NCBI RefSeq assembly: GCF_014851585.1
Contig: NZ_JACVAB010000003.1
Coordinates: 62,001 to 126,000 of the forward strand
Length of the DNA stretch: 64,000 nt
From: Agrobacterium sp. AGB01
GTDB lineage: Bacteria > Pseudomonadota > Alphaproteobacteria > Rhizobiales > Rhizobiaceae
Direction: 5' to 3'
How positions within the stretch are numbered: the first letter of the stretch is position 1; each line of letters begins with the position of its first letter. This document shows positions 1 to 64,000 of this stretch, piece after piece. Both the position numbers and the translations under genes were made by a program. The notes below the pieces were generated by a model, which was given only the letters and a program-made list of their open reading frames with translations, was not told the origin of the DNA and did not search any database.

Positions 1-281
1 TTGGCGACGGAGACGGCAATATCCGGCGAAGAGAACAGAGCAATGTCAAATGGCGGGTTGGCACGTTTTGCTTCGGCAGCAATCTGCGCAGAGGAAAGCC
101 TGACGTAAGACAGCTGCGTTCCAGGCAAGCGGCTCTCGATCAGTGCAATCAAAGGCGCAATCCGTCCGTCAGATACGACACCGGCAATGCGGACCGCTCT
201 GTCCTGTGCCTGCACGGTCATTGGTACAAGACTGCCAATCAACAACAGGCAAAACAGCGCGCTATGAACAACGTTAGACAT
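1..281 (-). CDS. Periplasmic solute-binding protein, AfuA/FbpA-like (3' end outside window)
   Basis: Only the N-terminal ~93 residues are present; the frame is still open at base 1. The ATG at 281-279 overlaps the stop of the upstream kinase gene (ATGTCTAA), so the two are translationally coupled. A hydrophobic leader (about residues 6-25) ends in VQAQD, a typical signal-peptidase I site. The following segment (residues about 30-80), with VRLSSAQIAAEAKRANPP, resembles the N-terminal lobe of iron(III)/phosphosugar-type binding proteins. Its position after a TctE-like kinase suggests a sensory binding protein that presents ligand to the kinase rather than, or as well as, a transport component. 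That role is inferred from gene order. Confidence 0.72.
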   Translation of the reverse strand, partial: MSNVVHSALFCLLLIGSLVPMTVQAQDRAVRIAGVVSDGRIAPLIALIESRLPGTQLSYVRLSSAQIAAEAKRANPPFDIALFSSPDIAVSVA

Positions 282-1671
282 CTTGGTCCTGGCCTCCAGC
301 ATTCATCGGCAGCACGACCTCGACGACAAGACCACCACCGACACGGTCCGCAACGGAAATACGTCCGCCGAAGGCCACGACCACATCCTTAGCAATGGCA
401 AGGCCAAGGCCTGACCCTGGCCGTCGCGCACCACCGCGAACAAACCGCTGGAAAATCTTGCCCTTTTCCGCATCCGGTATACCCGGCCCACGGTCCATGA
501 CCTGTAAGGTCGCCGAACCATCCACCGCCTCCAATTGCACCGTCGTTGGACCAGCCGCGTGAATGAAGGCGTTTTCGATGACGTTCCGAACCATCTCACG
601 CAACACAACCGGCTCCGCCTCAACCGGGACCGGAGCATCATGCGTCACGAGCGTGAGGGAGTGCATCTGGCTGGTATAGGCGCTCTCTGCCCGCAGCATT
701 TGCAAGGCATTTCTGATGGCATCGCCGAAATCGACGATCTCGCGTTCCTGAGTTTCCAATCGGTGCAGTGTTGTTGCTTCGGAAAGCAACATGTTCGCCA
801 GCAGCCCAGCTTCACGCGCATTGTGATGAATACGCGACAAACGGCGACGCGTTTGCGGGTCTTCCGCTTCTTCAAGTCCCACCTCGGCCTGCGCCTGAAT
901 AGCGGCCAGTGGCGTGCGCAACTGGTGCGCAGCATCCGCAGTGACACGTTTTACTCCATCCAGAACCGAGCCCAAGCGGTCCATGAACTCATTCAAAGCA
1001 GAGACCAGCGCGGACACTTCCACCGGAACTTCCCGATCAATCCGGCTCAGATCGGACGGACGCCGTGCCCGAAGATTACTTTCGATAAGGCGAAGCGGCG
1101 AAAAGGCCGAACGGACCGAAACGAGGATCAGACCACCGGCCAACAGCGCAATAGTGACAGCTGGCAACATCCCGTTGAAGGTCAATTGCCCGGCCAGTTC
1201 TCGGCGCGCCTCGCGGGTTTCAGCCACCATCACGCCGATCCAGCCGCCCGTTCCCGTCACCGTGTCGGCGCGATAACGCTGTACCGAAGCGATACGCACT
1301 GCATCGCCGCGATAGACCGCATCATGCAGGTGCAAGGTCTCTTCATTGGCAAGTGGTATGTCGAGGCCGAGAATAGGGGAGCCCGTCACCAGACTGCCGT
1401 CGGGCGCTGTGACCCTATAGAACACCCGATTGAGACGCGAGGTCCCGAGGATAGCAAAGGCGGAATAGGGAATATCGACCGTAACGGCGCCTTCCTCGAT
1501 ACCAACAGTGTCGGCAATGGCGAGTGCGGAGGCCGTCAACACACGGTCAAACGCCTCGTCTGCTGCACGCCGCGCATAGGTGCGGACCGTCAGGGCAAGC
1601 ACACTGCCAATCACCACGAACAGACAGACAGTTGTGATAAGCAAACGGCGCTCGATCGACAATCGCGCCAT
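274..1671 (-). CDS. Sensor histidine kinase, TctE/EnvZ-type
   Basis: This 465-residue inner-membrane kinase has two membrane segments (about residues 10-29 and 168-187) flanking a ~140-residue periplasmic sensor domain. A HAMP-like linker follows. The H-box contains AAHQLRTPLAAI with phospho-acceptor His249. The C-terminal HATPase has an N-box (VRNVIENAFIHA), a G1 box (DRGPGIP), an F box (FQRFVRG) and a G2 box (GSGLGLAIA), so all catalytic motifs are intact. Its start overlaps the regulator stop by one base (TGATG), and its end overlaps the binding-protein gene. HQLRTPL and the domain order are typical of TctE-like kinases, which often control organic-acid or phospho-compound uptake. The ligand is unknown. 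Confidence 0.93.
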   Translation of the reverse strand: MARLSIERRLLITTVCLFVVIGSVLALTVRTYARRAADEAFDRVLTASALAIADTVGIEEGAVTVDIPYSAFAILGTSRLNRVFYRVTAPDGSLVTGSPILGLDIPLANEETLHLHDAVYRGDAVRIASVQRYRADTVTGTGGWIGVMVAETREARRELAGQLTFNGMLPAVTIALLAGGLILVSVRSAFSPLRLIESNLRARRPSDLSRIDREVPVEVSALVSALNEFMDRLGSVLDGVKRVTADAAHQLRTPLAAIQAQAEVGLEEAEDPQTRRRLSRIHHNAREAGLLANMLLSEATTLHRLETQEREIVDFGDAIRNALQMLRAESAYTSQMHSLTLVTHDAPVPVEAEPVVLREMVRNVIENAFIHAAGPTTVQLEAVDGSATLQVMDRGPGIPDAEKGKIFQRFVRGGARRPGSGLGLAIAKDVVVAFGGRISVADRVGGGLVVEVVLPMNAGGQDQDV

Positions 1672-2351
1672 CAGCTTACCGCATCGGTCTTGCTGCGCAG
1701 CATGTAACCCGCGCCACGATGGGTGACGATCTCGACATCAACGGCTTCAAGCTTTTTACGCACACGCGACACCAGCAACTCAACGGCATTGGGTGTGCCA
1801 ACATCATCATGCCCGAACAGTTTCAGATAAAGCTTGTCCTTGCTGACAGTATTCCCGGCTTGCGTGGCGAGCACCTCAAGAAACTCGAATTCGCGACGCC
1901 CGAGTTCCAGCGGGCTTCCATCCACGCTGGCTGCCCGCGAATTCAGATCAATCTCCAGCCCGCCAATGCGGATTACCGATTTGGCAAGCCCCTTGTGGCG
2001 GCGCGTGACCGCCCTCAACCGCGCCTCAAGTTCACCGAGGTCAAACGGTTTGACAATGTAATCATCGGCGCCCAGATCAAGCAGGCTGATCTTGTCATCC
2101 AGCTGATTTCTGGCCGTAATCACCAGCACCGGGGTCGGTGAATTCCCGCCGCGCATATGCGCCATGACCTCAAAACCGCTCCGCCCCGGCAAGTTGATAT
2201 CAAGCACCACAACATCAAATTCGCCATGGATCGCTAACTCCTCGCCAGATATACCATCCTGCGCCCACGTTATATGGTGTCCAGCCCGCGTCAGTTTGGA
2301 TTCGATCGCTTCGGCAATGTCGACGGAATCTTCTATGAGAAGGATGCGCAT
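1671..2351 (-). CDS. Response regulator, OmpR/TctD family
   Basis: The 226-residue protein has a receiver domain (1-~115) with acidic pocket ED at 7-8, phospho-acceptor Asp51 in VVLDINLPGRSG and the conserved Lys of VKPF. A winged-helix DNA-binding domain (~125-220) contains LELGRREFEFLEVLA and VSRVRKKL. It is the first gene of a leftward operon with the kinase and binding protein. Directly upstream, in the divergent intergenic region, are two TGACAGGA direct repeats spaced 11 bp apart, the geometry OmpR-family dimers use. Control of both this operon and the divergent transporter is inferred. Confidence 0.94.
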   Translation of the reverse strand: MRILLIEDSVDIAEAIESKLTRAGHHITWAQDGISGEELAIHGEFDVVVLDINLPGRSGFEVMAHMRGGNSPTPVLVITARNQLDDKISLLDLGADDYIVKPFDLGELEARLRAVTRRHKGLAKSVIRIGGLEIDLNSRAASVDGSPLELGRREFEFLEVLATQAGNTVSKDKLYLKLFGHDDVGTPNAVELLVSRVRKKLEAVDVEIVTHRGAGYMLRSKTDAVS

Positions 2352-2356
2352 AAGGT

Positions 2357-2375
2357 TGACAGGACTCTGACAGGA
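2357..2375. promoter_or_regulatory. Candidate OmpR-family operator (TGACAGGA direct repeat)
   Basis: TGACAGGA occurs at 2357-2364 and again at 2368-2375, an exact 8-bp direct repeat with 11-bp periodicity. It lies in the 97-bp gap between the divergent response-regulator and PhnD-like genes. Direct repeats one helical turn apart are the usual recognition pattern of OmpR/PhoB-type regulators. Assignment to the adjacent regulator is inference. Confidence 0.6.
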
Positions 2376-2448
2376 AATTCGGTATAGCTTTCATCCTATA
2401 GCAAGGGTTTTGTCGACGCGAGACGGTAAAATCCTTCGGGAGGAGAAA

Positions 2449-3411
2449 ATGAATTACAACGGCGCCCTTGCGGCAGGCTGCATGCTGATTGCTTTCATGT
2501 CGACCGATAGGGCGGTTGCAAGCGCAGCCCCGTGCGATCAGCGCGCAGCGCTGGATCAGGCCTATTGCGACGCCGATGGCGACCTCGTCGCCGACCTACC
2601 GACCGACCCGTCAAAACTGCGCAATCCCGATACTCTCGTCTGGGCCTTCGCACCGATCGAGGATCCGGCGGTTTATGCGCGGTTGTTCCGCCCGTTCACA
2701 AAACACCTTTCCACCTGCCTTGACCGGCAAATTGTCTATTACCCTGTGCAATCCGTCTCGGCGGAAATTGTCGCGATGCGGTCCGGCCGCCTGCATTTTG
2801 CTGGCTTTTCTACTGGCCCGACGGTCGAGGCGGTCAACATGGCTGGCGCTGTGCCTTTTGCCGCCAAAGGGCAAAACGGTGAGGTTCGCGGTTATCACCT
2901 CGTCGCAATTGTACGCGCAGATTCCCCTTACCAACATCTGGTAGACTTGAAGGGCAAACGTGTCGCCCATATCGCTGTCGCGTCTAATTCCGGCAACCTC
3001 GCGCCCCGCGCACTATTTCCCGCCGAAGGTCTTGTGCCGGATACCGACTATCGCCCGATCATGTCCGGCGCTCACGACAAATCGGTAATGGGCGTGCTGT
3101 CGGGCGATTATGATATGGCAGCGGTCGCCTCCGACGTCCTGCAGCGCCTGGTGGAACGCGGGGCAATTGATAAGGCGGCCATTCGGGTCATCTATCAAAG
3201 CCCGCTATTTCCAACCGCCGCCTTTACCCATGCTCATGATCTTGATCCCGTGCTCGCGGACAAGCTGAAAGCATGTTTCTTTTCATTCCGTTTTCCGCCG
3301 GAAATGACTGCCGCCTTCAACGGCGACGAGCAGTTCTTGCCAGTTCGATATGACGAGGCTTGGCGAGCCGTCCGTGCGGTGACCGACGCGGTGGGCACCT
3401 TACCGGACTGA
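2449..3411 (+). CDS. Phosphonate/phosphate-type (PhnD-like) periplasmic binding protein
   Basis: This 320-residue exported protein has a signal peptide of about 26 residues ending AVASA. I take the ATG at 2449 because GGGAGGAG sits about 5 bases upstream; the frame opens earlier at a TTG (2410) with no ribosome site. The body contains WAFAPIEDPAVYARLFRPF, QSVSAEIVAMRSGRLHFAGF and DLKGKRVAHIAVASNSGN, the pattern of the PhnD/phosphite-binding family. It precedes a complete Fe-type importer that has its own binding protein (6425-7564), so this operon carries two unrelated binding proteins. It may be an alternative ligand receptor or a sensor for the divergent kinase. Confidence 0.82.
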   Translation: MNYNGALAAGCMLIAFMSTDRAVASAAPCDQRAALDQAYCDADGDLVADLPTDPSKLRNPDTLVWAFAPIEDPAVYARLFRPFTKHLSTCLDRQIVYYPVQSVSAEIVAMRSGRLHFAGFSTGPTVEAVNMAGAVPFAAKGQNGEVRGYHLVAIVRADSPYQHLVDLKGKRVAHIAVASNSGNLAPRALFPAEGLVPDTDYRPIMSGAHDKSVMGVLSGDYDMAAVASDVLQRLVERGAIDKAAIRVIYQSPLFPTAAFTHAHDLDPVLADKLKACFFSFRFPPEMTAAFNGDEQFLPVRYDEAWRAVRAVTDAVGTLPD

Positions 3412-3450
3412 CGTCGGAACAACACCGTTCAAACCCCAGAAAGTGATCCC

Positions 3451-5289
3451 ATGACCCTGCAAACAACTTTGCCGGAGGACCCTTTGCGCCCTCAACCGGC
3501 CTGGAAAAGGCTTTTTTATCTCATGCGCGTCAACAGCGCGGACCCGACGCTGTTACTGGCGCTGCTGCTGCTGGTCGTCTTCGGTTATCTTATCCTCGCC
3601 CCGGTCCTGCTGCTGTTGGTCGATGCGGTGACGGTGCATTTCGCCGATCTCGCACGCACCCGGCAGGAACTGGGCGATTTGACGCTCTACTACCTGAACC
3701 GCGTGCTTCTTTCGCCAATTTCGCGGGATCTCTTCTGGTGGCCGCTTGCCCATACCGCGATCATTTCGGCTGCAGCCATCATCATCGCATTTCTGGTGGG
3801 TGCGCCGATCGGCTGGCTGCTGAGCCGGACGGATTTGATGTGCAAGAAGTGGTTCTCCACCGCGCTGCTCGTGCCTTACATGTTGCCATCCTGGACATTC
3901 GCACTTGCCTGGCTGACGCTTTTCAAGAACCGCACGACCGGTGGTCAACCCGGCTGGATGGAGACACTCGGTTTCACTCCGCCGGATTGGCTTGCCTATG
4001 GTGCGCTACCAATTTCGCTCATCTTGGCACTTCATTACGCACCCTTCGTCATCCTGCTGTTTGGCAATGCGCTCAAGCAATTCGACACACAGCTGGAAGA
4101 TTCCGCGCGTAGCCTCGGTGCGAGCCCTACCGTTGTCGCACGCCGCATTATCCTGCCGCTGATGATGCCATCTCTGGTCTCGGCAACAACGCTGATTTTC
4201 GCCAAATGTCTCGGTGATTTCGGCGTTGCCTATGTGCTCGGTGTCCCCGTTGGTTTCGATGTGCTCGCAACCTCGCTGTTCCGCGCCATCTCCACCAGCC
4301 AGGCCGGTGCGTCTGCCGTGCTTGCTGGCATGATCGTACTTTTGGGGGCCATCTCCATCGTCATCGACATGCGGCTTTTGAGAGAAGCCAAACGTTTCGT
4401 GACCATTGGCTCGAAAGGCTCGATGGTCCGTCAGACGCCGCTGGGCAAATGGCAAATTCCGGCACTCACCTGGGCATTCACGGTATTCGCCATCAGCGCA
4501 GCCATTCCGCTTGTCGCCCTGACGCTGACGACTGTCATGCGCGTGCCGGGTTCGTTCAGTCTTGATAACTTCACGCTCGATTACTGGATTGGCACCAATC
4601 TTGGCACAACCGCACTGCATCAGGGTATCTTGCTGACGGGTGAATTCTGGCTGGCGCTGTGGAACACGGTCTGGATGGTCGGCCTTGCCGCCACTGGCGC
4701 GGGCCTGCTTGGCTTGCTGGTCGGTTACGCCGTGGTTCGCTCACCGGTACCCTTCGTGTCAGTGGCGCTGCGGCAGATCACCTTCCTGCCTTATCTCGTG
4801 CCCGGTATCGCGTTCGCTGCGGCTTATCTCTCGATGTTTGCCGTTGCCCGTCCACCACTGCCGGCACTTTACGGCACGCCGATCATCCTTGTCCTCGCCA
4901 TTCTCGCAGACCAGATGCCATTCGCCTCGCGCGCCGGCATCTCGTCAATGATGCAGCTTGGCAAGGAACCCGAGGAAGCCGGGCAGATCGTCGGTGCTGG
5001 CTGGTTCCGCCGCATGCGCTCCATCGTACTACCGATCCAGCGCGGCGCATTGGTGTCGGCAATCCTTCTGCCTTTTATATCCGGCATCAAGGGCCTCAGT
5101 CTTGTCGTGGTGCTTGCCGTTCCAGGCACAGATCTGCTCACGACCTACGCAATCCGCCTCGTCGATTACGGCTACAGCCAGGCTGCCAATGCAGTGGTTG
5201 TGATGCTCTGCATCGTCGCCTTCACCGGCACGATGCTCGTCCAGAAAATCGGCAAGGCCAATCTCTCAGACGGCATGGGAAGCAAATAA
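3451..5289 (+). CDS. ABC transporter permease, FbpB/PhnU2-type two-domain fusion
   Basis: The 612-residue inner-membrane protein has two binding-protein-dependent permease domains in tandem, with about 12 membrane segments in all. The first EAA loop is near residues 213-240 (EDSARSLGASPTVVARRIILP) and the second near 508-535 (EEAGQIVGAGWFRRMRSIVLP). This fused arrangement is known for iron(III), hexose-phosphate (AfuB) and putative 2-aminoethylphosphonate importers. The stop overlaps the start of the ATPase by one base (TAATG). With the neighbouring PhnD-like protein, a phosphorylated or phosphonate substrate is more likely than iron, but this is inference. Confidence 0.92.
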   Translation: MTLQTTLPEDPLRPQPAWKRLFYLMRVNSADPTLLLALLLLVVFGYLILAPVLLLLVDAVTVHFADLARTRQELGDLTLYYLNRVLLSPISRDLFWWPLAHTAIISAAAIIIAFLVGAPIGWLLSRTDLMCKKWFSTALLVPYMLPSWTFALAWLTLFKNRTTGGQPGWMETLGFTPPDWLAYGALPISLILALHYAPFVILLFGNALKQFDTQLEDSARSLGASPTVVARRIILPLMMPSLVSATTLIFAKCLGDFGVAYVLGVPVGFDVLATSLFRAISTSQAGASAVLAGMIVLLGAISIVIDMRLLREAKRFVTIGSKGSMVRQTPLGKWQIPALTWAFTVFAISAAIPLVALTLTTVMRVPGSFSLDNFTLDYWIGTNLGTTALHQGILLTGEFWLALWNTVWMVGLAATGAGLLGLLVGYAVVRSPVPFVSVALRQITFLPYLVPGIAFAAAYLSMFAVARPPLPALYGTPIILVLAILADQMPFASRAGISSMMQLGKEPEEAGQIVGAGWFRRMRSIVLPIQRGALVSAILLPFISGIKGLSLVVVLAVPGTDLLTTYAIRLVDYGYSQAANAVVVMLCIVAFTGTMLVQKIGKANLSDGMGSK

Positions 5290-6389
5290 TGTCCAGCATT
5301 ACCCTAGAAAACATTCGCAAAAGCTATGGTCGCAGCGGGCCTGCCGCGATCGGCAATCTCAACATGGAAATCGGTGCATCCGAGTTCCTTTGCCTGCTCG
5401 GCCCGTCCGGTTGCGGAAAAACCACGACACTGCGCATGATCGCAGGCCTTGAACATCCCACCGACGGTCGCATTCTCGTGGATGGCAAGCCTATCGTCTC
5501 CGTTGGTGACGGCGTTTTCACCGTTCCAGAAAAACGTAATATGGGACTGGTCTTCCAGAACTACGCGCTGTGGCCGCACATGACGATCCGCGACAACGTC
5601 GCCTTCGGCCTGACATTACGGTCGATACCGGCCGCCGAACGCAACGCCATCGTTGATCAGGTCATGACGAAACTGGGCATCGCACGATATGCGGATCGGT
5701 ACCCGGCACAGCTTTCGGGCGGTCAGCAACAACGCGTTGCCCTGGCCCGCATGCTGGCGTTGAAACCTTCGATCATCCTGCTCGACGAGCCGCTGTCAAA
5801 CCTTGATGCCAAGCTGCGTCTGGAAATGCGTGCGGAGCTCAAGCGCATTCACGCGGAAGCCGGTTCAACCATCGTGTTTGTTACCCATGACCAGTGGGAG
5901 GCAATGACACTCGCCACCACCATCGCTGTTATGAGTGAGGGAGAGTTGCAGCAGATCGGCACGCCTGACGATATCTATGAGCGTCCGGCCAACCGCTTTG
6001 TCGCCGAATTCGTCGGCAGCCTTCCCATTAACATCATTGAGAGAGCTGAGGGTCAGACCGGCCCGTTGCATGTCTGGCTGAATGGCGTTCTCTCGCATTT
6101 CGGCATCGACAGTGCGGCCGTCGCTTCGGCCGGCATCAGACCGGAAGCCACACGTGTGGGTGTCCTGTCTGATGAAGAGGCCAGCCGCTGCGCGGCCGGA
6201 CAAGGCACCATCGTTGACGTCGTTCCGACCGGCGGCAGCTGGATCGTCGAACTCGACGTCGAAGGAGCCAGCTTCTTCGCCATAGCAACTGAAAACCCGC
6301 ACATCGCCGCAGGCGAGCGCATCCATTTCTGGGTCGAACGACAGCACCTGCATCTGTTCGACCAGGAGAAGAAACGTATCGCCCGCTAA
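5289..6389 (+). CDS. ABC transporter ATP-binding protein, FbpC/AfuC-type
   Basis: This 366-residue ATPase has Walker A GPSGCGKTT (residues 38-46), Q-loop VFQNYALWPH, signature LSGGQQQRVALAR, Walker B IILLDEP and H-loop FVTHD, all intact. A C-terminal TOBE-like region (~290-360) follows, as in iron/polyamine-type importers. I chose the ATG at 5289, which overlaps the permease stop, although the frame is open upstream. It energises the fused permease encoded immediately before it. Confidence 0.95.
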   Translation: MSSITLENIRKSYGRSGPAAIGNLNMEIGASEFLCLLGPSGCGKTTTLRMIAGLEHPTDGRILVDGKPIVSVGDGVFTVPEKRNMGLVFQNYALWPHMTIRDNVAFGLTLRSIPAAERNAIVDQVMTKLGIARYADRYPAQLSGGQQQRVALARMLALKPSIILLDEPLSNLDAKLRLEMRAELKRIHAEAGSTIVFVTHDQWEAMTLATTIAVMSEGELQQIGTPDDIYERPANRFVAEFVGSLPINIIERAEGQTGPLHVWLNGVLSHFGIDSAAVASAGIRPEATRVGVLSDEEASRCAAGQGTIVDVVPTGGSWIVELDVEGASFFAIATENPHIAAGERIHFWVERQHLHLFDQEKKRIAR

Positions 6390-6424
6390 CGGGGATGCGA
6401 AATCAAAGGCAGTGGAGGAAAACT

Positions 6425-7564
6425 ATGCCTAAAACATCAATCTACATGCTGGCTAGCATTTCCGTTCTGGCAATGGGCCTTTCAAGCGCCCAGGCACAGG
6501 ACGTCAAGGAAATCGGCATTCCCGATAGCGAATATTCGCTGGACGCGCTGATTGAGGCCGCCAAAAAAGAAGGGCCGATCACCGTCATCGACGCCACCGG
6601 CAAGATCGTCTCGATGGCCGAGAATTTCTCGAAGACCTACGGTCTGAAGGCAACCGGCGTTAAGATGAGCGGACAGGAACAGGAGCAGGTTATCGCTCGC
6701 GAAGCCGCCGCTGGCAACGTCCGCACTGACGTCTTCAACATGAGCAACTTGCCATCGGTGGCAAGCCAGATCCTGCCGCAGGGTTTCGGTGTTTCTTGGT
6801 TGGCACCTGATCTTAAGGATAAGATCCCGGCTGAATATCAGAGCCCAGCAATCACCAGCAACAACCCTTGGGTCTTTGCCTACAACACCGACGTCAACGG
6901 TGAGACCTGCCCGGTTAACAATCTGTGGGCCCTGACCACAGAGGAATGGAAGGGCCGCGTTGCCATTCCGGATCCATTGCTTCGCAATGAAACGATGTTC
7001 TGGTTCAACCAGCTGGCAACCCATGGCGACGACGCGATGCGCGAAGCCTACAAGGCGCAGTTTGGTGAAGACCTGAAGACCGATGAGGCAAGTGCAACGG
7101 CAGAGTGGGTCAAACGCCTCGCCCAGAACAAACCGAAGGTCACCAAGACCGATACGGATGTTGGCCCGATCGTCGGTGCCAAGGAAGAAAAGCCACCTGT
7201 TGGTTTCCTCAGCGCAGCCATCTTCCGTGATGCGAAGAAAGACGGTTATGGCATGGGCATCTGCAAGGAGATGAAGCCTTGGATCGGCCAGCTTACACCG
7301 CGCGTTGCTGTCATCGCCGCTGGAACCAAAAGCCCGAACGCTGCCAAGCTTTTCGCGCGGTTCATGATGACTGAAGAAGGCATGGCGCCGCAGCTCGGTG
7401 ACGGAAAGATCTCCACCAACACGGAGGCCAAGATGCCTGAAAGCGAAGTCTCCGGCATCGCGAACTTCGTTGACCTACTCTACGTCAACCACTCCGAGAC
7501 CACCCAGGACGACTTTGCCAAGCTGCAGGATTGGCAGGATTTCTGGCTGAGTAATTCCCGATAA
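6425..7564 (+). CDS. Extracellular solute-binding protein, AfuA/FbpA-like
   Basis: The protein has 379 residues. The start at 6425 is preceded by GTGGAGGAAA. A signal peptide of about 24 residues ends SSAQAQD. The mature part shows the Fe/phosphosugar-type fold: ALIEAAKKEGPITVIDATG near the start, GVKMSGQEQEQVIAREAAG-type helix, LTTEEWKGRVAIPDP in the hinge region and a C-terminal KLFARFMMTEEG segment. It closes the transporter operon, and the hairpin at 7572-7597 follows its stop. No obvious pair of adjacent tyrosines for iron coordination is seen, which argues against ferric iron as ligand. Confidence 0.9.
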   Translation: MPKTSIYMLASISVLAMGLSSAQAQDVKEIGIPDSEYSLDALIEAAKKEGPITVIDATGKIVSMAENFSKTYGLKATGVKMSGQEQEQVIAREAAAGNVRTDVFNMSNLPSVASQILPQGFGVSWLAPDLKDKIPAEYQSPAITSNNPWVFAYNTDVNGETCPVNNLWALTTEEWKGRVAIPDPLLRNETMFWFNQLATHGDDAMREAYKAQFGEDLKTDEASATAEWVKRLAQNKPKVTKTDTDVGPIVGAKEEKPPVGFLSAAIFRDAKKDGYGMGICKEMKPWIGQLTPRVAVIAAGTKSPNAAKLFARFMMTEEGMAPQLGDGKISTNTEAKMPESEVSGIANFVDLLYVNHSETTQDDFAKLQDWQDFWLSNSR

Positions 7565-7571
7565 CAACGAC

Positions 7572-7597
7572 GCCCCACGCCATGGCTGGCGTGGGGC
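7572..7597. terminator. Hairpin between convergent operons
   Basis: A perfect 10-bp GC-rich stem (GCCCCACGCC / GGCGTGGGGC) with a 6-base loop starts seven bases after the binding-protein stop and lies before the convergent cutC end. There is no long T-run on either strand, so it may work as a weak or Rho-assisted bidirectional terminator. Confidence 0.6.
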
Positions 7598-7632
7598 ATC
7601 GCCGTTACGTTTGGCGAAACGAATAGGCCGCT

Positions 7633-8355
7633 CTAGCGGGTAAGTCTTTGCTTTAACGCACGGACAACCGACGCATCGGTACGTCTGACCGTTGAGGCGG
7701 AAAAACCGAATGCAACCACCGCGGGATCGGTAATGTCGACTGTGGTCGAGCAGGATGAGTGAAGCTCTGAGACCGCAACTGTCTCCAGTATTGCGTCAAC
7801 AGTGCCGAGATTGACGCCGCCGCCGGGCATAATACGGATACGCCCATCGGCAATGTCCATCATTTTTCGCAGCTCGCTCAGCCCCTTTGGAACAGACGTT
7901 GCTCGACCTGACGTCAAAATACGTTCGAAACCGCAGGCAATAGCAATTTCAAGCGCTTCCTCCAGATCGGGAACCAGATCGAACGCACGGTGAAGGGTTC
8001 GCGGCATGCCCGGAACTGCTTTCGACAGTTTTTTCATCGCTTCAGTGTCCAGCCTGCCATCGGCCAAATTTACGCCGAAAACAACACCCGCAAGACCGCA
8101 GGACGCGGCAAAGCGGATATCATCCTCCATGACAGCCAGTTCGTCAGGGCTATAGACAAAGTTTCCGGCCCGTGGACGGATCATCGCATAACACGGTACT
8201 GGAGTGCGTGCCGCAAAGGTCATCAATCCGGCAGAAGGCGTCATGCCGCCCAGGTCGAGCGCACTGCATAACTCGATACGATCCGCTCCACCCTCAATCG
8301 CCGCTTGAAGGCCTGCAATGTCATCGACACAGACTTCCAGCAGAATGTCTGTCAT
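7633..8355 (-). CDS. cutC: CutC family protein (TIM barrel)
   Basis: The 240-residue cytoplasmic protein contains the CutC hallmarks [26 protein letters not shown] at the N terminus (split here as LLEVCVDD and [10 protein letters not shown]), [24 protein letters not shown] and LTSGRA. CutC was first linked to copper tolerance, but its biochemical role is unsettled. Here it is the last gene of an amino-sugar import operon and overlaps the ATPase stop/start by 4 bp, which argues for a role in sugar metabolism. It is full length, with no sign of decay. Confidence 0.93.
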
Positions 8356-9353
8356 CTGATGGCATTGCCGTCTTCGCCAAAACGATGCGTCGCACCGCCA
8401 TTGGGAGAGGCATAGACCACATCGTCAGGCTCGTAGGCATGTTCTCCGAACAGGCGCACGGTCAACAGGCCAATGCTCTCGCTTTCGAGATAAACGATGG
8501 TATCGGCACCAAGGTGTTCGACATGCACGACCTTGCCCGACCACGTGCCGCTTTCACGTGAAAGGGTCATATGTTCCGGTCTGATGCCGAGGGTTTTATA
8601 ACCACTCTCGCCCAACCGGGCAGCGTCGATGAAATTCATCTGTGGCGACCCGATAAAACCAGCAACAAACAGGTTGGCCGGACGATTGAAAAGCTCCATC
8701 GGCGAACCGATCTGTTCGATGCGACCAGCATTCAACACCACGATCTTGTCAGCCAGCGTCATAGCCTCAACCTGATCATGGGTCACATAGATCATTGTTG
8801 CCTTGAGGCGCCGGTGCAGCCGGGCAATTTCCAGACGGGTCTGTACGCGCAGTGCCGCATCGAGGTTGGAAAGCGGTTCATCAAACAGAAACAATGTCGG
8901 TTCGCGCACAATGGCGCGACCAATGGCAACACGTTGTCGCTGTCCTCCGGACAGTTCAGCCGGGCGTCGGGCCAAGTAGGGTTCCAGCGACAGAAGCGAC
9001 GACGCCATAGCGACACGAGATTCAATTTCGGCCTTCGGCGTTCCTGCCTGCTTGAGACCAAGTCCCATATTGTCCTTGACCGTCAGATGCGGATAAAGCG
9101 CGTAGGACTGGAAGACCATGGCGATGCCGCGTTTGGCCGGCGGCACGTTGGACACTTCGCGACCATCAATAACGATTTCGCCAGCAGTGATATCTTCCAA
9201 GCCCGCAATCGTCCGCAACAGCGTGGACTTGCCACAGCCGGAAGGTCCGACAAAAATCACGAATTCCCCGTCGTCGACCTCGAGGTTGATGCCTTTCAGC
9301 ACATCCACCGTACCAAAGGACTTCGCAACAGATTTGAGTGTCAGTTTACCCAA
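8352..9353 (-). CDS. ABC transporter ATP-binding protein, UgpC/MsmK type
   Basis: The 333-residue ATPase drives the CUT1-family sugar importer encoded upstream in the same operon. Walker A is GPSGCGKST, the Q-loop [11 protein letters not shown], the signature [14 protein letters not shown], Walker [13 protein letters not shown] and the switch His YVTHDQ. A TOBE-type C-terminal domain (~235-333) carries GIRPEHM, typical of UgpC/MalK-like proteins that serve carbohydrate importers. It is slightly shorter than common UgpC proteins. It overlaps cutC by 4 bp and starts 15 bp after the oxidoreductase. Confidence 0.95.
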
Positions 9354-9368
9354 AACAATTCTCCAGAT

Positions 9369-10427
9369 TCAAAGGTCGACCATTCGGCCGGTTCGCACAC
9401 TTTCGTCTGCGGCAAGACATATGCGAAGCGATTGCACAGCGTCGGTCATGTGGCGGTCCAGATCAATGTCCTCGCGGATGGCCTTCAACACATAGGCCTG
9501 TTCCAGATCGCACAACTCCTGGTGACCCGGTTCACCCTCCATCTGCAGAAACTGATCCGGAGCGGCAAATGTACCATCGGATCTGGTTTCGGCCTTGTGC
9601 AGGCGAATGGTCGACGTCTTTGTGTGGGTATCAATGTCGTCGGACTTTGCATTCGGATCCATCACGATGGACACGCAGCCATTCGGCGACATCACATCCT
9701 TCACGAAAAACGCCGTCTCCGAGATCATCGGTCCCCAGCCCGCCTCGTACCAGCCGATCGAACCATCCTCGAACATCACCTGAAGGTGGCCGTAATTATA
9801 CATGTCAGGGGCGATCTCATTGGAAAGTCGCAAGCCCATGCCTCGAACGGACACCGGCTTCGCATCGGTGATCTGGCACATCACATCGACATAATGCACG
9901 CCACAATCGACGATTGGCGGTGTAGTCTGCATTAGCGCCTTGTGCGTTGCCCAGGTATGACCTGATGACTGCTGGTTGAGGTTCATGCGGAACACATATG
10001 GACCGCCAAGATCGCGAGCGAGCGCGATCAATTTCACCCAGGATGGATGGTGACGTAGAATATAACCTACGACCAGCTTGCGGCCGTTGGCACGGGCACA
10101 GGCAACAACGCGCTCAGCATCTGCGACGGTGGTTGCCAAGGGTTTTTCCACGAAGACATGCGAGCCTGCTTCCATTGCCTGAATGGCAAATTTGGCATGG
10201 CTATCCGAGTAGGTGTTGATCGAACATAGGTCCGGCTTCAGTTCGCTCAGTGCCTCATCGAAAGATGGCAATATCTCACGTCCCGCGAGGGCTGCAGGCA
10301 ACTCAGGCGTTGAGCGATTGACGAGGCCGACAATCTCAAAACCCGGATTGGCCGCATAAGCCAGGGCATGGCTCAAGCCCATATTGCCGAGACCGGCCAC
10401 GAGAACCCTAAGTGGCTGCGCGCTCAT
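9369..10427 (-). CDS. Gfo/Idh/MocA family oxidoreductase
   Basis: The 352-residue NAD(P)-dependent dehydrogenase has an N-terminal Rossmann fold with VLVAGLGNMGLSHA as dinucleotide loop and the family motif VEKPLATTVADAE (EKP). The C-terminal alpha/beta substrate domain includes IVDCGVHYVDVMC, containing the conserved D-x3-H pair. Members oxidise or epimerise sugars and inositols. It overlaps the MalG-type permease gene by 4 bp, so its substrate is probably the imported amino sugar or a derivative. The exact reaction is unknown. Confidence 0.92.
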   Translation of the reverse strand: MSAQPLRVLVAGLGNMGLSHALAYAANPGFEIVGLVNRSTPELPAALAGREILPSFDEALSELKPDLCSINTYSDSHAKFAIQAMEAGSHVFVEKPLATTVADAERVVACARANGRKLVVGYILRHHPSWVKLIALARDLGGPYVFRMNLNQQSSGHTWATHKALMQTTPPIVDCGVHYVDVMCQITDAKPVSVRGMGLRLSNEIAPDMYNYGHLQVMFEDGSIGWYEAGWGPMISETAFFVKDVMSPNGCVSIVMDPNAKSDDIDTHTKTSTIRLHKAETRSDGTFAAPDQFLQMEGEPGHQELCDLEQAYVLKAIREDIDLDRHMTDAVQSLRICLAADESVRTGRMVDL

Positions 10428-11263
10428 TTCACTGCTCCTGCCGTAATGCCGCGGATAAGCTGCCGCGAGAAGATGGTATAAAGGACAAGTACTGGCGCAA
10501 TGGCCAACGAAAGCGCTGCCAGCACTGCATTCCAGTTGGTCACGAATTGTCCGATGAAGATTTGCGCACCTAGCGTGATCGTTTTGGTGGCTTCGCTGGG
10601 CGCCAGAATCAGCGGAAACCAGAGGTCATTCCAGATTGGGATCATGGTGAAGACGGCAACGGTTGCCATGGCTGGGCGGATCAGCGGCAGGACAAGCCGG
10701 AAGAATATCCGGTATTCGGAAAGCCCATCGATACGTCCGGCATTTTTCAGATCGTCAGAGACCGTGCGCATAAACTCTGACAAAATGAAGATTGCCAGCG
10801 GCAGGCCTTGCGCCGTGTAAACGAGAACGAGCGCCGTTTTGGTGTTGACCAGTCCGGTGGCGACCATGCCCTGCAAGATACCGATGGTGCCAAGCCGGAT
10901 CGGGATCATGATGCCGAGCGCCATATAGAGACCCAGCAGGGTATTGCCGCGGAAACGGTATTCCGACAGCGCAAAAGCAGCCATCGCACCAAACAACAGG
11001 ACGAGAGCAATCGCCCCGATTGTGACGACGAGAGAGTTCTGCATGTACTGGACGAAATCGCCCTGCCCCAACACCGTTGTATAACCGACCAGGTCAAACG
11101 TCGCAGGTGTCGGTGGCTGCATCGGATCCCGGAAAATCGCATTTCGCGATTTCATCGAGTTCATGATTGTCAGCACCACCGGAAACAGAGAAATCGCGGT
11201 GTAGGCCAGCAGGATTGCGTGAGCGGACGCCGTACGGGCAAAGGAAGATCGTGCTTTCGACAT
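10424..11263 (-). CDS. Carbohydrate ABC transporter permease, MalG/UgpE type
   Basis: The 279-residue membrane protein has six predicted membrane helices and the EAA loop KNAGRIDGLSEYRIFFRLVLPL (positions ~185-206, shown as NAGRIDGLSEY...LVLP), ending QLIRGITAGAVK, the classical CUT1 MalG C terminus. It pairs with the MalF-type permease encoded 10 bp upstream. The operon has its own binding protein and ATPase. Confidence 0.95.
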   Translation of the reverse strand: MSKARSSFARTASAHAILLAYTAISLFPVVLTIMNSMKSRNAIFRDPMQPPTPATFDLVGYTTVLGQGDFVQYMQNSLVVTIGAIALVLLFGAMAAFALSEYRFRGNTLLGLYMALGIMIPIRLGTIGILQGMVATGLVNTKTALVLVYTAQGLPLAIFILSEFMRTVSDDLKNAGRIDGLSEYRIFFRLVLPLIRPAMATVAVFTMIPIWNDLWFPLILAPSEATKTITLGAQIFIGQFVTNWNAVLAALSLAIAPVLVLYTIFSRQLIRGITAGAVK

Positions 11264-11273
11264 TCTTTGCTCC

Positions 11274-12221
11274 TTAAAATTGATAGCGACGCATGCGACG
11301 CTGAATGGCGAAAAGATAAAAGCTGACGCCGGCGAGAATGATGAAGAACATCACGGTTGCAATGGTTGCGCCCATCGAGCGGTCACCGAGCTGAAGCTGG
11401 AAACCGAAGAACGTGCGGTAAAGCAGAGTACCGAGAATGTCGGTCGAACCATCCGGTCCGGCGAGCGCCCCTTGCACGGTGTAAACCAGGTCGAAAGCGT
11501 TAAAATTGCCGACGAATGTCAGGATCGAAATGATACCGATGGCCGGCAGGATAAGCGGCAGCTTGATCTTCCAGAATTGGCTCCAGCCGGTAATGCCATC
11601 CATTTCAGCTGCTTCGATCACCTCGTCAGGAATATTGAGCAAAGCTGCATAGATCAGCATCATTGGAATACCGACATATTGCCAGACAGAGATCAGGGAC
11701 ACGGCAATCAGCGCCGAGTTCGGGCGACCAAGCCACGGTGCAAACAGGCTCTTCAGATGAACCAGATCAAGCAGCATAGGGGCGATGCCCCACAAAGGCG
11801 ACAGGATCAGCTTCCAGATGAAACCGACGATAACGAAGGACAATAGCGTCGGCAGGAAGATCGCGGTGCGGTAAACCGCTGCAAAACGTAGCTTCGGTAT
11901 CGACAGCAGGGCCGCCAGCGCGATGCCTATCGGATTTTGCACCAACATGTGAATGATGAAAAAAATCGTGTTGTTGGTCAGCGCATTCCAGAAGCTGGCC
12001 GCCCAGCGTGGTTCACCGAACAACGTCCTGAAGTTCTGTAACCCGACAAAAACCCTCTGTCCATCCACCTCAGTGAAAAAGGAAAGCCACAACGTGCTGC
12101 CAAGCGGCACGATCATGACCGCCGTGTAGACGAGAAAGGCCGGCAGCATAAACAGGAATATGTGCCAACGAACGGGGCGTCGGCTGGGCCTTTGATCGGT
12201 TGAAGTCATGTCGGCGCTCAT
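11274..12221 (-). CDS. Carbohydrate ABC transporter permease, MalF/UgpA type
   Basis: This permease has about 315 residues and six membrane helices, with the EAA-type loop EAAEMDGITGWSQFWKIKLP (residues ~212-231). The frame is open up to 12275. I chose the ATG at 12221 because the extra residues upstream have no membrane or domain character, but ribosome sites here are weak and 12209 is equally possible. It lies downstream of the binding-protein gene, separated by the hairpin at 12319-12346. Confidence 0.92.
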   Translation of the reverse strand: MSADMTSTDQRPSRRPVRWHIFLFMLPAFLVYTAVMIVPLGSTLWLSFFTEVDGQRVFVGLQNFRTLFGEPRWAASFWNALTNNTIFFIIHMLVQNPIGIALAALLSIPKLRFAAVYRTAIFLPTLLSFVIVGFIWKLILSPLWGIAPMLLDLVHLKSLFAPWLGRPNSALIAVSLISVWQYVGIPMMLIYAALLNIPDEVIEAAEMDGITGWSQFWKIKLPLILPAIGIISILTFVGNFNAFDLVYTVQGALAGPDGSTDILGTLLYRTFFGFQLQLGDRSMGATIATVMFFIILAGVSFYLFAIQRRMRRYQF

Positions 12222-12318
12222 TGAACCAGCCCGGTTAGCATGAAGAAAATGGATCGCGCCATCGTGCAGATGCAACGATACAGGATCGACGTTATAGCGA
12301 TAGTGATTTTCGGTCAGT

Positions 12319-12346
12319 GCCCAAGGCGCTTATAAACGCCTTGGGC
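12319..12346 (-). terminator. Intra-operon hairpin after binding-protein gene
   Basis: A perfect 10-bp stem (GCCCAAGGCG / CGCCTTGGGC) with an 8-base loop sits 14 bases past the binding-protein stop. It has no T-run. Such hairpins commonly stabilise the upstream binding-protein mRNA or cause partial termination, so that binding protein exceeds permease. That function is inferred. Confidence 0.55.
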
Positions 12347-12360
12347 AAGGGATTATGCCC

Positions 12361-13620
12361 TTACTTCGCTGGCTTGTACCAGCTGTCGAGGCCCTTCTGC
12401 AGCTTTTCAGCGGCCACAGCAGGCGTGTCGGTACCGTTGATCACGTTTGCAGATTCAACCCAGGTTTCATTTTCCAGGTTTGGCGTACCGCGCGACAGGA
12501 TCTGGTAGGTCGAGCGGATTGTCGGCTTGCAGGTTTCGCGCCATGACACGAATTCCTGCGCCAACGGATCGGCCATCTTGACGGCTGTCTTGTTCAGGCT
12601 GAAGAAGCCCGGCAGCGCATTGGCGTAAAGATCGGCAAACTCTGCCGAAGCAACCCATTCGAGGAACTTCGTGGCTTCTGCAGCATGTTCCGATTTTGCA
12701 TTCAGACCGATACCGATGTCGGTGTGGTCAGAAATGTAGCAGGTGTCGCCTTCCTTCTCGACCGGCGGCGGGAATGCGCCCATCTTGAACTGTGCCTGCG
12801 TGTTGAAGCCGGAGATTTCCCAGGAACCTGCCGGGAAAATCGCTGCGCGACCCAGCGTGAACATGTTCTGGCTGTCAGGGTAGGTCTGGGCTTCAAAACC
12901 GTCGCCGAGGTAGTCCTTCCACTTGGCCAGAACCTCATAAGGTTTGACCCAGTCGGCGTCGGTCAGCTTCTGCTCGCCCTTGATCAGTGCCAGACGGCCT
13001 TCTTCACCCTTCCAGTAGTTCGGACCAATGTTCTGGTAGCCCATGGTTGCGGCTTCCCAAAGGTCCTTCGTACCCATGGCCATAGGCACATAGGTGCCGT
13101 CGGCCTTGATCTTGTCGAGGGCAGCGAAGAACTCGGCCTGGGTCTTCGGCACTTCGATCTTCAATTCGTCGAAGGCGTCCTTGTTGTAGATGAAGCCATG
13201 AATTACCGAAGCCATCGGCACGCAGAAGGTCTGGCTACCATCGTCCGTAGACCATGCTGCCTTGGCGACGTCGGAGAAGTTCTCCATACCGCCATTCTTG
13301 GTCAGGTCAGCAAGATAGCCCTTCTTGAACAGTTCAAGCGACGCATCGAAAGGACGGCAGGTGATGAGATCACCGGCAGAACCGGATTCCAGCTTGGCAT
13401 TCAGCGCGGCGTTATATTCCGTTGGCGCCATGGGCTGAAAGACCACCTTGATGCCGGGGTTCTTCGCCTCGAATGCCGGAATAAACTTGTCTTTCCAGAT
13501 AGCGAGGTCGTCGTTGCGCCAGCTTTCGATGGTCAACGTTACGTCCTGCGCCAATGCAATATTGGCATAACCGAGAAGGCTTGCTCCCAGCAGCAGAGCC
13601 TTGGTGATATTACGGGTCAT
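12361..13620 (-). CDS. Sugar-binding protein of CUT1 ABC transporter (family 1)
   Basis: This 419-residue exported protein starts at the ATG at 13620, preceded by GAGGGAGAACG; the frame extends upstream without a ribosome site. The signal peptide ends NIALAQD (about residue 25). The mature protein begins VTLTIESWRNDDLAIWKDKF and carries FEAKNPGIKVVFQP and GRAAIFPAGSWEISG, standard for family-1 carbohydrate-binding proteins. Flanking murQ, kinase, nagA and deaminase genes point to N-acetylglucosamine, chitobiose or N-acetylmuramic acid as ligand. Confidence 0.94.
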   Translation of the reverse strand: MTRNITKALLLGASLLGYANIALAQDVTLTIESWRNDDLAIWKDKFIPAFEAKNPGIKVVFQPMAPTEYNAALNAKLESGSAGDLITCRPFDASLELFKKGYLADLTKNGGMENFSDVAKAAWSTDDGSQTFCVPMASVIHGFIYNKDAFDELKIEVPKTQAEFFAALDKIKADGTYVPMAMGTKDLWEAATMGYQNIGPNYWKGEEGRLALIKGEQKLTDADWVKPYEVLAKWKDYLGDGFEAQTYPDSQNMFTLGRAAIFPAGSWEISGFNTQAQFKMGAFPPPVEKEGDTCYISDHTDIGIGLNAKSEHAAEATKFLEWVASAEFADLYANALPGFFSLNKTAVKMADPLAQEFVSWRETCKPTIRSTYQILSRGTPNLENETWVESANVINGTDTPAVAAEKLQKGLDSWYKPAK

Positions 13621-13681
13621 CGTTCGTTCTCCCTCTTGATGTGACGCCATCTTGGCGTCCAGCAACTATAATTTTTCCGTC

Positions 13682-14575
13682 TTATCCGCCGATCAGTGCG
13701 AGCGCACGGCGGACATTCTGGCCACTTTGCGAAAGCAGATCTTCGGCTGATTTTTTGTCGCCCGCCCCCTTGGCAAGCAGAATAGCAACCTTGACGGAGC
13801 CGGACGCCTTTTCCACCAGCCGTCCAGCCTCTTCCGTCTCAATCCCGGTCACGCCGGCAACAATCCCTGCCGCACGTGCGATGAGCTTTTTGTTGTCGGC
13901 CCGCAGATTGACCATGTAGCCGTCATGCACGTGACCAAGCCGGATCGCCATCAAGGTCGAAAACATGTTGAGAGCGATTTTCTGTGCGGTACCAGCGCCC
14001 ATGCGCGTCGAACCCGCCACGAATTCCGGCGGGGTTTTAAGCATAATAGCAACCTCGCTCAGGCTGAAGAGTTTCGCGTCCGCATTGTTGGCAATGCCCA
14101 CAATACGCGCGCCTCTTTCCTTTGCGACTTGCGCAACGGCCAGCGCATAGGGCGTCGACCCACTGGCAGAAATGATGACAACGCAATCTCCTGCTGCCAT
14201 CACCGCTTCAGCATCAAGGCGACCTTGCTCAACATCATCCTCGGGACCACCTGGCATTTCAGACAGATTGGCTGTGCCGCCAGCAAACAATATGGCGATC
14301 TGCTCTCGCTTGATGCCGAATGTCCCTGGCAATTCCAGCGCGTCGGCCAGCGCCATCAGACCAGAACTTCCTGCGCCTGCATAGATAAGCTTGTGGCCAG
14401 ACGAAATGGCTTCCGCGGCAAGCGTCGAGGCCGCAGCAATATCATCCCGCGCCGCGTCCACTGCGCGCGCTGCATCCTGCTGTCCTCCGCTCAGAAGGGA
14501 GAGGATCTCACTCGACACCATGGTGTCGAGGCCCTTTGCCCTGTCCTGCAAACCTTCCGTTCCGCCTGCAATCAT
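13682..14575 (-). CDS. murQ: N-acetylmuramic acid 6-phosphate etherase
   Basis: The 297-residue cytoplasmic enzyme cleaves the D-lactyl ether of MurNAc-6-phosphate to give GlcNAc-6-phosphate. The start at 14575 has GGGAG at the right distance and gives the usual MurQ length. SIS-fold motifs are present: YAGAGSSGLMALADALELP, SASGSTPYALAV, GIANN, and the MurQ signature GSTRMGAGTAQKIALNM. It opens the leftward operon and diverges from the amino-sugar kinase. Because the importer is ABC-type and not a PTS, MurNAc would have to be phosphorylated inside the cell, presumably by the divergent kinase. Confidence 0.95.
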   Translation of the reverse strand: MIAGGTEGLQDRAKGLDTMVSSEILSLLSGGQQDAARAVDAARDDIAAASTLAAEAISSGHKLIYAGAGSSGLMALADALELPGTFGIKREQIAILFAGGTANLSEMPGGPEDDVEQGRLDAEAVMAAGDCVVIISASGSTPYALAVAQVAKERGARIVGIANNADAKLFSLSEVAIMLKTPPEFVAGSTRMGAGTAQKIALNMFSTLMAIRLGHVHDGYMVNLRADNKKLIARAAGIVAGVTGIETEEAGRLVEKASGSVKVAILLAKGAGDKKSAEDLLSQSGQNVRRALALIGG

Positions 14576-14603
14576 TATGAAACTCCCAATGAGCAGATTT
14601 AAT

Positions 14604-14620
14604 GCCAAAAAAATACCACT
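14604..14620 (-). promoter_or_regulatory. Candidate GntR operator, murQ side
   Basis: Read on the minus strand this is AGTGGTATTTTTTTGGC, matching the TTGGTATTTTGTTGG block on the other side of the divergent region at 13 of 14 core positions. It lies 29 bases before the murQ start. HutC-subfamily GntR proteins often bind GGTAT-type half-sites. The regulator encoded at 15668 is the obvious candidate. Confidence 0.5.
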
Positions 14621-14744
14621 TGTCCAGCGTCTTTTAATTTTTCTTTTATTTTTGGGCCAGTGGCGCGTAACGAACGAACCATAATCGCCTATTTTGATTG
14701 GATTTTTAAGAAAAACAGAAAATTACCGAGCTGCCACTTGGAAA

Positions 14745-14763
14745 TTGGTATTTTGTTGGTATT
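14745..14763 (+). promoter_or_regulatory. Candidate GntR operator, kinase side
   Basis: TTGGTATT occurs twice as a direct repeat with 11-bp spacing (TTGGTATTTTGTTGGTATT), 21 bases before the kinase start. A related sequence lies on the opposite strand near murQ, so one regulator could control both arms. Confidence 0.55.
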
Positions 14764-14783
14764 ATCAATTGAGGAGACAGTTC

Positions 14784-15671
14784 ATGCATCGATATCTCGT
14801 GGGAGTCGACGGCGGCGGCACGAGTTGCCGGGCAGCGGTCGCAGACACTACTGGCAGAATTCTTGGACGCGGCAAAAGCGGCGCATCCAACATCATGACC
14901 GCGCCTGATATCGCTATTCAAAACATAACCAAGGCTGCACAAGCCGCATTTATCGATGCTGGCCTTGCGCCTGAACTCATCACAGAGGCCTGCACATATC
15001 TCGGTCTTGCTGGTAATAATGTTGAAAACACAGTTTCCTACGTGCTGCCGCGTCTGCCATTCTATGAGTCAGTTATCGAGTCGGACGGGCTCATTGCGCT
15101 TCAGGGTGCACTTGGCGACGGTGACGGATCGATTGCCATTCTTGGAACGGGTACGATCTACATTGCCCGCATCGGCACCGACGTTCGTTACATCGGCGGC
15201 TGGGGTTATTATCTCGGCGACCTGGGAAGCGGTGGCAGGCTCGGGCAGATGGCGCTGCAGGAAACACTGCTCGCCTATGACGGCATAGCACAACACACGC
15301 CGATGACGCATGCGCTGATGGGCGAGTTTTCCAATGACCCACGCAAAATGATTGCCTTTTCACAAAGCGCAATTCCGGGTGATTTTGGTCGCTACGCACC
15401 GCGTGTTTTTGAATTCGCAGCGCAGGGAGACACAGCGGCGCTTGCGCTGCTCAGCCAATCTGTTGGTTCCATTGATCTGGCGCTTGATCGGGTGGCCGAG
15501 ATATCCAATGGCGGCAGGCTTTGCCTGCTGGGCGGATTGTCGGCACTTTATGCACCATACCTTGCAGAAAGACATCAGCAACGTCTGGTTCAACCGGCAG
15601 AGGACGCTCTCTACGGTGCAATCTCGCTTGCCAAAGACACTTTCTTAAAACACGCGGAGAATACAGCATGA
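14784..15671 (+). CDS. BadF/BadG-type amino-sugar kinase (GlcNAc or MurNAc kinase)
   Basis: The 295-residue ASKHA-fold kinase starts at the ATG at 14784, behind GAGGAG; earlier in-frame ATGs lack ribosome sites. The N-terminal phosphate-1 loop VGVDGGGTSCRAAVAD is typical of the BadF/BadG/N-acetylglucosamine-kinase family. IAILGTGTIYIAR is phosphate-2, and GGLSALYAPYLAERH is near the C terminus. MurK-type kinases of this family phosphorylate both GlcNAc and MurNAc. With murQ divergent and no PTS transporter in the cluster, dual specificity is plausible but unproven. Confidence 0.88.
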   Translation: MHRYLVGVDGGGTSCRAAVADTTGRILGRGKSGASNIMTAPDIAIQNITKAAQAAFIDAGLAPELITEACTYLGLAGNNVENTVSYVLPRLPFYESVIESDGLIALQGALGDGDGSIAILGTGTIYIARIGTDVRYIGGWGYYLGDLGSGGRLGQMALQETLLAYDGIAQHTPMTHALMGEFSNDPRKMIAFSQSAIPGDFGRYAPRVFEFAAQGDTAALALLSQSVGSIDLALDRVAEISNGGRLCLLGGLSALYAPYLAERHQQRLVQPAEDALYGAISLAKDTFLKHAENTA

Positions 15672-16432
15672 CCCTGGCGCTGTCTGACCTGTTTTCTCCC
15701 GATGATTTGCAGGCGAGCGGCAGCGGCCCGCTTTACATCAAACTGCGTCAATGCCTGGAAAATGCGATTTTGTCCGGTCGGCTGACACATGGTCAGGCCC
15801 TTCCTCCAGAGCGTGATCTTGCCGAATTTGCCAATGTCAGCCGCGTCACTGTGCGCAAGGCGGTCGATGATCTGGTGAAGGATGGCCTTTTGACCCGCAA
15901 ACACGGCTCAGGCACATTCGTCATGCGGCCGGTTTCCCGGCTTCAGCAGCCACTGTCTCAACTGACCTCGTTTAGCGAAGATATGGCACGGCGCGGTTAC
16001 GTCACGCGCTCCGAATGGCTGGGACGCGGTCTGTTTTCCCCGTCCCCGGACGAGATGATGATGCTTGGCCTGAAGGTCGGCATGCTGGTTGCACGTCTGG
16101 AGCGACTGCGTATCGCCAACGAATTACCGCTTGCCATTGAGAGGGCCAGCCTCGCATCCGACATATTGCCGGAACCGAAAGTCATCGAAGCATCCTTATA
16201 TGCCGAACTTCGCCGCACCGGTTACAGCCCTGTGCGTGCCGTCCAGCGGATTTCGGCGTGCAACGTCAATCGTGAGGATGCAGCACTGCTCGCCGTTCCC
16301 GAAGGGTCGGCTGGTCTTGCAATCGAACGAATATCCTACCTCGACTCCGGCCGGGTCGTGGAACTGACCCGCTCGCTTTATCGCGGCGATGCCTATGATT
16401 TCGTCGCGGAGATGACGCTGACGGACGGCTGA
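15668..16432 (+). CDS. GntR-family regulator, HutC subfamily (UTRA domain)
   Basis: The 254-residue protein has an N-terminal winged helix (~20-90, LPPERDLAEFANVSRVTVRK) and a C-terminal UTRA effector domain (~100-250). Its ATG overlaps the kinase stop (ATGA). UTRA regulators of amino-sugar genes, such as NagR and DasR, sense GlcN-6-P or GlcNAc-6-P. It most likely represses both arms of this divergent cluster through the TTGGTATT boxes at 14604-14763; this is inference from position. Confidence 0.92.
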   Translation: MTLALSDLFSPDDLQASGSGPLYIKLRQCLENAILSGRLTHGQALPPERDLAEFANVSRVTVRKAVDDLVKDGLLTRKHGSGTFVMRPVSRLQQPLSQLTSFSEDMARRGYVTRSEWLGRGLFSPSPDEMMMLGLKVGMLVARLERLRIANELPLAIERASLASDILPEPKVIEASLYAELRRTGYSPVRAVQRISACNVNREDAALLAVPEGSAGLAIERISYLDSGRVVELTRSLYRGDAYDFVAEMTLTDG

Positions 16433-16466
16433 TCAAATTCGGTAAATGTGACAAGGAAGAATAGAT

Positions 16467-17489
16467 ATGCCGACAAATATGCGACGTGAAATCAATGAAA
16501 TTCCAGAAGCAGCAGAACGACTGCTCACACAGTCGCATGGCGTGCTGCAGGCCACCGGCAAAGCACTGCGCGAAAGGGATCCAGATTTCCTCATTACCAT
16601 TGCACGCGGCTCGTCCGATCACGCCGCACATTTCCTCAAATATGCCATCGAGCAGCAGGCTGGTCGCGCAGTGGCATCGATTGGTCCTTCGCTTGCTTCG
16701 ATTTATGGCAAGTCGCTGAAGCTTGATCGTGCGGCGGCAATATCCATTTCCCAATCGGGAAAAAGCCCTGACATCGTCGCACTCGCCCGGTCAGCAGCAC
16801 AATCCGGTGCGCTGACGATTTCACTGACCAACACCAAACCGTCACCGCTTTCCGACGCATGTGCCCATCCGGTTGATATCAATGCGGGTCCGGAACTTGC
16901 GGTCGCCGCCACCAAGTCCTTTTTCAACTCAGTGCTGGCCGGCCTGGCCGTACTCTCGGAATGGACACTCGACACCGAACTTCAAAAGTCGATCCGGCAG
17001 CTTCCAGAAAAGCTCACACAGGCTGTTGAGCTGGATTGGCACGAGCTTGCCAATGAGCTTGGTGAAGCTGAATCACTTTACATGCTTGGCAGAGGCCCCT
17101 CGCTGGCGATTGCGAGTGAAGCAGCCCTGAAGTTCAAGGAAACATCGGAAATGCATGCCGAGGCCTATTCCAGCGCCGAGGTTTTGCACGGCCCGATCGC
17201 ACTTGTTGACCGCCGTTTCCCGGTCGTGACATTCGCGGCACGCGACGCTGCCCTTTCCTCTGTTCTAGCAACTGCGGATGGTCTTGCTGAAAAGGGCGCA
17301 CTGGCTTTCATCTCTGCCGATGGCGCTGCTCACGCACGGCGTTTGCCGTTTATTGAAACCGGCCATCCCTTCACTGATGCCCTTGCGCTGATCGTACCGT
17401 TTTATGGATTTGTTGAATCATGGTCGCGCGCTCGTGGGTTTAATCCGGATGCGCCTGCAGCGCTTAAAAAAGTGACGGAGACCCACTGA
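16467..17489 (+). CDS. SIS-domain glucosamine-6-phosphate deaminase, NagB-II type
   Basis: The 340-residue cytoplasmic protein has two SIS domains and lacks a glutaminase domain, so it resembles the isomerase half of GlmS. It starts MRREINEIPEAAERLL, then ARGSSDHAAHFLKY, ISQSGKSPDIVALA and GPELAVAATKSFFN. The second domain has LGRGPSLAIASEAALKFKETS and YSSAEVLHGP. In proteobacterial Nag clusters this type replaces classical NagB and converts GlcN-6-P to fructose-6-P plus ammonia. It ends two bases before nagA, which supplies its substrate. Confidence 0.9.
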   Translation: MPTNMRREINEIPEAAERLLTQSHGVLQATGKALRERDPDFLITIARGSSDHAAHFLKYAIEQQAGRAVASIGPSLASIYGKSLKLDRAAAISISQSGKSPDIVALARSAAQSGALTISLTNTKPSPLSDACAHPVDINAGPELAVAATKSFFNSVLAGLAVLSEWTLDTELQKSIRQLPEKLTQAVELDWHELANELGEAESLYMLGRGPSLAIASEAALKFKETSEMHAEAYSSAEVLHGPIALVDRRFPVVTFAARDAALSSVLATADGLAEKGALAFISADGAAHARRLPFIETGHPFTDALALIVPFYGFVESWSRARGFNPDAPAALKKVTETH

Positions 17490-17491
17490 CC

Positions 17492-18646
17492 ATGGCAACT
17501 GCACTGACGAATGCACGGATTTTCGACGGGCATGACTGGCACCAGGACAAATGCTTACTGATCAATGACGGCAAGGTTGCCGGTCTGCTGATAAAGAATG
17601 ACATTCCCGCCGACACACGGCTGGTGGATGCGGCAGGCTTGATCATTGTGCCGGGCTTCATTGACCTTCAGGTCAATGGCGGCGGCGGTGTGATGTTGAA
17701 TGACGAGCGCTCGGTCGATGGCATTCGCCAGATTTGTGCCGCCCATGCAAAGTTCGGCACAACGGCCCTGCTGCCAACGTTGATAACCGACACACCGGAG
17801 ATAACCGCGTCGGCCATCGAAGCCGGTTTAAAAGCGAAGGCTGAAAAGGTTCCCGGATTTCTGGGGCTGCATCTGGAAGGACCGCATCTTTCCGTTGTGC
17901 GCAAAGGCACACACCATCCGGAGCTGATCAGGCCGATGGAAGACACCGACCTGCAACGCCTTCTGGCGATCGGTGGCAGTTTCGACGCCTTGATGATTAC
18001 GATCGCACCGGAAAACTCCACGCAAGAACAGGTTCGTGCACTTGCCAATAGCGGTTTCATTGTCAGTCTCGGGCATACCAACGCGACCTATGACATTGTG
18101 AAGGATTATGTCGCGGCGGGGGCACAGACCGTGACCCATCTGTTCAACGCCATGAGCCAGATCGAAAACCGCGCACCGGGCCTGGTGGGTGCAACGCTTG
18201 ATCTCGGAGACCTTTCCACCGGCATTATCGCCGATGGTTTTCACGTTCATCCCGCAGTGATTGATCTTGCTCTACGCGCCAAGCGTGGACCCGGACGGGT
18301 TTTCCTCGTGACCGACGCGATGTCGAGCATCGGCACGGATTTAACTGGCCTGACACTCAACGGGCGTCAGATTTTCCGCAAGGATGGACGCCTGACGCTA
18401 GCAGATGGCACGCTCGCCGGTGCAGACATCGATATGCTGTCATCGGTTCTCTACGTTCATCGGAAACTGGGCCTCGAATTCGAAGAAGCAGTACGGATGG
18501 CCAGTCTTTACCCGGCAAAAGCCGCCCATGTGGCGGACCGGAAAGGCCGATTGATGAGCGGATATGATGCCGATTTTGTTGTGCTGAGCAAAGACCACCA
18601 GTTGCGACACACCTGGATCGGCGGCGAACAGGTCTATACCGCCTGA
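17492..18646 (+). CDS. nagA: N-acetylglucosamine-6-phosphate deacetylase
   Basis: This 384-residue amidohydrolase has DLQVNGGGGVMLND near the N terminus, the metal Glu in LHLEGPHLS, metal His residues in SLGHTNATYD and VTHLFNAM, and catalytic Asp in LVTDAMSSIGT. Length and motif order are normal for NagA. It removes acetate from GlcNAc-6-P, including that released by MurQ, and feeds the deaminase encoded just upstream. It is the last gene of the kinase-gntR-deaminase-nagA operon. Confidence 0.96.
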   Translation: MATALTNARIFDGHDWHQDKCLLINDGKVAGLLIKNDIPADTRLVDAAGLIIVPGFIDLQVNGGGGVMLNDERSVDGIRQICAAHAKFGTTALLPTLITDTPEITASAIEAGLKAKAEKVPGFLGLHLEGPHLSVVRKGTHHPELIRPMEDTDLQRLLAIGGSFDALMITIAPENSTQEQVRALANSGFIVSLGHTNATYDIVKDYVAAGAQTVTHLFNAMSQIENRAPGLVGATLDLGDLSTGIIADGFHVHPAVIDLALRAKRGPGRVFLVTDAMSSIGTDLTGLTLNGRQIFRKDGRLTLADGTLAGADIDMLSSVLYVHRKLGLEFEEAVRMASLYPAKAAHVADRKGRLMSGYDADFVVLSKDHQLRHTWIGGEQVYTA

Positions 18647-18919
18647 CGACAACATCGACCTCGAGGTCGATCTCGATGCGTTACTGCGTTCTACGTTTCG
18701 GCACGATTATTCGTGTCTGACGCACCCTTATGCCGCACGTGGTTCCGCGCTCAGCTTCATCAATCGACCACTCACCAAAGCCAGTGTCTCCAAACCCGAT
18801 GACGATCTCCAAATGGCAGACGTAATCCGAAAACGTGACCCGACGTCAGTCTAACTATGGACGCAGAACAATAGATGAGTATATTAGTATAGTTTATTAA
18901 GTTGTCTGTGGAAGCCTTG
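18647..18919. other. Intergenic region with palindrome and dispersed repeat
   Basis: No credible gene is seen. An 18-bp perfect palindrome (ATCGACCTCGAGGTCGAT, 18654-18671) lies eight bases after nagA and could act as a transcript end, but has no T-run. The copy of a 24-bp imperfect repeat is at 18697-18720. The AT-rich stretch at about 18870-18905 is the likely promoter of the AraC-type gene. Confidence 0.5.
18697..18720. repeat. Imperfect 24-bp dispersed repeat, copy 1
   Basis: TTCGGCACGATTATTCGTGTCTGA matches the sequence at 26598-26621 at 21 of 24 positions. Both copies are in non-coding DNA. Origin and function are unknown. Confidence 0.5.
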
Positions 18920-19843
18920 ATGCATACCAAAGCAGAGTTCACACCAAAAATGCAGACCAATGTTCATTCTCTGCGAACGTTGGAACCGCTTTCATGGCGA
19001 CGCTTTGCCGGCACAATTGCCGATGTATGGTCCATCCGCGGCAAGGCAGGAGCTGGCGGCTTCTACGTGTCTCCGGATCCACGCATCGTCATAATGCTGG
19101 ATGACGACATCCCAGCCCATTCTCTAACGACAAAGAAAGATGCCGATGAAAAACGCGGCGTGGGCGCGTTTTATATTCCAGCGGGTGTGCCTTTATGGAG
19201 CCGGCTGGAAACGGCCCAGGATTTCAGCCATATCGATTTTCATTTCGAGACGTCGACGCTTCATGCGCGCCTAGGTGCCGCAGGCATCAACGGCGACCTG
19301 ACAAAACCGAGATTTATCGGTTCGAATGACGTTCTGGCGACGATCGGCCGGATGGCGGCAAAGGAAGTGCGCCAACCAAGCCGTGGCGACATGATGCTTG
19401 ATGGCCTGTTCAGAGCAGCGCTGGGGGAAATTTTCACCACGGCAACCGATGTCATCGCCCCAGCTCCCGGCAATCTCACACCCCACAAACTTTCAGCACT
19501 CAAGCGCTTTCTTCAGGAAAACATGACGCGCCAAGTCACCGTCGCAGAAATGGCCACCGTTGCGGGCCTTTCTCCGAGCTGGTTTGCCCATTGCTTCAGC
19601 ACGCAACATGGAGAGACACCGCAGCGCTGGCAGGCGCGTTTAAGGCTGGAAACAGCCTGCGAAATGGTGGCGGAAACTTCCATGTCTTTCGCAGAGATCG
19701 CTCACGCCACCGGTTTTTCCGATCAGGCCCATCTATCACGCGTGTTTCGTGCGAAATACGGCCAACCGCCATCGCGCTGGAGACGTGAGCGATTTCCAAA
19801 GCCTTGTTCAAAACGCAACAGCCCTGTTCAAGACATTATTTAA
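18920..19843 (+). CDS. AraC-family regulator of siderophore uptake
   Basis: The 307-residue protein starts at the ATG at 18920, which has GTGGAAG five bases upstream; TTG and GTG codons at 18902 and 18908 are alternatives. The C-terminal pair of helix-turn-helix motifs (~205-300) includes VTVAEMATVAGLSPSWFAHC and MSFAEIAHATGFSDQAHLSR. The N-terminal half is a ligand-sensing domain. It lies 41 bp before the TonB-dependent receptor start in the same direction, the arrangement of PchR/YbtA-type activators that respond to an intracellular ferric siderophore. The ligand is not evident. Confidence 0.9.
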   Translation: MHTKAEFTPKMQTNVHSLRTLEPLSWRRFAGTIADVWSIRGKAGAGGFYVSPDPRIVIMLDDDIPAHSLTTKKDADEKRGVGAFYIPAGVPLWSRLETAQDFSHIDFHFETSTLHARLGAAGINGDLTKPRFIGSNDVLATIGRMAAKEVRQPSRGDMMLDGLFRAALGEIFTTATDVIAPAPGNLTPHKLSALKRFLQENMTRQVTVAEMATVAGLSPSWFAHCFSTQHGETPQRWQARLRLETACEMVAETSMSFAEIAHATGFSDQAHLSRVFRAKYGQPPSRWRRERFPKPCSKRNSPVQDII

Positions 19844-19884
19844 TAGTGGAGTTAGACGCTCATGATATTTTCTTTGGGGGTATC

Positions 19885-22029
19885 ATGATGTTGCACACCA
19901 AATCGACCGCATCTCTCATGCTGGGCGTCAGCCTTTCCGCGTTGCTTTCCGTCTCCGCCTTTGCGCAAGATGAGCAGAACGGCACTCGCTCGACGTTTCT
20001 GGGCGTGATCAACGTCACGGGCGGCGAAAACCCCACAGCCCCATTGGAAAGCAGTGTTGCAAAGATTGCAGCAACCAGCAAGACGAGCCGTACGATCCTT
20101 GAGACGCAGTCCTCCGTTTCGGTCGTGCCCCGCGCTCAGATCGATGCGATTGGTGCCACCAACCTTGCCTCCGCCCTTCGATATTCCGCTGGCGTGATCA
20201 CCGAGAACTATGGCGGTGACCCGCGCTTCGACAGTCTCTATCTGCGCGGCTTCAACCTGGAAAACGACAAGTTTCTCGATGGCCTGCGCCTGATGCGTTC
20301 AACGCAGTTCCCCACCAGCGCGCCGTCATTCGAGCTGTACGGTCTTGAGCGCGTTGAAATATTGCGTGGCCCGGCATCGGTTCTTTACGGTGCAGGCACA
20401 CCCGCAGGTCTGGTCAACTCCATCCAGAAGCGCGCCCAGGCCGACGGCGATTTTAGCGAAGTGGGCGTTGGTTTCGACACCAACAGCTCCCTTTCGACAT
20501 TCGGAGATGTGAACCGTGTCGTAAACGAGGATTTCGCCTATCGCCTGACCGGTAAGGTCAGCAACGAAAGAACTGATGTCCACGAGATCGACAACAAGCG
20601 TCTCTATCTCGGACTTTCCGCCAGCTATGCGCTGGGCGATGCAACCGAACTGGAACTGATGGGCAGCCTGCACAAAGACAAGCCGATGACGCCAACCGGC
20701 GTACCGGACAGTTTCGTGGGCGTTTATAACGACAAGGATCTGCGCGATTTTTACTTCGGTGACGACTCCGTCGACGATAGTGACCGCACCATGGGAACCC
20801 TGTCGGCCGGCATTACGCATGAGTTCGAAAACAACTGGAAGCTGAACGGCACCTTCCGTTATACGAACCATGACTGGAACTATCACAGCATGTACCTTGA
20901 TCCCGCAACCGGCAGCTCGGTGGGACGCGGCATCATCACGCAGGACGAGTCCTTCAGCGCCCTTGCAGCTGATGTCCGTCTTTCCGGCGAAGTTGACACC
21001 GGTGACGTAACACACAACCTCGTATTCGGTCTCGACGCCCAGAAGCTGCGGGAAAAGGCCTATACCGGCTTTTCCTATTCCAGCGCCATCGATTATCTTT
21101 CCCCAACCTATGGCGGTCTGAGCATCGCGGCCCCATGGTATACGGCCAACAAGAATGTCGACGCGACGCAAGTCGGCCTTTATGCACTGGATGAATTGGC
21201 GCTTGGCAATTGGCGTGCGACACTCGGTTTGCGCCAGGAATGGACAGACCAGTCCGGTGCCAACGTGACCAATTTCGGCGGCACGACGAATTTTGACCGC
21301 CGCGACCATCAGGCAACCGGCCATGCTGGCCTGGGTTATGTCTGGGATAGTGGCGTCGCGACCTACGTCTCCTACTCCACCTCGTACCTGCCCCAGCCTG
21401 GCGTTGATATTGAGAATGTCGCGCTGAACCCAACGCATGGCAAGCAGTGGGAAGTGGGTGTGAAATACGAACCCACAGCCTTCGACGGCCTGTTTTCCGC
21501 TGCGCTCTACGACTTGCGGGAAACCGACCGTAACACAACGGTGTTTGAAGATATCGGTGGCACCACGATCTCCGGTATCCGTCAGATCGGCGAGGCACAG
21601 GTTCGCGGTCTTGAACTGGAAGCCGCGGCAGAAATTGCAGACGGTTGGACGGTCAAGAGTGCTTATACCTATTCTACGACCGAGATCCTTGCAGGTCTGA
21701 ACTCTGGCAACGAGCTGGCGAACACCCCACGCCACGCCGCAAGTATCTGGCTGTCACACACAATCAACAATGGCGCGCTGGAAGGCCTGACGCTCGGTGC
21801 CGGTGTCCGTCATATCGGCACGCGCTTCAGTTCCGATGCCAACACTCTGAAGCTGGACGCTGTAACGCTTCTCGACCTGGGCGCAAGCTACAAGTGGGAC
21901 AACGGTCTGGTCGGACGTCTCAACATCTCTAACGTCACGGACGAGGCCTACATCTCGGCAATCGGTCTCAACTCGGCCTATTTCGGAAACGGCCGCAACA
22001 TACAGGCGAGCCTGACCTATAAATGGTGA
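19885..22029 (+). CDS. TonB-dependent siderophore receptor (FhuA/FoxA-like)
   Basis: The 714-residue outer-membrane protein has a start at 19885 (or 19888) behind GGGGG. A signal peptide ends VSAFAQDEQ. The plug domain (~60-200) has SVVPRAQIDAIGATNLASALRYSAG-type residues (split: SVVPRAQIDA, ALRYSAGV), LYLRGFNLEN and YGLERVEILRGPASVLYG. The barrel follows and ends SLTYKW, an aromatic C terminus expected for BAM insertion. The downstream fhuDBC-like genes overlap it, so a hydroxamate ferric siderophore is the likely substrate. Confidence 0.95.
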   Translation: MMLHTKSTASLMLGVSLSALLSVSAFAQDEQNGTRSTFLGVINVTGGENPTAPLESSVAKIAATSKTSRTILETQSSVSVVPRAQIDAIGATNLASALRYSAGVITENYGGDPRFDSLYLRGFNLENDKFLDGLRLMRSTQFPTSAPSFELYGLERVEILRGPASVLYGAGTPAGLVNSIQKRAQADGDFSEVGVGFDTNSSLSTFGDVNRVVNEDFAYRLTGKVSNERTDVHEIDNKRLYLGLSASYALGDATELELMGSLHKDKPMTPTGVPDSFVGVYNDKDLRDFYFGDDSVDDSDRTMGTLSAGITHEFENNWKLNGTFRYTNHDWNYHSMYLDPATGSSVGRGIITQDESFSALAADVRLSGEVDTGDVTHNLVFGLDAQKLREKAYTGFSYSSAIDYLSPTYGGLSIAAPWYTANKNVDATQVGLYALDELALGNWRATLGLRQEWTDQSGANVTNFGGTTNFDRRDHQATGHAGLGYVWDSGVATYVSYSTSYLPQPGVDIENVALNPTHGKQWEVGVKYEPTAFDGLFSAALYDLRETDRNTTVFEDIGGTTISGIRQIGEAQVRGLELEAAAEIADGWTVKSAYTYSTTEILAGLNSGNELANTPRHAASIWLSHTINNGALEGLTLGAGVRHIGTRFSSDANTLKLDAVTLLDLGASYKWDNGLVGRLNISNVTDEAYISAIGLNSAYFGNGRNIQASLTYKW

Positions 22030-22916
22030 ATGGTGCCCACCCGGGCGATTTGACCAGACGCACACTTCTCGGGGGCATGGCTTTGGCCTTGCTTCCCCGG
22101 AACGCTGTTGCGGCAGGCTCATCATCCGGACCACGGCTTGCCGCAATTGACTGGGCAATGGCCGAAACCGCAGCCATGCTGGGTCATCCACCAGCGGCGA
22201 TTGCCGAATTGCGCGGTTTGCGGCGACTTCTCGACACTCATGTGCCCTTAGATACCGTGGATCTGGGCCTGCGCGGTTCGCCAAACCTCGAGGCGCTGAG
22301 CCTCGTGGCACCAGACCTAATTCTCTCGTCGAATTATTACGCGACCTTCGCACCGAAACTGGAGCGCATCGCGCCTGTTTTTTCGCAGTCGATCTTCGTA
22401 CCAAGTGAACCAGTCCTGCCGAAAGCAATGGAACTGATAGCCAGCATGTCGGAGCGGATGGATCTACCCGAGCTCGGGCAAAACACAGAGCGCGCCGCCG
22501 CTGACGCCATCGCATCTCTGAGCAGGCGCGTTCAAAGCTGGAGTTCCAGACCCTTCCTCCTTATCGAGATCGGAGATCCGCGTCATGTCCGCGTCTATGG
22601 CACCGACAGCCTGTTTGGCGGCATGATCGAGGCAATCGGGCTACGCAATGCCTGGGGAGCTGGTACCCGGTTCTCATTCGCCGCTCCCGTCCCGATGGAA
22701 AACATTGTGCAGTTTCCCGATGCCTGGCTGGTCATAACGGGCGATATACCCGTCCAGACAGAAAACGGGCTTTCCCGCTCGGCGTTATGGAATGCGGTGC
22801 CGCCAGTACGTGCCGGTCGGGTCTTACGGATAGGCGACATGAACGGGTTTGGCGGCATGCCTTCAGCACTTCAGTTCGCACGAGAACTGACGCGATCGCT
22901 GGAGGAAAGGGGATGA
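22023..22916 (+). CDS. fhuD: Ferric siderophore periplasmic binding protein, FhuD-like, Tat signal
   Basis: The 297-residue protein overlaps the receptor stop by 7 bp. Its leader has a twin arginine (TRRTLLGGMALALLP, near residue 11), suggesting Tat export as known for E. coli FhuD. Mature motifs include AAIDWAMAETAAMLGHPPAA at the start and DLGLRGSPNLEALSLVAPDL, typical of the PeriBP_2/FhuD family. It passes siderophore to the FhuB-like permease encoded next with a 4-bp overlap. Confidence 0.9.
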   Translation: MVNGAHPGDLTRRTLLGGMALALLPRNAVAAGSSSGPRLAAIDWAMAETAAMLGHPPAAIAELRGLRRLLDTHVPLDTVDLGLRGSPNLEALSLVAPDLILSSNYYATFAPKLERIAPVFSQSIFVPSEPVLPKAMELIASMSERMDLPELGQNTERAAADAIASLSRRVQSWSSRPFLLIEIGDPRHVRVYGTDSLFGGMIEAIGLRNAWGAGTRFSFAAPVPMENIVQFPDAWLVITGDIPVQTENGLSRSALWNAVPPVRAGRVLRIGDMNGFGGMPSALQFARELTRSLEERG

Positions 22917-24883
22917 GACTATGGCCTCTGGCGACCGGAAGCGTCATCGCAGCCGGTCTTTGGTTTCTTACTGCATTAAATGCCCTTCCCATCACAAACT
23001 GGCCGACCCTGCCTTGGCATGCCACCGACATGACGATTGAGCAAATCCTTCTGGCCTTCGGTCTGGTCCCCCGCGCGGCGGTCGCCCTGCTTGTCGGTGC
23101 ACTGCTGGGATTGGCAGGCGCGTTGATGCAGGCTGTCCTGCGTAATCCCCTGGCTGATCCGACCACATTGGGTACAGCCGCTGGCGCACAACTCGCCATC
23201 GTTATGGCCACGGTATTTGCCCCCGGCTTGCTGGCTGGCGGCAATCTGCTGATCGGGCTCTGTGGCGCGGCCGTGGCAACCCTTCTTGTGATGACGATCG
23301 GTGCGCAAAGGAATTATGCGCCGGTGACAATCACGATCACCGGCATGCTGGTGGGAATGCTTGCATCGGCAGTTGCCATGGCAGTCACCCTCTCACAAGG
23401 ACATTACCTGCTGACACTGGTTTTGTGGAACGGCGGTGCGCTGACACAGAATGATTTTGTTCCTGCCTTGCGTCTTTTTCTATGCCTGCTCGCAGCGCTG
23501 GTTGGCGCCGCTTTGCTCGCCCGGCCACTGGCCGTCATGTCTCTCGGCGCGGAAGGTGCCCGGGGTCTCGGCTTGAAAGTAGCGGGACTGCGCTTGGTGA
23601 CCCTGTGTCTGGCAGTTCTTCTCTCGGCATTCGTCTCAGCGGAGGTGGGATTGGTCGGCTTCGTCGGACTGGCGGCGCCGGCAATCGCCCGCAGTCTCGG
23701 CGCCCGCACCATTTTGCAACGGCTGATAATTGCGTCAGTGTCCGGAGCCCTGCTGCTGTCGCTCACCGACAACATCCTGTTGTTGGTCGCCGCATTCGGC
23801 GGACCTTCCCTGCCGACCGGAGCATTGACCGGACTGATCGGCGGGCCGCTGCTGATCTGGCTTCTTCCCCGAATGCAGGCAACCGTACCGCAGACGGCCG
23901 AGGATGGCAGGCACACCCAGCCGCGCTCCGACAATCCGGTCCGGCTTTTGAGCATTATCACCCTTCTGACAGGCGTCACTTTCGTTATCTGCCTGTTTAC
24001 CGGACGTGGTCCCGAAGGCTGGAATATCGTGCCCTCCGCGCTGCGCGATACGTTTTTACCGATCAGGGCGACAGTGCTGGTCGCCGCCGCGTCAGCCGGC
24101 GCGCTGCTTGCCATTTCGGGTGCCGTTCTGCAACGATTGACGGCCAATCCGATGGCTGCGCCCGAGGTTCTGGGTGTCACCGGAGGAGGCGCATTGGGCT
24201 ACGCCGCCACGGTCTTTCTGGTCACAGAACCATCGGACCTTGCACTGGCGCTTGGAACAGCTGCGGGCGGCACGCTTGCCCTGGTAAGCCTTTCAATCTT
24301 TGTACTGCGCCGGGACATGGCACCGGCCCGGATACTGCTTGCCGGCCTGGCGATTGGAGCGCTGGCCTCTGCCGTGTTGATGGCGATCATGGCATCGAGC
24401 AGCCCTCAGGCCTGGTCCATACTCGGATGGCTGGCGGGCAGCACTTCTTCGGTCACGTCAGGTGGGGCAACAATACTTGCAACGCTGGCTCTTGCCCTGC
24501 TCTTAGTCCCGCTCATTGCGGCACGCTGGCTGGAAATGCTGCCGCTTGGTACAGAAACGGTATCGGCGCTTGGGCTTCCTGTCCGGCGTGTTCAGTTCCT
24601 CCTTATCATGACTGCGGGACTTGCGACCGGGGCGGCCACAACCTTTGTCGGTCCTGTCAGTTTCGTTGGCCTGATGGCGCCGCATCTCGCCCGCAGTGCC
24701 GGCCTCGTCCGCCCTCGGTCTTTCCTCTTGGCCAGCTGGATGCTCGGGGCCCTGCTGATGGTGCTTGCAGCCTTTGGCGCGCGCACCGCCACATATCCCT
24801 ATGAACTGCCTATCGGGCTTTTCGCAACGCTCATCGGCGTGCCTTGGCTGTTCATTCTTCTTCTCAGGAAAGGCCAAGCATGA
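22913..24883 (+). CDS. fhuB: Iron-hydroxamate ABC permease, fused FhuB type
   Basis: The 656-residue membrane protein consists of two FecCD domains in tandem with about 20 membrane helices, like E. coli FhuB. The ATG at 22913 overlaps the fhuD stop (ATGA). Conserved segments occur in both halves: GALLGLAGALMQAVLRNPLADP / SGAVLQRLTANPMAAPEVLG (key residues R-NPLA/P) and GLVGFVGLAAPAIAR / GPVSFVGLMAPHLAR. The repeated FVGL-APH/AIAR motif confirms duplication. One protein forms the whole channel. Confidence 0.95.
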   Translation: MRLWPLATGSVIAAGLWFLTALNALPITNWPTLPWHATDMTIEQILLAFGLVPRAAVALLVGALLGLAGALMQAVLRNPLADPTTLGTAAGAQLAIVMATVFAPGLLAGGNLLIGLCGAAVATLLVMTIGAQRNYAPVTITITGMLVGMLASAVAMAVTLSQGHYLLTLVLWNGGALTQNDFVPALRLFLCLLAALVGAALLARPLAVMSLGAEGARGLGLKVAGLRLVTLCLAVLLSAFVSAEVGLVGFVGLAAPAIARSLGARTILQRLIIASVSGALLLSLTDNILLLVAAFGGPSLPTGALTGLIGGPLLIWLLPRMQATVPQTAEDGRHTQPRSDNPVRLLSIITLLTGVTFVICLFTGRGPEGWNIVPSALRDTFLPIRATVLVAAASAGALLAISGAVLQRLTANPMAAPEVLGVTGGGALGYAATVFLVTEPSDLALALGTAAGGTLALVSLSIFVLRRDMAPARILLAGLAIGALASAVLMAIMASSSPQAWSILGWLAGSTSSVTSGGATILATLALALLLVPLIAARWLEMLPLGTETVSALGLPVRRVQFLLIMTAGLATGAATTFVGPVSFVGLMAPHLARSAGLVRPRSFLLASWMLGALLMVLAAFGARTATYPYELPIGLFATLIGVPWLFILLLRKGQA

Positions 24884-25674
24884 CCCTCTTCGCTTTGTCC
24901 GGCGTGAGCTACAACGTCCCAGGCCGCCAATTGATCGACGGGCTCGATCTTGAGCTTGAGCCGGGCGTCGTGACCGCGCTCGTCGGGCGCAACGGCTCGG
25001 GCAAATCGACGCTCCTCCGGTTACTTGCCGGACAGGCATACCCATCCGCCGGCTCCATCGCCTATCATGGGCGCGCGCTTACCGACTGGCGCCGACAAGA
25101 GCTCGCCCGCGACCTTGCCTATCTGCCACAGGTCACGCCGCCAGCTGAAGGCATGCAGCTAGGCGAACTCGTTGCACTCGGCCGGTACCCCTGGCGTGGT
25201 GCACTGGGGCGCTTAAGATCGGAAGATAGACAAGCCATCGCATCTGCCGTCGCGCGATGCGGCGTGTCGCATCTGACAGAACGGCTGGTCGACACGCTGT
25301 CAGGCGGAGAGCGGCAGCGCGGCTGGATCGCCATGATGCTGGCGCAGGGCGCAGGTACCTTGCTGCTCGACGAACCGATCTCCGCGCTGGATGTGGCGCA
25401 TCAGGTGGAGGTCCTCGGACTGGTGCACGATATGTGCCGCGAAACGGGGCTCTCGGCCGTTATCGTGCTGCATGATGTCAACATGGCCGCCCGCTACTGC
25501 GACCGTGTCGTGGCACTTGGTGGGGGCAAGCTGCTGCTCAACGGCCCCATCTCACACCTCATGACCCCGGACGCACTGATGCAGGTTTATGGACTGCCTA
25601 TGACGGTGGCTTTGCAGGACGGTGATGTCTTCGCCCTTCCGCGCAATCAGCGGATATGCAAAGAAACGCCCTAG
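24880..25674 (+). CDS. fhuC: Iron-hydroxamate ABC transporter ATP-binding protein
   Basis: The 264-residue ATPase has Walker A GRNGSGKST, Q-loop YLPQ, signature LSGGERQRGWIAMMLAQ, Walker B TLLLDEP and H-loop VLHDVNMAARYCD, all typical of FhuC/FepC. Its ATG overlaps the fhuB stop. It closes the receptor-fhuDBC operon, and a hairpin at 25719-25738 follows. Confidence 0.95.
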   Translation: MTLFALSGVSYNVPGRQLIDGLDLELEPGVVTALVGRNGSGKSTLLRLLAGQAYPSAGSIAYHGRALTDWRRQELARDLAYLPQVTPPAEGMQLGELVALGRYPWRGALGRLRSEDRQAIASAVARCGVSHLTERLVDTLSGGERQRGWIAMMLAQGAGTLLLDEPISALDVAHQVEVLGLVHDMCRETGLSAVIVLHDVNMAARYCDRVVALGGGKLLLNGPISHLMTPDALMQVYGLPMTVALQDGDVFALPRNQRICKETP

Positions 25675-25718
25675 GGGCCTCCCATCTATCCAAAACCTGT
25701 CAAACGGCAAGCTTTCAG

Positions 25719-25738
25719 CCCAATCCTTGGGGATTGGG
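25719..25738. terminator. Hairpin after fhuC
   Basis: An 8-bp perfect stem (CCCAATCC / GGATTGGG) with a TTGG loop lies between the convergent fhuC and GNAT genes. There is no T-run. It is a plausible terminator for one or both. Confidence 0.5.
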
Positions 25739-25783
25739 AGATGGCTTCAGTGAATGCGACGACGGCTTTTTCGTTATTAGGAT

Positions 25784-26248
25784 TTACGCGCCGAGTTTCA
25801 GTTTGTAACCAAGGTGCGTGGCGACGAAGCCAAGCTTTTCATAAAATCGGTGTGCATCGGGGCGGTCCTTGTCGGTGGTTAGCTGCACGAGAGAGCATCC
25901 GCGTTGACGGCACTCTTCGATTGCCCACTCAAACATCGCCTGACCAATACCAGCTCCCCGGTGTCCCGCACGTGTGCGAACGCCCTCAATCTGACCGCGC
26001 CAAGCACCCATTCTTGCGATGCCAGGAATGAAGCTTAATTGCATCGTGCCGACCAGCTCACCGTTGAGCTCTGCGACAACCTGCATTTGGTTTGGATCGG
26101 CAATAATTGCCTGTAGCGCCGAAACGTAGCGCGGGTTTGGGGGCGTGCTGCTGTCTTCTCGGTCTTTTCCGAGGATATCGTCCGCCAGCATCGCGACGAT
26201 GGCGGCTAGATCCTCGATTTTCGCGGCACGGAATTTCAACTCTGTCAT
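25784..26248 (-). CDS. GNAT family N-acetyltransferase
   Basis: The 154-residue protein has an N-terminal LKFRAAKIEDLAAIVAML helix, beta strands ending in GTMQLSFIPG, the acetyl-CoA loop RTRAGHRGAGIGQAMFEWAI (R-x-x-G-x-G/A pattern) and the C-terminal DAHRFYEKLGFVATHLGYK motif. These are standard GNAT features. It is a single gene next to the tRNA, and nothing in the context tells its acceptor. Confidence 0.9.
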   Translation of the reverse strand: MTELKFRAAKIEDLAAIVAMLADDILGKDREDSSTPPNPRYVSALQAIIADPNQMQVVAELNGELVGTMQLSFIPGIARMGAWRGQIEGVRTRAGHRGAGIGQAMFEWAIEECRQRGCSLVQLTTDKDRPDAHRFYEKLGFVATHLGYKLKLGA

Positions 26249-26455
26249 CTACAACTCACCTTATACAACTGAGCACGGTGATTTCTCGCCCACTTCGAAA
26301 AATCAAACCATGATGTTTTCTAAGCCGCTTCTCCACCAAACGACAGCGGCAGATTAAAGTCGTGGTGGATAGAATGCGAAAAGAGCAATGACCGCGATGG
26401 ACAGAAACACAAATCAGGTTTAAAGCCCCCAGCAACAACGCTTGTCGTTGTCGGC

Positions 26456-26531
<76 letters not shown>

Positions 26532-26835
26532 AATTAACAGATCTCACAGAACACTCTCCTCGACTTACACACACTCTCTCAACCAGCGCCCTTTCGCTTC
26601 GGCACGATCATTGGTGTCTAATGTTGATCGTCGAACACCGGCACAACTGGCGTCCGAGGACTTTGCATATTTTCTCCAGAAACGACCGGGCGCTTTCTTC
26701 TTCCTGGGGAACGGCAACAGTGCGCCGCTTCACAGCCCTGACTACGACTTCAACGACCAGATCATCGCAACCGGCGTCGAATTCTGGTGCCGGCTCATAC
26801 GAGCCGCAACGTAAGACCAACTTGGCTGGTCATCC
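26532..26835. other. Gene-free stretch between tRNA-Lys and AAA ATPase
   Basis: About 300 bases without a credible gene. It contains copy 2 of the 24-bp repeat (26598-26621). The open frames crossing it have no ribosome site or recognisable domain. I see no terminator with a T-run. Confidence 0.6.
26598..26621. repeat. Imperfect 24-bp dispersed repeat, copy 2
   Basis: TTCGGCACGATCATTGGTGTCTAA corresponds to 18697-18720 with three mismatches. The bases just before (GCGCCCTTTCGC versus GCGTTCTACGT) are also partly alike. Confidence 0.5.
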
Positions 26836-27996
26836 TCACCGTGCGGGCCAGTTCCAGCCAGGCGCCTCAATGTCTCCAGCCACGGTTTCACCCAGCACCT
26901 TGCTGAGCATCACCATCATGGCCTTACCCTCTGCCTCCAAAGCCGAGACCAGTTCATCCGCATGGGAAACGACAATAAGCTGTGAGCGGTCGCAAGCCCG
27001 CATGATAAGGCGCGACAGTGGCGCAAGCAGGCTTGGATGCAGGCTTGTCTCAGGTTCATTCAGAACCATGAGCGATGGTGGACGGGGTGTCATCAGCGCT
27101 GCGACCAAAAGCAGATAACGAAGCGTGCCATCGGACAGTTCGGCAGTTGAAAGCGGTCGCAGCAACCCCCTCTGCAACATCAGTAGCTCGAAGCGGCCAC
27201 GGTCCTGGGTAATTTCGACGGTGCTTCCCGGAAAAGCATCATCGATAGCGGCGTGGAACCCCGCAGCGTCACCGATTTCCAAAATGGTAGCAACTGCGGC
27301 GGCAAGATCTGCTCCATCCGACGACAACACCGGCGTGCGGGTTCCCACCTGCATTTGCCGGACTGGTGCGTAGGGGTCGGTGCGGAAATGATCGTAAAAG
27401 CGCCAGCCGTTCATGCGCGCACGAAGATAAAGCAGTTCAGGCAGGTTTTTCGGATCTGCCGATTGCGTCATCATGCTTTCAAAAGATGGCAGATCACGGA
27501 TCAGCACCTGACGCTGCCCCCTTGCTGAAAGCACAGTAACAGCGGGGCCTGCACGTTCTGCGAATGCATTGCGTCGGCTCAAGACCTCACCCGCCCAGAC
27601 TGCCTCCGCCTTGATGACAGGATCGAGCGAAAAATAGCTCGGCGGCGGTGGCGGCACCGGCAGGCCGAGATCGATGGCATAACCGTAGTCTTCAGATGCA
27701 AACCCCAGTTTCAAGGCAACCGGATTTTTGCGCACGGTTCCCTGCAAGGGTACGCTGCCATCCTTCATGCCACGCGAAAAGGCTTCCGGCCCGGCCCAGA
27801 TTGTAGACTGCAATCCGCCTTCCGCCGCCAGCGAAGCAATGGCCCGGCCTTGCGCAACATCGGCAAGAAGCCGAAGCGCCCGATAAAAGCTCGATTTGCC
27901 TGAGCCGTTTGCGCCGGTCACGACGGTCAGCCTATCTAACGGCAAAACCAGATTTCGAAGAGAACGATACCCTGATATGGCGATGGTCAAAATCAT
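26836..27996 (-). CDS. AAA family ATPase (AAA_21/RecF-like)
   Basis: The 386-residue protein has a RecF/SMC-type N terminus (ISGYRSLRNLVLPLDRLTVV) with Walker A GANGSGKSS, an ABC-like signature LSDGTLRYLLLVAALM, Walker B LMVLNEPETSLHPSLL and switch region IVVSHADELVSALE. It lacks a C-terminal TOPRIM or nuclease domain, so it is not a full OLD nuclease. Related stand-alone ATPases occur widely in alphaproteobacteria with unknown roles. No partner gene with a nuclease or toxin fold is adjacent on this strand, so a defence role is not supported. Confidence 0.85.
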   Translation of the reverse strand: MILTIAISGYRSLRNLVLPLDRLTVVTGANGSGKSSFYRALRLLADVAQGRAIASLAAEGGLQSTIWAGPEAFSRGMKDGSVPLQGTVRKNPVALKLGFASEDYGYAIDLGLPVPPPPPSYFSLDPVIKAEAVWAGEVLSRRNAFAERAGPAVTVLSARGQRQVLIRDLPSFESMMTQSADPKNLPELLYLRARMNGWRFYDHFRTDPYAPVRQMQVGTRTPVLSSDGADLAAAVATILEIGDAAGFHAAIDDAFPGSTVEITQDRGRFELLMLQRGLLRPLSTAELSDGTLRYLLLVAALMTPRPPSLMVLNEPETSLHPSLLAPLSRLIMRACDRSQLIVVSHADELVSALEAEGKAMMVMLSKVLGETVAGDIEAPGWNWPAR

Positions 27997-28146
27997 AGGT
28001 GGAAAGCTCTCACAAATTGCAAGGGCAAGGCAAGAGCTGTCTCACTTCGAAACTGAACAGCGTCAGTCGTCGCATACCGTCATCGGCAGAAAAGAATGTG
28101 CAGCACACCGGCTCGATCAGACCGACAACTCACACGAGAAATCAAA

Positions 28147-28191
28147 AAAAATCCTCAGGCATAAATCATCTTTTAAAGCCTGAGGATTTTT
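28147..28191. terminator. Strong bidirectional terminator-like hairpin in a divergent region
   Basis: AAAAATCCTCAGGC (28147-28160) pairs perfectly with GCCTGAGGATTTTT (28178-28191) around a 17-base loop. It gives T-runs on both strands, so it can end transcription in either direction. It sits between the divergent AAA ATPase and GntR genes, where no annotated gene ends, which suggests an unseen short transcript. Confidence 0.7.
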
Positions 28192-28240
28192 GTATTATGT
28201 GTGTTTATAAATCATTTTTACTTTAAGGGATTCGTCGTTC

Positions 28241-29185
28241 GTGAGTGCAGTTGGGGATACGCCGGAACAGTTCACCCTTGAGACAGGTGAGTTAAGCTCC
28301 CTGCAAATCGAGGTGGCCCGCAAACTGATGCCTATTATTCGTGGTGGACGCTGGGCGGCAGGTGAAAAGATTTCCGATGCGGTGCTTGCGCGTGAGTTTG
28401 GCATTTCCCGCACCCCGGTCCGGCAAGTCCTGCAGTTTCTGACTGAAAAGGGCATGTTGGCACAGATCGACAACAGAGGTTTTGCACTGGTGCGTGCGCC
28501 AGCCGAAAACGACAGGCTGGACGAATTGGTGCCGCCATCAGGGGTGGATACACTTTACCGACAAATCATGCATGCGAGAGCAAACGGCTTGATCGGCAGC
28601 GAAGCCTCCGAGACGGAACTGCTGGAACATTTCGGCACGTCACGTGGTGTCGTGCGTCGTACACTGATGCGCCTGTCTGCCGAAGGACTGGCTGAGCGAC
28701 GAGACGGACACGGCTGGCGTTTTGCCGAGTGCCTCGACAACCGGCAGGCAGTCAATGAAAGCTATGCTTTCCGCGCTATCATCGAGTGCGGCGCCGTCAT
28801 GGAGGATACATTCAGGGTCGACATGGAAATGCTGCTGGCGCTCGAAAGCGAACAGACAACGCTACTCAATGCCCCCTTAGCATCCATCGAAGGATCCGCA
28901 TGGTTTGAGGCAAATGCCCGTTTCCACGAAACTGTGGTTTCCTGGGCAAACAACCGATTTCTTGAGCAGGCAATCCGCCGCCAGAACAGCCTGCGGCGCA
29001 TGACCGAATATGCCGAGTTTGCCGAGTTGAGCGAGGCTGGCGTGCGCAAGGCAGCGCGTGATCACCTGGCAATCCTCGAAGCCATCAAAAGCGATGACCG
29101 CAAGCTGGCTTCGGCGATCCTCTTCCGCCATCTCAGCCGTTCCTCCGCCGGTGGCGAAGCGCGCCCCGCCCGGCTGGGCGATTGA
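28241..29185 (+). CDS. GntR/FCD-type regulator with two winged-helix domains
   Basis: The 314-residue protein starts with GTG at 28241, with AAGGGA ten bases upstream. A first GntR winged helix (~20-85) has GEKISDAVLAREFGISRTPV and RQVLQFLTEKGML. A second GntR-like winged helix (~102-165) has ASETELLEHFGTSRGVVRR and TLMRLSAEGLAERRDGHG. An all-helical FCD-like ligand domain (~170-300) follows. Usual FadR/FCD regulators have a single DNA-binding domain. The downstream sucrase/ferredoxin-like gene starts six bases after its stop and is probably co-transcribed. Confidence 0.88.
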   Translation: MSAVGDTPEQFTLETGELSSLQIEVARKLMPIIRGGRWAAGEKISDAVLAREFGISRTPVRQVLQFLTEKGMLAQIDNRGFALVRAPAENDRLDELVPPSGVDTLYRQIMHARANGLIGSEASETELLEHFGTSRGVVRRTLMRLSAEGLAERRDGHGWRFAECLDNRQAVNESYAFRAIIECGAVMEDTFRVDMEMLLALESEQTTLLNAPLASIEGSAWFEANARFHETVVSWANNRFLEQAIRRQNSLRRMTEYAEFAELSEAGVRKAARDHLAILEAIKSDDRKLASAILFRHLSRSSAGGEARPARLGD

Positions 29186-29191
29186 TCGCAG

Positions 29192-30070
29192 ATGGCAGCA
29201 CGTATCTTTTGCCGTGACCTGTGTGCTGAGCGCGGCGAACCGGCATCGGGACTAGGCCCATCGTCAAAAAGCTATGTGCTGCTTCACTGGCCGCGCGGTG
29301 ATTGGCGTGTGCCACGCATCAAGTCGCACGGCATGTCCGAGGGGCTTGGGCAAGCGATTTTGGCCGCAAACGCCGCAGGCATTCATGTTGCGCTGGTGGA
29401 TGGCGACGACATCGGCTTCACGCATCAAGATACTGTCAGGGACCATGTAACGCCTGAGGAAGCCGAACAACTGTTGATGCATATTGCCGGTGGAGGCGTG
29501 CTTGAGGGCATACACGACCCACGCTTGACCATCGTATGCTGCACCGATGGAAAGCAGGACCCTTGCTGCGCCCGTTACGGCTTTGCGACATGGAAGGCTC
29601 TGCGGCAGGAAGCCGATCCAAATCGTTTTCGTATTCTGCAATCCACCCATCTCGGTGGATGCCGATTTGCCGCCTCGCTTGTCGTTTTACCACAAAGGGC
29701 CCGCTACAGCCGACTGGAACCATTGCAGGTTGGAGATTTTCTCAACTGCCTGGAACAGGGCATTCCCTACCTGCCCGCCTATCGCGGCAACCCCTCCTAC
29801 GATGCGCCTGCGCAGACGGCAGAAATCGCGCTGCTGGAATGGGCAGGACAGCGCGGCATAGCGGGGGACGTGACACTTCACAAGACGGAGAGCGACATCT
29901 CCAACCCCGACCAAGTTCATTTCCACGCGACGATTGGCACGCAACACGCCACTGTAACAGTTGGCAGACCCGAGTTTGCGGTCAACACACGCTGCGTCAC
30001 GATTGGTGAACCTGCGGGCACAAAAAATGTGGCGCGATGGGTCGCCACATCTGTTCTGGCCGAAAACTGA
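29192..30070 (+). CDS. Sucrase/ferredoxin-like protein (thioredoxin-like [2Fe-2S] fold)
   Basis: The 292-residue protein matches the sucrase/ferredoxin-like family. Cys116-Cys117 and Cys125-Cys126 lie in CCTDGKQDPCCARYG, and a second block THLGGCRFAASLVVLPQ follows, with RYSRLEP. These Cys and the HLGG histidine are probable ligands of an iron-sulfur cluster. The N-terminal third is thioredoxin-like. The physiological role is unknown. It shares an operon with the double-winged-helix regulator, and a 12-bp stem includes its stop codon. Confidence 0.86.
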   Translation: MAARIFCRDLCAERGEPASGLGPSSKSYVLLHWPRGDWRVPRIKSHGMSEGLGQAILAANAAGIHVALVDGDDIGFTHQDTVRDHVTPEEAEQLLMHIAGGGVLEGIHDPRLTIVCCTDGKQDPCCARYGFATWKALRQEADPNRFRILQSTHLGGCRFAASLVVLPQRARYSRLEPLQVGDFLNCLEQGIPYLPAYRGNPSYDAPAQTAEIALLEWAGQRGIAGDVTLHKTESDISNPDQVHFHATIGTQHATVTVGRPEFAVNTRCVTIGEPAGTKNVARWVATSVLAEN

Positions 30071-30088
30071 ACACCGCAGTTTTCGGCC
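30058..30088. terminator. Terminator hairpin overlapping stop codon
   Basis: A perfect 12-bp stem (GGCCGAAAACTG / CAGTTTTCGGCC) with 7-base loop AACACCG. The stop codon of the sucrase/ferredoxin-like gene (30068-30070) is inside or at the edge of the 5' arm. The hairpin lies between convergent genes and probably serves both. Confidence 0.75.
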
Positions 30089-30102
30089 AAACCGATATTT
30101 CC

Positions 30103-30936
30103 TCAGCCTTCGAGAACTGCCGTGAAGAATGCCTTGACGGGCGGCTGAATGCCGGTGCCATCATGGCTGATGCCAGCAACCGTATCGAGACGCGGTTCGA
30201 CACCAACCGCCTTCAGACCCTTTTCCAAGGTGCGCAAACGCTCAACGCGGGTTTCGCCGCTATCATTGATGCCCTCCATCCAGAAGGGTGACTTTGGCCC
30301 GACGGTGACATCCCAGGTTTCGATATCCGCGTCACCGATCACCAGCTGCACGGCCACCTGACGCATTGCATCGATATCAATGGGCTTGCCAAATATCTCT
30401 TCCATTCCGTTTAAACCGACCCACCACTTGGCACGATCATCGGGAAGTGTGACGGTACCCGGCGCGCCCACCGAAACGGCCCGAAGCCTGCGCGGGTGAA
30501 GGTAGAGAAAACGATGGGCAAATTGCGCGCCGCCGGAAAATCCGTGCATCAGCACCTTGTCTTTTTCGACACGGTAACGTGTCGCCAGTTCATCGATCAT
30601 ATCCAGCAGAACAAGATCATAACGAATGCCGTGATAGATCATGTGTTTGTAATTATGCAGATCATCAGGATCATCGATGCCAGCCGGGAAAAGCGGTGCC
30701 AGCAGAACGCATTGATGTTGTTCGGCAAAATCGATGAATTCATCCCGCAGGATATCAGCATCCCGCAGGCTGCCATGAACGAGAACGGCAAGCGGATGCA
30801 CGGTTTCACCGGTCGGGTCATAACCTTCTGGAATATAGCAGCACCACGAAAAGCGCTGATCCATACGTGACGCAAAGATCGGTGTGCGGCCACGGCGATA
30901 GAAATTAAGTGGCGCAGCTTGTTGCGGGACAGACAT
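30103..30936 (-). CDS. Alpha/beta hydrolase (esterase/PHB-depolymerase-like)
   Basis: The 277-residue protein has no signal peptide. The alpha/beta hydrolase core includes LAVLVHGSLRDADILRDEF, an oxyanion-type HG, and the nucleophile elbow MHGFSGGAQFAHRF (G-F-S-G-G). A probable catalytic His is in AGISHDGTG near residue 260, and DADIE may supply the Asp. Substrate is unknown. It is the last gene of the leftward Dpp-hydrolase operon, 13 bp after the N-formylglutamate-amidohydrolase-like gene. Confidence 0.85.
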   Translation of the reverse strand: MSVPQQAAPLNFYRRGRTPIFASRMDQRFSWCCYIPEGYDPTGETVHPLAVLVHGSLRDADILRDEFIDFAEQHQCVLLAPLFPAGIDDPDDLHNYKHMIYHGIRYDLVLLDMIDELATRYRVEKDKVLMHGFSGGAQFAHRFLYLHPRRLRAVSVGAPGTVTLPDDRAKWWVGLNGMEEIFGKPIDIDAMRQVAVQLVIGDADIETWDVTVGPKSPFWMEGINDSGETRVERLRTLEKGLKAVGVEPRLDTVAGISHDGTGIQPPVKAFFTAVLEG

Positions 30937-30949
30937 GAAACAATTTCCC

Positions 30950-31843
30950 TTACAGTTTTTTCGGTGGTTGCTGGCTGGCGTAATCGGCCAGCACGCGGTT
31001 CATACGGGCAAGAATGCCCTTTAATGCCTCGTAACCGTCGTTACGTTCGCGTGTTGTCTCATCCATGTAGAGCTTGCGGTTGATCTCGAACTGCACACTG
31101 TGACGTTCAAGTGCAGGGTTTGAATAGGCCGCGACCAGTTCCGCGCCACGAAAAGGTTTATTGAGCGCAACGACCAGCCCCTCCGCTTCAAGAGTTTCGG
31201 TGATCAGCGCAATAAATTCACTGGAGGCTGACCCGCCATGCAGATCGCCAAGGCAAATATCTGCCCGCACCGTTCCCGCCGGATCAGACGAAATCGCATG
31301 GCCGACGGCGGTCATGGAATGGCAGTTGATGTGATAAACGCGACCAAAGCGGCTGTAGACCGCATTCAGCAGGCCAGCCAGATGCTCATGATAGGGCTGC
31401 CAGTAGGTCGCGATCCGCCCCTCAGCTTCCGCCACATTTATGGGTGCCGCATACATTGGCTCATCGCCCCAGGCATAACGCCACATCAAGCCCATGCCGC
31501 GTTTTGCGGTTGCGCTTTCACGCACCGGATGAGGCCAATCGCCGTCCACAAGCTGGGTGTCCATGTCGAGCAAGGACCGGTTCACATCGAGAAAACTGCG
31601 TGGAAAATGCGCACTCAGCAACGGTGCACCGACATCACATGCCGACAAAAACAGATCATCGACATGGGTGTCTGCGGCCACTCTCACACGCTCTGCGGAA
31701 ACAGCGGGGTTGAAACCCTTGGGCATGTCCAGGCCGCTATGGGGGCTATCGAACACCATGGGGACCAAAGGCGTGCGGGGTGCAATCACTGAAAGCACGC
31801 CGTCCAGCGTCACATCTTGCAACTGGCCATAGAGCGGGGTCAT
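30950..31843 (-). CDS. N-formylglutamate amidohydrolase family protein
   Basis: The 297-residue protein has motifs of the HutG-type metallo-amidohydrolase family: MVFDSPHSGLDMP near the N terminus, ADTHVDDLF, FLDVNRSLLDMD, HINCHSMTAVG with likely zinc ligands, and CLGDLHGGSAS. Known members hydrolyse N-formyl-L-glutamate to formate and glutamate. No other histidine-degradation gene is present here, so a different N-acyl amide is possible. It overlaps the RraA-like gene by 4 bp. Confidence 0.88.
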   Translation of the reverse strand: MTPLYGQLQDVTLDGVLSVIAPRTPLVPMVFDSPHSGLDMPKGFNPAVSAERVRVAADTHVDDLFLSACDVGAPLLSAHFPRSFLDVNRSLLDMDTQLVDGDWPHPVRESATAKRGMGLMWRYAWGDEPMYAAPINVAEAEGRIATYWQPYHEHLAGLLNAVYSRFGRVYHINCHSMTAVGHAISSDPAGTVRADICLGDLHGGSASSEFIALITETLEAEGLVVALNKPFRGAELVAAYSNPALERHSVQFEINRKLYMDETTRERNDGYEALKGILARMNRVLADYASQQPPKKL

Positions 31844-32538
31844 TTTTGTATTCCTTCCGTTGCGCTCGGGTTCAGGCGCGCATTCACCTTGTCCACCGCG
31901 CGGGTGATGTCACCGAGCTTTTCGCCATCAAGCAGCCGCTGCATGGTACGGGCGACACGTGTTTCACGGGCAATGCAGGTCTCAGCTATGTCTGCGGCCT
32001 CATCTGCTGGCAGCACCACCACGCCGGAAGCATCCGCCAATACGATATCGCCCGGCAAAACCGGCACGCCACCACAGGCGATCGGACGATTGAATGTGCC
32101 GCCGAGATCAAGCTGGCGTGTTGTCACAGACGAAACACCGCGGCACCATACAGGGAGTCCTTCGGCGATGATTTCCGCCACATCGGTGCACGGGCCGTCA
32201 ATTATCACACCGGCAACGCCCGCCATACGCGCAGCCCGTGCCACCGCACCGCCCAGGCAGGCATGGCGACTGTCGCCCAGCCTATCAATTACCAGCATGT
32301 CGCCGGGGCGCACCTGGCTCAGCGCATAATGCAAAAGGGTCGAGCACATGGCCGGAATGGCAAGCGTGACGGCAACACCGGCACGGGCCCGTTGTTGCGG
32401 TAGGATCGCCTGAATGGAACCGCTCATGAAACCGGTATGACGCAGATGCCCGACACTGGCCGTTTCGATCTGCTGCAATGCGTCGATAACATGCGGCGGA
32501 GGGCTCACCGGCATTGCACCGATACGTAACTCAGTCAT
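31840..32538 (-). CDS. RraA-like / HMG-CHA aldolase superfamily protein
   Basis: The 232-residue protein starts at the ATG at 32538, preceded by AAGGAG. It has the RraA fold motifs VIDRLGDSRHACLGGAVARAA (abridged: GDSRHACLGG), VAGVIIDGPCTDVAEI, GGVPVLPGDIVLAD and SGVVVLPADEA. In active class II aldolases the G-x20-R-D-x2-E/D motif carries an Arg; here the equivalent site reads CTDVAE, with Thr instead of Arg, while Asp and Glu are kept. Canonical aldolase activity is therefore doubtful. It overlaps the creatininase-family gene by 8 bp. Confidence 0.87.
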   Translation of the reverse strand: MTELRIGAMPVSPPPHVIDALQQIETASVGHLRHTGFMSGSIQAILPQQRARAGVAVTLAIPAMCSTLLHYALSQVRPGDMLVIDRLGDSRHACLGGAVARAARMAGVAGVIIDGPCTDVAEIIAEGLPVWCRGVSSVTTRQLDLGGTFNRPIACGGVPVLPGDIVLADASGVVVLPADEAADIAETCIARETRVARTMQRLLDGEKLGDITRAVDKVNARLNPSATEGIQK

Positions 32539-33388
32539 GGCGTTCTCCTTGCGACGGGCCTGCGGCAGATGCCTCAAACGGCTGCACAGCATTTCGTGGA
32601 TCGAAACCGGCCAGATGACGCATCAGCCGTGCGGTATGGCCGACAATATGGTCACAGATCACCTGGCCTTTTTCAGCACTTGCCAATGAGGCCCGACCAC
32701 CGAGCATGCCGGCCGGATCAACCTCAGTGCAATCCAGCGGTATCTGGACCGGAATTCCTTCAAAACGAGTGGCCGAGACACCGCCGACAGGCAAACCAAA
32801 CACACTGCCGCGCGGGGCAGGATCCCGCATCGCTTCGGTTCGAACCAGTTCGGGAAAAACATGCATATAAACCGAGGTCATCGGCTCACCGCCGTGGCCA
32901 CGCACACGTGCAGCATCATCGCCGTAAAGCGACTTCCACAGGCTATCTGGCAGGCTCTGCCAGATATTCAGTGCCGGTATCAGCACGCCTTTTTCACGGC
33001 GCAACTTGCGGCAAACTTGATCGATCAGCGGCGCATTGGTTGTATGGCCGTTGAAAATCAGCAGTTGTTCATGGCCGTGATCAAGGAAGGAGGTCAGGAT
33101 ATCCTCGAGCACTGCAGTGAACGTCGCGGCACGTAACTGAATTCCACCGGCAATGGCGCGGAAAAATTCGGCATGGCCAAATGGTAGCACAGGTGCTGTC
33201 AGTCCGTCGCCCGCCCGGGCGCTCATTTCCGCCAGCCTTTGAGTCAGCATGAAATCACCCATCGGCGCATGCGGGCCCTGCTCTTCTTGCGACGCAAGCG
33301 GAATGAGAATGACTGCGGGACGCTTCATACGCTGCGCAAATGTCTCGTGTGTCATGCGGGAAATCGCAACCTGTTGATCGTCAACCAT
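32531..33388 (-). CDS. Creatininase/creatinine amidohydrolase family protein, variant metal site
   Basis: The protein has 285 residues; the start at 33388 is preceded by GGGAG. The family fold is clear: LIPLASQEEQGPHAPMGD near the N terminus, LLIFNGHTTNAPLIDQVC, RGHGGEPMTSVYMHVF. In creatininase the metal ligands are in E-Q-H-G-P-H-L-P-x3-D; here the block reads E-E-Q-G-P-H-A-P-M-G-D, so the ligand His is Gln and the Asp is shifted by one. The second creatininase at 50450 has the canonical form. It is probably an amidohydrolase or a relative with altered metal binding. It overlaps the serine hydrolase by 8 bp. Confidence 0.85.
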   Translation of the reverse strand: MVDDQQVAISRMTHETFAQRMKRPAVILIPLASQEEQGPHAPMGDFMLTQRLAEMSARAGDGLTAPVLPFGHAEFFRAIAGGIQLRAATFTAVLEDILTSFLDHGHEQLLIFNGHTTNAPLIDQVCRKLRREKGVLIPALNIWQSLPDSLWKSLYGDDAARVRGHGGEPMTSVYMHVFPELVRTEAMRDPAPRGSVFGLPVGGVSATRFEGIPVQIPLDCTEVDPAGMLGGRASLASAEKGQVICDHIVGHTARLMRHLAGFDPRNAVQPFEASAAGPSQGERHD

Positions 33389-34937
33389 GCTGTTTCTCCC
33401 TTGCATGCTGCTCCAGCAATCGCCCCTTGATGTCAGGCAATTTAAGCTCGGATGAGTTGACATTCACCCGCCGCGAAAGCGTCATCACGTCGTCTGCAAA
33501 GCGTAAGCGGACAGTATCGCGGAACGCCGTTTCAACGAATATCCAGTCCATTTCCAGCACCGCGCCGACACCATCATTTTCAAGAAGACGGGCGGACGCC
33601 AAGACCCTCAACCCGCCAGCAGGCTGGTAGGAATGGTGCAGCCTTGCGCCGGGTATTGTGGTGACGGTTTCAACGTAAAACCCACATCCCGCCCGCATTT
33701 GATGTTCACCTTCGGCGTCACGAAGAATGACACTCAGTTCGTTATTGTCGGGCGCAAGAGCGATGCTTTTGATACCTTGTTCGTTGGGCTCGACCAACCA
33801 TGTGCCGCATGGCACTTTGTCTGACGAAAACGGGTTGTCAGCGAAATTTTCAAGCCGCAATCCAGCCAGACGCGCTTCCAGTTTCTCGGCGCTCTCAGGG
33901 GTGCCACCGCCTTTCCCGAGTGCTGGACGCAGCACGTCATAGATAAGCTGATGGACACGGCGATCACTGTCTTCCAGCCCGCCGGTAAACGCCACGACGG
34001 CATTTTCATCCGGCAGCACGATACAATATTGGCCAAACAGGCCATTGGCGGAAAAGCTGTTATGTGGCCCACGCCACCATTGATAACCGTAGCCTTCACG
34101 CCGGCTAACCTTTTGACCGTCACCAACTTCGTCCGGGCCGAGATAATGGTCACCGGTAAACACACCGAGCACCACGTCGCGAATCTGCATGCCGGTTGCC
34201 GCTTGAACCCATGGGCGCGGCAGAAGCTGTCGGCCCTGCCATTCGCCACCCTGCAAATGCAATATACCGAGTTTCAGCATGTCCTCACTGGTGCAGCTGA
34301 GACCATTGCCGCCGGTGTTGACGCCGTCAGTGCCGGTGTCCCACGTCATGTTGGCGGACATGCCCATCGGCAGGAATATCCGCTCTGAGAGGTAATCCGC
34401 GATCATCCGTCCTGTGACCTGTTGCACGATGGCGGACAGCATGTAGCTTGCGGCACTGTCGTAGACGAACACGTCTCCAGGATTGTGGGGGCTCGGCTGG
34501 CGCAGGAAATCGTCCACCCAGCTTGAAAGCACTCGCCGCCAAGAGCCACCGGAAATGCCACGTCCGTGACCGCTGGTCATCGTCAGCAGATGCCGCACCT
34601 TCATGGCCCGGAGGTTATCGTCGACCGGTCCAGCATAGTCAGGGAAAAATTGCAGAACCGCATCATCGACCGACAGCAGACCATCCGAGACCGCCAGACC
34701 AACAGCCATGGAAGTAAAACTTTTGGTCACGGAATGCATCATATGCGGGCGGGCAAGTGAATAAGGTGCCCAGTAAGCGGTGGTGATCAGTGCACCATCC
34801 TGCCAGACGAGAAGGCTATGCAATTCGAGATCGTGACGTTTGATCTCATCCAGCATGGTAAGGATTATCGCTGGATCCGTGCCACGCGAAGCAGGTGTTG
34901 CCCGTGGCAGATCCGCGGTTATTGCTGTCATTTTCAT
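33381..34937 (-). CDS. Serine hydrolase, class C beta-lactamase-like
   Basis: The 518-residue protein starts at the ATG at 34937 (ATGA overlap with the ATPase stop). It has no signal peptide, so it is probably cytoplasmic. The S-x-x-K catalytic motif is HSVTKSFTSMAVG (Ser69, Lys72). VYDSAASYMLSAIVQQVTG supplies the Y-x-N-like region (YDSAASY) and GYGYQWWRGPHNSFSANGLFGQ the C-terminal substrate loop. A C-terminal ~150-residue extension is beta-rich. Family members include esterases, D-aminopeptidases and penicillin-binding relatives. Its place right after a peptide importer suggests an intracellular peptidase or amidase. Confidence 0.87.
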   Translation of the reverse strand: MKMTAITADLPRATPASRGTDPAIILTMLDEIKRHDLELHSLLVWQDGALITTAYWAPYSLARPHMMHSVTKSFTSMAVGLAVSDGLLSVDDAVLQFFPDYAGPVDDNLRAMKVRHLLTMTSGHGRGISGGSWRRVLSSWVDDFLRQPSPHNPGDVFVYDSAASYMLSAIVQQVTGRMIADYLSERIFLPMGMSANMTWDTGTDGVNTGGNGLSCTSEDMLKLGILHLQGGEWQGRQLLPRPWVQAATGMQIRDVVLGVFTGDHYLGPDEVGDGQKVSRREGYGYQWWRGPHNSFSANGLFGQYCIVLPDENAVVAFTGGLEDSDRRVHQLIYDVLRPALGKGGGTPESAEKLEARLAGLRLENFADNPFSSDKVPCGTWLVEPNEQGIKSIALAPDNNELSVILRDAEGEHQMRAGCGFYVETVTTIPGARLHHSYQPAGGLRVLASARLLENDGVGAVLEMDWIFVETAFRDTVRLRFADDVMTLSRRVNVNSSELKLPDIKGRLLEQHAREKQHG

Positions 34938-36598
34938 TGCAATGCGTCCGCCTGCTGTTTTTCCGTTTCTGCGAAACGCCAATTCAGCGAAACGCCGGTT
35001 TCGGTGCGGGTTAGGGTTGGAATGGCGGACAGCAAGGCCCGCGTATATTCCGACTGCGGAGCATCGAAAATGTCGTCGCGGTTGCCTTGCTCGACGATGG
35101 CGCCATCACGCATCACCACTACCCGGTCTGCGAGCTGTTCGACTACACCCAGGTCATGGCTGATAAACAGGCACGAAAAACCATATCGTTTTTGCAGATC
35201 AGCCAGCAGTTCCAGCACTCTGGCACGCACAGTAACGTCAAGCGCCGACACCGCCTCATCAGCGATCACGAACTGCGGTCGCCCAACAATGGCACGCGCA
35301 ATTGCCACGCGCTGACGCTGGCCGCCGGAAAGCTCGTGCGGGAACCGGTCAAGATAACGCCCGTCCAGCCCCACCTCTTCCAGAATGGCGCGGGTTCGTT
35401 GCTGCTTTTCTTCCCCCATCGACGTAGTGTCGTGACGCAAGGCTTCCGCCACGATATCGCGTATTTTCATGCGCGGATCGAGTGAACCGAACGGGTCCTG
35501 AAAGATCATCTGGCAATTGAGACGGTAGTTACGCCATGCCGGTGAATCCGGCTTTACCTCTTCACCGTCAAAGAAAATACGGCCGGCGGATGCAGGAACC
35601 AGCCCGGCAATACAACGACCAAGCGTGGTCTTGCCGGAACCGGAGGCGCCGACCAGCGCCACGATTTCACCCGGCCGCACGACAAGGTCGACGCCATGCA
35701 AAGCTTTCTTGGTCGTATTCGGTGCCAGAAAACCAGCGCGGGCGCTGTATGTCACCTCGATGCCCCGCACTTCCATGACCGGTTTCGATTGCGGATCAAT
35801 ATCTCTCAGCGGCCCACGCATCGGCATGCATTGCAGCAACTCGCGCGTGTAATCGTGGCGCGGGTTAGAGATGATGTCGGTTACCGGACCCTGCTCGACA
35901 ATCTCGCCTTGTCGCATCACGATCACACGGTCGCAATAACGCGCCACCATGGGCAAGTCATGGCTGATCATCAACAGTGCCGTGTTTTCACTGCGCACCA
36001 TCTCCAACATCAGTTCCAGCACTTCGCGCTGCACCAGCGCATCAAGCGCCGTAGTCGGCTCGTCGGCTATCAGCAGGGATGGTCGCAGCAGCATGGCAGA
36101 TGCCAGCATCATGCGTTGGCGCATGCCGCCGGAAAAATGGTGCGGAAAGGCCAACAAGGCACCTTCTGGATCATGAATGCCAACCCGCCGCAAAATCTCG
36201 AGAATTTTGGCGCGCCGCGCCGCAGCATCCAGCTGCGTATGCAGTTTCAGTGGCTCTTCCAGTTGCTTGCCGATGGTCATCGACGGATTGAGTGAGGTCA
36301 TCGGCTCCTGAAACACCATGCCCAGCCGGGAGCCGCGCAATGCGCGGATGTCCTTACCTTTCATTGATGGTACCGAGCGACCTTCGAAACGGATATCTCC
36401 ACCGGAAATGGCGATAGCTGGTGGTTGGAGACCCATGAGGCTGCGTGCCACCATGGTTTTTCCCGAACCGCTTTCGCCGACAATACCGACGATTTCACCC
36501 GCACCAACGCTGAACGAAACATCGCGGACGATGCGGTGATCATCGATTCCATTCACGGAAAGGCTAAGCTTTTCGACCTGAATAAGAGGCTGTTTCAT
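34934..36598 (-). CDS. Dipeptide/oligopeptide ABC transporter, fused double ATPase (DppDF type)
   Basis: The 554-residue protein contains two complete ATPase domains. The first has Walker [10 protein letters not shown], signature [15 protein letters not shown] and Walker [14 protein letters not shown]. The second has [24 protein letters not shown] and [12 protein letters not shown]. Both carry the oligopeptide-type extension after the domain ([12 protein letters not shown]). In the second Walker B the usual D-E-P is D-E-A. The fusion replaces separate DppD and DppF. It lies 3 bp after the DppC-like permease. Confidence 0.95.
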
Positions 36599-36601
36599 TG
36601 C

Positions 36602-37417
36602 TTACAATCCTCGCATGCGGGGGTCGAAACGGTCGCGGATCGCATCACCGAACAGATTTATGCCAAGCAGCGACAGCGAAATGCAGAGACCAGGGAAGAT
36701 GCCGAGCCATACAGCTTCTGCGATATGGGGACGGCCACTGGCCAGCATGTTGCCCCAGGTCGGCGCTGGCGGCGGCACACCAAGACCAAGGAAGCTGAGT
36801 GCACTCTCAGTCAGCAGGACCGATCCGAACATGGAGGTTGCCAGCACGATCACCGGACCAAGGCAGTTCGGCACGATGTGGCGGAACATGGTGTAGGCGG
36901 CCGAATTGCCCATGATGCGGGACGCTTCGATAAATTCCCGCTCACGCAGCGACAGCACCGAGCCACGCACAACGCGAACCATGGACGGCGTATAGGCAAT
37001 GCCGAGCGCCAGGATGATGCCGTACATATTGGCGCCGGTAATCGACAGCAGCGCCAGCGCCAGCAACATGCTGGGAAACGCCAGCAGCGCATCGTTGAAT
37101 GCCATGATGACGCGGTCCGTCCAGCCACGGGCATAACCCGCCAGAACACCAAACGACACGCCGGCCAGAACTGCAATACACACCGTCACAAGGCTGATCG
37201 ACACACTGGTACCTGCCGCCGTCATCAGTCGGGACAGCACGTCACGACCGAATTCATCGGTCCCAAGCCAGTGGGTAGCATCCGGCGCCTGCAACTTGGA
37301 GCGCAGATCGATGCGCATCGGATCGAAAGGTGTCCAGATGCGTCCGGCAAGCGCCGCCCCGAAAAAACAGGCGAGAAGGGCGCCGCCGAGGATACGGTTT
37401 CGTTGATGGCGTTTCAT
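36602..37417 (-). CDS. Dipeptide ABC transporter permease, DppC-like
   Basis: This 271-residue permease has the N-terminal LGTDEFGRDVLSRLMTA motif that characterises DppC/OppC, six membrane helices, and EAA loop EASRIMGNSAAYTMFRHIVP. It ends LFGDAIRDRFDPRMRGL, the typical C terminus. It overlaps the DppB-like gene by 4 bp. Confidence 0.95.
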   Translation of the reverse strand: MKRHQRNRILGGALLACFFGAALAGRIWTPFDPMRIDLRSKLQAPDATHWLGTDEFGRDVLSRLMTAAGTSVSISLVTVCIAVLAGVSFGVLAGYARGWTDRVIMAFNDALLAFPSMLLALALLSITGANMYGIILALGIAYTPSMVRVVRGSVLSLREREFIEASRIMGNSAAYTMFRHIVPNCLGPVIVLATSMFGSVLLTESALSFLGLGVPPPAPTWGNMLASGRPHIAEAVWLGIFPGLCISLSLLGINLFGDAIRDRFDPRMRGL

Positions 37418-38358
37418 TCTGCAGTCACTCTCGGATCGAACAGGGGATAGAGCAGGTCAACCAGCAAATTGACGAGCAGGTAGGTGACAGCCACAAACAG
37501 CAGGCATCCCTGCACCACAGCGTAATCACGAGCGTAGATGGAATCGACAATCAGTCGGCCGAGGCCCGGAATGGTGAACACGGTTTCCACCACCGCAACA
37601 CCGCCAAGAAGGTTGCCGAGAATAAGACCGATCAGCGTCCAGGTCGGGCCAAAAGCATTGCGTGCCGCGTGGCGCAGAAGCACCGCCGCCTCACCCAACC
37701 CCTTGGCGCGGGCATGGGTAATGTAATCCAGCCGCAGGACATCAAGCGTCGAGGCACGGGCCATACGAACGATAATGCCTACTTCATGGAGCACCAGCGT
37801 TGCCACTGGCATGATCAGGTAGATCAATCCGGCAATCGGGTCGTCAGTGACCGAGACATAACCCAGCACCGGTAACCAGCCGAGTTTGAGGCCGAAGCCG
37901 AGCAGGATCATCAATCCCAACCAGAAGGTCGGGACTGAAAGCAGCAAAGTGGACATGGCAACAATAGCAAGATCAAGTCCGCCATTCTGTTTCCATGCCG
38001 CTGCCATGCCGAGTGGCACGGCAATGAGTACGGAAAGACCAACTGCAATCAGCACCATCCACGCACTGGTCGAAAAACGCTGCAACACAAGATCAAGCAC
38101 CGGTTGGCCATTCAGCACAGAGTGGCCGAGGTCACCTTGCACGACATTGCCGAGCCAGATGACAAATTGCAGCGGCACGGGTTTATCCAGTCCCATCGTC
38201 TTGCGGGCGGCGGCCAGCGCATCCGCATCGGCGAGATCGCCGAGCATCAGACTGGCCGGGTCGCCGGGTATCAGGCGGATGAGGCCAAACACCGCCACAG
38301 AAACGATGAACAGGGTGGGGACTGCCGACAATAATCGGCTCAGGGCAAATTTCAGCAT
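37414..38358 (-). CDS. Dipeptide ABC transporter permease, DppB-like
   Basis: The 314-residue permease starts at the ATG at 38358, giving the classical N terminus LKFALSRLLSAVPTLFIVSV; the frame is open to 38400. Motifs include LIRLIPGDPASLMLG, an EAA loop near TLDVLRLDYITHARAKGLGE and the end YPLFDPRVTAE, all standard for DppB/OppB. Confidence 0.95.
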   Translation of the reverse strand: MLKFALSRLLSAVPTLFIVSVAVFGLIRLIPGDPASLMLGDLADADALAAARKTMGLDKPVPLQFVIWLGNVVQGDLGHSVLNGQPVLDLVLQRFSTSAWMVLIAVGLSVLIAVPLGMAAAWKQNGGLDLAIVAMSTLLLSVPTFWLGLMILLGFGLKLGWLPVLGYVSVTDDPIAGLIYLIMPVATLVLHEVGIIVRMARASTLDVLRLDYITHARAKGLGEAAVLLRHAARNAFGPTWTLIGLILGNLLGGVAVVETVFTIPGLGRLIVDSIYARDYAVVQGCLLFVAVTYLLVNLLVDLLYPLFDPRVTAE

Positions 38359-38380
38359 GGTCAGTATCCGCCAGTCATTC

Positions 38381-39928
38381 TCACTGGGTTTTCTCGACAC
38401 CCCAGAAGCGGGCGAAGCCCTGCCAGGTGCGATATCCCTTCACCTTCGGGCCGGACACGCCGACATCGAGGCCGTTGGCCAGCATCACCAGCGGTGCCTG
38501 CTCCAGAAAACGGGCATGCAGGTCATCAAAGATTGCCTGACGTTTTGCCTGATCGGTTTCCTGCAGCGCCTGATTGACGAGTGTGCTGACATCAGCATCA
38601 TCCCAGACAGCATTGGCTTTTTTGGCTTTCGAACCGACAACGGTCTGATAGGCGAGCGCCGGATCGGTGCGGTTGGAATAATTGAATGCCATGATCTGGT
38701 ATTTGCCGCTGTTGAAGCGGTCGAGTTGGCTTGCCCATTCAAGAACTTCGATTTCCGCATTGATACCGGCAGACTGCAACATGGCCTGCGCGATGATTGC
38801 GGTATCGTAGTTGATGGCCGAGCGACGGTTGGTGAGAATATTGATTTTCTCGCCCTTGTAGCCTGCCTTGTCGAGCAAGGCCTTCACCGCAGTTGGGTCA
38901 TAGGTGTACCCATTATCCTGTGCCGCCGTATGATAAAGCGAGCCGGATGCAACGAGCGAATTGTTGGGAACGCCCAGCCCGTAGGTTACTGAATCAACGA
39001 TCTGCGGTGTATCCAGCGCGGCAATGACAGCCTGACGCATTTCAACCTTGGACATCAACGGATCGGCGGTCTGGAACAGCATGGTCACGAGGCCACCGTG
39101 AGGAGCCGCAACAATGTTGAAGTCCTTTTCGTCCTTCAACTTTGCGGCCTCGCCCGGTGGCAGGTAGGGCAGCACATCAAGAGCGCCACTTTTGAGACCG
39201 GCCACCGCCGTTGCGGTGTCTGGCACCACAACATACTTCACCTCATCCACAAGGACTTCCTTGCGTCCGCCGTAACCATCGGGCTGCTCTCCTGAAATGG
39301 AGTAGTCAGCGAACTTCTTCAGTGTCAGCCCCTGCCCGCGCTTCCATTCGCCGAATTCAAATGGGCCGGTGGCGACTGGCGCCTTCCACTTACCGTCATC
39401 TCCGAATGACGCACGGTGGACGATACCTGTAGAACCACACTGCGCCTGCGCCATATAGTTCAGGAACATCGCGTCGGGACGATCAAGCGTTACGACAACC
39501 GTGTTGTCCTTCGCCTCGATTGTTTCCACCTTGGCGTCACGGCTGCCATCAAAGAATGTCTTGCAGCTGAATTCCGGATCACGAATGAGCTTTTCAAGGC
39601 TCCACTGCACATCGGCAGCGGTCATCGTCTCACCATTGTGAAATTTCACGCCGTCACGCAGCGTAAATGTATAGGTTTTGCCATCGTCGGATACGGTCCA
39701 TTCCTTGGCCAGCATCGGGTGAATTTCGCCCCTATCACCTGCCGCAACCAGTCCTTCAACCACGTTGAGCATGACGGAATCCGTGCCAGCATCGCGGTTT
39801 ATACCCGGTTGGGAGCTTCTGATATCAGCGGTAATCTGAACGTTCAGTGTGTTGGCTACAGCCAGTCCGGGGATAGCTAGGGCCACAGATGCAAATAATG
39901 CACGCAAGGCCGGTTTCGACAGTGACAT
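38381..39928 (-). CDS. Peptide-type ABC transporter binding protein (family 5)
   Basis: The 515-residue exported protein has a signal peptide ending LAVANTLN (about residue 26). Family-5 motifs are present: IHPMLAKEWTVSDDGKTYTF, LRDGVKFHNGETMTAADV, FEFGEWKRGQGLTLKKF and MRQAVIAALDTPQIVD. It heads the leftward operon of importer plus hydrolases. Family-5 proteins also bind opines, nickel and glutathione, so the ligand need not be a plain peptide. The hydrolases downstream hint at an amide-linked compound. Confidence 0.94.
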   Translation of the reverse strand: MSLSKPALRALFASVALAIPGLAVANTLNVQITADIRSSQPGINRDAGTDSVMLNVVEGLVAAGDRGEIHPMLAKEWTVSDDGKTYTFTLRDGVKFHNGETMTAADVQWSLEKLIRDPEFSCKTFFDGSRDAKVETIEAKDNTVVVTLDRPDAMFLNYMAQAQCGSTGIVHRASFGDDGKWKAPVATGPFEFGEWKRGQGLTLKKFADYSISGEQPDGYGGRKEVLVDEVKYVVVPDTATAVAGLKSGALDVLPYLPPGEAAKLKDEKDFNIVAAPHGGLVTMLFQTADPLMSKVEMRQAVIAALDTPQIVDSVTYGLGVPNNSLVASGSLYHTAAQDNGYTYDPTAVKALLDKAGYKGEKINILTNRRSAINYDTAIIAQAMLQSAGINAEIEVLEWASQLDRFNSGKYQIMAFNYSNRTDPALAYQTVVGSKAKKANAVWDDADVSTLVNQALQETDQAKRQAIFDDLHARFLEQAPLVMLANGLDVGVSGPKVKGYRTWQGFARFWGVEKTQ

Positions 39929-39991
39929 AAGTTCGCCCTCTTGTTTTATGTTGATGTAAAAAACATTTCATATGTAAAAATCATAGTCAAG

Positions 39992-40020
39992 CATGTTTCG
40001 ATGTGCATTATGAAAACATG
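39992..40020. promoter_or_regulatory. Candidate Lrp-type operator in divergent promoter
   Basis: CATGTTT (39992-39998) and AAACATG (40014-40020) form a 7-bp inverted repeat with a 15-base AT-rich spacer. It lies between the peptide-binding-protein gene and the lrp-like gene. The adjacent regulator may bind it and control both directions. This is inference. Confidence 0.4.
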
Positions 40021-40068
40021 TTCGAACCACCCCAGATTACGCCATTCCGCAACTGTAGCGGCGGCCGC

Positions 40069-40530
40069 ATGGAGGAAAAACTGAAACTGGATGCAATAGA
40101 CCTGCGCATTATCGAGGCCATGAAGCGCAATGGGCGCCTGACCAAACAGGCGCTGGCGGAGGCCGTTGGCCTGTCGGCCACCCCTGCCTGGGCGCGATTG
40201 AAACGGCTTGAGGCACAAGGCGTGATCACCGGCTATCACGCCCGCATATCGAGGGCGGAACAACCACTGCCCGTTCGGGTGCTGATGGAAATAACACTGG
40301 CCAGCCATCGCCATTCGGATTTCAAACGCTTCGAGAGCGCTGTCAGTGACATAGCGGAAATTGTGTCCTGCTGGTCAGTCGGCGGTGGCGTCGATTATTT
40401 CCTGACCGTGGAAACCACTGATATCGACAGTTATCAACGCCTCGTCGACCGAATGCTGGCCATGGAAATTGGTATCCAGCGCTACTTTACCTATATCGTG
40501 ACCCGGGCTGTAAAAGACCGGATGGACTAA
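40069..40530 (+). CDS. Lrp/AsnC family transcriptional regulator
   Basis: The 153-residue protein has an N-terminal helix-turn-helix (LDAIDLRIIEAMKRNGRLTK, then LAEAVGLSATPAWARLKRLE) and a C-terminal RAM/AsnC effector domain (~70-150) with VSCWSVGGGVDYFLTVE. I chose the ATG at 40069, which gives the normal Lrp length; ATGs at 40003 and 40018 are in frame. It lies between the leftward peptide-import operon and the rightward amino-acid catabolic genes, and may sense an amino acid made from the imported substrate. Confidence 0.9.
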   Translation: MEEKLKLDAIDLRIIEAMKRNGRLTKQALAEAVGLSATPAWARLKRLEAQGVITGYHARISRAEQPLPVRVLMEITLASHRHSDFKRFESAVSDIAEIVSCWSVGGGVDYFLTVETTDIDSYQRLVDRMLAMEIGIQRYFTYIVTRAVKDRMD

Positions 40531-40641
40531 ATTCAATCCAGGATCAGACCGGACGGGCTGCACAGCAGCTCTCTTTGGCCCGATCATGTCGCCGTGTTCT
40601 GCAATACTCGCTGTATTCAATAACAGCCAAGGACAGAACAC

Positions 40642-42165
40642 ATGAGCGAGGCCCGGATGAGCCGCCACGAAAGGCGGCATGCCGCACTCGACAGCCTGAA
40701 TGATCCGGGCCTGCTGCGCGAGCTTTCCTACTCCGGCGGGCGCTGGATCGCCGGACCTGCCGATTTTGCAGTCAATGACCCGGCAAGCGGTCTGCCGGTG
40801 GCACGGGTCACTGCCGTCGGTGTGGACGACGTTCGCGAGACCGTCGCGGCAGCCGCGGCTGCATTTCCCGTCTGGCAGGCATTGTTGCCGGAACAGCGTG
40901 GCACCCTATTGCGTCGCTGGGCGGAGCTTATTCGCGAACACCGCGAGGATCTGGCGCGGATCATGGTGCTTGAACAGGGCAAGCCGTTCAATGAAGCACT
41001 AGGAGAACAGGATTACGCCGCCTCGTTCCCGGAATGGTATGCAGAAGAGGGCAAACGCCTCAACACGGAGAGCGTAACGTCGCATCTTCCTGGCGCGGAG
41101 ATGATTGTCCGCAGGGAAGCGATTGGCGTTGCCGCATTGGTGACGCCGTGGAACTTTCCTTCCGCGATGCTGACACGTAAGGCAGCTGCCGCACTGGCAG
41201 CGGGCTGCACGGTCGTCGCCCATCCCTCTGGAGAAACACCGCTTTCTGCGTTGGCCTTGGTGGAACTCGCCGAGCGTGCCGGCATTCCCTCGGGTGTCTT
41301 GAATGTACTGACCGGCGATTCCAAAGAAATCGTCGGAGCACTGTGCGATGACAATCGTGTCGGCGCACTGAGTTTTACGGGATCAACCACCGTCGGAAAA
41401 CTGATTGCCGCACGGTGTGTACCCTCGATGAAACGGTTGGTCATGGAACTGGGTGGCCATGCACCTCTGATTGTTTTTGAAGATGCAGACGTATCGCGTG
41501 CAGTCGACATCGCCATGGACGCAAAATTTGCGACCTCCGGCCAAGATTGCCTCGCGGCAAACCGCATCTTCGTGCATCGCTCGATCTACGAACAGTTTCT
41601 GACGCAATTCACCAAACGTATTGCCGCCCTTCGCGTAGGCAACGGACTGGATCAGGCAACGGAGATCGGTCCGCTGATGCATCAGCGGGCAATAGACAGC
41701 GTTGAAAACCAGGTGAAGGATGCAATGGCCTATGGTGCACGCTGCCTGACCGGCGGAAAACGTCACCCGGCCGGATCACTGTTTTACACCCCTACTTTGC
41801 TTGCCGACGTGCCGGATGACGCACTTATCATGCACCAGGAGACATTCGGCCCTGTGGCCGCAGTCAACGCATTCGACAGCGAAGAAGAGGTCATCAGACG
41901 CGCCAATAATACCGATTACGGCCTTGTCGCCTATGTGCTGACGGAAAACGGCGCGCGCCAGTGGCGCATGGGACGCGCACTGCAATTTGGCATGGTTGCC
42001 ATCAACCGCATCAAAATCACCGGCGGCCCGGTGCCATTCGGCGGCTGGAAACAGTCCGGGGTGGGGCGTGAGGGCTCACGCCACGGCATCGAGGCATTCA
42101 CTGAACTCAAATATCTGTGCATCGACACCCCCGCTGACCGCGGGATGGAAAGGAACTACGCATGA
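40642..42165 (+). CDS. Succinate-semialdehyde dehydrogenase-like aldehyde dehydrogenase
   Basis: The 507-residue enzyme is GabD-like. Catalytic Cys303 lies in SGQDCLAANR and general base Glu269 in LVMELGGHAP. The FTGSTTVGKLI coenzyme loop and TPWNFPSAMLTRK are present. The conserved Lys of the VxKPxExTP coenzyme motif is replaced by His: VVAHPSGETP. It overlaps the aminotransferase start by 4 bp, so the two probably oxidise the semialdehyde made by transamination of an omega-amino acid such as GABA or beta-alanine. Confidence 0.92.
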   Translation: MSEARMSRHERRHAALDSLNDPGLLRELSYSGGRWIAGPADFAVNDPASGLPVARVTAVGVDDVRETVAAAAAAFPVWQALLPEQRGTLLRRWAELIREHREDLARIMVLEQGKPFNEALGEQDYAASFPEWYAEEGKRLNTESVTSHLPGAEMIVRREAIGVAALVTPWNFPSAMLTRKAAAALAAGCTVVAHPSGETPLSALALVELAERAGIPSGVLNVLTGDSKEIVGALCDDNRVGALSFTGSTTVGKLIAARCVPSMKRLVMELGGHAPLIVFEDADVSRAVDIAMDAKFATSGQDCLAANRIFVHRSIYEQFLTQFTKRIAALRVGNGLDQATEIGPLMHQRAIDSVENQVKDAMAYGARCLTGGKRHPAGSLFYTPTLLADVPDDALIMHQETFGPVAAVNAFDSEEEVIRRANNTDYGLVAYVLTENGARQWRMGRALQFGMVAINRIKITGGPVPFGGWKQSGVGREGSRHGIEAFTELKYLCIDTPADRGMERNYA

Positions 42166-43535
42166 ACGACCATCGCAACGATCTTAACGCTTGGGACCGC
42201 AATCACTTTTTCCACCCCTCGACGGCCATGGGCGCCCATGCACGCGGTGAAAGCCCCATTCGCACCATCGCCAGCGGCGAAGGCGTCTACATTACCGACA
42301 CCAATGGTCGCCGCAGCCTTGATGCCTTCGGCGGTCTCTACTGCGTGAATGTCGGTTACGGCCGCCAGAAAATTGCCGACGCCATTGCCGAACAGGCGCG
42401 GTCACTGGCTTACTATCACGCCTATGTCGGTCATGGCACCGAAGCGTCAGTAACACTGGCGCGGATGATCATTGAACGGGCACCGCGCAATATGAGCCGC
42501 GTCTATTTCGGCCTTTCCGGGTCCGATGCCAACGAGACCAACATCAAGTTGATCTGGTATTACAACAACGTACTCGGCCGTCCGGAAAAGAAGAAGATCA
42601 TTTCGCGTTGGCGCGGTTACCACGGTTCTGGCATCATGACCGGCAGCCTGACTGGCCTTGAAGCGTTCCAGAAGGCTTTCGACCTGCCTCGCGCGCCGAT
42701 CCTGCATACCGAAGCACCCTATTTCTTCCGCCGCGAAGACCGCAGCATGGATGAGGCCCAGTTTTCGGCACACTGCGCAAACAAGCTGGAAGAGCTTATT
42801 CTAGCCGAAGGCCCAGATACGATTGCCGCATTCGTGGGAGAGCCAATTCTCGGCACCGGCGGCATCGTGCCACCGCCACAGGGTTACTGGCAGGCCATTC
42901 AGGCCGTTTTGCGCAAATACGATATCTTGTTGGTTGCCGATGAAGTCATCACCGGCTTTGGGCGATTGGGCAGCATGTTCGGCTCAGATCATTACGGCAT
43001 GGAACCGGACCTGATCACCATCGCAAAGGGACTGACCTCTGCCTATGCACCGCTTTCCGGCAGCATCGTCAGCGAAAAAATGTGGAATGTTCTGGTTCAG
43101 GGTTCTGATCAGCTCGGGCCGATCGGCCATGGCTGGACCTACTCTGCCCACCCTATCTGCGCCGCAGCCGGTGTCGCCAATCTAGAGCTGATCGACGAAT
43201 TGGGTCTGCTAGAGAACGCACGCGTTACCGGCGCATGGTTCCGCGATGCACTGGCACAGGCCGTTGGCGGCCACGCCAATGTCGGTGATGTGCGTGGTGA
43301 CGGCCTGATGGCCGCCGTGGAACTGGTGGAAGATCGCGATGATCGCCGTTTCTTTGATCCATCAAAGAAAGTCGGCGCCTCCATCGTCGCGGCCATGCTG
43401 GAGAGAGGCATCATTGCCCGCGCCATGCCGCAGGGCGACATCATCGGCTTTGCGCCGCCGCTGTGCCTGACACGTGAAGAGGCAGAAGAGATTGTTTCGG
43501 TCACCGCCGACGCCGTCAGACAGGTGCTGGGATAA
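42162..43535 (+). CDS. Class-III (omega) aminotransferase
   Basis: The 457-residue PLP enzyme has FGGLYCVNVGYGRQKIADAIA near the N terminus, VYFGLSGSDANETNIKLIWYY (abridged: GLSGSDANETNIK), the PLP Asp in VADEVITGFGR, and Schiff-base Lys in LITIAKGLTSAYAPLSG. These fit aspartate aminotransferase-family omega-transaminases acting on beta-alanine, GABA, putrescine or taurine with pyruvate or oxoglutarate as acceptor. It is coupled to the aldehyde dehydrogenase gene. Confidence 0.94.
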   Translation: MNDHRNDLNAWDRNHFFHPSTAMGAHARGESPIRTIASGEGVYITDTNGRRSLDAFGGLYCVNVGYGRQKIADAIAEQARSLAYYHAYVGHGTEASVTLARMIIERAPRNMSRVYFGLSGSDANETNIKLIWYYNNVLGRPEKKKIISRWRGYHGSGIMTGSLTGLEAFQKAFDLPRAPILHTEAPYFFRREDRSMDEAQFSAHCANKLEELILAEGPDTIAAFVGEPILGTGGIVPPPQGYWQAIQAVLRKYDILLVADEVITGFGRLGSMFGSDHYGMEPDLITIAKGLTSAYAPLSGSIVSEKMWNVLVQGSDQLGPIGHGWTYSAHPICAAAGVANLELIDELGLLENARVTGAWFRDALAQAVGGHANVGDVRGDGLMAAVELVEDRDDRRFFDPSKKVGASIVAAMLERGIIARAMPQGDIIGFAPPLCLTREEAEEIVSVTADAVRQVLG

Positions 43536-43576
43536 ATGCGCCAGCCAATCCATTTCCAGATCAGGGATACCGTCGC

Positions 43577-44329
43577 ATGACAAAAAATTCCGGACATAAA
43601 TCAGCCGTCTGGCTCTCCGGGCCGAACATCGCAGCTGCAGAAATTGCTGCCTCCATCGGCTACACCGCCGTCGTGCTCGATATCGAGCACGGCAGTTTTG
43701 ACCTCGACACACTTGAACGGTTCATTCCGGTTCTCAAGGGTTTGGGACTGGAGGTCCTGGCCAAGGTATTGGCGCCTGAGCGTGGTCCCATCCAGCAGGC
43801 GCTGGATTTCGGCGCAGATGCCGTGGTCATTCCCCACATTCTTGATGCTGCCCATGCAGAGAAAACATGTGCCTTTGCAAAGTTCCCGCCGCATGGCGAG
43901 CGCAGCTTTGCCGGAGGTCGAACCGTGGCCTATGGCAGTCCCGATGACCAATGGTTCATCGATCAGGATCGCAAGACCAGGTGTTACCCAATGATCGAAC
44001 ACGCCAGCGCATTGAGAGATATCGAACACATCCTGTCACTCGACACAGTGGACGGCGTTTTTATTGGTCCGAGCGATCTCTCCCTGCGGCGCGGCCGCGG
44101 ATCCTACAAACGCAGCGAGGCCGATTTTGCCGATCTGAAAGCGATTGCCGATGCAGCTAAGGCCGCTGGCAAACACTGGCTGCTACCAGCCTGGAGTGTC
44201 TCCGAAAAGCAATTCGCCCTAGAAAATAATGCCCACACACTTGTGTTGACCATGGAGCATGGTGCCATCGCACTTGGTTTTCGTGACGCCTGGAACACCA
44301 CCGCGCAACTTCTCTCGCCAGCGCACTGA
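43577..44329 (+). CDS. HpcH/HpaI aldolase family protein
   Basis: The 250-residue class II pyruvate aldolase-like protein has VVLDIEHGSFDLDTLERF with the catalytic His, KFPPHGERSFAGGRTVAYG, metal Glu in MIEHASALRDIEHIL and Asp in FIGPSDLSLRRG. Members cleave 2-keto-3-deoxy or 4-hydroxy-2-oxo acids. The substrate is not evident. It lies 41 bp after the aminotransferase and 16 bp before the C-N hydrolase, so it belongs to the same operon. Confidence 0.9.
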   Translation: MTKNSGHKSAVWLSGPNIAAAEIAASIGYTAVVLDIEHGSFDLDTLERFIPVLKGLGLEVLAKVLAPERGPIQQALDFGADAVVIPHILDAAHAEKTCAFAKFPPHGERSFAGGRTVAYGSPDDQWFIDQDRKTRCYPMIEHASALRDIEHILSLDTVDGVFIGPSDLSLRRGRGSYKRSEADFADLKAIADAAKAAGKHWLLPAWSVSEKQFALENNAHTLVLTMEHGAIALGFRDAWNTTAQLLSPAH

Positions 44330-44345
44330 CAAAGGAAATAGCGAC

Positions 44346-45176
44346 ATGAAAATCTCACTGATCCAGATGAATTCGCAAAACGACAAGGCGGCGAACCTGC
44401 AAACCGCGGCGAAGCTTATTGAGACCGCCATCCGCGATGAAAAACCTCAACTCGTCGTCTTGCCGGAATATTTTGCATTTTTGGATGATGACAGAAACGC
44501 CATGCACGCCAGTGCTGAAATATTTCCCGGTGGCGAGACTTGGTCCTTTCTCTCAGAAACCGCAGCGCGACATGGCGTAACCTTGCATGCGGGATCGATC
44601 GTCGAAAAGGAAGGAGAGGACTTCTACAATACGTCACTGGTGTTCGGACCGGACGGACAACAGATAGCACGATACCGCAAGATCCATCTTTTTGATGTCG
44701 AAACGCCTGAAGGCATTGTCTACCGCGAGTCTGACTCCATCCGTCGCGGTGAGGATGTCGTCACCTACAAGGTCGGAGATATCACCGTTGGCTGCGGCAT
44801 TTGCTACGATATCCGTTTTCCCGAGCTGTTTCAGCGGTTGCGTGACCTTGGCTCCGAAATCATTGTCCTGCCTGCCGCATTTACGCTCTCGACCGGCAAG
44901 GACCACTGGGAAATTCTGGCACGAGCGCGCGCCATTGAAACGCAGACATATTTTGTGGCTGTTGGACAAACCGGGACTCATGCCGGTGGTAGGAAGGCAT
45001 GTTACGGCCACTCGATGGTGGTCAATCCTTGGGGTCACATGATTGCGCAGAGCCCGGATTTGGTAACCGCCATTACGGCGCGGATTGACCTACCATACAT
45101 AAAGTCCGTCCGGCAAAACCTGCCAGTTGCCAACCATTGCGTGATGCGTTCAAGACCGGGCGCGACCCAGGCCTAA
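44346..45176 (+). CDS. Carbon-nitrogen hydrolase (nitrilase superfamily)
   Basis: This 276-residue amidase starts at the ATG at 44346. The catalytic triad is Glu41 (VVLPEYFAF), Lys112 (RYRKIHLFDV) and Cys153 (GCGICYDIRFPEL), as in omega-amidase/Nit2 and N-carbamyl amidohydrolases. DHWEILARARAIETQTY is also conserved. It probably releases ammonia from an omega-amide or carbamoyl intermediate, consistent with the transaminase encoded upstream. It ends this operon. Confidence 0.93.
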   Translation: MKISLIQMNSQNDKAANLQTAAKLIETAIRDEKPQLVVLPEYFAFLDDDRNAMHASAEIFPGGETWSFLSETAARHGVTLHAGSIVEKEGEDFYNTSLVFGPDGQQIARYRKIHLFDVETPEGIVYRESDSIRRGEDVVTYKVGDITVGCGICYDIRFPELFQRLRDLGSEIIVLPAAFTLSTGKDHWEILARARAIETQTYFVAVGQTGTHAGGRKACYGHSMVVNPWGHMIAQSPDLVTAITARIDLPYIKSVRQNLPVANHCVMRSRPGATQA

Positions 45177-45256
45177 AGGCTGGTTTCGCGACGCGTAAAC
45201 AAACGGCGTTCCGCTCTCGCGGGCGGAGTGTCATTTTTGATATCTGCAATAAAGCA

Positions 45257-46180
45257 CTAAATCGACGTTAGGTCCGGCACACTTGAAACCTGCTGGATGA
45301 CCTGCCGCAGGTTCTCGACAAACAGGCTGGCAAGCGCACTTGGTGTTCTTTCACTGCCAATCAGCATCAATTGCTGCGTGTGATGCGCGAGTTCATGGAT
45401 CGGAATATAGACTAGCCTGCCCTGCCTTAGCTCATATTCGATATCGAATGGCGTCAGGAAAGTAATACCCTCGTCCGACAGGGCCGTGTGCCGCATGACC
45501 TCAATCGAGTTGGTTTCGACCGCAAACTGCGGCTCCAGCTTCATTTTGCTAAACAGCCTGTCGAGATGCGGCCGGATAGCCATGGTCATATCCGCAACGA
45601 TCAGACGGTAACCGATGCAATCACTGATCCGAATGCTGGACCGCGACGCCAGCGGATGATCCGGCGCCATGACAGCGCCCAGACGGCCGATTGCTACATC
45701 AAGAACGCGGATGTTGGGTCTGGATGGAAAGTCGAATCCGATACCGATATGTGCCTCACCATTTTCCACGCTGTCCATGATGTCATCACCAGTCGGCAGC
45801 AGCCGAAGCTGGAGTTTGACGCGCGGATTACGCTTCTGGAAATGCGCAACAGCACGCGGCACCAGGTTGGCGGCAAGGCCGCTCATAACCGCGACCGTAA
45901 TTTCACCCCGTCTTAAGCCTTTCAGCTCCTCGATCTGCGACTGGACGCGCTCCATGTCCTTCAACGTCGCACGGATATGTCTAATGAGAATTTCACCCGC
46001 CGCCGTCAGCAACAGCTTGCGGGTCGTGCGCTGAAAAATCGGCGTTCCGAGCTCCTCTTCGAACGCAAGAATCTGCCGGCTGACCGCGGACGGCGCGACA
46101 TTGAGTTTTTCGGCGGCCTTACGGATCGAGCCTGAACGGGCCACTTCATCGAAATAGCTGAGCAATCTGGCGTGCAGCAT
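45257..46180 (-). CDS. LysR-family transcriptional regulator
   Basis: The 307-residue protein starts at the ATG at 46180, giving MLHARLLSYFDEVARSGSIR and the helix-turn-helix AAEKLNVAPSAVSRQILAFE; the frame is open to 46222. A periplasmic-binding-type effector domain covers ~90-300. It is divergent from the cupin gene that opens the large catabolic island and is the natural regulator of that operon. Candidate binding sequence: AATTAAGCGCTTTTAATT at 46223-46240. Confidence 0.92.
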   Translation of the reverse strand: MLHARLLSYFDEVARSGSIRKAAEKLNVAPSAVSRQILAFEEELGTPIFQRTTRKLLLTAAGEILIRHIRATLKDMERVQSQIEELKGLRRGEITVAVMSGLAANLVPRAVAHFQKRNPRVKLQLRLLPTGDDIMDSVENGEAHIGIGFDFPSRPNIRVLDVAIGRLGAVMAPDHPLASRSSIRISDCIGYRLIVADMTMAIRPHLDRLFSKMKLEPQFAVETNSIEVMRHTALSDEGITFLTPFDIEYELRQGRLVYIPIHELAHHTQQLMLIGSERTPSALASLFVENLRQVIQQVSSVPDLTSI

Positions 46181-46222
46181 AACGTCAAATCCATGTTGCC
46201 CAAAAGGCAACGCAAACAACAC

Positions 46223-46240
46223 AATTAAGCGCTTTTAATT
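46223..46240. promoter_or_regulatory. Candidate LysR operator
   Basis: AATTAAGCGCTTTTAATT has perfect 6-bp inverted arms (AATTAA/TTAATT) and fits the T-N11-A pattern of LysR sites. It lies 43 bases upstream of the LysR start in the 143-bp divergent gap. Confidence 0.5.
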
Positions 46241-46323
46241 CATTTTATCCTTGCTAACAATGTTCATGCGCCTGAAAAAACGCCACGCCTACAAACTAGG
46301 CAAATACTCCATAGGAAGCGAAT

Positions 46324-46746
46324 ATGAAAACCTTTTCTTTTGAAAATGCGACAAGTGCCGAGGCGTTCCAGATCTCGCCGACGGATACCAACTACTTCGC
46401 CATCCTGTTCGACCCGAAATCCGCACCAACCGACAACATCTTCGTCGTCGAAATCTTCAATGTCGGTGGCGCAACGCCGCCCAACAGCCACTCAGATGCG
46501 CATGAATTTTTCTACGTGCTGCACGGTGAAGGCACCGCCGCAAGCGACGGCGACGAAATGCCGATCAAGAAAGGTGATGCATTGTTGCTCAACCCCGGCA
46601 GCGTCCACATTGTCAAAAACACGGGCACATCAAAGCTTTACACACTGACCGTGATGACGCCGAACCAGGATTTTTCCGAACTTATCCGCAGCGGCCAGCG
46701 CATCAGCCTCGACGAAGAAGACCTTCGCGTTCTGCAGGGGCTTTGA
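46324..46746 (+). CDS. Cupin-domain protein
   Basis: The 140-residue protein is a single small beta barrel. Cupin motif 1 is PPNSHSDAHEFFYVLHGEG, with His residues at the usual metal positions, and motif 2 includes ALLLNPGSVHIVKNTGTS. Function is unknown; small cupins in catabolic operons act as isomerases, dioxygenase relatives or sensors. It ends three bases before the cysteine hydrolase gene and begins the island operon. Confidence 0.9.
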   Translation: MKTFSFENATSAEAFQISPTDTNYFAILFDPKSAPTDNIFVVEIFNVGGATPPNSHSDAHEFFYVLHGEGTAASDGDEMPIKKGDALLLNPGSVHIVKNTGTSKLYTLTVMTPNQDFSELIRSGQRISLDEEDLRVLQGL

Positions 46747-46749
46747 TCA

Positions 46750-47535
46750 ATGGACACTATGGCAAGCCAGCCGCACCTCAATCCCCTCGGCCCATCAGCC
46801 CGCAACGAATGGCGGGTTTCAGCTGACACGGTCAACATGATCCGTGTACCGGTCAGCGCACGTCCAGTCTCGGTACAGGACCGTAACCGCACCATCACAT
46901 TCGACGCGGCCCGCACCGCGGTCATCGTCATCGATATGCAGAACGACTTCTGCCATCCCGACGGCTGGCTTGCCCATATTGGCGTAGACGTTACCCCTGC
47001 ACGCGCGCCGATTGAGCCGTTAAAAGCGCTTTTACCAGTGCTGCGCAAATCCGACGTCCCCGTGATCTGGGTGAACTGGGGCAACAGGGCGGACCGCGCC
47101 AACCTTTCGCCCGGCGTGCTGCATGTCTACAATTCGGACGGCGTCAGCATCGGCATCGGCGACAAGTTGCCATCACGCAACGCGGAGGTTCTTCAGGTCG
47201 GAAGCTGGGCTGCACAGGTCGTTGATGAACTGGCTATCGAGCCGGATGATATCTGTGTCGACAAATACAGCATGTCCGGTTTTCATGACACGGTTCTGGA
47301 AAGCATCCTGCGCAATCTCGGCGTTACAACCTTGCTGTTTGCTGGCGTGAATGCGGACCAATGTGTTCTGTGCACACTACAGGACGGAAACTTCCGGGGT
47401 TTCGACTGCATCATGCTGGAAGATTGTTCGGCCACGACATCACCGACCTTCTGCATGGATGCTACCCTCTACAATGTGCGCCAGTGCTTCGGTTTTGTCT
47501 GCGGTTCCAACGAAATTCGGGAGCAGCTGGCATGA
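46750..47535 (+). CDS. Isochorismatase-family cysteine hydrolase
   Basis: The 261-residue amidohydrolase has catalytic Asp62 (VIDMQNDFCHP), Lys172 (CVDKYSMSGF) and Cys205 (NADQCVLCTL), the full D-K-C triad of the family, which includes biuret hydrolase, ureidoacrylate hydrolase (RutB) and N-carbamoylsarcosine amidase. A ~50-residue N-terminal extension precedes the core. Neighbours of the AtzH/HpxZ, creatininase and amidase types favour a carbamoyl or ureido substrate. It overlaps the AtzH-like gene by 4 bp. Confidence 0.92.
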   Translation: MDTMASQPHLNPLGPSARNEWRVSADTVNMIRVPVSARPVSVQDRNRTITFDAARTAVIVIDMQNDFCHPDGWLAHIGVDVTPARAPIEPLKALLPVLRKSDVPVIWVNWGNRADRANLSPGVLHVYNSDGVSIGIGDKLPSRNAEVLQVGSWAAQVVDELAIEPDDICVDKYSMSGFHDTVLESILRNLGVTTLLFAGVNADQCVLCTLQDGNFRGFDCIMLEDCSATTSPTFCMDATLYNVRQCFGFVCGSNEIREQLA

Positions 47536-47951
47536 CGACGAACACCACTCCGTCAAGCGCAGCCGTATTGCCGGTCAATTTGCCCGACGTCATCGCCGAA
47601 GTCACCATTTTGTGTGACGCCTATGAGGTGGCATTGATGGCGAATGATCTGGACACGCTTGACGCGCTTTTCTGGTCTGCCAGCGAAACGCTACGCTACG
47701 GCATTGCCGAAAATCTCTACGGCATAGAAGAAATCCGCGCCTACCGTGTCGGGCGTACTGGTGGTTCGCCGCAACGGGACGTCCTTCGCCGCGTCATCAC
47801 GACCCACGGAACCGATGTCGCGACCTGTAATCTTGAATTTATCAGGCCAGCAACCGGCACCCGAGGGCGCCAGAGCCAGACCTGGATACGTACCGTCGAC
47901 GGCTGGAAAATTGCCGCCGCTCACGTCTCACTCATCAACGCCGACCGTTAA
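47532..47951 (+). CDS. AtzH/HpxZ-like protein (NTF2-like fold)
   Basis: The 139-residue protein starts at the ATG at 47532, overlapping the previous stop. It carries LCDAYEVALMANDLDTLDALF, LRYGIAENLYGIEEIRAYR and WIRTVDGWKIAAAHVSLI, the pattern of the AtzH-like family. AtzH is encoded with 1-carboxybiuret hydrolase AtzEG, and HpxZ with oxalurate-degrading HpxWXY. An amidase and a gamma-glutamyltransferase-like enzyme occur 9-11 kb downstream here. The biochemical role of this family is poorly defined. Confidence 0.88.
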   Translation: MTTNTTPSSAAVLPVNLPDVIAEVTILCDAYEVALMANDLDTLDALFWSASETLRYGIAENLYGIEEIRAYRVGRTGGSPQRDVLRRVITTHGTDVATCNLEFIRPATGTRGRQSQTWIRTVDGWKIAAAHVSLINADR

Positions 47952-47967
47952 GCCGCAGGAGGCCGGA

Positions 47968-49359
47968 ATGTCTGATATTCATGCCTTCATTTCAGATCTT
48001 GGCGATATTCCCGCAACAACAGATCCACGCACCATCCGGACAAAAAGCCGCGATCACTATTCGCTGAGCCCGCTCTTGCAAAAGACACTGGCGGGATTGC
48101 AGGCGGAACTGGTGGTGTCGCCCCGCACCAAGGATGAGGTTCTGACTGTTGCCAAAGCCGCCCACAAACACCGCATATCACTGACACCACGTGGTGCGGG
48201 AACTGCAAATTATGGTCAGAGTGTTCCCCTTCGTGGCGGTGCCATGCTGGACCTTTCCGGGCTGAGCGGCATCGTATCCATTCGCGATGGTGCGGTGCGG
48301 GCACGTGCGGGAACAAAGATCGAGGATATCGAGGCCGCAGTTCAGGAAACGGGACAGGAACTGCGTTTCTTCCCGACCACCAGACGACAGGCAACGATTG
48401 GCGGTTTCATCGCAGGCGGCACGGGTGGTGTGGGTTCTATCACCTGGGGCGTTCTGCGTGACCGGGGCAACATCATCGCACTGGAAGCCTGTTCCGTCGA
48501 AGCGGAGCCGCAACTGGTGGAACTGCGCGGCAAGAAGACCCGTCTTCTGCAGCATGGCTACGGCACCAACGGCATCATTACCGAAGTTGAATTTGCGCTG
48601 GCACCGGCCCGCAAATGGGTTGAGATCCTGGTCGGTTTCAACGACTACCCGACGGCCATACGTCACGCCCTGGCAATCGGTTACGAGACCGGGCTCGTCA
48701 AAAAACTCGCCTCGGCTTACGAGTGGCCAATCGGTCAGTGGCTTACCCCTTTCGCACCCTTCGTGCCGCAAGGGCAGTCCGTGGTCATGGCGATGATCGA
48801 TGCATGCTCAATGGAGCTGTACCGCGAGATGGTCAGCGAAGCCGGGGGCACGACCCTGACCGAAGCGCCTGAGGCCCAAGGCCCCTATGGCAGGCCAATG
48901 TATGAATTTGCCTTTGGTCACACAACGCTTCAAGTCCAGAAAACCGTGCCGACGGTCACAGAGGTTGAGGGATTTTTCCGCTCAAGCGACCTCGAGGGTC
49001 AGGTTTTGCGGGTTTATGAGCGCATCCGTCACACCGGCCCCCTGCGGCTGGAGGTTCGCCGCTGGGAAGGCGATCTCGTTTGCTCCGGCTCAACCTTCAT
49101 CACGTTCGAAAAGGAAGAAGAGGTCGACGATGTCGTGCGGATGATGCGGGAAGAGGGAATTCGCGTCGCCAATCCCCATGCCTCAAACGTCCGTGGCGTC
49201 GGAAAGAAGGAAATCGGCCCGGCCGACATCGCCTTCAAGAAACGCATGGATCCCGAAGGCCTGCTCAATCCGGGCCGTTTCGAGATTGATGAAACCAAGG
49301 ATGCCGTCATCGATAAATTTTTGAAAACCGATGGCTGGCTGGAAGCCAAAACCGCCTGA
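47968..49359 (+). CDS. FAD-linked oxidase (PCMH/GlcD-type), paralogue A
   Basis: The protein has 463 residues; the start at 47968 is preceded by GCAGGAGG. The FAD-binding PCMH domain (~35-215) includes RGAGTANYGQSVPLRGG and GGFIAGGTGGVGS, then GVLRDRGNI and GTNGIITEVEFALAP. The C-terminal cap ends MDPEGLLNPGRFEID. It is cytoplasmic and soluble, without an iron-sulfur domain. It probably oxidises a 2-hydroxy acid or amine. A clear paralogue (51285-52679) lies in the same operon. Confidence 0.9.
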   Translation: MSDIHAFISDLGDIPATTDPRTIRTKSRDHYSLSPLLQKTLAGLQAELVVSPRTKDEVLTVAKAAHKHRISLTPRGAGTANYGQSVPLRGGAMLDLSGLSGIVSIRDGAVRARAGTKIEDIEAAVQETGQELRFFPTTRRQATIGGFIAGGTGGVGSITWGVLRDRGNIIALEACSVEAEPQLVELRGKKTRLLQHGYGTNGIITEVEFALAPARKWVEILVGFNDYPTAIRHALAIGYETGLVKKLASAYEWPIGQWLTPFAPFVPQGQSVVMAMIDACSMELYREMVSEAGGTTLTEAPEAQGPYGRPMYEFAFGHTTLQVQKTVPTVTEVEGFFRSSDLEGQVLRVYERIRHTGPLRLEVRRWEGDLVCSGSTFITFEKEEEVDDVVRMMREEGIRVANPHASNVRGVGKKEIGPADIAFKKRMDPEGLLNPGRFEIDETKDAVIDKFLKTDGWLEAKTA

Positions 49360-49390
49360 TCGCATACCCCAAAACAACAATGAGGGAACA

Positions 49391-50386
49391 ATGGAAATGA
49401 AGATAGGCACTTACCTGAAATCCTCCATCGCGGCCGTGGCCGTGTTTGCAGGCCTCGCCGCTCCCGCAGCCGCCAACGAACCAGTCACCTTTCAGCTAAG
49501 CTGGAAAGCCCAGCCGGAATTTGCAGGTTTCTATGAAGCTCTTGAGAAAGGCTATTATGCCGCCTGCGGCATCGACATGACATTGCGCGAAGGGGCACCT
49601 GGTATCGATCCAACTCAGCTTCTGACAACAGGCGCGGTGGATGTGGCGCTGCTGCCGCAGAATGATGGCGTTTTGCGCATGAATTCGGTCGGCTTCCCGG
49701 CCAAGGCCGTGATGGCCTCAATGCAGAAGTTCCTGACGGTGATGTTGTATCATGATGAATCCGGCATCAAGACGCCCGAAGACATCAAGGACAAACCTGT
49801 CTTGATTTCGCAGAGCAACCGCACGACTTTCTGGCCATTCCTGAAATCCAAATATGGCTACACCGACGATCAGCTGCGCACTTACACTGGCCAGATAGCA
49901 ACCTGGATGTCGGACAAAACCTCCATCCAGCAGGGTGTCGTGACGCAGGAACCGTTCCGCATCAAGGCTGAGACCGGCAAGCTGCCATCCTACTTCCTGC
50001 TGTCGGACATGGGTTACAACCCCTACACCGTGATCGTCGTGGTCTCGCAGAAGATGATCGATGAGAAGCCTGAGGTCGTGCAGTGCCTGGTTGACGGCTC
50101 TCGCAAGGGCTGGGTCGATTTCCTGAAAGACCCGTCGGTCGCTTTTGCTGCCATCAACAAGCTCAATCCCCAGATCACCAAAGAGCTGATGGATTACAGC
50201 CACGAGATGATGACGGCCAATAACCTGGTCGAAAACGACGACACCGCCAAACACGGTATTGGCTGGATCTCAGCTGAGCGATGGAAGTCTCACTATGAGA
50301 TGCTGGTCGCTAACGGTCTGTTTGCTGCGGACTTCGACTACGCCAGCGCCTTTACGACACGGTTCCTTGAAAAGCCGATGAACTGA
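49391..50386 (+). CDS. NMT1/SsuA-type ABC binding protein
   Basis: This 331-residue exported protein has a signal peptide ending APAAANEPV (about residue 28) and a ribosome site GAGGGAA. NMT1 features are seen: FQLSWKAQPEFAGFYEALEKGYY, TGAVDVALLPQNDGVL and GIKTPEDIKDKPVLI. Family members bind pyrimidine precursors, taurine, sulfonates, hydantoins or other N-heterocycles. The matching permease and ATPase are at 54367 and 55200, separated from it by three enzyme genes. Confidence 0.93.
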   Translation: MEMKIGTYLKSSIAAVAVFAGLAAPAAANEPVTFQLSWKAQPEFAGFYEALEKGYYAACGIDMTLREGAPGIDPTQLLTTGAVDVALLPQNDGVLRMNSVGFPAKAVMASMQKFLTVMLYHDESGIKTPEDIKDKPVLISQSNRTTFWPFLKSKYGYTDDQLRTYTGQIATWMSDKTSIQQGVVTQEPFRIKAETGKLPSYFLLSDMGYNPYTVIVVVSQKMIDEKPEVVQCLVDGSRKGWVDFLKDPSVAFAAINKLNPQITKELMDYSHEMMTANNLVENDDTAKHGIGWISAERWKSHYEMLVANGLFAADFDYASAFTTRFLEKPMN

Positions 50387-50449
50387 CAACGACGTCGAGG
50401 GCGGGCGCTTGCCGCCCCTCTCACAACACTTCGCATAATAACCGGGAAT

Positions 50450-51280
50450 ATGACTATGAACCTGAAATCGCATTGGTGGTGGGATCTGACGGCGCGTGAC
50501 TTTGCAACGCTGGACATGAGCAAGATCGTGGCCGTTCTGCCGGTTGGCGCCGTCGAACAACACGGACCGCATCTACCCGTCCGAGTGGACGCCGCCATAA
50601 ACAATGGCATCATGGAACATGCGGTCGCCAAGATGGCACCCGATTTTCCAGCCCTTATCCTGCCAACCATGAGTGTTGGCAAATCCAACGAACATTCTGC
50701 CTTCCCCGGAACATTGACACTGTCTGCCGAAACGCTCGGCCGTCTCTGGTACGAAGTCTGCGAAAGCGCCTACCGCGCTGGTGTGCGCAAAGTGCTGTTC
50801 GTCAATTCGCATGGTGGCCAGCCGCAGGTCATGGAAATCGTCTGCCGCCAATTGCGGGTCAATCTCGGCATGTTCGCCGTTTCGTCGCAGTGGTCGCGCT
50901 TCACCGACCTGAGCGACCTGTTCGATGGCGAAGAACGCAAACACGGCATTCATGCCGGCGAAGTCGAAACCAGCGTCCTGCGTTACTTGCACCCGGAACT
51001 GGTCGACATGCAATATGCCGAGGATTTCGTACCGCTCTCCAAGCAGCTTGAAAAAGAATACGACATGCTGATGACCGAAGGCGGTGCAGTCGGTTTCGGC
51101 TGGCAGTCGCAGGATATTCACCCGTCCGGCGCTTGCGGCAATGCCGCCGCAGCCGACGCGGAGCGCGGCCGCATCACCGTCGAGCGGGCGTCTGACCGAC
51201 TGATCAAGCTGATCGGCGAAATTGCCCACTACCCACTCGATCGCATCACGTCCGAGACAATGTACACGAAGGGGAAATGA
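50450..51280 (+). CDS. Creatininase-family amidohydrolase (canonical metal site)
   Basis: The 276-residue protein has PVGAVEQHGPHLPVRVDAAI with E, H and D metal ligands at the expected spacing, FVNSHGGQPQVMEIVCRQL, and HAGEVETSVLRYLHPELV. This family opens cyclic amides such as creatinine or hydrolyses formamides. The start is at 50450, with a second in-frame ATG at 50456. It ends five bases before the second FAD-linked oxidase gene. Confidence 0.93.
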   Translation: MTMNLKSHWWWDLTARDFATLDMSKIVAVLPVGAVEQHGPHLPVRVDAAINNGIMEHAVAKMAPDFPALILPTMSVGKSNEHSAFPGTLTLSAETLGRLWYEVCESAYRAGVRKVLFVNSHGGQPQVMEIVCRQLRVNLGMFAVSSQWSRFTDLSDLFDGEERKHGIHAGEVETSVLRYLHPELVDMQYAEDFVPLSKQLEKEYDMLMTEGGAVGFGWQSQDIHPSGACGNAAAADAERGRITVERASDRLIKLIGEIAHYPLDRITSETMYTKGK

Positions 51281-51284
51281 GCCA

Positions 51285-52679
51285 ATGACCTCATACCCGC
51301 TGACCGAGTTCGCCGCCGCCATTGAGGGTGTCGAATTGACGATGGACCCGCGCCGCATTCGCGTCAAAAGCCGTGACCGCTACGCCGTCAGCCCGCTGCT
51401 GCGCACCATGCTGGAAGGCAAGCAGGCCGATGTAGTCGTCACGCCGAAAACCATTGAGGAGTTGAAGCGGGTCGTCTCGGCAGCGGTCCGTTATCGCATC
51501 CCCATCACCGAACGAGGTGGCGGGTCTGCCAATTACGGCCAGAGCGTGCCGCTGCGGGGCGGCATCCTGCTCGACATGAGCGCCTATGCCGGCATGGTCG
51601 AGCTAGCTCCCGGCATGGCCCGCGCTAAGGCAGGCACACTGGTCATCGACATTGACAAGGCAGCCCGCGAGATCGGCTGGGAGTTGCGCGTCCACCCGAC
51701 AACAGCTCGCATTGCTACCATCGCCGGCCACATCGCTGGCGGTACCGGCGGGCCGGGTTCGGTCGTCTACGGCATCCTGCGTGATCGCGGCAATATTGCC
51801 GGCGCGCAGGTGCTGACAATGGAGGAAGAACCACGCTTGATCGAACTGCGTGGGCCAGACGCGCAGCTCATTCACCATACCTATGGCGCAACCGGCATCA
51901 TCACCGAAGTCGAGATGCCACTTGCTCCGGCATGGCCTTGGATCGAAGCAATTGTTGCTTTCCCGGAATACATGCAGGCGGTGCGTTTTGGCGTGACGCT
52001 TGCCAATGAAGCGGGCATCAACCGCAAGGTCGTTTCGGTTCAGGAATGGCCAACACCAAAGCTGATCCGGCAATTTGCCGATATCGTGCCCGAAGGTCAT
52101 TCGATCTGCTCGACCATGATCGCAAAAGACAATTGGGAGGATTTCGAGGCCTGTGTCGCCTCCTTCGGTGGCACCATCGTTTCGTCCGCGCCAGAAGGCA
52201 AAGGTCCCTATGGCGGGCCGATCTGGGAATTCGTGTTCGGCCACGCGCTGTTCCAGATTCAAAAGACCGAGCCCGGCCGTTCCGTCGTCGAAGGCTTCTT
52301 CCGCGATGCCGATCTGGTGGGACTTGTGCAGCGGGTGCACGACAAGGTCAGCCATTATGGCCCGATGCGCATGGAAATCCTGCGCGTTGGTGGTCAGGTG
52401 GTTGGCTCCGGCTCGCCCTATTTCGTTTACGAAAGCCCGGAACAGATGGCCACCATGGTGCGGCTGATGCAGGAGGCCGGAGCCGTGGTCTCCAACTCAC
52501 ATACCTCCAATGTGCGCGCCGTCGGCAAAAAGGAAATCACCGAACGCGAGATCGCCTTCAAACGTCAGGTCGATCCTTACAATCTGCTCAATCCAGGCCG
52601 CTTCGAAATCGACGACAAGGCCGATGAAAAATTCGCCATCGAACTTCCAACAGACAAATGGGATCGGCGTCAGGCATGA
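51285..52679 (+). CDS. FAD-linked oxidase (PCMH/GlcD-type), paralogue B
   Basis: The 464-residue protein closely resembles paralogue A: the block ANYGQSVPLRGG is identical, with HIAGGTGGPGS, GILRDRGNI, TGIITEVEMPLAP and NLLNPGRFEID in the same order. It has the same single PCMH plus cap architecture. The two may act on successive intermediates or form a heteromer. It is coupled by ATGA overlap to the downstream CocE-like hydrolase gene. Confidence 0.9.
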   Translation: MTSYPLTEFAAAIEGVELTMDPRRIRVKSRDRYAVSPLLRTMLEGKQADVVVTPKTIEELKRVVSAAVRYRIPITERGGGSANYGQSVPLRGGILLDMSAYAGMVELAPGMARAKAGTLVIDIDKAAREIGWELRVHPTTARIATIAGHIAGGTGGPGSVVYGILRDRGNIAGAQVLTMEEEPRLIELRGPDAQLIHHTYGATGIITEVEMPLAPAWPWIEAIVAFPEYMQAVRFGVTLANEAGINRKVVSVQEWPTPKLIRQFADIVPEGHSICSTMIAKDNWEDFEACVASFGGTIVSSAPEGKGPYGGPIWEFVFGHALFQIQKTEPGRSVVEGFFRDADLVGLVQRVHDKVSHYGPMRMEILRVGGQVVGSGSPYFVYESPEQMATMVRLMQEAGAVVSNSHTSNVRAVGKKEITEREIAFKRQVDPYNLLNPGRFEIDDKADEKFAIELPTDKWDRRQA

Positions 52680-54370
52680 ACGACATTTCAAACACCAAAG
52701 ACCTCACTGGCAGGTTTGCCGTTTTGCCTCCGGAAACGCAGTCGATGCATTTGAGTGACGGCATAAGGCTTGATGCAGATATCTACCGTCCGGTTGGCCC
52801 CGGCCCTTACCCGGTGCTTCTTCAGCGGCAAGCCTATGGCCGTCGCATCGCATGCACCATCTGTTACGCGCATCCGGCCTGGTATGCGTCGCATGGTTAT
52901 ATCGTTGTGGTCCAGGACATCCGTGGTCGCGGCACGTCGGAAGGTGTGTTCCGTCCCGGCGAAAACGATATCGAGGATGGTGCGCAAGCGGTTGAATGGG
53001 CTGCAGCACTGGAAGGATCGACCGGCGATGTCGGCATGTATGGTTTTTCCTACCAGTCCTACAACCAGCTGCTTGCCGCCACTGGCAACAGCCCTTCGCT
53101 GAAAGCAATCGCACCGGCAATGGGTCCGTGGGATGCAGGTTCCACATGGGCCTATGAAAACGGCGCGCTGCGGATGAAACAGATGGTCGGCTGGGGCATT
53201 CAGATCACCGCCGAAGCGGCACGGCGTGCCGGTGACGACGAAGCCTACGCGGCACTGATGGCTGTATCTGCCAACCTACCAGTTAACGGTCCAATTGCCG
53301 CAAAACCGGATATTCTGACAAAATACCGCGATTACTCTCATGTCATGGACTGGCTTGAAACACCTGCGGACTCCGATTTTTGGGCCAAAATTTCCCCCTC
53401 AACCCATGCCGAAAAAATCAAGGCCCGCAAACTCCCCATGCTGGTCATTGGCGGTTGGTTTGACACACATCTGGCCAGCACGATCAAAGCGTGGAAAGAG
53501 CTTTCGTACGACGATGACGGAATATCGCGGTTGATCATCGGCCCCTGGGTCCATTTCCCCTGGGTCAGCAAGGTCGGCACTGTCGACTTCGGGCCTGCGG
53601 CGGAGCGAGACACCGACATGGAGCATATCCGCTTCTTCGATCAGGCTCTCAAACACAAGTCGGCTACAGAACTCACCAGCAAGCCAATCTCATTCTTCGA
53701 CATGGGCGTAAAATCCTGGCGCGACTTGGAAAGCTGGCCGGAGGATGAGCAGACCTTCTACCTTGGCAGCACAGGCCGTGCGGCAATCCGTGACGATGAC
53801 GGCACGTTGAGCGAACAGCAAGGTCTGTTGGATGCCAGCGATTACATCGTACACGATCCTTGGCGCCCGGCTCCTGTAACAGGTGGCTGTTACGGCGTAC
53901 CGGCTGGCCCTGTTGACCGTCGCCTGACCGATGAGCGTGGTGATGTTCTGACATTCACGACCGCGCCGTTGCAATCCAGCCTGACCTTGGCCGGAGAACC
54001 GGTGATCGAGATATCCGCGACCTCAGATTGCCCGAGTTTCGATCTGTCCTGCGTTCTCTCCACAGTCACAAAGGACGGTAGGGTCCTGCAGATTTCCAGC
54101 GGTTATGCACATTATAGAGACGCTGGCGAGGGAACCTACACCCTGCCTCTGACAACAACGTGTTCGACCATTCTGGCGGGTGAACAGTTGCGACTATCCA
54201 TTGCAGCCTCCGATTACCCCGCCCATCCGGTCAATCCCGGCACCGGTGAGGACCCGGTATCGACCCCAAAAACAAAGGCGGTGGTTACGACGATTTGCGT
54301 GTCACATGGCCCGTCGCATAGCTCAACCTTGCGTCTGCCCATCGCCGAACTTTCGGGAGTGCCGTCTTGA
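52676..54370 (+). CDS. CocE/NonD-family hydrolase
   Basis: The 564-residue alpha/beta hydrolase is of the X-Pro dipeptidyl-peptidase/cocaine-esterase class. SDGIRLDADIYRPVGPGPYP opens the catalytic domain, QDIRGRGTSEG follows, and the nucleophile elbow is GMYGFSYQSYNQ (Ser125). GPWVHFPW holds the likely catalytic His. A jelly-roll domain (~345-560) has LTLAGEPVIEISATSDCPSFD. No signal peptide is visible, so it is cytoplasmic. Substrate: an ester, amide or N-terminal X-Pro-like bond of the island's substrate, not determinable from sequence. Confidence 0.92.
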   Translation: MNDISNTKDLTGRFAVLPPETQSMHLSDGIRLDADIYRPVGPGPYPVLLQRQAYGRRIACTICYAHPAWYASHGYIVVVQDIRGRGTSEGVFRPGENDIEDGAQAVEWAAALEGSTGDVGMYGFSYQSYNQLLAATGNSPSLKAIAPAMGPWDAGSTWAYENGALRMKQMVGWGIQITAEAARRAGDDEAYAALMAVSANLPVNGPIAAKPDILTKYRDYSHVMDWLETPADSDFWAKISPSTHAEKIKARKLPMLVIGGWFDTHLASTIKAWKELSYDDDGISRLIIGPWVHFPWVSKVGTVDFGPAAERDTDMEHIRFFDQALKHKSATELTSKPISFFDMGVKSWRDLESWPEDEQTFYLGSTGRAAIRDDDGTLSEQQGLLDASDYIVHDPWRPAPVTGGCYGVPAGPVDRRLTDERGDVLTFTTAPLQSSLTLAGEPVIEISATSDCPSFDLSCVLSTVTKDGRVLQISSGYAHYRDAGEGTYTLPLTTTCSTILAGEQLRLSIAASDYPAHPVNPGTGEDPVSTPKTKAVVTTICVSHGPSHSSTLRLPIAELSGVPS

Positions 54371-55200
54371 CCGATCTTGCTGTGAGCTCTTCCAATCCGA
54401 CCTCGGTCAAATGGCGCAGGGCGGCGGCCGAGACTGCTGCTCCAGCTCTCGGCGGTGTTATTTTCCTCATTGCATGGGAAGCACTGGTCACCCATTTTCA
54501 GGTGTCGCGTTTTATCCTGCCACCACCGTCGGCAATTATCGTCAAGATGGTCGATGAGTTCCCCTCGCTGTTGAGCGCTCTTGGGTTTACGGCATCGATC
54601 ACCGTCTGCGCCTTTGTCGCCGCACTCGTATCCGGCGTCACCCTGGGCGTGCTTCTGACCCAAAACAAGCAGGTGGAACGTATCCTCTGGCCCTATGCCG
54701 TTGCCCTGCAGGTTACCCCCATGGTGGCGATTGCTCCGCTCGTGGTAATCTGGGTTGGCCTGAACCGGGTATGGCTTGGACTGATGATCCTTGCCTGGAT
54801 CGTGGCCTTCTTTCCCATGCTGTCCAACACCGCCGTCGGCATGAAATCTGCCGATCACGGCCTGCGCAACGTCTTCAGCCTCTACAAGGCAACCCGCTGG
54901 CAGCGTTTTCGCTACCTGCAACTGCCATCCGCACTTCCCTTCATTCTGGCAGGGGCGCGGATATCCTCCGGTCTTTCAGTCATTGGTGCCGTGGTTGCCG
55001 AATTTGTTGCTGGCGCTGGTAATGCCACAGGCCTTGCCTGGACCATCGTTGAAAGCGGCGCGATGCTGGATGTCGCCCGCATGTTCGCGGCACTTTTCAT
55101 GCTCTCCGCCTTTGGTCTGACGATCTGGTTCATCATGGCCAAGGTGCAACATGCTTTGCTCAGCCGTTGGCATGAGAGCGAACTGGTGCAGGAGGGTTGA
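54367..55200 (+). CDS. ABC transporter permease, SsuC/ThiX type
   Basis: The 277-residue permease starts with TTG overlapping the hydrolase stop (TTGA). It has about six membrane helices, and the EAA-like loop is FSLYKATRWQRFRYLQLPSA at residues ~170-190. A stretch MVAIAPLVVIWVGLNRVWLG is typical of nitrate/taurine/pyrimidine-precursor importers. It works with the NMT1-type binding protein (49391) and the following ATPase. Confidence 0.93.
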   Translation: MTDLAVSSSNPTSVKWRRAAAETAAPALGGVIFLIAWEALVTHFQVSRFILPPPSAIIVKMVDEFPSLLSALGFTASITVCAFVAALVSGVTLGVLLTQNKQVERILWPYAVALQVTPMVAIAPLVVIWVGLNRVWLGLMILAWIVAFFPMLSNTAVGMKSADHGLRNVFSLYKATRWQRFRYLQLPSALPFILAGARISSGLSVIGAVVAEFVAGAGNATGLAWTIVESGAMLDVARMFAALFMLSAFGLTIWFIMAKVQHALLSRWHESELVQEG

Positions 55201-56003
55201 TGATGAACGCAGGAAACACCGCTATGCTCGACATGCCCTCGACACAGGTAAAACCAATCGTGCGCCTCAGCGGCGTCGACAAGATTTATGGCAATGGCAC
55301 AGTTGCTCTTCGCGACCTTAACTTGAAAGTTCAGCCCGGCGAATTCGTCAGCCTTCTCGGCCCAAGCGGCTGTGGCAAGTCTACCGCGCTGCGCATTGTT
55401 GCCGACCTTGGCCAGCACACCGCAGGACGTGTCGACCGACCGGGAGACGACGTAACCGACGCACGCGGGGAAATCGGTTTCGTTTTTCAGGAGCCGCACC
55501 TCATGCCTTGGGCAACGGTTTTCGACAATATTTTTCTGCCGCTGAAACTAGCGGGAAAATCGAAAAACGCCGCCCGTGATGACGTGCTGTCCGTCATTGA
55601 AATGGTTGGCCTGCAAAACTTCGCGAATGCCTATCCGCGCGAACTGTCCGGCGGCATGAAAATGCGTGTTTCCATCGCCCGCGCATTGGTCACAAAACCA
55701 AAATTGCTGCTGATGGATGAGCCCTTTGCAGCGCTGGATGAAATTACCCGCAACCGCCTGTCCAACGACCTGTTGCGCATCTGGGCATCTACCTCGTCCA
55801 CAGTGATGTTCGTCACCCACAGTGTTTATGAAAGCGTGTTTCTCTCAAGCCGCATCGTGGTCATGGCAGCCCGCCCCGGCCGTATCATTGGCGAAATCCC
55901 CATCGAGCGGGCTTATCCACGCGATGCCGAATACCGCCTTTCTCCTGAATATGCTGGTTACTGCCGCGACGTATCCGCGCTGCTCAACAAGGCGATGGAG
56001 TAG
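55200..56003 (+). CDS. ABC transporter ATP-binding protein, SsuB/ThiZ type
   Basis: The 267-residue ATPase has Walker [11 protein letters not shown]-loop VFQEPHLMPW, signature LSGGMKMRVSIARAL, Walker B LLLMDEPFAALD and H-loop FVTHSVYE. I chose the ATG at 55200, which overlaps the permease stop (TGATG) behind GGAGGG; a TTG at 55197 is the alternative. It completes the NMT1-type importer. Confidence 0.94.
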   Translation: MMNAGNTAMLDMPSTQVKPIVRLSGVDKIYGNGTVALRDLNLKVQPGEFVSLLGPSGCGKSTALRIVADLGQHTAGRVDRPGDDVTDARGEIGFVFQEPHLMPWATVFDNIFLPLKLAGKSKNAARDDVLSVIEMVGLQNFANAYPRELSGGMKMRVSIARALVTKPKLLLMDEPFAALDEITRNRLSNDLLRIWASTSSTVMFVTHSVYESVFLSSRIVVMAARPGRIIGEIPIERAYPRDAEYRLSPEYAGYCRDVSALLNKAME

Positions 56004-56007
56004 GCCG

Positions 56008-56967
56008 ATGCAGGTTTCGATGCGTGACATCGTCATTACCGCCATCGATGATGAGGCAGACGGCATTCGCTCCTTCAGACTGGAAAGTACCGATGGTGAG
56101 CCTTTCGCAGCTTCTCCGGCAGGGGCACATATCGATATCCACCTGCCCGACGGTCTGGTGCGGCAATATTCGCTTTGCAATGATCCGGCGGAAACCAACT
56201 TCTACCGGATTGCCATCAAGCGTGAACCTCAGTCACGGGGTGGTTCACAATGGTTTCATGAGGCCGCGCACATCGGCGCCAAGTTGAAGATGGGTGCTTC
56301 GCGAAGCCTTCTCTCCGTATCAAGCAAAGCCGAGCGGCATATCCTATTGGCAGGCGGTATCGGCATTACACCTCTTTACAGCATGGCCATGCATTTCCTC
56401 TCCGCCAGCAAACCATTTGGACTGCATTACTTCGCGCGGTCGAAAGAACAGGCCGCCTTTTTCGAAGTGCTTTCATCCGGCGCCTTCGCAGATCATGTCC
56501 ATTTTCATTTTGGTCTGGAGACCGCGGCACTAGCACCGGTTCTGGATGGAATTTTCGTGCAAAGAGGCAGCGGTAGCCATCTCTATATGTGCGGCCCAGG
56601 AGCTTTTATGGATCACGTACGGACGCAGGCATCACGCCTCTGGGCCGAGACGGAAATCCATGAGGAACGGTTTTCCGGAGCGGCGGCTCCAGAGAGTGCG
56701 GATAGTTTTCGTGTGGTTCTTGCGCGTAGCGGAACCACAATCGATGTGCCGACCAATCGCAGCATACTCGACGTATTGATGGCCAATGGCCACGACATCG
56801 AACACTCCTGCGAACAGGGCTTTTGCGGAAGCTGCATGACGGCCCTGCTTGAAGGCGAGGCCGACCATCGCGACACATTTCTCACCCCGGAGGAGATCGC
56901 ATCCGGCCAGTGGATCATGCCTTGTGTGTCCCGCGCCAAAACCGCTCAACTAACCCTCGATCTGTAA
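56008..56967 (+). CDS. PDR/VanB-type oxygenase reductase (FMN and [2Fe-2S])
   Basis: The 319-residue protein has an N-terminal flavin domain with RQYSLCNDPAETNFYRIAIK, an NAD domain with LLAGGIGITPLYSMAMHF and MCGPGAFMDHV, and a C-terminal plant-type ferredoxin with Cys268, Cys273, Cys276 and Cys306. This is the standard phthalate-dioxygenase-reductase layout, which feeds electrons to a Rieske oxygenase. No Rieske or other oxygenase is visible in the window. The start is at 56008, five bases after the ATPase. Confidence 0.93.
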   Translation: MQVSMRDIVITAIDDEADGIRSFRLESTDGEPFAASPAGAHIDIHLPDGLVRQYSLCNDPAETNFYRIAIKREPQSRGGSQWFHEAAHIGAKLKMGASRSLLSVSSKAERHILLAGGIGITPLYSMAMHFLSASKPFGLHYFARSKEQAAFFEVLSSGAFADHVHFHFGLETAALAPVLDGIFVQRGSGSHLYMCGPGAFMDHVRTQASRLWAETEIHEERFSGAAAPESADSFRVVLARSGTTIDVPTNRSILDVLMANGHDIEHSCEQGFCGSCMTALLEGEADHRDTFLTPEEIASGQWIMPCVSRAKTAQLTLDL

Positions 56968-56981
56968 TTTAGGACTGCCCC

Positions 56982-58148
56982 ATGCCCGATATCTCCGATG
57001 CCTTTATCCAACGGTTTGATCACACGCTTCAAGCGAGCCCGGTAATCAACGACCAGCCGCTCTCCGGCTTGAGCGTCGCTGCGAAGGACAATTTCGACAT
57101 TAGGGGCCTGATCACAGGAGCTGGAAACCCGGAATTTGCGGAGGATCAGAAACCAGCAGCGGCAAATGCGGGCGTTGTCGACACGCTACTGAAAAATGGC
57201 GCCTCCATCATCGGCAAAACGCATATGGACGAACTTGCCTACAGCCTGATGGGTTTGAACGCACGTTACGGCGTGCCGTTGAATACGGCAGCACCATTGC
57301 GCGTACCAGGCGGCTCTTCCTCCGGCTCAGCGTCTGCGGTGGCCGCTGACCTTGCCGACATTGGATTAGGAACAGACACCGGTGGATCTGTTCGGCTTCC
57401 CGCCTCCTTTTGCGGCCTTTATGGCTGGCGCTCTACCCATGGGCTGATTTCATCCGAGGGCATGGTGCCGCTGGCCGCGAGTTATGACGTATCGGGTTTC
57501 TTCACCCGGGATCGCAATCTGATGGAACGGATCATCTCGGTCTTTTGCCAGACATCACCCGACGCTACAGACATTCGTTATTGGGCACCCGAAGACCTTT
57601 GGGCCTTACCGATGGATGAAACCCGTGAACATATCCGCTCTGCCCTCCCCGCCTTCGATTACAGGCTTGATACGATCCTGCCTGACGGTGGAGCGGAAGC
57701 TTCCTTAAGCGCATTTCGTCTCCATCAGGGATACGAGATCTGGCAGCATTTCGGGGAATGGATTACCAAACGTCAACCGGCCTTCGGACCGGGCATCAAA
57801 GAACGTTTCGCCATGGCGAGTAAAATTACCGAAGCCGAATTCAAGGAGGCCAGCGCCTACCGCGAGCGACTTCGTGCACGGCTGGATGCACTTTTACCCG
57901 AAGGGACAATCCTGCTCTATCCCACGGCGCCCGGCCCTGCACCTTTGCTGACAACACCGCAGTCAGAACTTGAGCCCTATCGCAATCGAGCGCTGAGCCT
58001 GATGTCGGTCGCCGGTCATGCGGGTCTACCGCAACTCAGCATTCCCTTCGGAACGGTGGATGGCGCACCCGTTGGACTTTCCCTGGTCGGTAGACCGGGC
58101 AGCGACCTGCTGCTCATCAAAGCCGCCGCCTCGTTTCCATCCTTCTGA
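56982..58148 (+). CDS. Amidase signature family enzyme (AtzE/GatA-like)
   Basis: The 388-residue enzyme has catalytic Lys35 in VAAKDNFDIRG, the serine-rich loop PGGSSSGSASAVAADLADIG and nucleophile region GTDTGGSVRLPASFCG. It is shorter than AtzE or GatA (about 450 or more), closer to AMI1-like amidases. It hydrolyses a small amide. The AtzG/HpxX-type small subunit that normally partners AtzE/HpxY is not found beside it. It lies 14 bp after the reductase and 17 bp before the next gene. Confidence 0.92.
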   Translation: MPDISDAFIQRFDHTLQASPVINDQPLSGLSVAAKDNFDIRGLITGAGNPEFAEDQKPAAANAGVVDTLLKNGASIIGKTHMDELAYSLMGLNARYGVPLNTAAPLRVPGGSSSGSASAVAADLADIGLGTDTGGSVRLPASFCGLYGWRSTHGLISSEGMVPLAASYDVSGFFTRDRNLMERIISVFCQTSPDATDIRYWAPEDLWALPMDETREHIRSALPAFDYRLDTILPDGGAEASLSAFRLHQGYEIWQHFGEWITKRQPAFGPGIKERFAMASKITEAEFKEASAYRERLRARLDALLPEGTILLYPTAPGPAPLLTTPQSELEPYRNRALSLMSVAGHAGLPQLSIPFGTVDGAPVGLSLVGRPGSDLLLIKAAASFPSF

Positions 58149-58165
58149 AGCGTCAGGACATCAGC

Positions 58166-59746
58166 ATGCTGCAAACCGCGCTCGCCTTTAACGGCACTTT
58201 CACCGCACCACACCGCGAAGCGGCCTATGCCGGACGCCGTATTCTTGATGAAGGTGGCACCGCCATGGAAGCCATGGTTGCCGCAGCCGCGATGATCGCC
58301 GTTGTCTATCCGCACATGAACGGTATCGGCGGGGATGGCTTCTGGCTAGTCCACAGACCGGGTAAACCACTCACTGGCATTTCCGCCTGTGGACAGGCAG
58401 CCGGTCTTGCGACGGTTGACTGGTACCGTGACCGTGGCCATGTCGCCGCCATTCCTACGCGCAACGGCGAAGCCGCACTGACCGTCCCCGGCACCATCGG
58501 CGGATGGGACATGGCGCTGTCGATGGTTGATAACGCAAAGCGTTTTTCTGTCTCCGAACTTGTTTCAGCTGCCGTCGCGAAAGCACGCGACGGAATTGCC
58601 GTCACCGCCAACCAGTCAATCTGCACATTAGACAAATTACACGAACTTGCCGGTGTTGCGGGTTTTGCCGAAACCTATCTGATCGATGGAAAAATACCGC
58701 CAGCTGGCGCGCGTCTGCGACAGTCACGACTGGCCGATACGCTGGAAGAGCTCGGGCGCAAAGGCCTGCGCTCCTATTATGACGGCGATCTCGCTCAAAG
58801 CCATGCAGCCTTTCTTGAGCGCAACGGCAGTCCGTTGCGGGTTGAGGATTTCAGGCACTATGCACCGCGTGAAGTTACACCGCTCAGCGTCACGACGCGT
58901 GAGGGCACGCTCCACAACATGGTCGCGCCTACCCAGGGTGTCGCCTCCCTGATGATCCTCGGTCTCTTTGATCGGCTGCAAATCGAAACTGGCGAAGGTT
59001 ACGACCACATTCACGGGCTGATCGAGGCAACAAAACAGGCCTTCATCAAACGCAATCGTGACCTTGGTGATCCGGCCACAATGACTGCCGACGCCCAGAC
59101 ATGGCTTGAGGCTAAAGCGCTCGATAATCTCGCCGCCAGGATCGACATGAACCGGGCACTGCAATGGCCGTACAAACCAGCAGAGGGCGATACGATCTGG
59201 ATGGGGGCTGCCGACCGATACGGCAATGTCGTCAGTTTTATCCAGAGTGTCTATTGGGAGTTCGGCTCCGGACTTACCTGCCCCGAGACCGGTGTGTTTT
59301 TCCAGAACCGTGGCGCCGGTTTTTCGCTTGCCGAAGGTCCAAACCAGCTGCAGCCCGGCAAACGGCCGTTCCATACGCTCAATCCGGCCTTCGCAAAGCT
59401 CGCCGACGGCCGCGTGATGGCCTATGGCACCATGGGCGGTGAGGGCCAACCGCAGACGCAAGCTGCAATTTTTACCCGCCATGCCCGTTTTGGCATGCCG
59501 CTTCAGGAAGCAATCACCGCACCGCGCTGGCTGCTCGGCCGCACATGGGGCGCCAGCAGCACCAATTTGAAACTGGAAAGCCGCTTTGATACGGCACTTG
59601 TCGAAAAGCTCAAAACGGCGGGACACGACATTGAGATGATCGCGCCGTTTTCCGATCTTTGCGGCCATGCCGGAGCCGTTGTCCTGCATCCTAACGGGCT
59701 TTGCGAAGCTGCTGCCGATCCAAGATCTGATGGTGCGGCTCTCTAA
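58166..59746 (+). CDS. Gamma-glutamyltransferase-family hydrolase (HpxW-like)
   Basis: The 526-residue Ntn-hydrolase has a catalytic Thr343 in GDTIWMGAADRYGN, where autocleavage between large (1-342) and small subunit is expected. MNGIGGDGFWLVHRPG and GTMGGEGQPQTQA are typical family motifs. There is no signal peptide, so it is cytoplasmic, unlike periplasmic glutathione-degrading enzymes. Together with the amidase and AtzH-like gene it recalls the hpxWXYZ oxalurate/oxamate set, where HpxW is an oxamate amidohydrolase. Confidence 0.9.
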   Translation: MLQTALAFNGTFTAPHREAAYAGRRILDEGGTAMEAMVAAAAMIAVVYPHMNGIGGDGFWLVHRPGKPLTGISACGQAAGLATVDWYRDRGHVAAIPTRNGEAALTVPGTIGGWDMALSMVDNAKRFSVSELVSAAVAKARDGIAVTANQSICTLDKLHELAGVAGFAETYLIDGKIPPAGARLRQSRLADTLEELGRKGLRSYYDGDLAQSHAAFLERNGSPLRVEDFRHYAPREVTPLSVTTREGTLHNMVAPTQGVASLMILGLFDRLQIETGEGYDHIHGLIEATKQAFIKRNRDLGDPATMTADAQTWLEAKALDNLAARIDMNRALQWPYKPAEGDTIWMGAADRYGNVVSFIQSVYWEFGSGLTCPETGVFFQNRGAGFSLAEGPNQLQPGKRPFHTLNPAFAKLADGRVMAYGTMGGEGQPQTQAAIFTRHARFGMPLQEAITAPRWLLGRTWGASSTNLKLESRFDTALVEKLKTAGHDIEMIAPFSDLCGHAGAVVLHPNGLCEAAADPRSDGAAL

Positions 59747-59791
59747 TGGCATGACCCTTGCATTTCCTGAACCAGACGACCGGGAATGACC

Positions 59792-60787
59792 ATGTTTGCG
59801 AATATTAATCCCTCGATAGATGTGCGGCTGCTCCGCACCACCTACCTCCTGCTTACCGAGCGCAATGTCTCAAGAGTGGCGGTGCTGCTCGGGCACAGCC
59901 AGCCCACGGTCAGCGCCTGCCTGAAGAAAGCGCGCGAAATCTTTGCCGATCCGCTGCTCGTGCGAGCCGGACAACGGCTTGTGCTGACCGAAAGAGGCGA
60001 AGAGATCAAGACGCTGATCGGCAGCGTGCTGCTTGGCCTGTCTGATGCCCTCAACGGTCAGGACCATTTCGATCCGCGTCTATCCAGCCAGAATATTCGT
60101 ATTGCTGTGCTCAACTGTTTTGGGGTGTTTCTCGTCCCGGAAATAGCCAAGCGCATTCATCACAATGCTCCCAATGTCACGCTCGACTTCTTTCCGCCGG
60201 GTGATAACCCTGACCTTCCCGAAGAACTTGGTGCGGGCCGTGTCGATGTGGTCATCGGCAATTGGCCTGCACCGCAGCCAAGCCTGAAGTCTACCGCCTT
60301 GTTTCAATGCGACATTGCCTGCATTGCCCATCGCGATCACCCCTTGGCTGCAGGGGACGCGATATCACTCGATGCCTATCTCGCCGCTAGCCACATTTCA
60401 CCGACAGCAAGTTCCAGCGCCGGGTTCAGCCCGATAGACGGGCGGTTGGCGCAGCTCGGGCTGAAACGCAACATTGCCATGTCCGTGCCCGAATATGCGA
60501 TGATCCCGCCTATCGTCGGCGGCACCGATCTTATCTTCACCACGGCGCGCGCCTATGCCGAACATATGGCCGCCAACACACCTGATCAGCACCTGCAGGT
60601 CATTGATGCGCCGTCAGAGTTCGACCGCATGCATCTTTACCTGCTTTGGCACGAGCGTAACCACACCAGCATTGCCCACAAATGGCTGCGCCGTATCATC
60701 CGGGATGTCGCGAAGGAATTTGAATTCAGCCTGCACGAGCCGACCCTTTCGCCGGCACGCCCTTCCCTCAATCAGCTGCCAATCTGA
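59792..60787 (+). CDS. LysR-family transcriptional regulator
   Basis: The 331-residue protein starts at the ATG at 59792, with GGGA six bases before it (59786 is an alternative start). The N-terminal helix-turn-helix is VRLLRTTYLLLTERNVSRVA followed by LLGHSQPTVSACLKKAREIF, the NodD/NahR-like subgroup pattern with LLVRAGQRLVLTERGE. The effector domain covers ~100-310. It ends the island and probably controls either the island or the downstream importer, whose promoter region has a matching inverted repeat. Confidence 0.92.
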   Translation: MFANINPSIDVRLLRTTYLLLTERNVSRVAVLLGHSQPTVSACLKKAREIFADPLLVRAGQRLVLTERGEEIKTLIGSVLLGLSDALNGQDHFDPRLSSQNIRIAVLNCFGVFLVPEIAKRIHHNAPNVTLDFFPPGDNPDLPEELGAGRVDVVIGNWPAPQPSLKSTALFQCDIACIAHRDHPLAAGDAISLDAYLAASHISPTASSSAGFSPIDGRLAQLGLKRNIAMSVPEYAMIPPIVGGTDLIFTTARAYAEHMAANTPDQHLQVIDAPSEFDRMHLYLLWHERNHTSIAHKWLRRIIRDVAKEFEFSLHEPTLSPARPSLNQLPI

Positions 60788-60848
60788 GCGTCGATATAGC
60801 AGTTCATCTATACCGTATATCGGTGTCCGTAGAGTTCACTCAACATCC

Positions 60849-60899
60849 AAATGCTCATATGATAAGCATCAATTATTGAAGCTCAAATATTGAGCATTT
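60849..60899. promoter_or_regulatory. Nested inverted repeats upstream of polyamine-type importer
   Basis: AAATGCTCA (60849-60857) is the inverse of TGAGCATTT (60891-60899), and inside the right arm lies a second perfect dyad, GCTCAAATATTGAGC (60881-60895). The dyad has LysR-like geometry (T-N11-A). It is 58 bases before the ATPase start and likely bound by the LysR protein encoded just upstream. Confidence 0.55.
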
Positions 60900-60957
60900 T
60901 GCAGTTGATTTCATCATCACTGCGATACAGCCCGCATGAATTCACACGCCTGAGGAT

Positions 60958-61989
60958 ATGACGTTGTCAAATAAACATTATCTCACCCTGGACAACGTAA
61001 CAGCAAGCTACGGCGACCAGACGGCCGTCAACGGTCTGACGATTGAGGTGCCGAAAGGCGAACTTCTTTCGCTTCTCGGCCCCTCCGGCTGCGGCAAGAC
61101 CACAACGCTTCGCATGATTGCAGGCTTTGTCAAACCGACCATGGGACGGGTCATTCTCAACGATGAGGACATCACCAGAAAGCCGGTGCACGCCCGCAAT
61201 ATCGGCGTGGTCTTCCAGTCCTATGCGCTGTTTCCGCATCTGACAGCATTGGATAATGTCGGCTTTGGCCTGCGTATGCGACAGGTTGACAAGGCAAAGT
61301 GTCGTGAACGGGCGGCGGCAGCCCTTGAGACTGTGGGCCTCGGCCCCTACAAGGATCGTTATCCAACACAGATGTCCGGCGGCCAGCAACAACGTGTGGC
61401 GCTTGCACGTGCGCTGGTCATCGAGCCTGATGTTCTCCTCCTCGACGAACCACTTTCCAACCTTGATGCCCATCTGCGCGCCGATATGCGCAGCGAAATC
61501 CGCTCGCTTCAGCAGCGCCTTGGCATCACCACCGTCTTTGTCACCCACGACCAGCAGGAAGCACTGGCCATGTCGGACCGCGTGGCCGTCATGAGCAAGG
61601 GCATCATGGAAGAAATCGGCAAACCAGAACAGCTTTGCGACAATCCACGCTCTGCTTTTACGGCATCCTTCCTCGGTGCCCGGACCGTTATCGAAGGCCG
61701 CAGCGAAAATGGTGTTTTCCGCGCACCCGGCCTGTCCTGCACCGGCGCGCCAGATGGCGCAACCCGACTGGTACTGCGCGCCTCACGCCTTAGAATTACA
61801 GAGGAAGCCGGCCCGCTGACCCTGCCCGGCACACTCATCAACGCGGCCTATCTCGGAGACACCTGGGAAGCGGACATTCAGTCTGCAGCCGGTACGATCC
61901 GTGTGATCGTTCCCTCGGATCTGCCGCCACCACCGCTGGGCGCACCATGCAGCCTTCAGGCCCAGCCCGGCGGCGCCACCTTTATCTGA
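60958..61989 (+). CDS. ABC transporter ATP-binding protein, PotA/FbpC type
   Basis: The 343-residue ATPase has Walker A GPSGCGKTT, Q-loop VFQSYALFPHL, signature MSGGQQQRVALARAL, Walker [13 protein letters not shown] and H-loop FVTHDQQEA. A TOBE-like C-terminal domain (~240-343) follows. The start is ATG at 60958, but GAGG lies very close; TTG at 60964 would have better spacing. It is the first gene of an importer operon with the Tat-exported binding protein and the cut-off permease. Confidence 0.94.
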   Translation: MTLSNKHYLTLDNVTASYGDQTAVNGLTIEVPKGELLSLLGPSGCGKTTTLRMIAGFVKPTMGRVILNDEDITRKPVHARNIGVVFQSYALFPHLTALDNVGFGLRMRQVDKAKCRERAAAALETVGLGPYKDRYPTQMSGGQQQRVALARALVIEPDVLLLDEPLSNLDAHLRADMRSEIRSLQQRLGITTVFVTHDQQEALAMSDRVAVMSKGIMEEIGKPEQLCDNPRSAFTASFLGARTVIEGRSENGVFRAPGLSCTGAPDGATRLVLRASRLRITEEAGPLTLPGTLINAAYLGDTWEADIQSAAGTIRVIVPSDLPPPPLGAPCSLQAQPGGATFI

Positions 61990-62026
61990 CCCCACCCAAC
62001 ATCTGAACCGCACAGGAGTATTTGCA

Positions 62027-63085
62027 ATGACCCTATCGCGTCGCAATTTCAACAGGCTCGTACTTGGCGCAGGTGCTGGCGTTGGCCTCGCAGCTCCATT
62101 TCACATCATCCGCCCGGCCTACGCCGAAATCAAAAAAGGCGACGAACTTGTCGTCGGTATCTGGGGCGGCGCCCAGGAAAAAATCGTCAAAGAATATGTT
62201 GAAAAGCCGCTTGTCGAAAAATACGGCTGCAAGATTAGCTACGTGCTTGGTGGCACTGGTGACCGTCGCGCACGCGCCTATGCCGAGCGCGGTCGTCCAA
62301 GCTTCGACGTGCTTTACCTCAACATCTATGAGAGCCGTCAGGCCGTAAAAGATGGCGTAACGCAGGAGCCGACCGCCAACGTTGCCAATTTCGAAGCGCT
62401 TTACCCAAGCGCCCGCAAGGGAGGTTATGGCGTTGCCTTCAACCCTTGCACCATCGTTTACGACAAGCGCAAGGCATCCAAGCCGATCACCTCCTGGAAG
62501 GACCTCTGGAACCCGGAATGGAAGGGCCGCATCGCTTGGCCGGATGGGCTTGGCGCTGAAGGCATTTCTGCATTGATGATGACAGCTCGCGCATGGGGCG
62601 GCACTGAAAAAGACTTCGATATGGTGGTTGAAAAGGTGAAGGAATTGAAGCCTTTCGCTGCCATTCAGGCAAGTCAGGCACAGCTGTTTGAAATGTTCGA
62701 TCAGGGCATCTGCGATCTCTCCGTCGAGTTCGGCAGCTTCACCCGCTCTTACGCGGAAACCCGCAATCCGAACATCGAAATTGCGTCTCCGACTGAAGGT
62801 CAGGCACTGGCAATGAACGTTGCCTGCATCACCGAAGGCACCAAGAACCAGAAGCTGGCCGAAGAGTGGGTCAACCTGCACCTGTCCGAACCTTGCATGC
62901 TGGCCTATGCCCGCGAAATCTATTACTCCCCGACCGTCAACAACATCACCATTCCTGACGATCTGAAGAGCAAGCTGATCGTTGGTGATGAGCAGGTTTC
63001 GCAGCTGGTTGATTTTGATTGGGATTTCATCAACGCCAACCGCGCCAAATGGCAGTCCCGTTATGACCGGGAGATCGCCGGATGA
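62027..63085 (+). CDS. Polyamine/iron-type ABC binding protein with Tat signal
   Basis: This 352-residue protein has an N-terminal twin arginine (SRRNFNRLVLGAGAG) and hydrophobic stretch, cleaved after about AYAEI (residue ~34). The mature part starts LVVGIWGGAQEKIVKEYVEK and shows ARAYAERGRPSFDVLYLN and ITSWKDLWNPEWKGRIAWPD, typical of the PotD-like family (SBP_bac_6/8). Tat export implies folding before translocation. It overlaps the permease start by 4 bp. Ligand unknown. Confidence 0.92.
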   Translation: MTLSRRNFNRLVLGAGAGVGLAAPFHIIRPAYAEIKKGDELVVGIWGGAQEKIVKEYVEKPLVEKYGCKISYVLGGTGDRRARAYAERGRPSFDVLYLNIYESRQAVKDGVTQEPTANVANFEALYPSARKGGYGVAFNPCTIVYDKRKASKPITSWKDLWNPEWKGRIAWPDGLGAEGISALMMTARAWGGTEKDFDMVVEKVKELKPFAAIQASQAQLFEMFDQGICDLSVEFGSFTRSYAETRNPNIEIASPTEGQALAMNVACITEGTKNQKLAEEWVNLHLSEPCMLAYAREIYYSPTVNNITIPDDLKSKLIVGDEQVSQLVDFDWDFINANRAKWQSRYDREIAG

Positions 63086-64000
63086 CACGGTGGATAGGAC
63101 CGGCCCTTTCAGCACCGGTTACTTTTTGGCTACTTTTGTCTTTCGCGGCACCCATGGCCGCGATCTTCCTGCTGTCGCTTCACGAATACCCTGATCCGTT
63201 TGGACCACTGATCACTGCGCCGTCGCTGGCGCAGTATATTGGTATCGTCACCGACAGTTTCTATTTCCGCGTTGTGGGTGAAACGATTGCACTCGGCCTT
63301 GGCGTCACCTTGCTGACGGCCCTGCTGGGTTATCCACTCGCCTACTGGCTGGCCCGCATTCCGGTGAAATACCGGGCTGCGGCCTTCGCCATCATTCTCA
63401 TTCCGCTGCTAACCAATGTGGTCGTGCGTTCGCTCGGCATTATTCTGCTGCTTGCGCCGGACGGATTGATCAATTCGGTGACTGGCCTCGTTGGTATTCC
63501 CAAGGCCGCCAACATGCTGTTCAACCATGGCGCTGTGGCGGTTGCTCTGGCGCAGGTCTTCCTGCCCTTCATGGTTCTTGCGCTTTACGACAGCATGCAG
63601 AACACCTCACCGCGTGTGCATGAGGCTGCCGAAAGCCTTGGCGCATCGCCTGCGATGCGTTTTCTGACGGTCGACCTCCCCCTGTCGCTGCCCGGCCTGC
63701 GTTCCGGCCTTGTCATCGTCTTCCTGATGGCCAGTACAGCCTATGTGTCCGCCACCTTGCTTGGCGGCAAGAAGGTCTGGACGACAGGCATGCTGGTCAT
63801 GCAGGAGGCGATCAAGAACCTCAACGCACCGCTTGCCTCGGCGCTTGCGGTCATCATGACCATCACCAGCTTGGCGTTTGCTGCCCTATGCGGCATCGGC
63901 ATGAAACGTCTGATGCCATGGCTGAACGAGCGCGCCAGCAACCCGGTATTCCTGCCGAATATCATTGTCAGGCTGGCAGATACCGTCGGTTTCGTGATCG
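63082..64000 (+). CDS. ABC transporter permease, PotB type (3' end outside window)
   Basis: Open from the ATG at 63082 to the window end (306 codons). It has about six membrane helices, and the EAA loop HEAAESLGASPAMRFLTVDL is at residues ~180-199, as in spermidine/putrescine and related permeases. PotB-type permeases are usually about 280-300 residues, so the extra sequence after the sixth helix (MPWLNERASNPVFL) suggests either a longer tail or a fused second domain continuing beyond the window. Confidence 0.9.
   Translation, partial: MTRWIGPALSAPVTFWLLLSFAAPMAAIFLLSLHEYPDPFGPLITAPSLAQYIGIVTDSFYFRVVGETIALGLGVTLLTALLGYPLAYWLARIPVKYRAAAFAIILIPLLTNVVVRSLGIILLLAPDGLINSVTGLVGIPKAANMLFNHGAVAVALAQVFLPFMVLALYDSMQNTSPRVHEAAESLGASPAMRFLTVDLPLSLPGLRSGLVIVFLMASTAYVSATLLGGKKVWTTGMLVMQEAIKNLNAPLASALAVIMTITSLAFAALCGIGMKRLMPWLNERASNPVFLPNIIVRLADTVGFVI

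Follow-up and report, generated by a model that had tools for sequence, protein, structure and literature searches.

A partly conserved gene island in Agrobacterium sp. AGB01 as a candidate operon for importing and degrading a small N-heterocycle

The island at 46324-59746 of the window (the whole 64,000-nucleotide stretch of Agrobacterium sp. AGB01 DNA analysed here) is best explained, with a probability of roughly 0.6, as one member of an uncharacterised system of N-heterocycle catabolism: an operon, probably acquired horizontally, that would take up and degrade a small N-heterocycle of the cyclic-ureide type. The literature search, covering one open-access library, returned no description of this gene set, in agreement with the original prediction that no described pathway contains it. 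The earlier view that the island looks catabolic and has an importer of its own was also supported.

The island comprises 13 same-strand genes, with the permease and ATPase included in the count (ORF list, Pfam; Table 1). Every part named in the original prediction was found as an open frame on the shared strand, at the predicted position or close to it (ORF check), with strong Pfam matches. The expected number of twelve to thirteen genes held at 13, but the expected boundaries did not, as the unit is wider than 46324-59746, taking in LysR1 on the left and the second importer on the right. Two genes, at 47532 and 52676, begin with an ATG that overlaps the stop of the gene before by 4 nt; the permease (54367) and ATPase (55197) add two further 4-nt overlaps if their TTG starts are real.

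Table 1 Genes of the island and its flanks, in window positions, with the matches that identify them
Feature	Position	Strand	Basis
LysR-family regulator LysR1, divergent from operon	45257..46222	-	Pfam
Cupin	46324..46746	+	Pfam Cupin_2 4.4e-15
Isochorismatase-fold cysteine hydrolase	46750..47535	+	Pfam Isochorismatase 1.3e-36; nearest solved relative RutB
AtzH/HpxZ-like protein	47532..47951	+	Pfam AtzH-like 4.4e-51; PDB 6bjt AtzH 2.7e-36
FAD_binding_4 flavoprotein 1 (FAD1)	47968..49359	+	Pfam
NMT1-type substrate-binding protein	49391..50386	+	Pfam NMT1 3.3e-29
Creatininase-family amidohydrolase	50450..51280	+	Pfam Creatininase 1.8e-71
FAD_binding_4 flavoprotein 2 (FAD2)	51285..52679	+	Pfam
CocE/NonD-family serine hydrolase	52676..54370	+	Pfam Peptidase_S15 8.6e-64; TIGR00976 400 bits, cut-off 66.3
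ABC permease	54367..55200	+	Pfam BPD_transp_1 3.6e-22
ABC ATPase	55197..56003	+	Pfam ABC_tran 1.9e-34
Phthalate-dioxygenase-reductase-type (PDR-type) flavin/2Fe-2S reductase	56008..56967	+	Fer2 3e-14; PDB 2pia 8.2e-62
Amidase-signature amidase, PRK08310 type	56982..58148	+	Pfam Amidase 7.3e-68; PRK08310 436.8 bits, cut-off 391
GGT-fold Ntn-hydrolase	58166..59746	+	Pfam G_glu_transpept 2.6e-116; PDB 5hft closest
Second LysR-family regulator LysR2	59786..60787	+	Pfam
ATPase of second importer	60958..61989	+	Pfam
Substrate-binding protein of second importer	62027..63085	+	Pfam SBP_bac_6
Permease of second importer	63082..64000	+	Extends beyond window end, to 64770 in window numbering

Intact-looking motifs, which we take to be catalytic, were found in the cysteine hydrolase (D62-K172-C205), the amidase (Lys and GGSSSGSA), the CocE-like protein (GFSY, GGWFD and GPWVH), the PDR-type reductase (CEQGFCGSC), the GGT-fold protein (TIWMG at residue 343) and the creatininase-family protein (NSHGGQ and HAGEVETS). 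The translation of the first metal-ligand region of the last reads EQHGPHLPVRVD, with a spacing unlike the pattern searched, and neither of two cupin motif patterns matched the cupin protein. The CocE-like hydrolase matched PDB cocaine esterase at 2.2e-57, and the nearest solved relatives of the NMT1-type protein are pyrimidine-precursor binders, ThiY and THI5 among them. The predicted Ntn-hydrolase is present and could be refined to a GGT fold closest to PDB 5hft (5.8e-76 small chain, 6.4e-73 large chain), a structure that we take to be the oxamate amidohydrolase HpxW.

The two flavoproteins (FAD_binding_4 matches of 1.2e-26 and 8.2e-24; nearest solved relative PDB 6v42/6v43) share 48% identity, and flavoprotein 2 is 78% identical to its counterpart at locus L001. 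An AlphaFold2 model of flavoprotein 2 built with three sequences reached a mean pLDDT of 40.8 and was set aside. The label 'oxidase' given to both in the original prediction now looks less apt, since the redox partners in their neighbourhoods make dehydrogenases, reductases or oxygenases with a redox partner more likely than simple oxidases. No Rieske gene was found near the reductase in genomes G000, G061 or G211 (the three Rieske matches in G000 all lie away from the operon), and the flavoproteins are therefore a candidate electron acceptor. A PDR-type reductase and a flavodoxin-type partner never occurred at one locus across the 38 genomes described below.

On the left, collinearity with an Agrobacterium plasmid ends at 45,076; on the right, the unit continues into the second importer, which crosses the window end, and no end of the unit was located on this side. 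A RidA gene lies just outside the window. LysR1 has counterparts of 73% identity in L001 and 55-64% in L051, L052, L080 and L081; those of LysR2 in clusters L098 and L099 are 64% and 62% identical to it. The second-importer ATPase is 54% (L051), 56% (L064) and 82% (L098 and L099) identical to its relatives, and the binding protein 66% (L051), 67% (L064), and 85% and 88% (L098 and L099). The island was probably acquired horizontally. A FAD2 relative at E <= 1e-110 was found in 1 of 39 genomes of the genus, its own, and megablast against plasmids gave no record covering 80% of 45200-64000; plasmid neighbourhood searches with GGT-fold, AtzH and cysteine hydrolase queries returned related but partial sets. 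The G+C content of the island (57.5%) is close to that of the rest (57.0%), so composition gives no hint of foreign origin, and no repeats of at least 20 bases were found around the island (44500-64000).

In Comamonas sp. BIGb0124 (a single locus, from one scan of genome contigs), 10 of the 13 genes recur in unchanged order, their products 51-80% identical. AtzH, FAD1 and GGT were not found in this cluster within the 21 kb fetched; an oxamate ending is thus not part of the core. Members of other families and classes carry partial sets (L074, L082, L077, L064, L081, L046, L051), and the cupin gene adjoins the cysteine hydrolase gene at L001, L046, L051, L052, L064, L074, L077, L080, L081 and L082. 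The original prediction had named failure to be conserved as a unit as the result that would count against it; because ten genes are collinear in Comamonas and partial sets recur, this test came out for the island and shows it to be more than a row of genes that happen to share a strand.

We then counted gene content in the fetched neighbourhoods of 38 other genomes chosen by the flavoprotein alone. With thresholds of our own choosing, some stretches ending at short contigs and two loci each for G055, G051, G057, G967 and G061, an NMT1-type binding protein and a cytosine-deaminase-like amidohydrolase each lay near the flavoprotein in 33 genomes, a candidate redox partner in 25 (none detectable in 13), a creatininase-family gene in 24 and RidA in 18, where L042 (source of the deaminase and flavodoxin-type queries) and L041 (source of the RidA query) count by construction. 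Creatininase was absent from the fetched stretch in the other 14, including all six genomes at 41-44% identity (G134, G168, G211, G239, G317, G440). Within 10 kb of the flavoprotein, it was found in 24 of 29 genomes, our own included, against about 0.5 expected; this linkage count left out 11 flavoprotein-bearing genomes (G059, G931, G961, G1076, G1116, G134, G168, G211, G239, G317, G440), which, G059 excepted, are part of the 38. In G1193, a genome that gave no creatininase match, a 61% relative of FAD2 has no companion genes of the set within its 20 kb. At four of 14 loci (L053, L054, L083, L093), neither cupin nor creatininase accompanies the cysteine hydrolase. The modules that make up this mosaic gene set are also found separately, and the island carries together the flavoprotein, creatininase-family gene and NMT1-type importer that define the cluster family.

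These enzyme families are compatible with the prediction that a cyclic ureide would be opened and then deamidated in steps. The NMT1-type ABC importer, together with the adjacent second importer, would take the compound in, and the FAD_binding_4 proteins, fed by the PDR-type reductase, would alter the ring's redox state, after which the creatininase-family enzyme may open it. Carbamoyl and amide groups may be stripped off by four proteins, namely the cysteine hydrolase, the CocE-like hydrolase, the amidase and the AtzH/HpxZ-like protein. An oxamate-type end product would be hydrolysed by the GGT-fold enzyme, with breakdown perhaps ending at oxamate and oxalate. More tentatively, the FAD_binding_4 protein and a reductase dedicated to it (PDR type, flavodoxin type or a small 2Fe-2S protein) might act as a two-component flavoenzyme, so far undescribed, and prime an N-heterocycle for ring opening by the creatininase-family enzyme; flavoenzyme and ring-opening enzyme together could be an undescribed route across Alpha-, Beta- and Gammaproteobacteria, with this island its most complete version among those compared.

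It is possible, if somewhat doubtful, that the ring is uracil or a substituted uracil, degraded as in the Rut or oxidative uracil pathway by other enzymes, the deaminase-bearing sister clusters beginning from the matching cytosine. The frequent deaminase-like gene, whose nearest solved relatives are cytosine deaminases, points this way, as do RidA, the kinship of the cysteine hydrolase with RutB and of the binding protein with ThiY/THI5, and the urea carboxylase and allophanate hydrolase genes that adjoin one related cluster. Against it, the window island has no deaminase gene, its 13 genes include no RutA-type luciferase-fold flavin monooxygenase (Pfam), the cysteine hydrolase falls far below the RutB equivalog cut-off (137.1 against 377.95 bits), and plain uracil does not lead to oxamate-type end enzymes.

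Those end enzymes would suit a five-membered ring, either a hydantoin or a parabanate-like or creatinine-like compound, which would undergo two oxidations by the two flavoproteins and ring opening before passing through oxalurate- and oxamate-type intermediates to oxalate. The AtzH/HpxZ-like protein passes the HpxZ equivalog (NCBIfam; 158.8 bits, cut-off 135), with AtzH equally a close relative, the GGT-fold protein is nearest 5hft, and amidase, HpxZ and GGT-fold genes share one Azospirillum stretch (L094); flavoproteins are also paired in L043, L064, L065 and L074, with three in L072. We nevertheless consider this unlikely, as the Comamonas cluster does without the end genes, the true creatininase model (TIGR04448) is missed (92.5 bits, cut-off 235) and the order of reactions is speculative.

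Chance juxtaposition of two or three separate pathways (cupin, cysteine hydrolase, amidase and AtzH; flavoproteins and NMT1 importer; creatininase, CocE and second importer) also appears improbable. L051 lacks flavoproteins, the flavoprotein module stands alone at many loci, and L098 and L099 consist of LysR2, an AMP-binding ligase, creatininase, CocE and the second importer, all as separate pathways would have it. Yet the genes are interleaved with translational overlaps, Comamonas has the same interleaved order, and modules repeatedly join flavoproteins of different branches of an unrooted tree, read without branch support. Riboflavin or lumichrome degradation of the Lum type, for which two papers report amide hydrolases and an oxamic acid product (PMC12752717, PMC12746152), is extremely improbable and, for the described pathway, contradicted by gene content, as the P450, TPP-dependent decarboxylase, xanthine-oxidase-type and Rieske enzymes and catechol dioxygenase described there for the lumichrome pathway (PMC12746152) are absent from the 13 genes.

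If the N-heterocycle operon reading is right, a nameless ring-opening route is common to soil, plant-associated and some clinical bacteria, and the 'oxidases', 'creatininases' and 'gamma-glutamyltransferases' annotated in such operons are misnamed. The binding protein (for ligand screens), the flavoprotein with its candidate reductase and the creatininase-family enzyme are the starting points.

None of the Rut, Hpx, s-triazine, creatinine and lumichrome pathways corresponds to the island. With Rut (RutA-G) it has in common a flavin enzyme with reductase, an isochorismatase-fold hydrolase, RidA (outside the window) and an importer; besides the RutA and RutB differences given above, it adds creatininase-family, CocE, amidase and GGT-fold genes. 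The oxalurate/oxamate branch of Hpx (hpxW-Z) resembles it in the HpxZ match, a GGT-fold protein nearest 5hft and an amidase within the operon, but the 13 genes include no upper purine genes and the amidase is, by NCBIfam, of the PRK08310 and not the AtzE type (HpxY; TIGR02715 173 bits, cut-off 425.75). The s-triazine, biuret and triuret systems (AtzD-H, BiuH, TrtAB) likewise have an AtzH-like protein, an isochorismatase-fold hydrolase and an amidase-signature hydrolase, whereas the operon has no AtzD-type gene by Pfam, its amidase does not reach the AtzE model, and its cysteine hydrolase stays below the BiuH equivalog (127.5 bits, cut-off 370). Creatinine degradation differs by the creatininase model, which the creatininase-family protein misses; that protein scored 110.5 bits against MftE (cut-off 172), and the GGT-fold protein scored 299.4 bits against gamma-glutamyltransferase TIGR00066 (cut-off 357.85). 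Also related in make-up are unnamed flavoprotein/deaminase/creatininase clusters of rhizobia, Comamonadaceae, Klebsiella and Rahnella (L023, L042, L056, L057, L059), which share the NMT1-type importer, flavoprotein, creatininase and redox partner; they carry deaminase and RidA, where the island instead has cupin, cysteine hydrolase, CocE, amidase, AtzH and GGT-fold genes.

The island comprises 13 plus-strand genes (46324-59746), encoding in order a cupin, an isochorismatase-fold cysteine hydrolase, an AtzH/HpxZ-like protein, flavoprotein 1, an NMT1-type binding protein, a creatininase-family protein, flavoprotein 2, a CocE-like hydrolase, an ABC permease, an ABC ATPase, a reductase, an amidase and a GGT-fold protein. 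The structure search labelled 5hft, nearest to the GGT-fold protein, as a gamma-glutamyltranspeptidase; we take this entry to be the oxamate amidohydrolase HpxW.

Features of the island and its flanks with nearest solved relatives (window coordinates unless the own-contig stretch L096 is named)
Feature	Coordinates	Strand or position	Nearest solved relative
LysR1	45257-46222	-, divergent, upstream of the 13-gene run	
Cysteine hydrolase		+	RutB, 1.8e-34
AtzH/HpxZ-like protein		+	AtzH, 2.7e-36
Flavoprotein 1	47968-49359	+	6v42, 3.6e-95
NMT1 protein	49391-50386	+	unnamed binding protein, 2.8e-10; then formyl-aminopyrimidine-binding protein, 1.4e-9
Creatininase-family protein		+	creatininase, 4.9e-14
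Flavoprotein 2	51285-52679	+	
CocE-like hydrolase		+	cocaine esterase, 2.2e-57
Reductase		+	phthalate dioxygenase reductase, 8.2e-62
Amidase		+	GatA, 2.8e-43
GGT-fold protein		+	5hft, 5.8e-76 and 6.4e-73
LysR2	59786-60787	+	
Second importer, ATPase	60958-61989		
Second importer, binding protein	62027-63085		
Second importer, permease	from 63082 to 770 bases past window end		
RidA	L096 5800-6189	+	
Second creatininase-family gene	L096 6209-6997	-	

Scanning GTDB contigs with flavoprotein 2 returned a single relative, in Comamonas sp. BIGb0124. The matched genes there keep the order of the window, with identities of 73% for LysR1, 71% for the cupin and the cysteine hydrolase, 62% for the binding protein, 76% for the creatininase, 78% for the flavoprotein, 62% for CocE, 80% for the permease, 79% for the ATPase, 51% for the reductase and 60% for the amidase; the 21 kb retrieved contain no match to AtzH, flavoprotein 1 or the GGT-fold gene. 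Flavoprotein 2 had a match at E <= 1e-110 in just one of 39 genomes of the window's genus, the own genome. At this threshold, matches were found in 7 of 399 genomes of the Comamonas genome's family, the six besides Comamonas at 41-44% identity, and in 2 of 398 genomes of the phylum sample (own genome counted). At locus L062 (9285-10676), a flavoprotein sharing 61% identity with flavoprotein 2 stands alone amid housekeeping-type genes.

Members of the wider flavoprotein family turned up in 15 of 61 relatives (E <= 1e-30) and, at class level, in 18 of 385 genomes (E <= 1e-70), own genome counted in both. Neighbourhoods were compared by tblastn in 38 other genomes drawn from the relatives, Comamonas-family, phylum and class searches. 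The NMT1-type binding protein and a cytosine-deaminase-like amidohydrolase each occurred in 33/38, followed by the ATPase (29), permease (28), creatininase-family protein (24), flavodoxin-type reductase (23) and RidA (18); the cysteine hydrolase, cupin and CocE were each found in five, the amidase in three, AtzH and the phthalate-dioxygenase-reductase (PDR) type in two, and the GGT-fold protein in one. Of 29 genomes in which the flavoprotein was matched, own counted, 24 had a creatininase gene (Pfam model) within 10 kb of it, where copy number would predict about 0.5; this count leaves out 11 genomes, six of them without creatininase by tblastn. Locus L074 combines flavoproteins, creatininase, GGT-fold protein, amidase (only 29% identical to the window's), AtzH, cysteine hydrolase, cupin, importer parts, CocE and deaminase, and L082, from another class, holds cysteine hydrolase, cupin, CocE, importer, flavoprotein, creatininase, AtzH and amidase.

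The cysteine hydrolase itself was found in 5 of 398 genomes of the phylum sample, own counted. Its relatives of at least 150 bits gave 14 loci (L052 and L080 being near-duplicates), with cupin in 10, creatininase in nine, amidase in eight, flavoprotein in seven, CocE in six and AtzH in five. This linkage is not strict, since the gene occurs without other members of the set in Streptomyces (L054), and neither cupin nor creatininase was found in L053, L083 or L093. On the Streptomyces plasmid (L054 10052-10768) it adjoins ATP-grasp and methyltransferase genes, unlike every other context seen.

PDR-type reductases were found in the window, the Comamonas locus (L001), L036, L048, L056 and L059, and no flavodoxin-type reductase was found in any of these stretches; none of the 38 genomes had both types in one locus. 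The plasmid loci of Klebsiella pneumoniae (L056, cluster at 3689-11374) and Rahnella (L059) carry the PDR-type reductase with a deaminase-like gene, RidA, creatininase, NMT1 importer and flavoprotein. The flavoprotein matches also included a second Klebsiella record, CP125156.1, which is as long as a chromosome. The operon has no Rieske gene in its vicinity: of three matches in the own genome, one shares its contig, about 390 kb away, and genomes G061 and G211 have none on the reductase's contig. The PDR-type reductase may therefore serve as electron partner of the flavoprotein. The 13 of 38 genomes in which tblastn detected no redox partner count against a strict partner rule.

On the left, window 28301-45076 runs collinear at 89.6% identity with L097, a plasmid of Agrobacterium tumefaciens, the match ending at 45076; the host is accordingly probably an Agrobacterium. 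Genes for an aldehyde dehydrogenase, class III aminotransferase, HpcH-type aldolase and carbon-nitrogen hydrolase (40642-45176) directly adjoin the island; as they are common to the Agrobacterium plasmid, they lie outside it. The collinear stretch, which shares close to 90% identity with Agrobacterium plasmids, is annotated with a dipeptide-type importer and an N-formylglutamate amidohydrolase and includes a further, distant creatininase-family gene (32531-33463, minus strand; 23% to the island's). On the right, LysR2 is followed by a second importer. Relatives 52-67% identical sit in clusters with cysteine hydrolase, cupin and CocE genes (L051, a Roseomonas mucosa plasmid, and L064), and those in Neorhizobium galegae and Rhizobium sullae (L098, L099; 80-88%) neighbour LysR2, an AMP-binding ligase, creatininase and CocE.

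Just past the window end, RidA and a second creatininase-family gene lie 20 bases apart. In five genomes of the same genus (L042, L084-L087) and on a Rhizobium plasmid (L023), their counterparts (RidA 78-81%, creatininase 72-78% identical) lie on either side of a flavoprotein/deaminase/NMT1 module. This module is absent between the two genes in the own genome; one reading is that it was lost and the flanking genes kept.

From established knowledge of the enzyme families and from gene linkage, we propose a route in which every reaction is putative. An imported compound would have the redox state of its ring changed by flavoprotein and reductase, and the creatininase-family enzyme would open the ring; the cysteine hydrolase, CocE-like enzyme, amidase and AtzH/HpxZ-like protein would then strip carbamoyl and amide groups, leaving an oxamate-type product to be hydrolysed. 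Deaminase, RutB and ThiY/THI5 resemblances favour a pyrimidine-type substrate, and the oxamate-type end enzymes favour a five-membered ring.

Among known systems, island proteins scored above the NCBIfam cut-offs for HpxZ, CocE_NonD and PRK08310 and below those for RutB, BiuH, AtzE, creatininase, MftE and GGT. The gene set was not found described in the one open-access library searched. An Azospirillum plasmid (L094 14001-28227) groups a GGT-fold gene, amidase, HpxZ and DUF1116, together with a branched-chain-type importer and xanthine-dehydrogenase-type subunits. The lumichrome pathway, as described in PMC12746152 and PMC12752717, uses enzymes different from those of the island. Related families occur in the biuret, triuret and oxalurate clusters described in PMC12625717, one of which has a creatininase-like gene nearby.
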